A stretch of DNA of 32,438 nucleotides, taken from the NCBI GenBank assembly GCA_029260055.1, contig JAJDDX010000217.1, forward strand, positions 1 to 32,438, given 5' to 3'. This document shows, one piece after another, positions 1 through 32,438 of the stretch (within the stretch, counting starts at the first letter, position 1; every line of letters starts with the position of its first letter). The DNA is from Phycisphaerae bacterium (GTDB taxonomy: Bacteria > Planctomycetota > Phycisphaerae > UBA1845). Under the pieces are notes generated by a model. It saw nothing but the letters and a program-made list of their open reading frames with translations. It made no database searches and was not told where the DNA came from. Both the position numbers and the translations under genes were made by a program.

Positions 1-1006
1 GTATCTGCCCGAGCCCTCTGCGGTGAGCCATATTCAGGTGGCCCACGTCGGCTGTGTCGTGACTGATGATCCTCGTAAACGTAGCATCAGCCGCCGCCAG
101 GTCCGTGCTCGCGAGCACGACCCAATCGCCGAGCCGATCACGCATATCCACCGTCGTGCCCCAGTACCCCGGCTGCACGTGCGGCCCGTTGCCCTCGCAG
201 CAGATCGAGCCGTCAACGATCGCCAGGTCGGGCTTGATCCCCGCGACGATGTCGAGGAAACACTGCTCGATGCCGCCCGGTGCGCCGTGCAGCTTGAAGC
301 GAAACGTGCTGCCCATGCCGTAGTCGTTGACCGAGGTCACCCCGACGAAGTTCTTCATCGCGCCGGTCACCTGGGTCCAGCGATGCGTCTTGACCACGGG
401 AATCGAGATGATCCGGTCCGCCCGCGTTACCAGGCTCGACACCAGGATCTCGCCGAGCCCCGACTGCGGCGACGCCACCGGCACCCACTCCTCCGACGCC
501 ACGTTCAGGCACGCCAGCGTCGTCTTGCCGCTATACGTCGCGTTGAGCCGATCAACCTCAGCCGCCATGTTCGTAGCACCGTCGAGCGTTTCGAGATCGC
601 GCCACGAGAAGCTCATCACCTGCCCCGCCTCGCCGATCGTCACCCGCGACGCACCGGCCCTAAGGCACTCCTCAGCCACGGCGATAACGATCTCCGGCTT
701 GGTGCAGTCCCCGGCTGAGATCGGGTCGTGATTGACCATCCCCGCGCCGCCGAAGTTCGGCTTGATGAACACCGTCTCGCCGGGATTGACGACCGACTCG
801 ACGCTGTCGATCGCTTTCAGCGCGTCGAGCGTCATGCGGTACAGGTCTCGACCGCGCATCGCCGCCACGGTCGCTCGTTTGTTGCTGGGCGTCGCCGGCG
901 GCAGCGGCGGCACGTTGCCGCACCCCGTAAGAACCGCCGGTGTGGATAGTGCAATACCCGCCTTCGCCGCGTTGGCGAGGAACTGGCGTCGTGTACAACC
1001 GTGCAT
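1..1006 (-). CDS. DUF362 domain protein, Tat lipoprotein (3' end outside window)
   Basis: About 335 residues are visible; the gene runs off the left edge. The N-terminus carries a twin-arginine motif (TRRQFL) followed by a hydrophobic stretch and a lipobox ending LTGC, so it is probably exported folded by Tat and lipidated. The body matches the DUF362 family: an early IKPNFGG segment, then VVKTHRWTQVTGAMKNFVG around residue 215 and an AIVDG segment near residue 275. DUF362 members are often linked to iron-sulfur or redox proteins, but no ferredoxin cysteine cluster is seen here and the function is unknown. The start at 1006 is preceded by GAGGGG about 10 nt upstream, which decides the start. 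The frame is uninterrupted throughout. Confidence 0.85.
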   Translation of the reverse strand, partial: MHGCTRRQFLANAAKAGIALSTPAVLTGCGNVPPLPPATPSNKRATVAAMRGRDLYRMTLDALKAIDSVESVVNPGETVFIKPNFGGAGMVNHDPISAGDCTKPEIVIAVAEECLRAGASRVTIGEAGQVMSFSWRDLETLDGATNMAAEVDRLNATYSGKTTLACLNVASEEWVPVASPQSGLGEILVSSLVTRADRIISIPVVKTHRWTQVTGAMKNFVGVTSVNDYGMGSTFRFKLHGAPGGIEQCFLDIVAGIKPDLAIVDGSICCEGNGPHVQPGYWGTTVDMRDRLGDWVVLASTDLAAADATFTRIISHDTADVGHLNMAHRRGLGQI

Positions 1007-1027
1007 ATGCGTGGAACCCCTCTAAAT

Positions 1028-1258
1028 ATGACAGCGCTATGCCGTGATCAGAGCCGCGTGGCGCAAGCCCGCGGTCATGTCGATGCCGTGATCAGAGCCG
1101 CGTGGCGCAAGCCCGCGGTCATGTCTGTGCCGTGATCAGAGCCGCGTGGCGTAAGCCCGCGGTCATGTCACCGGGCTTGCGCCCGGCGCTCTGATGGCTC
1201 GCACGCCCGGAAAACAGACCCCGATACACTTGCCGACGCGATCCTAGCGCTGTCATGC
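1028..1258. repeat. Inverted repeat flanking the hairpin-repeat block
   Basis: ATGACAGCGCT (ending at 1039) recurs as its exact reverse complement AGCGCTGTCAT (about 1247-1257), enclosing the three 44-bp units and their inverted partner. The paired ends suggest the block is one large nested palindrome or moved as one unit. Confidence 0.6.
1041..1169. repeat. Three tandem 44-bp hairpin-forming repeats
   Basis: Three near-identical units begin at 1041, 1085 and 1129, with a 44-nt period. The shared core runs from GCCGTGATCAG to GCGGTCATGTC, 41 nt long, and the third copy differs by a C to T change. Sequence at 1170-1200 contains the partial reverse complement (GGGCTTGCGCCCGG...GCTCTGAT), so each unit could fold with it into a long GC-rich hairpin. 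The look is of a planctomycete intergenic hairpin or REP-like repeat rather than a protein-binding array. Confidence 0.8.
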
Positions 1259-1554
1259 TAAGGCGTGGTCGGGCCCGTCTTGTCGGGCCAATCTTGACGG
1301 ACGAACTATGCCGCCGACGCGGCGATCCGTCAGCGCAAGTGTAGCGCAGCAAAACAGTCCGGGCCAGCGCAATCACGCCCAGCCACACGATCTTACGGTT
1401 CAGTTGATGAATCGTTGAAGGCGGGATTCAAACAAGCGCGGGCGAGCGATCGACCGTCCCGAGCGTCGTGCAGGTGACACTTGGCGCGAAAAGAGGCTGC
1501 GGCCGACGGTGCGGGGATCGGGATGTGACTGAAGCCGACGACGGCGCCGGCCGG

Positions 1555-4257
1555 CTAGCACTCGGTCGCGGGATCGCCGGGCGCCTCGCCTTGGTCCGTG
1601 TCTGAGCCCTCCTTCGAGTCTTCTGCATCTTCGGCCTGCTCGCTCGACTCGGACTCTTGGCTCGCCGCAGCCGCCCATACGGCGCGGATCTGGTTGGCGA
1701 TGCGTGCGATCTCCTCGGACTGCGGATCTTGCTTCAGTACGGCCGCGACCTCGGCTGCCGTGTCCTCCGCCAGCACGGCGAGGAACATGAAGGCACCGGC
1801 CCGGCACTCCGCGGATTCGTCCGCCGATAACGCCTGTTCACGTAGCGCGTCGATGTGTTCAGCGTAGCCGGCGACGAGCCCCGCCCCACCGTCCGGCAAT
1901 GTACCGAGAAGGATTGCACGCGTCGCGAGAGCCACGGCCTTGTCGACGGCGCCTCGATCGCGTTCCAGGACGCTCAGATTAGCGGTCGCCTTCGCGTGGC
2001 GCGGGTCGATTTCCAGCGCCCGTTCGTAGTGCGCGCGGGCGGCGCCCGTTTCGCCCGCACCCTTGAGCAGAATCGCGTAGTTGTAGTGCGCCTCCGCGTG
2101 GCGCGGGTTGATTTCCAGCGCCTCTTCGTAGTGCTCGCACGCGGCGTCCGTTTCGCCCGCATCCTCGAGCAGAATCGCGTAGTTGTAGTGCGCCTCCTGG
2201 TTGCGCGGGTTGATTTCCAGCGCCCGTTCGTAGTGCTCTCGCGCGGCGTCCGTGTCGCCCGCACCTACGAGCACAATCGCGTAGTTGTTGTGGACATCGT
2301 CAGCCGCCGGGGCCTTCTCGACAGCGGCGCTGTTTACCGTCAGCGCAGCCTCAGATCGCCCCGAGAGATACAAGAATGCACCCCAGATCTGGCTCAGGCT
2401 CTCCGCGCTGCAGGCGCGCCAATGCTCAGCCGAGACCCTGTCGTGAATCGCATCCCACGCCTCGACGGCTCCTGCCCCCAAGCCCCGCATGCGGAACGTA
2501 TCGAACAAGTCTCCGAGAAACGGCGTTTGCACCGGGTCCTCCACCGCGACATTCACGATGGCGGCAAACGCTCGGGATGCGGGATTCGGGTCAGACACCG
2601 GCGAATCCTCGATGAACCGGGCCGCATGGCGCTCGTGCGTCACCGCGAGTTCGCCATCTGTGATCCGGATAGCCTCGACGGCGAGGTCTCTGTTGAACGC
2701 GAAAGCCTCCCCCAACTCGTCCACGGACAAGACGTCCTTCGCGATCTTCTCCGGCAGCGCCAAGCCCACCCTGCCCGGCACGCAAACGAGCGTGTAGAGC
2801 TTCTTGAACGCCGCCGCACCCGGGTCACCGTCGTGCTTGTCCAGCGCCTCTTTGACGACGTAGTCGACGTGCCGGAAGTGGCCCTTGCTAACGACCCCAA
2901 TCACCCTGGCAAGGTATCCGGGCCCGCCATCGACTCTGGATACAGCTTCGTGCAGGGCATCGCGCTTCTCGGATGGGATCGCCACCATCCCAGTCTCTTC
3001 GAGTCTATCGATCAGGGCGTCGACTTCGCGGTGGGCGAGGTCGAGACCGTAGACTCGCTCCTCGGCGTACAGGGGATGCTGTGCGAGGCCCCTTTCCTGC
3101 CAGAGCCGGCGCTGCTCGGCAGTCAGGACCAGCACCGGGATTCTCTTGTCACTCAGATGCACCATTTGCGATATGAAGTTCTCGGCTCGGTGGGCGGGGT
3201 TGTCGACCAAGAGCACCACCGGCAGATCCGAGAAGTGACTGACGTGGCGCTCGAGCCATTTGGCGTACGGCGTGCCTTCGTCGGCCGCATCCAAGGCCAG
3301 AACCGGATGGCCGAGCATCGCAAGATCGTATCCGAGGCGCAACAAGAACGTCGTCTTTCCGACTTGCGTATCGCCGAGGAAGGCGAACATCGCGGGCGCC
3401 TTGGCTCGGGCGATCGTCTCCATGACGCGCGGGTAGACGCTGCGGCGAAAGTCGATGCCTTGTTCGATGTCCTCGAAGAACGGACGCTTGCCCCACAGCA
3501 GACCGTTGGTCGGCTTCGGCTCGCGGCGCACGGGGCGAACGGGCGTTACGGGAATCGGCTCGGCCGCAAGCAGACGAAGCAGCAGGCTGACGATGTAGCC
3601 GTTGCTGCGATGGATCGCCCGCAGCAAGGTCGCCTGCTCTCGCACCTCCGCCAGCATCAACGCGTGCTCTTTATGGCTCCGCAACTGCGAGAGGCCGAAG
3701 TCCTGTTCCGCTCGCGTTTCCACCGATTCGAGGAGCGTGCGGACCTTGGCGGCGTCGACCTTGGCATTGTCCGCAAGCTCCCGAGCGAGTTGCTCCCGGC
3801 GGTCAGCTCGTACGGCGGGGTCGGCCTCCAGCACGGCACCGGCGATCTGTGACGCGATCACCGGATCGCCGATCACATATTTATCGAGCTTGACCATCTC
3901 CGGGTCGGCGGCGACGGCGTCGCCGAGAGTGCCTGCGGACAGTTCGCCTGCGCGGGCCTCCGGCGTCTTGTACCGTTCACATGCTTCGAGGAGCTTCTTC
4001 AGTCGCGCCTTACCCGCTTCGTCGAGCTTCTGGTCCTTGTCGGACACCCACGCGACGAATGCGCTTCCGATGACACCCAGGATGAATTGCTCTAAGCCCG
4101 TCACGTAATGCGCACTCGATCGGGAGTCCACAGACAGTGCATTCGGTTCCAAGTCAGGGCAAACAGGCGGAAGAGCGACCCCGACCGTAGTACCGGAGTG
4201 TACCTGAGGGAGCGCGCGCGGACAAGTTGCAGAGGCCGCCGACGAGCGGGCCGTCAC
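1555..4257 (-). CDS. STAND-like P-loop NTPase with C-terminal TPR repeats
   Basis: This 900-residue frame has a helical N-terminal part (about 52-240), a proline-rich linker (about 233-250), a P-loop ATPase core and a TPR tail. Walker A is GDTQVGKTT near residues 295-303 and Walker B is LPVVLLVDN near 345-353. Three 34-residue TPRs at about 653-755 are nearly identical (for example HYNYAILL then ALEINPRHAEAH), encoded by 102-bp DNA repeats. The C-terminus is acidic and low in complexity. The order effector-like region, NTPase, repeat sensor matches STAND proteins, many of which act in signalling or phage defence; the N-terminal domain is not recognised, so no effector is assigned. The start is a GTG without a good ribosome binding site, and GTG 4104, giving VTGLEQF, is a credible alternative. 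It follows the GT2 gene by 33 bp and may share its transcript. Confidence 0.8.
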   Translation of the reverse strand: MTARSSAASATCPRALPQVHSGTTVGVALPPVCPDLEPNALSVDSRSSAHYVTGLEQFILGVIGSAFVAWVSDKDQKLDEAGKARLKKLLEACERYKTPEARAGELSAGTLGDAVAADPEMVKLDKYVIGDPVIASQIAGAVLEADPAVRADRREQLARELADNAKVDAAKVRTLLESVETRAEQDFGLSQLRSHKEHALMLAEVREQATLLRAIHRSNGYIVSLLLRLLAAEPIPVTPVRPVRREPKPTNGLLWGKRPFFEDIEQGIDFRRSVYPRVMETIARAKAPAMFAFLGDTQVGKTTFLLRLGYDLAMLGHPVLALDAADEGTPYAKWLERHVSHFSDLPVVLLVDNPAHRAENFISQMVHLSDKRIPVLVLTAEQRRLWQERGLAQHPLYAEERVYGLDLAHREVDALIDRLEETGMVAIPSEKRDALHEAVSRVDGGPGYLARVIGVVSKGHFRHVDYVVKEALDKHDGDPGAAAFKKLYTLVCVPGRVGLALPEKIAKDVLSVDELGEAFAFNRDLAVEAIRITDGELAVTHERHAARFIEDSPVSDPNPASRAFAAIVNVAVEDPVQTPFLGDLFDTFRMRGLGAGAVEAWDAIHDRVSAEHWRACSAESLSQIWGAFLYLSGRSEAALTVNSAAVEKAPAADDVHNNYAIVLVGAGDTDAAREHYERALEINPRNQEAHYNYAILLEDAGETDAACEHYEEALEINPRHAEAHYNYAILLKGAGETGAARAHYERALEIDPRHAKATANLSVLERDRGAVDKAVALATRAILLGTLPDGGAGLVAGYAEHIDALREQALSADESAECRAGAFMFLAVLAEDTAAEVAAVLKQDPQSEEIARIANQIRAVWAAAASQESESSEQAEDAEDSKEGSDTDQGEAPGDPATEC
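1994..2299 (-). repeat. Three 102-bp coding repeats (TPR units)
   Basis: Units start at 1994, 2096 and 2198 in + coordinates. Each encodes one 34-residue TPR, and the units are alike at the nucleotide level, not only in protein. That points to recent duplication or ongoing homogenisation inside the STAND gene. Confidence 0.8.
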
Positions 4258-4290
4258 ACGACATTGACTGGAATGATTAGGTGAAAACCA

Positions 4291-5577
4291 CTACATCGGT
4301 GAAGGGGCTTCGTTACTCTCGCGTGTCTCAGTGAGCTGCCGTGACTCCGGCACTTCGATGTGTGTCGTCGGGACCGTGGCCTGCCGGCTCATCATGTCGA
4401 CCGAAGGCAGCGAGCGCCGCGCCGCGTGGAAGCGGATCACGTTGGCGATCAGTACCGTCACCAGCATCTGCCCCAGACTAAACGCGATCAGCCCGGCCAG
4501 CACCACGCGCGACCAGTGCAGATCGACGTAGCCCGACATCACCCGCGTCACCACGCCCTCGCCCACGAGCCAACTGAGCATCGGCACGCTGACGACCGTA
4601 GCGACGGCAAGCCCGGTGAAGGAATAGACCTTGTCCAAAAACAGCCGAACGAACGTGCCGGGTCTGCGGTGTCCGCGGATCAAACGGTGCAGATTGTCCG
4701 CCAGCACGCCGGACGACAGCAGCGTCACGCCGAACGTACCGAGCAGCGAGCAGAAGAGCAGGCGGTAGATCATATCCTCTTCGAGCTGGCCCAGGCGCAG
4801 CCACATCTCGACCGGATGCATCGCCAGGAGCATCATGAGGGCAAGGCAGGCCACGGCCGCCGTCACGAACAGCTTCGCCGGCTGCCACATCAGCGTCATC
4901 TCGAGGATCGTACGGAGGAATCGCACACCGTCGCGAAGGACGTGCAGCTTGGAGTCGCCGATTCGTTCCTCGTAGGCCATGGGCCGCTCGACGATGGTGA
5001 GCTGATCGTCCATGAGCACGCGGGCACTCATCGCGGGCGTAAAGTGCAGCCCATCGGGCAAGGGATATAGCTGCCGCAGCGCGTCGCGACGGATGACGCG
5101 CATACCGCTGGCCGTATCACTGACGACCTTGTTGCTCAGCGTCGACAGGATCAGCGCATAGATGCGGTTGCCCAGGCGACGCACGCCGGGCATGTGGCTT
5201 TGCGGGCCGAGCCGCGAGCCGATCGCCACCGACGCGTTCTCCTCGACGAGCGCCGTCGCGAGGTTGGCGAAGAAGTTGGGGTCGCAGGTGCCGTCCGCGT
5301 CGAGGAAGCCGACAAGTTCGCCGCTGCCCTCCTCGAAGCCGCGCTTGATCGCCGCCCCATAGCCGCGGTTTTGCTCGAACACGATCAAGCGCACGTCGGA
5401 AAAGCCGCGGGCGATCTCGACCGTGCGATCGGTCGAGCCGTCACTGACGACGATGATCTCCACGTCGCTAAGCGGCGAGTCCTCGATGATCGTCTCGCGA
5501 GCCGCCAGACACCGCTCAATGGTCGAGCCGATGGCGTCCTGCTCGTCGTAGGCCGGGATGACGATGGTCAGCTTCAT
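4291..5577 (-). CDS. GT2 family glycosyltransferase, polyprenyl-phosphate type, membrane-anchored
   Basis: 428 residues. The N-terminus MKLTIVIPAYDEQDAI is the GT2 (GT-A fold) opening. VVSDGSTD near 50 and the metal-binding DXD as FLDADGT near 100 follow, so the nucleotide-sugar site is intact. After residue about 240 come four predicted membrane segments, as in dolichyl/polyprenyl-phosphate sugar transferases that load a sugar onto a lipid carrier at the inner membrane. The sugar cannot be told from sequence. The frame stays open upstream to 6138, but the conserved start at 5577 with GGGAG about 11 nt before it is clearly right. It is divergent from the multipass membrane protein at 5806, which could use its lipid-linked sugar, and lies 33 bp upstream of the STAND gene. 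Confidence 0.9.
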   Translation of the reverse strand: MKLTIVIPAYDEQDAIGSTIERCLAARETIIEDSPLSDVEIIVVSDGSTDRTVEIARGFSDVRLIVFEQNRGYGAAIKRGFEEGSGELVGFLDADGTCDPNFFANLATALVEENASVAIGSRLGPQSHMPGVRRLGNRIYALILSTLSNKVVSDTASGMRVIRRDALRQLYPLPDGLHFTPAMSARVLMDDQLTIVERPMAYEERIGDSKLHVLRDGVRFLRTILEMTLMWQPAKLFVTAAVACLALMMLLAMHPVEMWLRLGQLEEDMIYRLLFCSLLGTFGVTLLSSGVLADNLHRLIRGHRRPGTFVRLFLDKVYSFTGLAVATVVSVPMLSWLVGEGVVTRVMSGYVDLHWSRVVLAGLIAFSLGQMLVTVLIANVIRFHAARRSLPSVDMMSRQATVPTTHIEVPESRQLTETRESNEAPSPM

Positions 5578-5805
5578 GGCGTTTGCACTCCCAGCGCCGC
5601 ACACGGGCGCGGTTCCCATAATCTCTTCGGTGCCGCCACCACAAGCCTTGAAATGATTCCATCTGCGGGCTCGGTTCGGCCTCAACCGGGCCGGGCAATC
5701 CGCCGATGGACCGATAACGGCGCGCGGCGTGTGCGCCCTTTCCGCGGAGCGAGTGCGCTTCGGCACCCTTGGTGGAATCGTGCCTTGACCCGCCATACGG
5801 GAACG

Positions 5806-7548
5806 ATGACCGACGGAACCGGCCAAAAGGCTCCGGTGGACGAGGTCCGCGACCGCGCCCGACCCGTGCGATGGCTGCCGATCATCGGCGCCGTCGTGGT
5901 CGTCTCGGTCGTCCTGGCGTTCATACCGAACCGAACCGACATCCCGCCCGTGCTCGGCTCGGACTATTGCTATCAATTGACAGCCGCCGATCGGCTCGTG
6001 GCCGGACACGGCCTGACCGCCACGCCGCCGGTCGCCCCGCATCAGCCCTGGACCTGGCGAGCGGACTGGGCATTCCTGACCAACTGGCCTTGCGGATACT
6101 CGCTCCTGGTCGCCGGCGTAGGCTACACCTTCGGCCAATCGACGGTGGCGGCCTGCGGGTGGATCAGCGTGGTCGCCTGCGCGGCGTCGCTGGTCGGTTG
6201 GTTCGTGTGGGTGCGGCGGTGCGTGCCGCGCGGCATGGCGGGCATCCTTCTTGCAGCGGTGGCTGCGGGCTGCTCCGTGTCGACGGCTGTGCTGGTGAAC
6301 CCGTCGACCGACGCACTGTTCGTCGCGGCTCTCCCATTTGCCCTGCTACTCGCCTCGCGCGGCGTGGAGCTGGCCCGAGCGGGCGATGAATCCCGAAACG
6401 CTCACCGGGCAACGCTGCTGCTTGCGACAGCCGGGCTCGCGGCGGGCGGACTATTCTGGATTCGCTACGCCAGCCTCTTCGTCCCGGCCGCCATTGGTCT
6501 GTACTTGCTCATCGAGCTATGCCGGACAAGCAACCTCACATTCCGCCATGCAGCATCTTTCGCGACAGGTGCAGCCGTCCCGATCGTGGCACTGGTCGTC
6601 ATCAACCGCACGCTCGGTGTCGCCGGCTCAGCGCAGGCACAGTTGAATCTCGGACAATCGATCGGCTTCGACTTCTCGCTCTCGCAGGTCGCCACCGCCT
6701 GGTGGAAGCTCACCGACTTCGGATTCTACAACTACCACGCGTTTACCCACTGGGTCTACGCATGCTGGCCCGTGATCCTCATCGTCGTAGCGGCTTGCGT
6801 ACCCGCCTGCCGCAGGAACGCACGAACGTTCGTCGCATCGCCCGCGGTCGGGCTCAGCGCTATCACCCTCCTGGCGCTGCCCGCCATGCTGATCACGGCC
6901 ACAACCCTCTTCTCCGGAAAGTTCGATTACGTAGGCCTCGATCGCTACTACGTCCCCGCCAAACCGCTCTACTTCGTCCTGTTCGCGGCTCCCATGCTGC
7001 TCGTGCCCGTGCGGTCTTGGCGCGTATGCGCCTGCGGCGCGATGCTCGTGGCCAGTTCATGGCTGATCCAACAGGAGTGGCCGCGGCCGTACCACCGGTG
7101 GCTCGCCGCCGACTACGAGACGACTCCCTGGGGGCAGCGGGCGATCTGTTTCACGCCGAACTCCGGCGCCTTGCACGAGTGGCTGCAAGAGCAGGCGGAC
7201 GACGGCCTCGTCGTGGTCAGCAACTACCACGAATACCTTGCACTCGAAACGAACCTGCCCGTCCTGCCGATCCCACCAGACCGCAAAACGCTGGACGACT
7301 GGATCGAACGCATCCGCGAGTCGCGACAGATCGACAGGCCGCGCGTGCTCTTCGTGCTCGATCCCGACAACCGATGGCGAAGCTACTGGATCGAGGAGCC
7401 GTCGCTGAGCATCGAAAGGTTCGCCCTGACCCCCCTGCCTCACCCGTCGACGGACATGGCCGCCGGGGTCTACCAGTACGCCCCCGCCGCCTCGACTTCC
7501 ACCCAGGCATCCGCAGCCGCTCCCGCCGCTGGAGCTTCCACGCCCTGA
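5806..7548 (+). CDS. Multipass membrane protein, GT-C glycosyltransferase-like
   Basis: 580 residues with one N-terminal and about nine further hydrophobic segments, then a soluble C-terminal part of about 170 residues. The first extracytoplasmic loop carries GSDYCYQLTAADRLVAGHG and a later TNWPCGYSLL. This resembles GT39/GT-C membrane transferases, where an acidic residue in loop 1 binds the lipid-linked donor. YVGLDRYYVPAKPLYF near residue 380 fits the same fold. The family call rests on topology and loop 1 only; the acceptor is unknown. The start ATGACCGACGG at 5806 is preceded by a weak CGGGA. The frame is open far upstream, but that part is antisense to the GT2 gene and is not coding. 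Divergent pairing with the GT2 gene suggests a shared surface-glycosylation role. Confidence 0.75.
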   Translation: MTDGTGQKAPVDEVRDRARPVRWLPIIGAVVVVSVVLAFIPNRTDIPPVLGSDYCYQLTAADRLVAGHGLTATPPVAPHQPWTWRADWAFLTNWPCGYSLLVAGVGYTFGQSTVAACGWISVVACAASLVGWFVWVRRCVPRGMAGILLAAVAAGCSVSTAVLVNPSTDALFVAALPFALLLASRGVELARAGDESRNAHRATLLLATAGLAAGGLFWIRYASLFVPAAIGLYLLIELCRTSNLTFRHAASFATGAAVPIVALVVINRTLGVAGSAQAQLNLGQSIGFDFSLSQVATAWWKLTDFGFYNYHAFTHWVYACWPVILIVVAACVPACRRNARTFVASPAVGLSAITLLALPAMLITATTLFSGKFDYVGLDRYYVPAKPLYFVLFAAPMLLVPVRSWRVCACGAMLVASSWLIQQEWPRPYHRWLAADYETTPWGQRAICFTPNSGALHEWLQEQADDGLVVVSNYHEYLALETNLPVLPIPPDRKTLDDWIERIRESRQIDRPRVLFVLDPDNRWRSYWIEEPSLSIERFALTPLPHPSTDMAAGVYQYAPAASTSTQASAAAPAAGASTP

Positions 7549-7601
7549 CCGATACCATGGCCCCGGTGACGCCGCGATAACGCCCCAACACCGGATGCCA
7601 C

Positions 7602-8690
7602 GTGCCCACGACAGAAACACATCCACCGCTCCTCGAAGTCCGCGACCTGCGCACCTCCTTCGTGACCACTGCGGGCGTCGTGCCGGCCGTCGATGGCGTC
7701 TCCATCACGATCCCCCGTGGCAAAACCGTCGCACTCGTCGGCGAGAGCGGCTGCGGCAAAAGCGTCACCGCCCTCTCCATCCTGCGGCTCATCCCACAGC
7801 CGCCAGGCCGGATCGACAGCGGCTCGGTACGCCTGCACGAAGACGGCGAGGCACCGGTCGATGTGCTGGCACTGCCGGAGAAGCGGTTGAGGGGGATTCG
7901 CGGCGGGCGTATCGCGATGATCTTTCAAGACCCGTTGGTTGCCATGAATCCGGTGTTTACGATCGGCGAGCAGATCGTCGAGGCCATCGAGTTGCATCAA
8001 CCGGTCCGCGGCAAGGACGCCGAAGCGGCCGCGGTCGATGCGCTGCGTCGGGTGGGCATCGCCGCGCCGGAGCAGCGGCTGCGCGACTACCCACACCAGC
8101 TATCGGGCGGCATGCTCCAGCGTGCGATGATCGCCATGGCCCTGTCGTGCAACCCTTCGTTGCTGATCGCGGATGAGCCGACCACGGCGCTCGATGTGAC
8201 GATCCAGGCTCAGATTCTCGACCTGCTCGATACGCTTCAGACCCAAACAGGCATGAGTATGCTCATGATCACGCACGATCTCGGCGTCGTCGCCCGGATC
8301 GCGGATTACGTCTACGTCATGTACGCCGGCAGAATTGTCGAGCACGCACCGGTGAAGGAACTCTTCGCCGAGCCGCTTCACCCATATACGCAAGGCCTGA
8401 TGCGCTGCACACCGCAGTTGTCGATGGAGCGCGGGCGCCTCGAATCCATCCCGGGAACCGTCCCGGCACCGACGCACCTGCCGAGCGGGTGCCGGTTCCA
8501 TCCGCGATGTGGGCTAAGCGCCCGGCTGGCGGCGGACACCGATGCCGACTCGTTGTCCGCGCCGAGTTTCGTGGGTGACAAGGTGCTGGCTAGATGTGCC
8601 GGATCGCCCGACGCAACGTCCAAGGCGGATCCCGCCCTGCAAGAGCGTCGTGCAGACCACTACGTCGCGTGCCCGGAAGCCGCGGTCTGA
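7602..8690 (+). CDS. ABC transporter ATPase, oligopeptide/dipeptide type (DppD/OppD-like)
   Basis: 362 residues. All ABC motifs are present in order: Walker A GESGCGKS near residue 47, Q-loop [10 protein letters not shown] near 108, signature LSGGMLQR near 167, Walker [13 protein letters not shown] near 187 and the H-loop THD near 225. The C-terminus has the oligopeptide-family extension with [10 protein letters not shown] and further cysteines, which in some members bind an iron-sulfur cluster. It would energise peptide import at the inner membrane. No permease, binding protein or second ATPase is next to it, so here it is an orphan. The start is GTG at 7602 with only a weak GGA upstream. 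It lies 53 bp after the membrane protein on the same strand. Confidence 0.9.
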
Positions 8691-8695
8691 CGCCG

Positions 8696-8710
8696 CCGGG
8701 GCGACCCCGG
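8696..8710 (+). terminator. Short GC hairpin after the ABC ATPase gene
   Basis: CCGGGG, a CGA loop, then CCCCGG form a 6-bp stem six nt after the stop codon, followed by TCTT only. It lies between convergent genes. The weak T-tract makes it a marginal rho-independent terminator. Confidence 0.35.
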
Positions 8711-8712
8711 TC

Positions 8713-9858
8713 TTAACCGCCCGGGGTCACGAAGATAAACCCTGATCCGACGTTGTACCTCAGCGTCGGGTTACCGAACTCGTCAAGAACGACGCCCCCC
8801 TCGTCATCGAATTCCACCTGATTGTTCGTGGCAGTGATCGTCACTGTCACCGTCTCGCCGCAGGCGTAGTGGATGCCGTCCTGGAGGAGGCGCCCCCGGC
8901 TGACCGGGATGCTGGTGCTATCGAACCCGTCGGTACCGGTGCCGTCTCCGGTGAGGACGACCCCGTGGAAATTGACCCCGCCGCCGCTGTCGAAGATCGT
9001 CGCACCGCCCTCGCTGTAGGTCGTGGCAGTAGCTTCAAGATGAGCAGCGGCGACGATGTACTCCGTCGCGCACTCGGCCGACCCACGGGTGGTCGCTCCC
9101 GACGGAACGCGCACGTCGAATTCCGCCGCCAAGCCCGAGCCGTCGCCACCGGACAGCGTGCCGTCCCCCGCGGCGAAGTTCACCTGGACGGTGCTCTCGG
9201 TCTCGTTCACGACGACCAAGGCCACCTGCTCGACTTCCGGCTCGACCACGTCACCGTCGCCGTCCCCGGGGTCGGGTTCGGTTGTGCCACCACCGGACGT
9301 GATCGGCTCGGGAAGCGGCGCCCCCTGGGCGACCACATCGATCTCGCCACTGTCCGACCTCGGCAACTGAATCAAAATGGTGTCGTTGCAGGCGAAGTGC
9401 GTGTCCGCGATCAGAAACCGCTCGCCGGTAAGACCGACGCTACCGGAGTCGAACCCGGGCGTGCCGGTGCCCGCGCCGGTCAGATCGACCGCAGCCGACT
9501 CAGCATCGCCCACGGTCACGGTGACGGTCAGCATGTCACCGCACAGCACGGCCCCGCCAGTAACCTCGCCGGCCTGGACACGGATATTGGTGTCGACGGT
9601 CTCGATTTCGGTCGTGCTGACGTGTGTCTCGTGGTCCGTGACCACGCGCGCGATCGAGGTCGTCACGTTCACGTTGGCTGTGTCCGGCGCGGCGTTCTCG
9701 ATGCGGAGGGATACTGCGGACTCGGCTGTCGTCTCGATGAATCCCAGACCGCACCCGCCGAAGGCCACCGCCAGGGTTGCGGCCGCCACGGTGAACAGGG
9801 CCGGGAGTCCGACGTAGCAACCGCTCAGGCGTGCGCGTGACTTCTTGTTTAGCTTCAT
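8713..9858 (-). CDS. Secreted or lipoprotein-like protein with two duplicated beta domains
   Basis: 381 residues starting MKLNKKSRARLSG, then a hydrophobic stretch ending AVAFGGCG. That is a signal peptide with a poor lipobox, so it may be a lipoprotein. The mature part is two similar halves separated by an acidic Gly/Pro/Asp linker near residue 190 (EPDPGDGDGDVVEPE). The halves share LTGxGTGTxGFDS, then a segment ending HFAC or HYAC, then a beta strand (TILIQL or TVTVTIT). Each half has two cysteines, which suggests one disulfide per domain. I do not recognise a family. The start at 9858 was chosen for its signal peptide; no strong ribosome binding site is seen. It is convergent with the ABC ATPase gene. 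Confidence 0.75.
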   Translation of the reverse strand: MKLNKKSRARLSGCYVGLPALFTVAAATLAVAFGGCGLGFIETTAESAVSLRIENAAPDTANVNVTTSIARVVTDHETHVSTTEIETVDTNIRVQAGEVTGGAVLCGDMLTVTVTVGDAESAAVDLTGAGTGTPGFDSGSVGLTGERFLIADTHFACNDTILIQLPRSDSGEIDVVAQGAPLPEPITSGGGTTEPDPGDGDGDVVEPEVEQVALVVVNETESTVQVNFAAGDGTLSGGDGSGLAAEFDVRVPSGATTRGSAECATEYIVAAAHLEATATTYSEGGATIFDSGGGVNFHGVVLTGDGTGTDGFDSTSIPVSRGRLLQDGIHYACGETVTVTITATNNQVEFDDEGGVVLDEFGNPTLRYNVGSGFIFVTPGG

Positions 9859-10308
9859 GGCATGTTCGACAGAAAAAGGGTTTTCCCGCGACAGGCCCGG
9901 ATCGCACGGCTGCGCCGTCTCGGCGTGGCCGCGCACCGGTACCCAAAACAAACTGCACGCCGATAAATCGGCGGTTTGCGGGCCCTTCTGAAGCTGTGAG
10001 TTCACAACGCCTACCAGCATTGCCGGTGGGGTTAACACCCCATTAACAGTGCTGACAAACCGCATCGTCCAATAATAACCTCAAGTTTTTCAACGCTGGT
10101 ACCCGATACCTTGGGACGAGTGGATACTCCAAGCTTCGCGCAGGATCGGCGTGGCGTCGTCATGGATGGCGGTTGTCGCGCACTGGGGATTCTTCGCGCG
10201 GCGTGAAACTCACCGTTTTCGTCCATCGACCGGTAGCAGGAGGCGGCCAGTCGAAGCGGATCTCGTTCACCTCGCCTCCTGTATCGCAACTAAAAAGGGC
10301 TGCAAACC
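9859..10308. promoter_or_regulatory. Divergent intergenic region with a short dyad
   Basis: 450 bp between two divergent genes, so promoters for both should lie here. TGGGGT (10027-10032) and ACCCCA (10037-10042) form a 6-bp inverted repeat around TAAC. It sits within an AT-richer stretch, and a weak minus-strand -35-like TTGTCA lies nearby. No convincing promoter or open frame is seen otherwise. Confidence 0.4.
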
Positions 10309-11913
10309 GTGCGCACGATCACTATAGCCAACCAGAAGGGTGGTTGCGGCAAGACCACCGTCGCCATCAATCTGTCAGCCTCGATCGCCCGCGAGGGACG
10401 CCGGACGCTGCTGATCGACCTCGATCCGCAGGGGCACTGTGCGTTGGGCATGGCTGTGCCCGACGAACAGATCGACCTGTCCATCTACGAATGCCTGATG
10501 TCGCTGATCGAGGGCGAGCCGGTCGAGCTGTCACGCATCACGTGGCAGATCACGCCCAACCTCGATCTCGCCCCGTCGCGATCGAACCTGGCCGGCCTCG
10601 AGCCCAGGCTCGGCGAACGCGAGAACGCCGACCGCCTGCTATCCGACCTGCTCGAAGCCAACGCCGGCGCGTACGACTACTGCGTCATCGACTGCCCGCC
10701 CCACCTCGGGGCGTTGATGAAGAACGGGCTTCACGCAGCCAACGACATCGTCATCCCCGTCGACACCGGCTTCTTCTCCCTGCACGGGCTCACGCAGCAA
10801 CTCGCCACCATCGAGATGCTCTCCGAGCGTTTCCAGCACAACCCGTCGGTTCGCGTGCTGCCCAACCAGTACGACGTGCGCACCAAGCTCGGACGAGAAA
10901 TCCTCGCGGAGTTGCGGAAGCGATTCGAGCACGTCGTCTTCGAGACCATCGTGAACTTCAACACCAAACTCAAGGAAGGCGCCAGCTACGGCCAACCCAT
11001 CACGGAATTCGCTCCGACCAGCAGCGGCGCCCGCGACTTCCAGAAGCTCGCCAGGGAGATCCTGTCGAGCGAACCGCTCGCGGCGCCGACCGCCGACATC
11101 CTACAGCACGTCGAACGCCTCGCCGCCGACGCCGAACGGCTGCTGGCGACGACAACGACGCTGGTAGGTAACCGCGACGCCACGACCACGGCTCCCGTCC
11201 AAGCTCCCGTTCCGGTCATGCCGCCGGCGGACGTGCCCTCGTACCCCGCCGTCACGGAACCGAACTCGGCCCCCGTATCGGCGCCGGCCGCACTGCAGAC
11301 GACCGTCAGCCCCGTGCAGCCGCCGTTTGACCTCGGACGCCTGGAGCCGGCTGCAGCCGCCGTCGCGACGGTCGCCACACCAAAGCCCACGGCACCGACG
11401 GCGAAGCCAACGAACGACAGTCCAGCACCACCGCGCCCAGCCGCCCAGCCGAGCACGCCGAGGACCACGCCGGTAAACGGCGTACCGGCATCGCCTTCGG
11501 CCGCCACACCGGCAGCGGCCGGCCCCGCGGGCTCCACAACGCCGGCGCCGCCGAGGCCACCGGCTCCCATGCAGACGCCCCCCGCCTCGCAGCCTACGCC
11601 ACACGAAGCGATCGAACGCAAGATCGAGCAGATCTACGGCGTACGGCAGCAGGGAGAGATCGCCATTTTCCGCGCTCGCCATCCCGAGGCGTCGGAGATG
11701 CAGCTCGCGGGCGACTTCAACGACTGGATGCCCCATACGACGCCAATGCGGCGACTCCCCGAAGGGGAGTTCGAGGCACGCCTGCGTCTGCCGAAGGGAA
11801 GATACCGCTACCGCCTGGTGATAGACGGAAGATGGTCGCACGACCTGAACAACCCGGAGGTGGAGCGTAACGAATACGGTGAACTGAACTCGATCGTAGA
11901 GGTCGCCACATAG
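10309..11913 (+). CDS. ParA/MinD-type ATPase fused to a C-terminal CBM48 (glycogen-binding-like) domain
   Basis: 534 residues in three parts. Residues 1 to about 265 are a ParA ATPase: deviant Walker A KGGCGKTT at 10-17 with the signature lysine, LLIDLDPQG near 40 (A') and YCVIDCPPH near 125 (Walker B). Residues about 285-430 are a Pro/Ala/Thr-rich linker. Residues about 445-530 match the CBM48/AMPK-beta glycogen-binding fold: AGDFNDWMPH, then GEFEARLRLPKGRYRYRLVIDG and a final NEYGELNSIV. ParA proteins form ATP-driven dimers on DNA or membrane and position cargo, while CBM48 domains bind alpha-glucans, so the fusion could tether or place polysaccharide granules; that is inference. No parB gene or carbohydrate enzyme is adjacent. 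The start is GTG with AAGGG about 10 nt upstream. Confidence 0.9.
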   Translation: MRTITIANQKGGCGKTTVAINLSASIAREGRRTLLIDLDPQGHCALGMAVPDEQIDLSIYECLMSLIEGEPVELSRITWQITPNLDLAPSRSNLAGLEPRLGERENADRLLSDLLEANAGAYDYCVIDCPPHLGALMKNGLHAANDIVIPVDTGFFSLHGLTQQLATIEMLSERFQHNPSVRVLPNQYDVRTKLGREILAELRKRFEHVVFETIVNFNTKLKEGASYGQPITEFAPTSSGARDFQKLAREILSSEPLAAPTADILQHVERLAADAERLLATTTTLVGNRDATTTAPVQAPVPVMPPADVPSYPAVTEPNSAPVSAPAALQTTVSPVQPPFDLGRLEPAAAAVATVATPKPTAPTAKPTNDSPAPPRPAAQPSTPRTTPVNGVPASPSAATPAAAGPAGSTTPAPPRPPAPMQTPPASQPTPHEAIERKIEQIYGVRQQGEIAIFRARHPEASEMQLAGDFNDWMPHTTPMRRLPEGEFEARLRLPKGRYRYRLVIDGRWSHDLNNPEVERNEYGELNSIVEVAT

Positions 11914-11957
11914 TCCCAGTCGCCGCCAAAGCGCGGTGTGAGTCTATTCCCCTCATC

Positions 11958-11989
11958 AGGCCCGGCGGGTCGGCACACCCGCCGGGCCT
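11958..11989 (+). terminator. Strong hairpin after the ParA-CBM48 gene
   Basis: A perfect 13-bp stem: AGGCCCGGCGGGT (11958-11970) and ACCCGCCGGGCCT (11977-11989) around a 6-nt loop. It starts 45 nt after the stop codon. The following CGCCTTTGCG has only a short T-run, but stem strength and position fit a terminator. Confidence 0.7.
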
Positions 11990-12035
11990 CGCCTTTGCGC
12001 TCGCCCACGCCAGTGCATCCGCTATCATCGGAGGC

Positions 12036-12590
12036 ATGGAGCTCTCAGGCGATGCCCTGACCGAATGCCCGGCCTGTCATTACGACCTGACCGGTTTGCC
12101 AAAGACGCACCGTTGCCCTGAGTGCGGGTTCGAGTACGACGAAACGATGCGCGTGCTGTGGACGCCCGACCGACGTGCACGCTGGCTCTTCGTCATCGAG
12201 ATCATCCTCCTCGCCCTCTTCGCACCGCAATTCGTAGCGCTTTCGCTGAAGGGGTTCGACGGTTGGCAAGCTTACTGCGGCGTCGCCTGGCTGGTCGGCG
12301 TCGCGTTCTACGTCCCACTCTTGTGGCGTGCGAGGCGCACAAGGGCATTCGTACTCGTCGGCGCTGAAGGGCTCTGCTACCGAGCCTGGCTAAGCCGGGT
12401 CGAGAGGATCCCCTGGCAGAGCGTGAGATACCCCGGCGAAACGAGGATCCCGCACCGCACCGTCGCTGGCCGGATGCGCGCGATTCGGTTGCCAATGCGA
12501 CGGGTCTTTGAATCCGAGCGCTGGCGGGTCGAGGTGACGGTTTACCAGGCGTGGAGAGAAGCGACTTCGCGGTCAAACGAAGCCGAGTAA
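12036..12590 (+). CDS. Zinc-ribbon membrane protein of planctomycete type
   Basis: 184 residues. The N-terminus has two CxxC pairs in the pattern CPACHYDLTGLPKTHRCPECGF, a zinc ribbon widely seen at the N-terminus of Phycisphaerae membrane proteins. Two hydrophobic segments (about 50-70 and 80-100) follow, then a basic C-terminal part with alternating hydrophobic residues that resembles a PH-like beta domain (VLVGAEGLCYRAWLSRVERIPWQSV). Function unknown. GGAGG sits 3 nt before the ATG, slightly close but convincing. It follows the terminator of the ParA gene, so it has its own transcript. Confidence 0.8.
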   Translation: MELSGDALTECPACHYDLTGLPKTHRCPECGFEYDETMRVLWTPDRRARWLFVIEIILLALFAPQFVALSLKGFDGWQAYCGVAWLVGVAFYVPLLWRARRTRAFVLVGAEGLCYRAWLSRVERIPWQSVRYPGETRIPHRTVAGRMRAIRLPMRRVFESERWRVEVTVYQAWREATSRSNEAE

Positions 12591-12790
12591 GTGGCCGCAT
12601 CGAAACGCCATTCGCATCCGGACGCGAACAAGTGTCCATGCTCCCGTCCACCGACCTCGCACAGGTCCGATATGTACCGCCAGCCGGGCGCCCGGCCCCG
12701 CTCGCCGAGCCCGATGCCGCTTTTTCTCGGAAGGATCGGTAAAAGTGCCCGACCAGGCCCCCCACCGGGGATTTGTAGGTTGAATTCACG

Positions 12791-12819
12791 TTGCCCCACA
12801 CCGATATCGGGCGTAGAAT
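12791..12819 (+). promoter_or_regulatory. Candidate sigma70 promoter of the TPR gene
   Basis: TTGCCC (12791-12796), a 17-nt spacer and TAGAAT (12814-12819). Transcription would start near 12826, about 44 nt before the ATG at 12870. Spacing and position are good; the -35 box is imperfect. Confidence 0.55.
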
Positions 12820-12869
12820 TGGATTGGTTACGTGGTCGATTTACGCCACAGCGGGGCTCCACAAGTACA

Positions 12870-14213
12870 ATGAACGACTGGTTTGAAGCCGAGCAACGTA
12901 TCGAACGGGCACAGCAGTTGTCCGAGTCGCAGCGGTGGGCCGAAGCGCTTGCCGAACTCGATGCTGCGCTAGCCATCAACCCCAACAACCCCGCCTGGAA
13001 CGCACAAAGAGGCTACCTGCTCGAAGAACTCGACCGACCCTCCGATGCGGTCGCGGCCTACGAACGCGCGCTCGACCTCGAGCCGGGCGATCGCGATGTG
13101 ACGCTGGCACTCGGCGCCGCGCTCACGCGGCTGGGCCGGTTGACACGCTCACTCGAGATCTTCGACGAGTTGGCACGAACCTATCCCGATTTCGAGCCAG
13201 CCTATTGCCATCGCATCGCCGTCTACGGCGAACTCGGGCAGCACGACCAGGCTGAACAGATGTTCTACTTGGCTCAGGAATTGGATGACGCCTGCCCGCA
13301 CTGCTTCTTCCACATGGCCGAGTCGCTGGCGATTCGCGGCCAGGCCGAGCGTGCTATCTATTGCTGGCAGCGCGTGCTCGAGATCGAGCCGGCCTACGGC
13401 GGCGTCAACCGTCGGATCGCCCAGGCCTATCGAGCAGCCGGCGAACGCGACTTGGCGCGGGAATACTTCCTGCGAGAGCTGCGCGAGGATCCCGGCAACA
13501 CCGACTTGCTCTTTGACCTCGGCGAGTTGGCCATGGAATCGGGCGACGTGGACATCGCGGCCGCTAAGTTCGCTCAGATCAACGAACTCGAGCCCGAGCA
13601 TACCGAGGCACGCTTCGCGCTCGGGCGAATCTGGCTCGGGCTTGGCAAGGCGGCCGACGCCCTCACGTGCTTCGAGGATATTCGCGACCTGACCGACGGC
13701 GATCCCGGTCTCCCGGAATTCGACCGCAGGGTCGGCGAGGCACTTTTCCAGGTCGGACGTTACGAGGAGGCTGCGGAACGGTTCGAGGCAGCCGCTCGGT
13801 TCGAGCCCGAGAATGTGGAACTCTTCATGCTTCAGGGCACCTGCCTGCTAGCGGGCGGGAAGGCCGGACCGGCCGGCGACTGCTTCCGCCGCGTGCTCGC
13901 CCGGGACGCCAATAACCCCTTCGCTCACCACAACTTGGGCGTGTGCCACTTCCAGGAAGGCCGCCATGAAGCCGGCCTGCAGCGTTGCCGGGACGCCATC
14001 CGCCTGAAACCGGACTTCGCAGCCGCTATGGCCAATGCAGCCGTCGCTCTGCTGCGTCTGGCCCGCTGGTCGGAGGCGTCGGCGATGCTCCGTCAGGCCC
14101 GCCGGCACGACCCGGACAACGAACTACTCACGCGCCTACGCAAGCGATTGTGGCGGTACCGGTTACGGTACATGGTGCGAAAACTGGTGTCGCCCTTCCG
14201 CCGTCGAACCTGA
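12870..14213 (+). CDS. TPR repeat protein
   Basis: 447 residues made almost wholly of TPR helix pairs, about eleven units, with the usual W/L-G-Y-A-P spacing (for example ALAELDAALAINPNNPAW and EAAERFEAAARFEPENVEL). No signal peptide, transmembrane segment or catalytic domain is seen. The last 30 residues are very basic (RLRKRLWRYRLRYMV), which could bind membrane or nucleic acid. It probably scaffolds protein partners in the cytoplasm; the partners are unknown. The frame is open upstream to 12591, but the promoter-like sequence at 12791-12819 and the change in composition favour ATG 12870. Confidence 0.85.
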   Translation: MNDWFEAEQRIERAQQLSESQRWAEALAELDAALAINPNNPAWNAQRGYLLEELDRPSDAVAAYERALDLEPGDRDVTLALGAALTRLGRLTRSLEIFDELARTYPDFEPAYCHRIAVYGELGQHDQAEQMFYLAQELDDACPHCFFHMAESLAIRGQAERAIYCWQRVLEIEPAYGGVNRRIAQAYRAAGERDLAREYFLRELREDPGNTDLLFDLGELAMESGDVDIAAAKFAQINELEPEHTEARFALGRIWLGLGKAADALTCFEDIRDLTDGDPGLPEFDRRVGEALFQVGRYEEAAERFEAAARFEPENVELFMLQGTCLLAGGKAGPAGDCFRRVLARDANNPFAHHNLGVCHFQEGRHEAGLQRCRDAIRLKPDFAAAMANAAVALLRLARWSEASAMLRQARRHDPDNELLTRLRKRLWRYRLRYMVRKLVSPFRRRT

Positions 14214-14433
14214 CGAACTCAACCTATTTTATTGGAATGGGCGATAAGAAGGGCGAGATAGCGACCCAACGGGTGGCTGCTGCCGTTTCCAGCATTGTCC
14301 TCGACGCGCCCAAATTCGGGAAACACGGCAAAGAGGGCTTGCAACCGGGGCGATCGCCGATTGATATAAGTGATGTGTCGACGTTCGAAGTCGGGCGTCG
14401 CAATACATAACCAGTGCGCAGGAAGTGAAGGAA
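14214..14433 (+). promoter_or_regulatory. Intergenic region, possible promoter of the secreted-protein gene
   Basis: 220 bp without a credible gene. A -10-like TATAAG lies at 14365-14370, about 64 nt before the next start, with TTGCAA 20 nt further up, a spacing longer than ideal. A 10-bp palindrome GGCGATCGCC lies between them. Confidence 0.3.
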
Positions 14434-15531
14434 ATGGTCTTGCGAAAACGAATCAATTGGCTGCTCGGGCTAGGGATGGCCGTCGCTGCCGCGAATACCA
14501 CCTCGGCTCAAACGCCGCCTGACGACACGGCGACCCCGCCCGGCTTCGGACCCACGTCCGCGACGGTCGAGCGGATCATGGAGACGGCGGTCCACAACAT
14601 CGCCGCTCGCTACAACCTGAACGAGTTGCAGAGAATCTCGACCAACGACCTGATGAAGCGCGAGGTCCGGCAGTTTCTGCGGGACCACGAGGCCGAGGTA
14701 TGGCCGGCCATTAGAAGCATGCTTCAAACCCAGTTCGGCCTCGTGAAACCCGAGGACGTCGAAGAGGTCAAGCGCGTCGGCGCCGCCACAAGGCCGCTGG
14801 CCAAGTTGGCCAAAGAGGCGATCTTCCGCGCCAACGAGGAGTGGCGGCAGATCCTGAACGAAGAGCAGAAGAAGGTCCACGACTTCGACATGACGGAAAT
14901 GCGGCGCACGTTCACCGAGATCGACACGAACCTCGCCTCATGGGAGGAAGGTAATCCCAAGGACAACGGCTTCTTCCCCATACCTTCGGGCCAGGCCGGG
15001 CCGCCCCGGCCGCCGCAACCGCGGATCCCCGAGAAGCCTGACTATCGCGGTCGCGAGATTCCGGTCGGTATCCTCGCCATCTACGTCGAGGAGTTCATCA
15101 AGGACTACAACCTGAATGAGGGGCAGATCACGGCCTGCCGGTCGATCCTCGTCGAGTTCCAGGAGCGGGCCAACACCTTCAAGAACGCGAAGAAGGAAGA
15201 GTTCGCCAAGGTCGTAAAGGGGCTGGATGACGCGAAGAGAGCACGCGACACGGCGGGGATTCGTCGAGCCACGCTGGCACACAAGAAAGCGCTCGAGCCG
15301 TTCTACGCCATCTTCAGCGAGATGCAGGAACGCCTCAAGGGTCAGCTCACCACCGCGCAGTTGCAGAAATTCGCCGATCGTAACAAACCCCGCGAGAGGG
15401 ATAGAACCACCAAGGGGAGGAAGACCGCCGGCGAGAAGAAGGGCCAGACACCAAAGCCCAAAGTCGATAAGCCGAAACCGGTAGCCGGCGACCCCAAGGC
15501 GAAGCCGGCTCCTGCACCCAAGAAGGACTGA
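14434..15531 (+). CDS. Secreted helical protein, unknown function
   Basis: 365 residues. A classic signal peptide (MVLRKRIN, hydrophobic core, TSA before QTPP near residue 24) indicates Sec export. The mature protein is rich in charged helices in two blocks separated by a Pro-rich linker near residue 185. Segments such as LNEGQITACRSILVEFQERA resemble the LTxxQ-type helices of CpxP/Spy-like periplasmic proteins, but the match is too weak to name. The last 50 residues are a Lys/Pro/Ala-rich tail. GTG 14425 is also possible, but AGGA 10 nt upstream fits ATG 14434 better. Confidence 0.75.
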   Translation: MVLRKRINWLLGLGMAVAAANTTSAQTPPDDTATPPGFGPTSATVERIMETAVHNIAARYNLNELQRISTNDLMKREVRQFLRDHEAEVWPAIRSMLQTQFGLVKPEDVEEVKRVGAATRPLAKLAKEAIFRANEEWRQILNEEQKKVHDFDMTEMRRTFTEIDTNLASWEEGNPKDNGFFPIPSGQAGPPRPPQPRIPEKPDYRGREIPVGILAIYVEEFIKDYNLNEGQITACRSILVEFQERANTFKNAKKEEFAKVVKGLDDAKRARDTAGIRRATLAHKKALEPFYAIFSEMQERLKGQLTTAQLQKFADRNKPRERDRTTKGRKTAGEKKGQTPKPKVDKPKPVAGDPKAKPAPAPKKD

Positions 15532-15614
15532 CGGAATCCGGACCGGAGGGCGGCCAGCGTGCCGTGCCGCCTTCCGAGTCCACAAGGCACACCCTGTGGG
15601 CCGAGCGGCGTTGC

Positions 15615-15637
15615 GAGACGGCGGGCGGCTTTTTTTT
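15615..15637 (+). terminator. T-tract terminator after the secreted-protein gene
   Basis: GC-rich sequence ending GGCGGGCGGC runs into eight Ts at 15630-15637. A possible 5' arm (GCCGCC) lies upstream near 15564-15570, so the loop would be long. The T-tract supports a rho-independent terminator; the stem is uncertain. Confidence 0.45.
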
Positions 15638-15701
15638 CATGTCAAGCACGCGGCACTGGCTATCGGACGGCATTTCCCGACGTCATGACACCATCCGCCG
15701 T

Positions 15702-15731
15702 TTGCCTCGGGCCAAGGCGAATCCTAAGATT
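15702..15731 (+). promoter_or_regulatory. Candidate promoter of the small conserved gene
   Basis: TTGCCT (15702-15707), an 18-nt spacer and TAAGAT (15726-15731). It lies about 80 nt before the start at 15812 and just after the preceding T-tract. Confidence 0.45.
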
Positions 15732-15811
15732 CTGTGGACGAGGTACGCATGTGCCCGGCGGCGCCGCGGGGTGGTGGCGATGCCGGCTATCGACACGGGA
15801 TTCACGAGATT

Positions 15812-16348
15812 ATGGAACCGGTCAATCGGGATCATCCACTTCGGCACCTGTTTGCCGGGCTCGTCGAGCACACCTTCTTCACCGAGGTAGGCCTCTGCGA
15901 CCCGCACCTGACCGAGTATCTGGCTGATCTGCTGGTCGACTTCACCCACGTGGACAAGTTCCAGGCGATTTCAAACGCCCAGGGCAAAAGACTCGAGCAG
16001 ATCGCGGCCATGTTATCGCTAGTGGCCAACGACCAGCCCAAAGACCGAGCCGACCGCGACCGAAAAATGTACCGCCACATCGGCGATTACACGCTCTTTT
16101 GGGCCGGAGTTTATCCCGAACAACTCCGCAGGGCGTCAGCCGGCGCCTCCGACCTGCTCCTGAGCTACGTCACGCAAGGCAAGCAGTCGTACGCCATCGT
16201 GTCGGAACTCGCCGACGAGAGCGACACCCTGCCGGCCTCCCTCTTCCGCCACCTCAGCGAGGACTTCGAGTATTGCCTCTACGGCCTCGGCCTCGTCCGG
16301 CGAGAGTGGGAACATCCCGAGGCGGGCCCCGGCGAGCTGCTCTACTGA
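15812..16348 (+). CDS. Conserved hypothetical cytoplasmic protein
   Basis: 178 residues starting MEPVNRDHPLRHLF. It is mostly helical, with no signal peptide or membrane segment. Conserved-looking features are HTFFTEVGLCDPHLTEYLADLLVDFTH near the start and a final EDFEYCLYGLGLVRREWE. I do not recognise a named family. The frame is open from 15734, but those 26 residues are poor in character; ATG 15812 has GGGA about 10 nt upstream. It ends 89 nt before the tRNA-Asn gene, same strand, and is separately transcribed because the tRNA has its own promoter. Confidence 0.7.
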   Translation: MEPVNRDHPLRHLFAGLVEHTFFTEVGLCDPHLTEYLADLLVDFTHVDKFQAISNAQGKRLEQIAAMLSLVANDQPKDRADRDRKMYRHIGDYTLFWAGVYPEQLRRASAGASDLLLSYVTQGKQSYAIVSELADESDTLPASLFRHLSEDFEYCLYGLGLVRREWEHPEAGPGELLY

Positions 16349-16363
16349 AAGCCCGCAGCAACC

Positions 16364-16391
16364 TTGACTTGGAGCCCCTACGCGGTATAGT
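16364..16391 (+). promoter_or_regulatory. Sigma70 promoter of tRNA-Asn
   Basis: TTGACT (16364-16369), a 16-nt spacer and TATAGT (16386-16391), close to consensus. The predicted start near 16398 gives a 40-nt leader before the tRNA. Confidence 0.75.
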
Positions 16392-16437
16392 TCTTCGCCA
16401 CTCGTGCTTTCGGCCTCAGCCGAGCACGAGCCGCGTA

Positions 16438-16510
16438 TCCCCGATAGCTCAATTGGTAGAGCGAGCGGCTGTTAACCGCTAGGTCGTAGGTTCGAATCCT
16501 ACTCGGGGAG
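16438..16510 (+). tRNA. tRNA-Asn (anticodon GTT)
   Basis: A complete 73-nt cloverleaf. Acceptor arms are TCCCCGA and TCGGGGA with discriminator G; D-arm GCTC/GAGC; anticodon arm AGCGG, loop CTGTTAA, CCGCT; T-arm GTAGG, TTCGAAT, CCTAC. The GTT anticodon (16471-16473) reads AAC/AAU. CCA is not encoded. A promoter lies upstream and a terminator directly downstream. The gene borders the mobile element and is a natural candidate integration site, though no second copy of its 3' end was found in the window. Confidence 0.97.
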
Positions 16511-16518
16511 GTCGTCCC

Positions 16519-16545
16519 GCCACCGACAAACTCGGTGGCTTTTTT
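16519..16545 (+). terminator. Rho-independent terminator after tRNA-Asn
   Basis: GCCACCGA (16519-16526) and TCGGTGGC (16532-16539) form a perfect 8-bp stem with a CAAAC loop, followed directly by six Ts. It starts 9 nt after the tRNA. Confidence 0.92.
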
Positions 16546-16897
16546 GTTGACGCCTCGACGCCAAGCCGTCGCCACCAACGCCCGCCGTAAGTCCGCCATC
16601 CACGCGAAGTTGCGCCGCTTCCACCACTTGGCCGTACTCTCTGTTTGCATCGCCACTCTCGTCACCCCAGCCGCCACCCCCACGTTTACGCCCGCCCTCG
16701 CGCTCGACACTCTCAGACTCTCCAGCTCTCGCGGTTGACAGGCCGATTTTGTTAACAGTAGGGTTGCGTTTGCGGCCACCGCGTGACGCGAACCGAGTTC
16801 GCATCCATCTCCGGTGGTTTCGACGCGAAGGACTCAGCGACATGATGCACAAGGGTCAGGCCAGTGATCGCACGGTCGGTAAGCGGGAGCGCAACTC
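16546..16897 (+). promoter_or_regulatory. Left intergenic region of the element, candidate promoter and operator
   Basis: No credible gene. TTGACA (16735-16740) with an 18-nt spacer before TAGGGT (16759-16764) is a candidate promoter. Downstream, GCGAAC (16788-16793) and GTTCGC (16797-16802) form a 6-bp dyad around CGA, well placed as an operator for the gene at 16898. Confidence 0.4.
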
Positions 16898-17782
16898 ATG
16901 AGTCGGGAACGAGCCGATGCGCGCGCTGCCAGAGATGCCGCGATGCTCCAACAGGAGTTCGCGGCGTTGGCCCAGCGTACCCCGGATGTCGTTGGCTTCG
17001 CCGTGCAAAACCCGGCAGATCCGAAAACGCCGCTTCAGCAAGAACCGCCGGATTCTGTCGCGCTACGCGCGATCGGGGATTCCTTCGTCAATAAGTTGAT
17101 ACCCGTTCCCGCCAACGACAGGAACCGCGGACGATACAAGAAAGGCGAGTTGTTCAGAGGCAGTCAGCGTGAATTGTACGAGGCGCCGAAGCCGATCAGG
17201 TTTGTGCCTTCATCGTCGTACTGGATCTACTGCTACGGTGAGACCGACTGCTATTTACGCTTTGCGAGTACCGCGGAGGAGGCAAGTCGGTTGACAGGCC
17301 GGAGGCCGCTGATGGCATGGACTTGGCATCAGTTCCTGTTCGACTGGGCATTGGAGGACGGTTTGGTTAGATGGACGACCCTTGGTCCATATACCTTCAC
17401 CAGAGCTCTGAACCTCCCACGGGCATCGGTTCAGGCAATCGCCGATCTAATCAACGAGCTGGGCGGTACCGATCAGTGCGGCTCGGCGGTCGACGCCAAG
17501 CTGCCAGCCGCACGCGGCTGGGAACGTCTCGTACTGCATCCGTCGTCCACCGGCTGCGACCACAGCGCGGACCTCGACGGCGAACCGATCAGAATCCGTG
17601 GGGACGCGGCCTTCACGATGCTCGATATACTCCAGAAGAAGAAGGGTGAGCGCGTGAAGGCTGACGATTTGCGGATCGAAATCAACAAACGACCTGACCA
17701 GGTGCTGAGATTGCTCGACAAGCGGCTACAACGAATCATTGACCAGCCCCACAAGGGGAGCGTGGGCTACGCCATGCTGTAG
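16898..17782 (+). CDS. Hypothetical protein with winged-helix-like C-terminus, first gene of the element
   Basis: 294 residues. No named family is recognised. The N-terminal third is charged and helical; the middle is aromatic-rich (FVPSSSYWIYCYGETDCYLRF); the last 80 residues (TMLDILQKKKGERVKADDLRIEINKRPDQVLRLLDKRLQRIIDQ) read like a winged helix, and GSVGYAML closes it like a wing strand. A DNA-binding regulatory role is plausible but inferred. The start at 16898 has GGGAG about 11 nt upstream. It is the first gene after the tRNA and is read in the same direction as the recombinase cassette. Confidence 0.7.
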   Translation: MSRERADARAARDAAMLQQEFAALAQRTPDVVGFAVQNPADPKTPLQQEPPDSVALRAIGDSFVNKLIPVPANDRNRGRYKKGELFRGSQRELYEAPKPIRFVPSSSYWIYCYGETDCYLRFASTAEEASRLTGRRPLMAWTWHQFLFDWALEDGLVRWTTLGPYTFTRALNLPRASVQAIADLINELGGTDQCGSAVDAKLPAARGWERLVLHPSSTGCDHSADLDGEPIRIRGDAAFTMLDILQKKKGERVKADDLRIEINKRPDQVLRLLDKRLQRIIDQPHKGSVGYAML

Positions 17783-17797
17783 TCCGATATAGCTGGC

Positions 17798-17830
17798 ACA
17801 TTCCTCGGACATTCCTCGGACATTCCTCGG
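17798..17830 (+). repeat. Three tandem 11-bp repeats
   Basis: ACATTCCTCGG occurs three times without gaps at 17798, 17809 and 17820. One helical turn per unit suggests a protein-binding array. It sits after the first element gene and before the recombinase cassette; a further ATTCCTCGG occurs alone near 18210. Confidence 0.75.
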
Positions 17831-18039
17831 ACGTGGTTTCTCCCGGCGCACTGGCTACGCTCGCCGGTGCTATGAAGAGCGTGCCAACACAGGATTCCGT
17901 ACCGGCGGCGACCCGACACAAGATTGACGACCTGCCAGCGCGTAAAGGCAAGCTGCCTGGCACTACCGCCGGCCGACGCACTGGGCTTGCCGGAGTCAAT
18001 ACGCCGCAGCGCGTGCCTCGAGTCGTTGGTGTCAGCGAA

Positions 18040-18291
18040 ATGGCATCTGCGGCAGGCACCGACCAATCGGACGCGTCGCACGTCCGGCTCTCCGTCTCGC
18101 CAACACCCCACGAGCGTCTGCAAGAACTGACAGCGATCCTCGCCAGCGGGATTCATCGTATGGGCGGAGTTTCTCCGGTCCCGCCGGAACACCGCGAGAT
18201 CGCGGGAGATTCCTCGGAAAACCGCCTTGAAGCTGTCGCAGAGTCCTGCCCTGATGGGACCAGACGTAACGAGGCACCGAGGGCAGGATGA
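18040..18291 (+). CDS. Small hypothetical protein preceding DUF2924 (start uncertain)
   Basis: The frame is open from GTG 17833, but only the C-terminal part looks coding: PHERLQELTAILASGIHRM near residue 30 is a helix of the kind often found in a short ORF just before DUF2924 and recombinase genes in planctomycetes. Its stop codon overlaps the next start (18288), a sign of translational coupling. No domain is recognised. ATG 18040 has no good ribosome binding site, and ATG 17872 is an alternative. Function unknown. Confidence 0.5.
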   Translation: MASAAGTDQSDASHVRLSVSPTPHERLQELTAILASGIHRMGGVSPVPPEHREIAGDSSENRLEAVAESCPDGTRRNEAPRAG

Positions 18292-18793
18292 TGGCAACCG
18301 ATACCAATCAAGTCGTGAGCGAGCTGAGGGCTTTGACCGTCACGCGCCTCCGAGAGCGCTACGCCGAGGTCTTCGGCGAGAAGGCGCGGTCGTTCAACAA
18401 ACAGCACTTGGTCAAGCGGATTGCCTGGCGGGTTCAGGTACTGGCCGAGGGCGACCTGTCGGAGCGGGCACGCCAGCGGGCTCGTGAGCTGGCCAACGAC
18501 GCCGACCTGCGCGTCCGACCGCCGGCGGCGTCGGTCGCGGCAAATACCAACGGTCGAACCGTCGTATCGGCATTCCGCGGCAAGGCGGACGACCGGCTGC
18601 CGTTGCCGGGCGCGCTGCTCACCCGCCGCTACAAGGGGCGGACCGTCCAGGTGCGAGTCCTGCCGAAGGGGTTCGAGTGGGACGGAGAGGTCTACCGGTC
18701 GCTTTCCGCCGTGGCCCGAAAAATCACCGGCGCGCATTGGAACGGCTACCACTTCTTCGGCCTGTCCAGGCCTGCCAAGGAGGACGCCGCCGG

Positions 18794-18797
<4 letters not shown>
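18288..18797 (+). CDS. DUF2924 domain protein
   Basis: 169 residues. It matches DUF2924: an N-terminal helical region with LRALTVTRLRERYAEVFGEKARSFNKQHLVKRIAWRVQ, then after residue 100 LPLPGALLTRRYKGRTVQVRVLPKGFEWDGEVYRSLSAVARKITG, ending in HWNGYHFFGL. The second part resembles the small RHH/SAND-like domain common in phage proteins. DUF2924 genes are very often directly upstream of a serine recombinase, as here, so it is probably an accessory or directionality factor; that role is inferred. It overlaps its upstream and downstream neighbours by 4 nt each (ATGA), so the cassette is translationally coupled. Confidence 0.9.
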
Positions 18798-20373
<1,576 letters not shown>

Positions 20374-20389
<16 letters not shown>

Positions 20390-20793
20390 CGGTTGAGTTC
20401 GATGTCCATCTCGGGCACGGCCCTGCGGGGCGACGCGAGCTTCGTCCCGGCAACGCGCCGACCGAACCCGATCCGCCTGTGGGCTCCGTCCCTCGGGTGG
20501 CGCGGTTGATGGCCCTGGCCATCCGCTGTGAGGAACTCATCCGTCGCGGTGAAGTGGCCGACTACGCCGACCTGGCGCGCCTGGGCCATGTCACACGAGC
20601 GCGGATCACGCAGATCATGAATCTGCTGAATCTCGCACCGGACATCCAAGAGGAGATTCTGTTCCTGCCTTCAACGACCAAGGGGTGTGATCGCATCGCC
20701 GAACGGCACCTACGCCGGTTGAGTGGTGTGATCGACTGGACCGAACAGAGGCGGCGGTGGCGCAGCCTGCGCGACGACCGCATGGCTGGCTGA
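20374..20793 (+). CDS. Small HTH protein after the recombinase
   Basis: 139 residues. The segment YADLARLGHVTRARITQIMNLLNLAPDIQEEILFLP near 65-100 is a helix-turn-helix of the ParB/KorB type, but the ParB N-terminal domain is missing. GGGAGG lies 8 nt before the ATG, which is inside the recombinase gene, so the two are coupled. It is a plausible repressor or recombination regulator of the element. Which operator it reads is not known; the TTCCA-N5-TGGAA dyads and the 11-bp repeats are candidates. Confidence 0.8.
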
Positions 20794-20810
20794 GTATCAG
20801 AGGAATTACC

Positions 20811-23800
20811 GTGGACACATCGTCGTCAACAGCAAACGAAGCGCAGATCGTCCGGCACGTCCCGGCGTCGCACGATGTCGTGCCGGAATGCCTCCGGGAG
20901 CGCCGGCAATGGGTCTGCTGGAAGTACATCGATCGCGATGGCAAGCAGACCAAGCCTCCGATCAACGCGAAGACGGGCAGGAAGGCCTCGTCCACTGATC
21001 CTGCGACCTGGGCGACATTCGATCAGGCGATTGCCGCGTGCGATCGGTACCCGGATCTTGCCGGCGTCGGGTTCGTGTTCGCGCCTGACGATCCGTTCGC
21101 CGGTATCGACCTCGACAACTGCCTCGATCCCACCACGGGCGAGATCAAGCCGTGGGCACGAAGATTCCTCGATCAACTCGACAGCTACAGCGAGATCAGC
21201 CCGTCCGGCGGAGGTGTCAAGGTCTTCGTCCGTGCCACCCAGCCGGACCACGGCCGCAAGTGCAACTACGAGGACGGCGCCGTGGAGATGTACGACTCCG
21301 GGCGTTACTTCACGGTGACGGGGCAGCGCCTGCCGGACTTCTCGGCCGACGTTGAGCAACGCCAGGATAGGGTCGAAGCGATGCATAAACTCGTCTTCGG
21401 CGGGGGCCAGCGTCAGGGCCGCAGACGAACCTCCATGCCTGTGGTGGAAAAACCCGTCTCGCTCACCGACGAGCAGGTCCTCGAGAAGGCACGCGCGGCC
21501 CGCAACGGCGCCCGATTCTCAGCGTTGTTCGACCAGGGTGACACCTCGGCACACGGCGGGGACGCCAGTGCCGCGGACCTCGCCCTGTGCAGCATCCTTG
21601 CATTCTGGACGCGCAATAAGGAGCAACTCGATCGCCTGTTCCGCCGCTCCGCGCTTATGCGTGAGAAGTGGGACGAGAAGCACTACGGAGATGGCCGCAC
21701 CTATGGACAGGGCACGATCGACAAGGCCATCGAGTCGGCTACGGAAACGTACAGGCAGTCGAAGCGCGGCAACCGTGCGCTCCCCGGAGTCATCGACTAT
21801 CGAGCCACGGCGGACGGTCTCGTGTGGGACAAGCCGACGCAGCATGGTTCAGTCCCCACGCCCCTGACGAACTTCACGGCGCGGATCATAGCCGACGTCT
21901 CCCGCGATGACGGCGTCGAGACCTCGCACGTCTTCACGCTCGAGGCGGAGCTCCACGGTCGGCGCTGTCGGTTCGATGTGCCGTCCGGCAAATTCGCCGC
22001 GCTGAGTTGGGTGACAGAGTCACTGGGGGCTCGAGCCATCGTGTACCCGGGGTTCAGCGCCAAGGACCACACACGGGTGGCGATCCAGATGCTCAGCGAC
22101 GACATCGTAACCCAAGCCGTGTACACCCATCTGGGGTGGCGTAAGGTCGCCGATCGCTACGTCTACCTCCACGCGGGCGGCGCGATCGCGCCCGAAACGC
22201 CCATTGCGCCCGGAATAGAGGTAGACCCGGGCCCGGAGTTGGCGCGCTTCCGGTTTCCGTCCCCTCCACGTGACAAGCGGGCCATTGCGGCCGTGTCCAC
22301 CAGCTTGCGGATGCTCGAACTGGCTGCCGACGACGTGATTCTGCCGGTGTTTGCCGCGATCTGGCGTTCCGTGCTGGGGCCGTGCGACTTCACGATGCAC
22401 CTCAGCGGCGGGTCGGGTACCTTCAAGACGGAATTAGCGGCCCTTGCACAACAGCACTTCGGCGCAGAACTCGACGCCCGGAACCTCCCCGGCTCGTGGT
22501 CATCAACGGGTAACTCGCTGGAGGCGCTGGCCTTCATCGCCAAAGATGCGTTGCTCGTGGTGGACGACTTCGCGCCCACGGGGACTCAGCACGACGTCGC
22601 GCGGCTTCATCGCGAGGCCGCGCGCCTGATTCGTGCCCAGGGAAACCGCTCAGGGCGGGGTCGTATGCGGTCGGACGCGACGCTGCGGCCGAGCAAATGC
22701 CCACGCGGTCTCATACTGAGTACGGGTGAGGATGTTCCGGCCAGCCACTCGGTGCGTGCCAGGATCGGTGTGGTCGAGGTCGAAGGCGGCACGATCAGCC
22801 AACCTCAGTTGACCCGCTGCCAGAAGGATGCTCGGCAGGGACTCTACGCCGAAGCCATGGCCGCCTTCGTGTACTGGCTGTCGTCGCGTTACGGCGAACT
22901 GAACTTGTCGCAGGAGGTCGCTGAGCTACGCGAGCGAGCGTACCGCGAGGCCAGCGCGCACCGCCGGACGCCCGCCATGGTCGCGAGCCTGTTCGTCGGA
23001 ATCCGGTACTTCACCCGATTCGCCCATGAGATCGGGGTCTTCGACGACAGCGAAGCGGCGGCCTTCGAGAATCGAGGCTGGGACTCGTTGGGCGCCTTCG
23101 CCGCTGCACAGGCCTCGCATCTTCAGAGCGTGGACCCAATCGACCGTTTCTGCACGCTTCTGGCCTCGGCCCTGGCCAGTGGACGAGCCCACGTGGCCGA
23201 TCCGCGCGGCGAGGCGCCGGAGCAAGGCGGACCGGACGACGAGACCTCGCCCACGTCGTGGGGGTGGCGCAGGGTCACTGTGGGGTCAGGTGAACACGCA
23301 CGCGACGAATGGATGCCGCAGGGAGACCGGGTCGGATGGTACGACGCCGCCCGTGACGACCTGTACCTCGACATCGAGTCAGCCGTTCGTTTGGCGCAGG
23401 CCGCCGCACCCGGCGGAACGGACGGCATATCGTTGGCGCCGCGGACGCTGGCGAAACGCCTCAATGAGAGACGGCTCCTCCGATCGACCGACGAGAGCCG
23501 TGGCAAGAACACCGTGCAGCGCGTCCTGCAGGGACAGCGTCGCAATGTCGTCCATCTCGAAACCTCAGCCATCACCTGCGGATTACGGGCGCAACGGGCG
23601 CATCGGGCGCACGACCCTGCTTCCGGCCGTGAAAACGCCAATCGTGCGCCCGAAACGTGCGCCCCAAACTCGGCGGACACGGAGTTACGGGCGCACGTAC
23701 GGGCGCATTCTCAGGGTCATGAGGGCAGCAATCCGCCCATTGCGCCCGAAGCGCCCGTAATGGGAGGTACCCCCCCTGCTCAGGTGGCGGCGCCGACCGA

Positions 23801-23909
23801 CGCGGCGCAAGACGAAGTCGCTGAGGACATGGAGGCAGCAAAAGCGGTCCTCGCGGAGACGCTCCCCGGGCTGAAGGTCAACGCCAGGCGTGGAGGGCCG
23901 TGGGATTGA
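20811..23909 (+). CDS. PrimPol-like primase/helicase (NrS-1-like N-terminus, DUF927-like ATPase)
   Basis: 1032 residues. The N-terminal part (about 25-200) resembles the NrS-1/PrimPol group: GIDLDNC near 98 gives the paired aspartates, EISPSGGGVKVFVR near 128-141 and MYDSGRYFTVTG near 160 complete the site. A helix-bundle segment (LFRRSALMREKWDEKHYG, near 280-300) follows. The middle is a DUF927-like ATPase with Walker A GGSGTFKT near 531 and Walker B LLVVDDF near 582. A winged-helix-like segment (ISLAPRTLAKRLNERRLL) precedes a low-complexity tail. It probably primes and unwinds element DNA. GTG 20811 is chosen because AGAGGA lies 7 nt upstream; an earlier in-frame start at 20757 overlaps the HTH gene. 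Confidence 0.88.
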   Translation: MDTSSSTANEAQIVRHVPASHDVVPECLRERRQWVCWKYIDRDGKQTKPPINAKTGRKASSTDPATWATFDQAIAACDRYPDLAGVGFVFAPDDPFAGIDLDNCLDPTTGEIKPWARRFLDQLDSYSEISPSGGGVKVFVRATQPDHGRKCNYEDGAVEMYDSGRYFTVTGQRLPDFSADVEQRQDRVEAMHKLVFGGGQRQGRRRTSMPVVEKPVSLTDEQVLEKARAARNGARFSALFDQGDTSAHGGDASAADLALCSILAFWTRNKEQLDRLFRRSALMREKWDEKHYGDGRTYGQGTIDKAIESATETYRQSKRGNRALPGVIDYRATADGLVWDKPTQHGSVPTPLTNFTARIIADVSRDDGVETSHVFTLEAELHGRRCRFDVPSGKFAALSWVTESLGARAIVYPGFSAKDHTRVAIQMLSDDIVTQAVYTHLGWRKVADRYVYLHAGGAIAPETPIAPGIEVDPGPELARFRFPSPPRDKRAIAAVSTSLRMLELAADDVILPVFAAIWRSVLGPCDFTMHLSGGSGTFKTELAALAQQHFGAELDARNLPGSWSSTGNSLEALAFIAKDALLVVDDFAPTGTQHDVARLHREAARLIRAQGNRSGRGRMRSDATLRPSKCPRGLILSTGEDVPASHSVRARIGVVEVEGGTISQPQLTRCQKDARQGLYAEAMAAFVYWLSSRYGELNLSQEVAELRERAYREASAHRRTPAMVASLFVGIRYFTRFAHEIGVFDDSEAAAFENRGWDSLGAFAAAQASHLQSVDPIDRFCTLLASALASGRAHVADPRGEAPEQGGPDDETSPTSWGWRRVTVGSGEHARDEWMPQGDRVGWYDAARDDLYLDIESAVRLAQAAAPGGTDGISLAPRTLAKRLNERRLLRSTDESRGKNTVQRVLQGQRRNVVHLETSAITCGLRAQRAHRAHDPASGRENANRAPETCAPNSADTELRAHVRAHSQGHEGSNPPIAPEAPVMGGTPPAQVAAPTDAAQDEVAEDMEAAKAVLAETLPGLKVNARRGGPWD
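23585..23758. repeat. Iteron-like array of nine 9-bp repeats inside the primase gene
   Basis: Units of ACGGGCGCA or TCGGGCGCA lie head to tail at 23585, 23594 and 23603, and singly at 23687 and 23699. Reverse-complement units lie at 23645, 23658 (one mismatch), 23741 and 23750 (one mismatch). That is nine copies in 174 bp, in both orientations, in the low-complexity 3' end of the replication gene. Replication origins placed inside the initiator gene are known from phages, so a role as origin is plausible. Confidence 0.75.
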
Positions 23910-24091
23910 TCACGAACGAGGTAGCAGCGATTCCGGCGTGCGTCTGCCCCGTGTCGAACGATCGGCGGATGGGTGGTCCCGACCTGCGCCGGCACCGCGT
24001 TCGTCGTCACAGCGGGCGTTTCTGTGCGTCGTGGGGCCTACGGGCGCGGCGTGGTGGTCTCGTTGGACGCAGCGCGAGGTTAATGCGGAGG

Positions 24092-24114
24092 TTGTTTCCA
24101 GCGGATGGAAACAA
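24092..24114. promoter_or_regulatory. Dyad operator candidate 1 (TTCCA-N5-TGGAA)
   Basis: The longest of three related dyads: 9-bp arms TTGTTTCCA/TGGAAACAA, spacer GCGGA. Confidence 0.65.
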
Positions 24115-24185
24115 GAGCGCCTGGGCAGGTGTGTGGCGCAGAGTTACGCCGGATGGCTCTCACGCAGTGAACAAAGGCAGCCCGC

Positions 24186-24200
24186 TTCCAGCATGTGGAA
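24186..24200. promoter_or_regulatory. Dyad operator candidate 2 (TTCCA-N5-TGGAA)
   Basis: Arms TTCCA/TGGAA with spacer GCATG, adjoining the GGAGGT ribosome binding site of the ParB-methyltransferase gene. Confidence 0.6.
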
Positions 24201-24213
24201 TGGAGGTCACACA

Positions 24214-25524
24214 ATGAAGATCGAACTGCGGCCGTTGGCTGAGATCGGACCGTACGAGAAGAACCCGCGCGTGAATGTCGCGGCGGTCGAGGCAGTGGCG
24301 CGGTCCATCAAGGAGTTCGGCTTCCGCCAGCCGATCGTGGTGGACAGCGACGGCGTCATCGTCGTCGGGCACACGCGCTGGAAGGCGGCGGTCAAGCTCG
24401 GGCTTGAGCAGGTGCCGGTGCATGTGGCGCGCGAGCTGACGCCTGAGCAGGCCAAGGCCTATCGCATTGCGGATAATGCTACGAGCGACATCTCAAGCTG
24501 GGACTTGGAATTGCTGCCCGGCGAACTCGCGGAACTCCAGGCGCTGGATGTCGACCTCTCACTGCTCGGATTCGACGACGACGAACTGGCCAGGTTGCTC
24601 GATCCGGGTGTGAAGGAGGGCCTGACCGATCCGGACGCCATTCCAGATCCGCCCGACGAGGCGACCACGAAGCTAGGCGACCTGATAATCCTTGGCGATC
24701 ACCGGCTGCTCTGCGGTGACTCGGGAAGCACCGAGGACGTCGACCGGCTGCTGGATGGCGCGCCGGTCCATTTGATCAACATGGACCCGCCTTACAACGT
24801 GAGGGTCGAGCCAAGATCGAACAACGCCATCGCGGCGGGGAATTCATCCTTCCCCGCCAGCAAACGCACGCACCACCAGTCCTTCGATGTTGCCCGCCAG
24901 GGTGAGAAGAGAGCGACACATCGCAAACTGCGGGCCAAGGACCGCCCGCTAGCCAACGACTTCGTCAGCGCCGAGGCGTTCGACGGGATGCTCCTGGCAT
25001 GGTTCGCCAACGCCGCCCGCGTGCTCCAACCCGGTCGTTCGTTCTACATCTGGGGCGGTTACGCGAACCTCGGCAACTACCCCGCTCCGCTCAAGGCGGC
25101 CGGCCTCTACTTCAGCCAGGGCGTGGTCTGGGACAAGCAGCATCCGGTGCTGACGCGAAAGGACTTCATGGGCGCGTTCGAGATCTGCTTCTACGGCTGG
25201 AAGGAGGGCGCCGGCCACAGCTTCTTCGGGCCGAACAACGCGACAGACCTTTGGCACGTCAAGAAGGTCAACCCGGCGTCCATGATCCACCTCACCGAGA
25301 AGCCGGTCGAACTTGCGGTGCGGGCGATCCAGTACTCGTCGCTGCTTGGTGAGAACGTGCTCGATCTGTTTGGGGGAAGTGGATCGACGCTCATCGCGGC
25401 GGAGCAGACCGGGCGGCGGGCGTACCTGATGGAACTCGACACGCTCTATTGCGATGTGATCGTGCAGCGCTGGGAGCAGTTCACTGGGCGCAAGGCGGAC
25501 AAGATGGGTGCCTCAGATGGATGA
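24214..25524 (+). CDS. ParB-N domain fused to DNA methyltransferase (N6-A/N4-C type)
   Basis: 436 residues. Residues 1 to about 90 are a ParB-like N-terminal (nuclease-fold) domain: KNPRVNVAAVEAVARSIKEFGFRQPIVVD, then VVGHTRWKAA. Residues about 150-430 are an N6-adenine/N4-cytosine methyltransferase of beta-class order: catalytic NMDPPYN at about 190, AdoMet motif FGGSGS at about 386. It would methylate DNA; specificity is not readable. Such fusions are typical of phages and mobile elements. A strong ribosome binding site (GGAGGT, 7 nt spacing) sets the start at 24214, although the frame is open from 23890. No partner restriction enzyme is adjacent, so it is an orphan modification enzyme here. 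Confidence 0.93.
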   Translation: MKIELRPLAEIGPYEKNPRVNVAAVEAVARSIKEFGFRQPIVVDSDGVIVVGHTRWKAAVKLGLEQVPVHVARELTPEQAKAYRIADNATSDISSWDLELLPGELAELQALDVDLSLLGFDDDELARLLDPGVKEGLTDPDAIPDPPDEATTKLGDLIILGDHRLLCGDSGSTEDVDRLLDGAPVHLINMDPPYNVRVEPRSNNAIAAGNSSFPASKRTHHQSFDVARQGEKRATHRKLRAKDRPLANDFVSAEAFDGMLLAWFANAARVLQPGRSFYIWGGYANLGNYPAPLKAAGLYFSQGVVWDKQHPVLTRKDFMGAFEICFYGWKEGAGHSFFGPNNATDLWHVKKVNPASMIHLTEKPVELAVRAIQYSSLLGENVLDLFGGSGSTLIAAEQTGRRAYLMELDTLYCDVIVQRWEQFTGRKADKMGASDG

Positions 25525-25543
25525 GAGACAATCGTCGCCACCG

Positions 25544-25840
25544 TCATCGCGCGACCAGTACCGTCACCAGTACAAAGAGCACGATCCCCACGGCGACGAA
25601 TGCGAGCATGATCCGCCTTCGCCTCCGAATGAAAGCCTCGGCTGCGGGTACGCTGAGGTACCACCGGTTGCCGGCCGTCTCCACGAAGACACCTCTCGAC
25701 GTCATGCGGCGGAAAATCCGCGAGTCACGCAGTTGGAGCTCATCGAGCGCTCGTGCTGTGTCCGGCGAGTTGGCAGCGGCTTGACGGAACACGCGGATGT
25801 ACCGGTTCTGCCGCATCACGATGACTGCTCCGCCACTCAT
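25544..25840 (-). CDS. Small membrane protein, unknown function
   Basis: 98 residues. The first 65 are basic and soluble (MRQNRYIRVFRQAAAN, DELQLRDSRIFRRMTSRGVFVETAGNRWYL). The end is a positively charged RRRRR followed by one transmembrane helix (IMLAFVAVGIVLFVLVTVLVA), so the N-terminus probably faces the cytoplasm. The soluble part is wHTH-like in pattern, but that is a weak reading. It is convergent with the methyltransferase gene, 19 nt away. The start at 25840 lacks a clear ribosome binding site; ATG 25816 is an alternative. Confidence 0.7.
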   Translation of the reverse strand: MSGGAVIVMRQNRYIRVFRQAAANSPDTARALDELQLRDSRIFRRMTSRGVFVETAGNRWYLSVPAAEAFIRRRRRIMLAFVAVGIVLFVLVTVLVAR

Positions 25841-25966
25841 GAGGACGATGCTAGGGCGATGTACATCGACGTCAACGTGCCGCCATCGCGCCCTCGGAAA
25901 GACGGTTCCCAACGGGAGCAACGCCCCGGTTGGTGCCGAGGCGTCGGAGGTGGGGCAATGACGGGC

Positions 25967-26272
25967 CTACGCGCTGATCTCGAACAGACCGCGATCGACC
26001 TTCTTGAACCGGGCCGCGTCGCCCTTGGCCGCGATCTCGCGATGGATCGCCGCGTACAGCGTGGCGTGCGGCGTCTTGCCGCCGGGGCTGGACCAGAGGC
26101 CCTGCTCGGTCATCGCGGCGATCAGGTCGCGGGCACCCATCGGCTTGTCGGCGTTGGCGAGCACCTGGAGGGCTGCGTCGAGGGCGCTGACGCGCTTCGT
26201 CACCTTCTTGCCTGCGGTCTTCTTCGCCTTGCCCTTCTTGGTCTTGGCCTTCTTTGCTTCGTTCTTCTTCAT
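25967..26272 (-). CDS. HARE-HTH domain protein
   Basis: 101 residues. A Lys/Ala-rich N-terminal tail (about 28 residues) precedes a HARE-HTH winged helix: SALDAALQVLANADKPMGARDLIAAMTEQGLWSSPGGKTPHATLYAAIHREIAAKGDAARFKKVDRGLFEIS. This domain occurs in RNA polymerase delta, ASXL proteins and restriction enzymes, and has been proposed to recognise modified DNA. Here it is separated from the methyltransferase only by the small membrane gene, which makes a link to methylated element DNA attractive but unproven. The ATG at 26272 has AGGAG 8 nt upstream. It is divergent from the zinc-ribbon gene across 152 bp. Confidence 0.9.
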   Translation of the reverse strand: MKKNEAKKAKTKKGKAKKTAGKKVTKRVSALDAALQVLANADKPMGARDLIAAMTEQGLWSSPGGKTPHATLYAAIHREIAAKGDAARFKKVDRGLFEISA

Positions 26273-26365
26273 CGCGTGTCTCCTGGACATGAGCAATCTC
26301 GCATCGACGCAACGTCGCGTGCGTGCCCCTCCATGAAGCCGAGGGGGCCAACGATCATCAAGGCA

Positions 26366-26391
26366 ATTCCGGCAGATTCCGCTGGGATTCC
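26366..26391. promoter_or_regulatory. Three phased ATTCCG repeats in a divergent promoter region
   Basis: ATTCCG occurs at 26366, 26376 and 26387, 10 and 11 bp apart, in the 152-bp gap between the HARE-HTH and zinc-ribbon genes. The spacing of one helical turn suits cooperative binding. They share the ATTCC core with the 11-bp repeats at 17798. Confidence 0.5.
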
Positions 26392-26424
26392 GCGGTTCGC
26401 AGCCGTGTCGGGAGGTCGGCATCG

Positions 26425-26616
26425 ATGACCAATCAAGACAAACCGAAACATGGCCGGCGTCGCCTGACCACAGTCACCGTCGAACGCCCGCGATGCCCAG
26501 CATGTCGCGGGGTGAAGCTGCGGAAGTACCGCACGCTTGCGGACCAAGGCGATGGAAGCGCTCTATGGTGGGTGCGGTGCGAATGCGGTCGGCGCTTCCG
26601 CGTGCTGCTCGAGTAG
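26425..26616 (+). CDS. Small zinc-ribbon protein
   Basis: 63 residues with CPAC near 24-27 and CECG near 53-56, a typical zinc ribbon, and a basic N-terminus. Similar tiny zinc-ribbon proteins are common in phages, where they bind nucleic acid or a host protein. GGAGG lies 10 nt before the ATG. It precedes the terminase pair on the same strand, with 70 bp between. Confidence 0.7.
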   Translation: MTNQDKPKHGRRRLTTVTVERPRCPACRGVKLRKYRTLADQGDGSALWWVRCECGRRFRVLLE

Positions 26617-26621
26617 CGCCG

Positions 26622-26638
26622 CTTCCATAGGCTGGAAG
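26622..26638. promoter_or_regulatory. Dyad operator candidate 3 (CTTCCA-N5-TGGAAG)
   Basis: Perfect 6-bp arms CTTCCA/TGGAAG with spacer TAGGC, located 5 nt after the zinc-ribbon stop and 48 nt before the small terminase start. Confidence 0.65.
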
Positions 26639-26686
26639 GACATCGGAGCCGGGTGGCTACGATACGGTGGAACCGCGAGGTGAAAC

Positions 26687-27232
26687 GTGACCAAGGAACC
26701 CGACAACGCCAAGCCCGTCGAGGAGACGGCGATCGCTCCTACCGTGGAGGAACCGACGAACGGCGAGCGTGCGCCCTGGCTCGCGCAACATCGCTGGAAG
26801 CCCGGGCAGAGTGGCAACCCGTCAGGGCGGCCCAAGGAATCCGGCTCTCTGGCAGCCGCCCTTCGCCGCGCGGGCGTCAAACCCGCCAAGACTCGCGCCG
26901 AACTGGTCAAGATCGCGGAGCAACTCGGCATGGACCCCGAGGAGGCCAGGAACATCGACGTGGTGGCCGGGCTGATCTACGACAGCATCACGCAACTGCT
27001 GATTCGCACGGTCAAAGGCCACACCGGCGCCGGCGACAAGCTCGTCGGATTGCTGCAACTGTTGTTCAAGGCCCTCGACGGCGACGAGAAGCGCATCACC
27101 CTGAGCGGGCCGGGTGACTTGCAGGCGGCGCTGACCAGCGTCTCGGCCGTCCTGGGCTTCAAGGCATCGCTCGCAGCGCCGCCCGGAGCGGACGAGTCGC
27201 TGCCCCCACCAGACGATGTGGACGAATCATGA
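26687..27232 (+). CDS. Terminase small-subunit-like protein (DUF5681 type)
   Basis: 181 residues. HRWKPGQSGNPSGRPK near 35-50 is the DUF5681 signature, seen in phage small terminase-like proteins. The rest is helical with an acidic proline-rich end (PPGADESLPPPDDVDES). Small terminases recognise the packaging site and pass DNA to the large subunit. GTG is the start, with GAGGTGA just upstream. The stop overlaps the start of the large subunit (ATGA), so the two are coupled. Identity as a terminase rests on the motif and the neighbour, not on a clear DNA-binding domain. Confidence 0.8.
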   Translation: MTKEPDNAKPVEETAIAPTVEEPTNGERAPWLAQHRWKPGQSGNPSGRPKESGSLAAALRRAGVKPAKTRAELVKIAEQLGMDPEEARNIDVVAGLIYDSITQLLIRTVKGHTGAGDKLVGLLQLLFKALDGDEKRITLSGPGDLQAALTSVSAVLGFKASLAAPPGADESLPPPDDVDES

Positions 27233-28566
27233 TCACCGAGACTCCGGATACCGCGGTCGAACGCGAATTGGACGAGCCTTTGGCGTTGCAGTGGTGGGAC
27301 CACCAGCGCCGCTGGCTCGAGGATGACTCGCGGCTTCGCGTGTGCTGCAAGGCCCGCCAGATCGGCATGTCTACCGTCGTCGCCACGGAGGCCCTGCACG
27401 CCGCCGTCTACGGCGAGACGACCGTCGTGGTATCCGCATCGCAACGGCAGGCGTCGGAGCTACTCCGCAAAGCCGCCCAGTTGCTTCCCCTAGTGGCCGT
27501 TGCGGCAGACGGAACCGTCCGCGTCGACAAGCAGTCTGCCGAGGCCATCGAGCTCTCTACCGGCGGTCGAGTCATATCCTTGCCGGCCGCAGCGGCGACC
27601 GTCCAGGGCTACACCGGCCACGTGGTCATCGACGAGGCGGCGTGGATTCCGGATATAGATGCCTTGTGGATGGGAATCGTGCCGACCATCTCGACCAGCA
27701 AAGAGTACCGCCTGAGCGTCGTATCCACGCCCGGACCGCGGACGGGTATGTTCTATCGCCTCTGGAACAGCGATGATCCCGCGTGGTCGCGCCACCGCGT
27801 GAGCGTCTACGACGCTCAGGCCGGTGGTGCGCCCCATGACATCGATGCCCTGCGGGCGGCTGTGGCTGACGAGGCCACCTGGCGGGCGGCATACGAGTGC
27901 CAGTTCGTGGACGAATCGCACGCCCTGCTGCCGTACGACCTACTGGCGGCACGGGTCGATGAGACCCTTTCGTATCATCTCAACCTGAAGACTATGTCCG
28001 AGGCTGGCGATCTCTACGCCGGCTACGACGTAGGCCGCAAGCATGACCTGTCCGTTCTGGTCGTACTCGAGAAGATCAAGGACTGCTATCGCTGGCGCGG
28101 GGCGGTCGAACTCAGCAAATCGCCGTTCAACGAGCAGTCCGAGTTGCTCACCAGCGTGCTGGACTTGCGAGGCCTGCGGCGGCTTGCGATCGACCAGAGC
28201 GGTCTGGGCATGCAACTCGCCGAGGAACTCGTCCAGCGGTACCGCTCCTGTGTCGAGCCGATCACGATGACGGCACCGGTCAAGGAGTCGCTGGCGTCGC
28301 GGATCCTGGCCATCTTCCAGCGCGGCGATGTCGATATTCCCAACCATCGCCCGCTGATCGAGGATCTGCACTCGATGCAGCGAACCGTGACCTCTGCCGG
28401 AAACGTGCGTTACGCCGCTCCGCGCGAAGCAGGCAGCCATGCCGACCGTTGGACGGCCCTCGCGCTCGCTCTCCACGCAGCCGACTCGGCCCCGGTCTAC
28501 GGCCACACCATCGTTTGCTGGGGCAATGGACCAAGTCGCGCCCAACAACTTCGGAAGTACTGGTAG
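27229..28566 (+). CDS. Terminase large subunit
   Basis: 445 residues. ATPase half: CKARQIGMST at 40-48 is the P-loop of the type found in gp28-like terminases, where the preceding lysine of KARQ is used; VVIDEAAW near 132-139 is Walker B with the catalytic Glu136. A coupling segment VVSTPGP follows near 165. Nuclease half: GYDVGRKHD near 264, AIDQSGLGM near 320 and HADRW near 404 supply the acidic residues of the RNaseH-like fold. The gene looks intact, so it should be able to package DNA. The downstream neighbour is the tyrosine recombinase; no portal gene follows, which is unusual for a prophage. Confidence 0.92.
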   Translation: MITETPDTAVERELDEPLALQWWDHQRRWLEDDSRLRVCCKARQIGMSTVVATEALHAAVYGETTVVVSASQRQASELLRKAAQLLPLVAVAADGTVRVDKQSAEAIELSTGGRVISLPAAAATVQGYTGHVVIDEAAWIPDIDALWMGIVPTISTSKEYRLSVVSTPGPRTGMFYRLWNSDDPAWSRHRVSVYDAQAGGAPHDIDALRAAVADEATWRAAYECQFVDESHALLPYDLLAARVDETLSYHLNLKTMSEAGDLYAGYDVGRKHDLSVLVVLEKIKDCYRWRGAVELSKSPFNEQSELLTSVLDLRGLRRLAIDQSGLGMQLAEELVQRYRSCVEPITMTAPVKESLASRILAIFQRGDVDIPNHRPLIEDLHSMQRTVTSAGNVRYAAPREAGSHADRWTALALALHAADSAPVYGHTIVCWGNGPSRAQQLRKYW

Positions 28567-28710
28567 ACTCCTGCCGCTGCACGACTTCCACATGGCGTTA
28601 AGTGCATTCCTTGCAAGGAGTTACGTTCTTGCCTTGTGGCCACCCCCGAGGTAGCACTGAGCTACGAGTTGCCTGAAGAGCGTAGCTCAAGAATGTCAGG
28701 GAGGTGGCAC
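28567..28710 (+). promoter_or_regulatory. Promoter and dyads upstream of the tyrosine recombinase
   Basis: A palindrome TCCTTGCAAGGA lies at 28608-28619. TTGCCT (28629-28634), a 17-nt spacer and TAGCAC (28652-28657) form a possible promoter. Overlapping its -10, GTAGC (28651) and GCTAC (28661) form a dyad, and TGAGCTACG (28658-28666) pairs exactly with CGTAGCTCA (28681-28689). The site could be an operator or a recombinase core site. Confidence 0.45.
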
Positions 28711-29337
28711 ATGAATGCGAGAACGGAACGAACGAAGAACAGTGCATCTAAGCCGCGGCGTCTGCCGCCGGAGGTGCTTACCGACGCCGAGGTCTGTGCA
28801 CTCATGCGAGCGTGCGGGCGCCGCGCGCCGACGGGTCTGCGAAATAGGGCGTTAATCGCCCTGCTCTATCGCACGGGCCTGCGAATCAACGAGGCGCTGT
28901 CGCTCTACCCGAAGGACCTCGAACTGGACGAGGGCGTCGTCCGCGTCCTCCACGGCAAGGGCGGGCGGTCGCGAACGGTCGGTATCGATTCCGGTGCAAC
29001 CGCCATCATTGAGCGTTGGCTCGACGCGCGATCTCGCCTCCGTCTGAACGGTCGACAGTCGGTCTTCTGCACGCTCCACGGCAACGTGATGGCCGACGCG
29101 TACATCCGCGTCATGCTCAAGCGCCTCGCCGCCCGGGCCGGCATCGAGAAGCGAGTCCACGCCCACGGACTGCGCCACACCCACGCCGCTCAACTCCGCG
29201 CCGAGGGAGTCGACATCGCCATCATCTCCCGCCAACTCGGCCACTCCAGCATCACCACCACCGCCCGCTACCTCCACCATCTCGCGCCGACAGCTGTCAT
29301 TGAAGCCATGCGCCGGCGAAGCTGGGCGGGCGCGTAG
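28711..29337 (+). CDS. Short tyrosine recombinase (catalytic domain only)
   Basis: 208 residues. All catalytic positions are visible: Arg58 in YRTGLRINEAL, Lys83 in HGKGGR, His152 and Arg155 in HGLRH, His178 in LGHSS and nucleophile Tyr187 in TTARYLHH. Xer- and phage-type integrases are usually about 300 residues because of an N-terminal core-binding domain. That domain is missing here, although GGAGGT 6 nt before the ATG supports this start and the frame upstream (from 28636) does not supply it. It may be the element's integrase at its right end, or a resolvase of its own. Confidence 0.9.
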   Translation: MNARTERTKNSASKPRRLPPEVLTDAEVCALMRACGRRAPTGLRNRALIALLYRTGLRINEALSLYPKDLELDEGVVRVLHGKGGRSRTVGIDSGATAIIERWLDARSRLRLNGRQSVFCTLHGNVMADAYIRVMLKRLAARAGIEKRVHAHGLRHTHAAQLRAEGVDIAIISRQLGHSSITTTARYLHHLAPTAVIEAMRRRSWAGA

Positions 29338-29942
29338 AGTCCAGCTGCTCGGCTGCTGTTTGGCACGGCACGATGTCTGGTTTTCGGTGACAGACAGATG
29401 GGGCTCGTGGACGCTGTCTTCACCACGCCAAGGGCGGCGAATTGCGGTTGGACCGTGCGCGCCGCCCGCGTCCTAATTGACGCGGAGCGCCGCCAAGTCG
29501 AACTGCTCGTGCGTGCGTGGCCGCCTAGCGGGGTGCAGCCAGTCCAGGCGGCGCGGCTGAGCGGCAGCGACGCAACAGGCTACGGTGATGGGCTTCAAGG
29601 AACCGACTCCGGATTCGTGTAAACCACTGCGATTAAATACTTTACGATACCAAAAAGAGGGAGGCGGCGGCCAGCGGAGCGAACCGTACCACACTGCAGG
29701 CTAGTCGGCGATCGGGATGCCTGGAACGCACTCCTCGCGCGCACGCCTTGAGATTTGCGTGAACACGCCATACTCTTCCCTTGACTAGACTGGTCGCGTG
29801 GAGACTTCGCGCACAATATGCTGGCCCGTCTCGGCCAGCGTTCGCCAGCCCACTCGCACCGGCGGCTCTGGCCAGGGATCCTGTGCTTTGTCGCCACTTG
29901 CGAAGTGCGTGACACTATTGAACATCGATTGGAGGCGTAACC
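29338..29942. other. Intergenic region, probable right boundary of the element
   Basis: 605 bp between the tyrosine recombinase and the solute-binding gene. No convincing gene is seen; one short open frame (29398-29622) has no ribosome binding site or recognised motif. Base composition becomes AT-richer from about 29620. I found no copy of the tRNA-Asn 3' end. CACTT (29895-29899) and AAGTG (29903-29907) form a small dyad before the ABC operon. Confidence 0.5.
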
Positions 29943-31319
29943 ATGAGATTCAACCGGACAGGTTGGTTGACCGCGATGCTGTTCTCCGTTTTGTGCCTCT
30001 CGATCGCATCATGCTCTCGTCAACCAGAATCCAAATCGCCGCCCAACAATGCGAACACGTCGTCCAAGAGCTCAAAGTCAGCCGTCGCCCCTCCCCCTTC
30101 GATAAAGGTCCTGTACTACGCTGGGTTGCCACTCGGCAAACTCATGCGTGAGAAGTTGCCGCGTTTCGAGCAGGAAACCGGAATCTCCGTTGACATGGAG
30201 GAACTGCAATACGACGCCGTCCGCGCCAAACAGGTTTCCAGCTTTCGCCTGAAGCGAGGCGCCTTTGATGTGGTCTTCGTCGACGATATTTGGCTGCACG
30301 AATACGCCACGGCTGGGTACCTTGAGCCACTCGACGACTATCTGAAGCGCGATGGGCTCAATCTCGATGATTTTTTCGAAACCGTAATACGGGCTGAGGC
30401 CGTCCTCAGCGGAACGACGTGGCTCATCCCGCAGCGAGCAGACGTACAGGTACTATTCTACAGGCGGGACCTGTTCGAGGACCCGACAATCGGCGCCTCA
30501 TTTGTGCGCGAAGTTGGCAAGCCGCTGAGAGTTCCCGAGACTTGGCAAGAATACCGCGAAGTTTCCCGCTTCTTCACCAAATCGGTCGGGGGGCCTAACC
30601 TCTTCGGCAACGCCGAGACCCTAAAACGGCCACACTTCGCGTTCGAGTTCTTCGCCATGAGGTACTGGGCTTTCTCGGGGAAAGACTTCTTCGATGCCAG
30701 CGGAACGCCACAGTTTGATGGGCCCGAAGGCGTCGAAGCGCTCGCGTTTCTGAGGTCGCTTGCCGAGTCTGCCGTACCGGGAAGCGCCAACGCAGCTCAC
30801 GATGAAACGGTATCCGCTTTTTCAAGCGCGGCGTGCGCCATGGCGCCACAATGGTACGCGTTTTATCCGACGCTTACGGCGCCGACCTCTGAGGTGCGCG
30901 ACAAGCTCGGAGTTGCTCTGGTGCCAGGCATCAGACAGCCAAACGGTCAGATCCGACGCGCCCCAAGCATCGGCGGTGGAAGCCTGGGAATCCCCGTCGA
31001 TTCGCGGAACAAGGCCGCCGCGTGGACCTTCGTCAAATTCATGACAAGCCGGGAGTTCATGGCAGATGCAGCGCTACGCGGAGCGATCGTCCCCAGGAAA
31101 TCGGCCTACGACGATCCTCAGGTGGTCGCCCGTCATCCGGCCGTTCCTTTGTACCTCGAGTCTCTGCGTACTGCGAAGTTTCGTCCCCGAACGGCAAAGT
31201 TCACTGAAGTGGAAGAGGTCATTGGTACGGCGGTATCGTCAGCCTACACTGGACAGAAAGACCCGGAGAAGGCAATCGCAGATGCGGTCGCCGAGCTTTC
31301 CAGACGTCGCCTACCATGA
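29943..31319 (+). CDS. ABC transporter solute-binding lipoprotein, sugar-type (family 1)
   Basis: 458 residues. A lipoprotein signal peptide ends in the lipobox SIASC near residue 22, followed by a Ser/Asn-rich tether. The body is an extracellular solute-binding protein family 1 fold: early VLYYAGLPLGKLMREKLPRFEQETGISVDMEEL, then FDVVFVDDIWLHEYATAGYLEPLD, later a hinge with GGGSLGIPVDSRNKAAAWTFVKFMTSREF near 345. This family binds sugars or similar solutes and delivers them to an inner membrane importer; the ligand is unknown. GGAGG 8 nt before the ATG supports the start. Its stop overlaps the permease start. Confidence 0.9.
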   Translation: MRFNRTGWLTAMLFSVLCLSIASCSRQPESKSPPNNANTSSKSSKSAVAPPPSIKVLYYAGLPLGKLMREKLPRFEQETGISVDMEELQYDAVRAKQVSSFRLKRGAFDVVFVDDIWLHEYATAGYLEPLDDYLKRDGLNLDDFFETVIRAEAVLSGTTWLIPQRADVQVLFYRRDLFEDPTIGASFVREVGKPLRVPETWQEYREVSRFFTKSVGGPNLFGNAETLKRPHFAFEFFAMRYWAFSGKDFFDASGTPQFDGPEGVEALAFLRSLAESAVPGSANAAHDETVSAFSSAACAMAPQWYAFYPTLTAPTSEVRDKLGVALVPGIRQPNGQIRRAPSIGGGSLGIPVDSRNKAAAWTFVKFMTSREFMADAALRGAIVPRKSAYDDPQVVARHPAVPLYLESLRTAKFRPRTAKFTEVEEVIGTAVSSAYTGQKDPEKAIADAVAELSRRRLP

Positions 31320-32176
31320 CCGGAGATTCGCGAGAAACGCTTCCGCGCGTTGCGCATGTCTACCTCGTAGCCCCGCTCGCAGTCGTCCTGCTTGCGGTGT
31401 TTGCATACCCTACGGCATCCCTGCTATTGAGCGGTTTCCGAACTACGCCCGACCACACCGTGCCGTTCGCTGCCGTGTTCGCGGACCCACTCTTCAGAGC
31501 AGGCCTGTTGAACACAGTAGCCCTCGCCTGCCTCGCCGTTCCAACTGAGTTCGTTATTGGCACGGTTGCCGGTTATTTTATCGGCCGCGCGCGGGCCTGC
31601 CCCCAGCTCTGCGCATTGTTATGTGTTCCCTTACTGATCTCGCCAGCGGTCGTGGCCCTCGTGTGGCGAGTACTTCTAGATCCCCTCGGCGGCCTCCCTC
31701 GCCAGGTCGCAGAGGTATTCGGCATGGCCACCTTCGATTGGACAGGCTCTTCGCGGTCCGCCTTCTTCGTAGTTGCTGCTGTTGACATCTGGCAGTGGAC
31801 TCCGATGGTGACCCTTCTTGTGGCTGCAGCAACCTATCGCTCAGACCGGAGGTTGTTCTCTCTCGCACGACTCGACGGACTCAGCCCCTTTCACGTGGCA
31901 ATCCAGGTGTTTGGTCGTGGGCACGCCCGCCTTCTATTGTTCGTTCTTCTTCTGCGGCTTGCGGACTGCCTCAGGACATTTGAGATTGCCCATGTCCTCA
32001 CACGCGGTGGCCCCGGAACCGCCACCGAGCTGGTTTCACTCTATATATACCGAAACTCGTTCGTTCATTTTAATGAGAGTCTAGCGGGTGGGGCAGCATT
32101 ACTCCTTATCCTGCTGGCGCATCTGATGGGCCTGCTCCTGTACCTGACCGCGCGCATATCGAAAACGCACAGGTGA
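31316..32176 (+). CDS. ABC transporter permease, MalF/UgpA-like
   Basis: 286 residues with six predicted membrane segments. The cytoplasmic EAA-like loop is seen as LARLDGLSPFHVAIQVFGRGHARLLL near 182-207, the contact to the ATPase; it is weaker than the usual EAAxxDGAxxxxxFxxIxLP. TRGGPGTATELVSLYIYRNSF near 227-247 is typical of the first permease of sugar importers. Its ATG overlaps the stop of the binding-protein gene (ATGA) and it ends 6 nt before the next start. It should pair with the second permease, which is truncated here. Confidence 0.88.
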   Translation: MTGDSRETLPRVAHVYLVAPLAVVLLAVFAYPTASLLLSGFRTTPDHTVPFAAVFADPLFRAGLLNTVALACLAVPTEFVIGTVAGYFIGRARACPQLCALLCVPLLISPAVVALVWRVLLDPLGGLPRQVAEVFGMATFDWTGSSRSAFFVVAAVDIWQWTPMVTLLVAAATYRSDRRLFSLARLDGLSPFHVAIQVFGRGHARLLLFVLLLRLADCLRTFEIAHVLTRGGPGTATELVSLYIYRNSFVHFNESLAGGAALLLILLAHLMGLLLYLTARISKTHR

Positions 32177-32182
32177 TCTAAC

Positions 32183-32353
32183 GTGAAACGGGCACTTCTG
32201 ATACTACTTGTTTCTTTCTGGTGCATCGGGCCGTTCGTCCTCATCGCGATCATCTCCCTCAATCCGCCCGGAACGACCGGGGTGATGTCGCTGACCGCTT
32301 CGCCTAAGACAATCGACAATGGCCTTCCCCCCGGGGTTTGTACCAGTCTCTAG
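32183..32353 (+). pseudogene. Truncated second ABC permease, MalG/UgpE-like
   Basis: GTG start with AGGTGA about 7 nt upstream, directly after the first permease. The 56 codons begin with a normal first transmembrane segment (ALLILLVSFWCIGPFVLIAIISL) and the start of the external loop, TASPKTIDN, where intact members continue into the conserved second segment. Here the frame instead reads NGLPPGVCTSL and stops at TAG 32351. Homology appears to end near 32320, inside GCCTTCCCCCCGGGG. The rest of the permease is missing from the window, so the gene is broken by an insertion, a rearrangement or a misassembly near the contig edge. Confidence 0.75.
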
Positions 32354-32438
32354 GTTACACCGACCACGCTCCGGTGCCCAGCGGCGGGCGTAGCGGAGCG
32401 AGGGACGAGCGTAGCGCAGCCTGCCGCTGATCGGTTCG
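32354..32438. other. Unassigned window end with a hairpin
   Basis: 85 bp that do not read as permease. AGCGGCGGGC (32380-32389) pairs with GCCTGCCGCT (32419-32428) with one G-T pair around a 29-nt loop of GAGCG-like repeats. This could be the tip of a mobile element, but no transposase is in view. Confidence 0.4.

Follow-up and report, generated by a model that had tools for sequence, protein, structure and literature searches.

We analysed a 32,438-nucleotide stretch of a Phycisphaerae contig, hereafter the window, which contains a gene joining a ParA-type ATPase to a glycogen-binding-like domain (Table 1). A sequence-only reading of the DNA had proposed that one uninterrupted frame links the two, and the frame proved continuous over its whole length. 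Pfam assigned residues 1–177 to AAA_31 (E 4.4e-45) and residues 460–533 to AMPK1_CBM (E 3.9e-11; 43.4 bits, above the curated cut-off of 26.8), with a further match to CBM_48 (E 6.7e-06). A sequence search of the PDB aligned residues 2–253 with ParA/Soj (8ray, 1wcv; E-values down to 3e-46) and residues 461–532 with the glycogen-binding domain of AMPK beta-1 (1z0n, E 9.5e-10), so the proposed pairing of a ParA core with an AMPK-beta/CBM48 domain in one protein is upheld by both searches. The gene is flanked in the window by a divergent lipoprotein-like gene and by one for a small zinc-ribbon-like protein.

Table 1. Features of the window, in window positions; residue numbers refer to the fusion protein.
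Feature	Positions	Strand	Basis or remark
ParA-linker-CBM48 fusion protein, 534 aa	10309..11913	+	GTG start; ORF and translation, Pfam, orthologous fusions in 50 loci
ParA/Soj-type ATPase domain, residues 1–253	10309..11067	+	Pfam AAA_31, Foldseek, signature residues 50/50
Helical extension after ParA core, about residues 254–288, consensus HAERLAADAERLLATTATL	11068..11172	+	Conserved in alignment A1; helix 262–286 in model
Disordered Pro/Ala/Thr linker, about residues 289–428	11173..11592	+	Low pLDDT, little sequence conservation
CBM48/AMPK-beta-type alpha-glucan-binding domain with leading helix and strand, residues 434–534	11608..11910	+	Pfam, model, structural matches, residues
Divergently transcribed repeat-containing protein, lipobox-like start	8713-10065	-	Conserved neighbour of the fusion (7 loci); without Pfam match
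Small zinc-ribbon-like protein	12036-12590
Phage-like mobile element	14425-29334
tRNA-Asn	16438-16510
900-aa protein, novel STAND NTPase 5 domain and TPR repeats	1555-4254	-

The AlphaFold model of the fusion is confident at both ends, and pLDDT lies below 50 over most of residues 291–428. The long linker is Pro/Ala/Thr-rich, as had been described, and is predicted to be disordered over most of that stretch. The overall pTM of 0.54 supports no fixed arrangement of the ParA and CBM domains relative to each other. An assembly artefact or a chance read-through was ruled out as the source of the join, because the same domain order is read through in 50 loci.

The ParA half carries the deviant Walker A motif KGGCGKTT; its lysines K10 and K15, along with D37 and D128, are invariant in all 50 fusions, so that the Walker A, A′ and B signature of ParA/Soj is present. 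The top Foldseek matches of the model are Soj/ParA proteins (TM-score by target 0.84–0.91), and the fusion shares with the solved Soj/ParA structures (PDB 1wcv, 8ray, 6iub) 36–37% identity, a common fold over 250 residues and the signature lysine of the deviant Walker A. It differs from them in its C-terminal CBM48, in lacking an adjacent ParB and in its separate position in the tree, where the ParA domains of the fusions of class Phycisphaerae form one group (SH-aLRT 99), with two fusions from outside the class (L040 and L117) falling outside it. Two basic residues aligned with the YD-x-RT and NVRL regions of Soj are largely kept (R191 in 44/50 fusions and K220 in 46/50); we take these positions to be DNA-binding in Soj, and the fusion ParA may likewise bind nucleoid DNA.

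No ParB gene lies beside the fusion in the window, and none was seen among the conserved neighbours of the related loci; the sole ParB_N match in the window belongs to a methyltransferase fusion within the mobile element. The protein is therefore a ParA by family and not a ParABS system. Identity with the cellulose-associated BcsQ was rejected, the matches being family-wide background under the NCBIfam cut-off. The window genome holds a second ParA (L145, 2225-3655 on the minus strand of contig C418), with a long Pro/Ala/Lys tail and no CBM48; no ParB was seen on that short contig.

When the last 104 residues were modelled alone, as the sequence-only reading had suggested for the C-terminal part, they gave a CBM48 beta-sandwich with a pLDDT of 89. 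Structural comparison with VIA placed this model close to E. coli glycogen branching enzyme (Z 14.2, 1.9 Å over 95 residues) and to AMPK beta-1 (Z 12.8, 1.2 Å over 79 residues), that is, at Z 12–14 to the CBM48s of both kinds. The matched structures include AMPK-beta domains solved with cyclodextrins, and overall comprise AMPK-beta and E. coli branching enzyme with cyclodextrin or malto-oligosaccharide. A helix and strand that precede the Pfam-matched region (consensus IDxKIExIYGVRQ) probably belong to the domain, as they fall inside the stretch aligned to the branching-enzyme CBM48.

In AMPK, residues W100, K126, W133, L146 and T148 touch the sugar, and their mutation markedly lowers glycogen binding (PMC2642990). 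Loss of the aromatic glucan-binding residues would have spoken against the proposal of a glycogen-binding domain; instead, every one of the 50 fusions has W473 and W509, the counterparts of W100 and W133. N527, equivalent to AMPK N150, is kept in 48/50. The K126 position is occupied by Arg in 49/50 fusions, the L146 position by Tyr or Phe and the T148 position by Glu. Compared with the AMPK-beta glycogen-binding domain and related CBM48s (PDB 1z0n, 4yef; E. coli GlgB, 4lpc), the fusion thus has the same fold, both glucan-contacting tryptophans and the conserved Asn, but departs at three contact positions and is joined to a ParA instead of forming part of a kinase complex or a GH13 enzyme. The predicted glucan site looks functional, though not identical to that of AMPK, and the fusion may bind glucan in the cell.

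The sequence-only reading had also pointed to the presence of the fusion across planctomycetes as informative, and we found it across class Phycisphaerae, a little-studied group, in most families. The full fusion, ParA half included, was read directly in 50 loci, and both halves lay in one frame in most of 60 relatives searched. Across 198 genomes sampled from Phycisphaerae, the CBM was matched at E 1e-10 in 176; by our count of the rows listed, the match fell within a frame of at least 350 aa in about 110 of the 198, from more than 20 families, the fusion there being read from frame length. Many of the remaining matches are free-standing CBM48 proteins of about 95–200 aa, which are common in the class (G065:C151, G090:C66, G096:C6 and others); in some families such a protein replaces the fusion. 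Nearly all named contigs on which the full fusion was found are from Phycisphaerae and other Planctomycetota. Two carriers lie outside the class, one clear fusion in a 246-genome sample of the phylum (G285, locus L117) and another in Candidatus Abyssobacteria (L040, from the named-contig search), in a range that is poorly sampled beyond Planctomycetota. A contig titled Alphaproteobacteria (L022) is probably mis-binned, as its fusion closely resembles those of two Phycisphaerae loci (L014 and L034).

The two domains have changed together. Pairwise identities of the ParA and CBM parts co-vary (r = 0.89 over 1225 pairs), with means of 0.55 for ParA, 0.52 for the CBM and 0.23 for the segment between them, and the stretch from core to CBM ranges from 15 to 223 residues among orthologues. 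A decorative C-terminus was ruled out on this basis, the CBM being as conserved as the ATPase. For class Phycisphaerae, a single ancient fusion passed on vertically is the simplest explanation, with an origin that the outgroup fusions L040 and L117 may or may not share. A search of plasmids with the shortest fusion returned ordinary ParAs among the matches listed, one record being covered over more than 80%, and we found no description of a ParA-CBM48 fusion in open-licence papers. We regard the protein as a conserved, apparently undescribed ParA variant whose cargo we infer.

It had further been noted that neither a ParB nor a glycogen enzyme is adjacent to the gene. This stands for the window but overlooks a conserved neighbouring gene that accompanies the fusion in many other families. 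In 24 genomes, a same-strand gene follows the fusion directly; 23 of these belong to 13 families of the class (f9–f16, f18, f20, f22, f24 and f26), and one is G285, from outside it. The same arrangement occurs in the named loci L024, L030, L032 and L040, and a profile built from 17 of the encoded sequences (A5) found the gene beside the fusion in further families. Its product matched no Pfam family. An initial profile comparison (A4 vs A1) had failed to relate it to ParA; with 17 sequences, a clear match of its body to FlhG from the same class emerged in hhalign (probability 97.5, E 5.8e-12, 183 columns), and its match to the fusion's own ParA was weak. It resembles FlhG/MinD over these 183 columns and differs in lacking a Walker A motif and in having an additional N-terminal motif and C-terminal region, besides the absence of Pfam matches. 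Having lost Walker A, it is not expected to bind ATP in the manner of FlhG and is, as judged from its sequence, a FlhG/MinD-like pseudo-ATPase without a P-loop.

The N-terminal motif of this protein, (I/L)xx(I/L)(A/S)xx(F/Y)L(S/T), is present in 19/19 members, and the outgroup L117 follows it loosely. Some members have a basic motif region (L117, KRKKLGRGIEDF; L104, REGRGI), whilst in others it is not basic; that of L117 resembles the start of a chromosomal ParB. The L040 protein has the motif alone in common with the rest, its remainder being a different, cysteine-containing protein, and one tip on differing bodies is as expected of a ParA-contacting peptide. Partner proteins of ParA/MinD ATPases are reported to contact the ATPases by their N-termini (PMC10241942, PMC12204374). 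By analogy, the motif would likely contact the ParA domain and the protein may stimulate its ATPase; the downstream gene looks like the fusion's missing partner.

The partner gene is not adjacent in the order to which the window belongs (families f1, f2, f5 and f8), nor in f21, f23, f25 and f28. Profile matches in families without the adjacent gene were to proteins of about 300–400 aa, which in the genomes opened were FlhG, and the sole match in the window genome was its FlhG (C92). Relative to McdA/McdB and other ParA/MinD positioning systems (PMC10241942, PMC12204374), the likeness consists in a ParA-type ATPase and, in many other families, an adjacent gene whose product has a short conserved N-terminal motif. 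The fusion differs in bearing the cargo-type module on the ATPase itself, for a putative cargo, and its candidate partner is FlhG/MinD-like, not McdB-like, and not adjacent in the window's order.

The window genome carries a glycogen operon, on a different contig from the fusion, comprising a glycogen-synthase-like GT4/GT5, GH77, GlgB, a GlgX-like enzyme and a GT35 phosphorylase. The same contig encodes a TIR-domain protein (locus L146, 622-2067 on the plus strand). Enzymes of alpha-glucan metabolism occur in genomes with and without the fusion, so co-occurrence with GT5, GT35, GH57 or CBM48 does not discriminate. In one carrier, G010, estimated to be 94% complete, there was no match to GT5, GT35 or GH57 and no CBM48 protein except the fusion; this carrier seems to be without a glycogen pathway. 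That genome, along with the failure of glycogen genes to track the fusion, weakens glycogen as the cargo. The roles suggested by the sequence-only reading, to share out glycogen or to couple segregation to carbohydrate status, are plausible; for glycogen distribution, the operon in the genome speaks in favour, and the two observations just given leave it unproven. Placing glycogen would be useful to a cell, judging from an E. coli csrA mutant in which glycogen accumulates at the old poles and apparently keeps the chromosome out of them (PMC4836754).

DNA, protein organelles, chemotaxis arrays and flagella are all known to be placed by ATPases of the ParA type. Our preferred reading, which we put forward tentatively, is that the fusion is a dedicated, vertically inherited spatial regulator of the ParA class, equipped with a flexibly tethered alpha-glucan-binding module of its own, and that it spreads glycogen along the nucleoid. 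In the ATP state, two subunits would form the usual ParA sandwich dimer on nucleoid DNA, and their two CBM48 domains, on long linkers, would bind alpha-glucan (glycogen) particles or glucan-bearing enzymes on them. ATP hydrolysis, sped up by the partner, would free the complex, with the outcome that particles would be spread along the nucleoid and divided among daughters, not heaped at a pole. The partner would, in many other families, be the product of the next gene, FlhG/MinD-like, with a dead ATP site and an N-terminal motif touching ParA. Glycogen would then be the cargo. Counting against this, the fusion is not beside glycogen genes in the window, the contact positions corresponding to AMPK L146 and T148 are altered and, in the order to which the window belongs, the partner gene does not lie next to the fusion; moreover, in the positioning systems known to us the cargo binder is on the partner, not on the ATPase. 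We consider it rather doubtful that an undescribed two-protein system, ancestral to Phycisphaerae, actively segregates glycogen, with the ParA gripping glucan via CBM48 and the dead FlhG-like partner as control; if it does, it would be, to our knowledge, the first ParA system with a storage polysaccharide as cargo.

The strongest rival to the carrier reading is that the fusion senses carbohydrate status. Glycogen inhibits AMPK via the beta subunit, which serves as the model for this reading: glucan or malto-oligosaccharide on the CBM48 would alter how ParA dimerises or how fast it hydrolyses ATP, and in this way chromosome segregation or division would come under the control of carbohydrate status. 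Of the solved homologues AMPK beta is nearest, and it serves as a regulatory sensor of glycogen as well as a tether (PMC2642990); the CBM residues are under strong constraint, and a ParA backbone in a two-gene regulatory operon would suit a switch. However, a long, disordered linker of drifting sequence, with the wide range of lengths given above, would conduct allostery poorly and favours a tether, and the low pTM lends no support to a fixed two-domain arrangement; we judge the sensor possible, with clear reservations.

We see it as unlikely that the CBM48 has a ligand other than glycogen, be it a different alpha-glucan, a polysaccharide that is exported or a protein, and that the fusion positions machinery for polysaccharide synthesis, somewhat like BcsQ in the case of cellulose. 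The carrier G010 without recognised glycogen enzymes, the altered AMPK contacts, the occurrence of CBM48s in feruloyl esterases too and the position of some fusions near lipid A and sugar-nucleotide genes would all fit such a role. On the other hand, the domain is closest in sequence to AMPK-beta domains, which bind alpha-glucan, neither tryptophan varies, and the resemblance to BcsQ is only that general to the ParA family. That the protein is an ordinary chromosome-segregating ParA with a decorative tail is highly improbable: its core is near Soj and keeps the basic surface residues, but the genome has another ParA (C418), relatives hold several ParA homologues each, no ParB is adjacent and the CBM is conserved like the ATPase.

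That a ParA with a glucan-binding module is conserved suggests that active placing or sensing of stored sugar may occur in bacteria, a subject that has received little attention. As far as the sequences indicate, the fusion family may help Phycisphaerae to place stored carbohydrate or share it out at division, and the conserved pseudo-ATPase encoded next to it, for all its lack of a Pfam match, is a concrete candidate partner.

Elsewhere in the window, the phage-like mobile element lies near the tRNA-Asn gene and encodes a DUF2924 protein, a large serine recombinase, an NrS-1-type primase (1050 aa), the ParB_N-methyltransferase fusion, a terminase large subunit and a tyrosine integrase. No capsid gene was recognised within the element, and no repeat of the tRNA-Asn end was found within the window. 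The 900-aa protein with the STAND NTPase domain and TPR repeats, encoded on the minus strand upstream of the fusion, is possibly defence-related.
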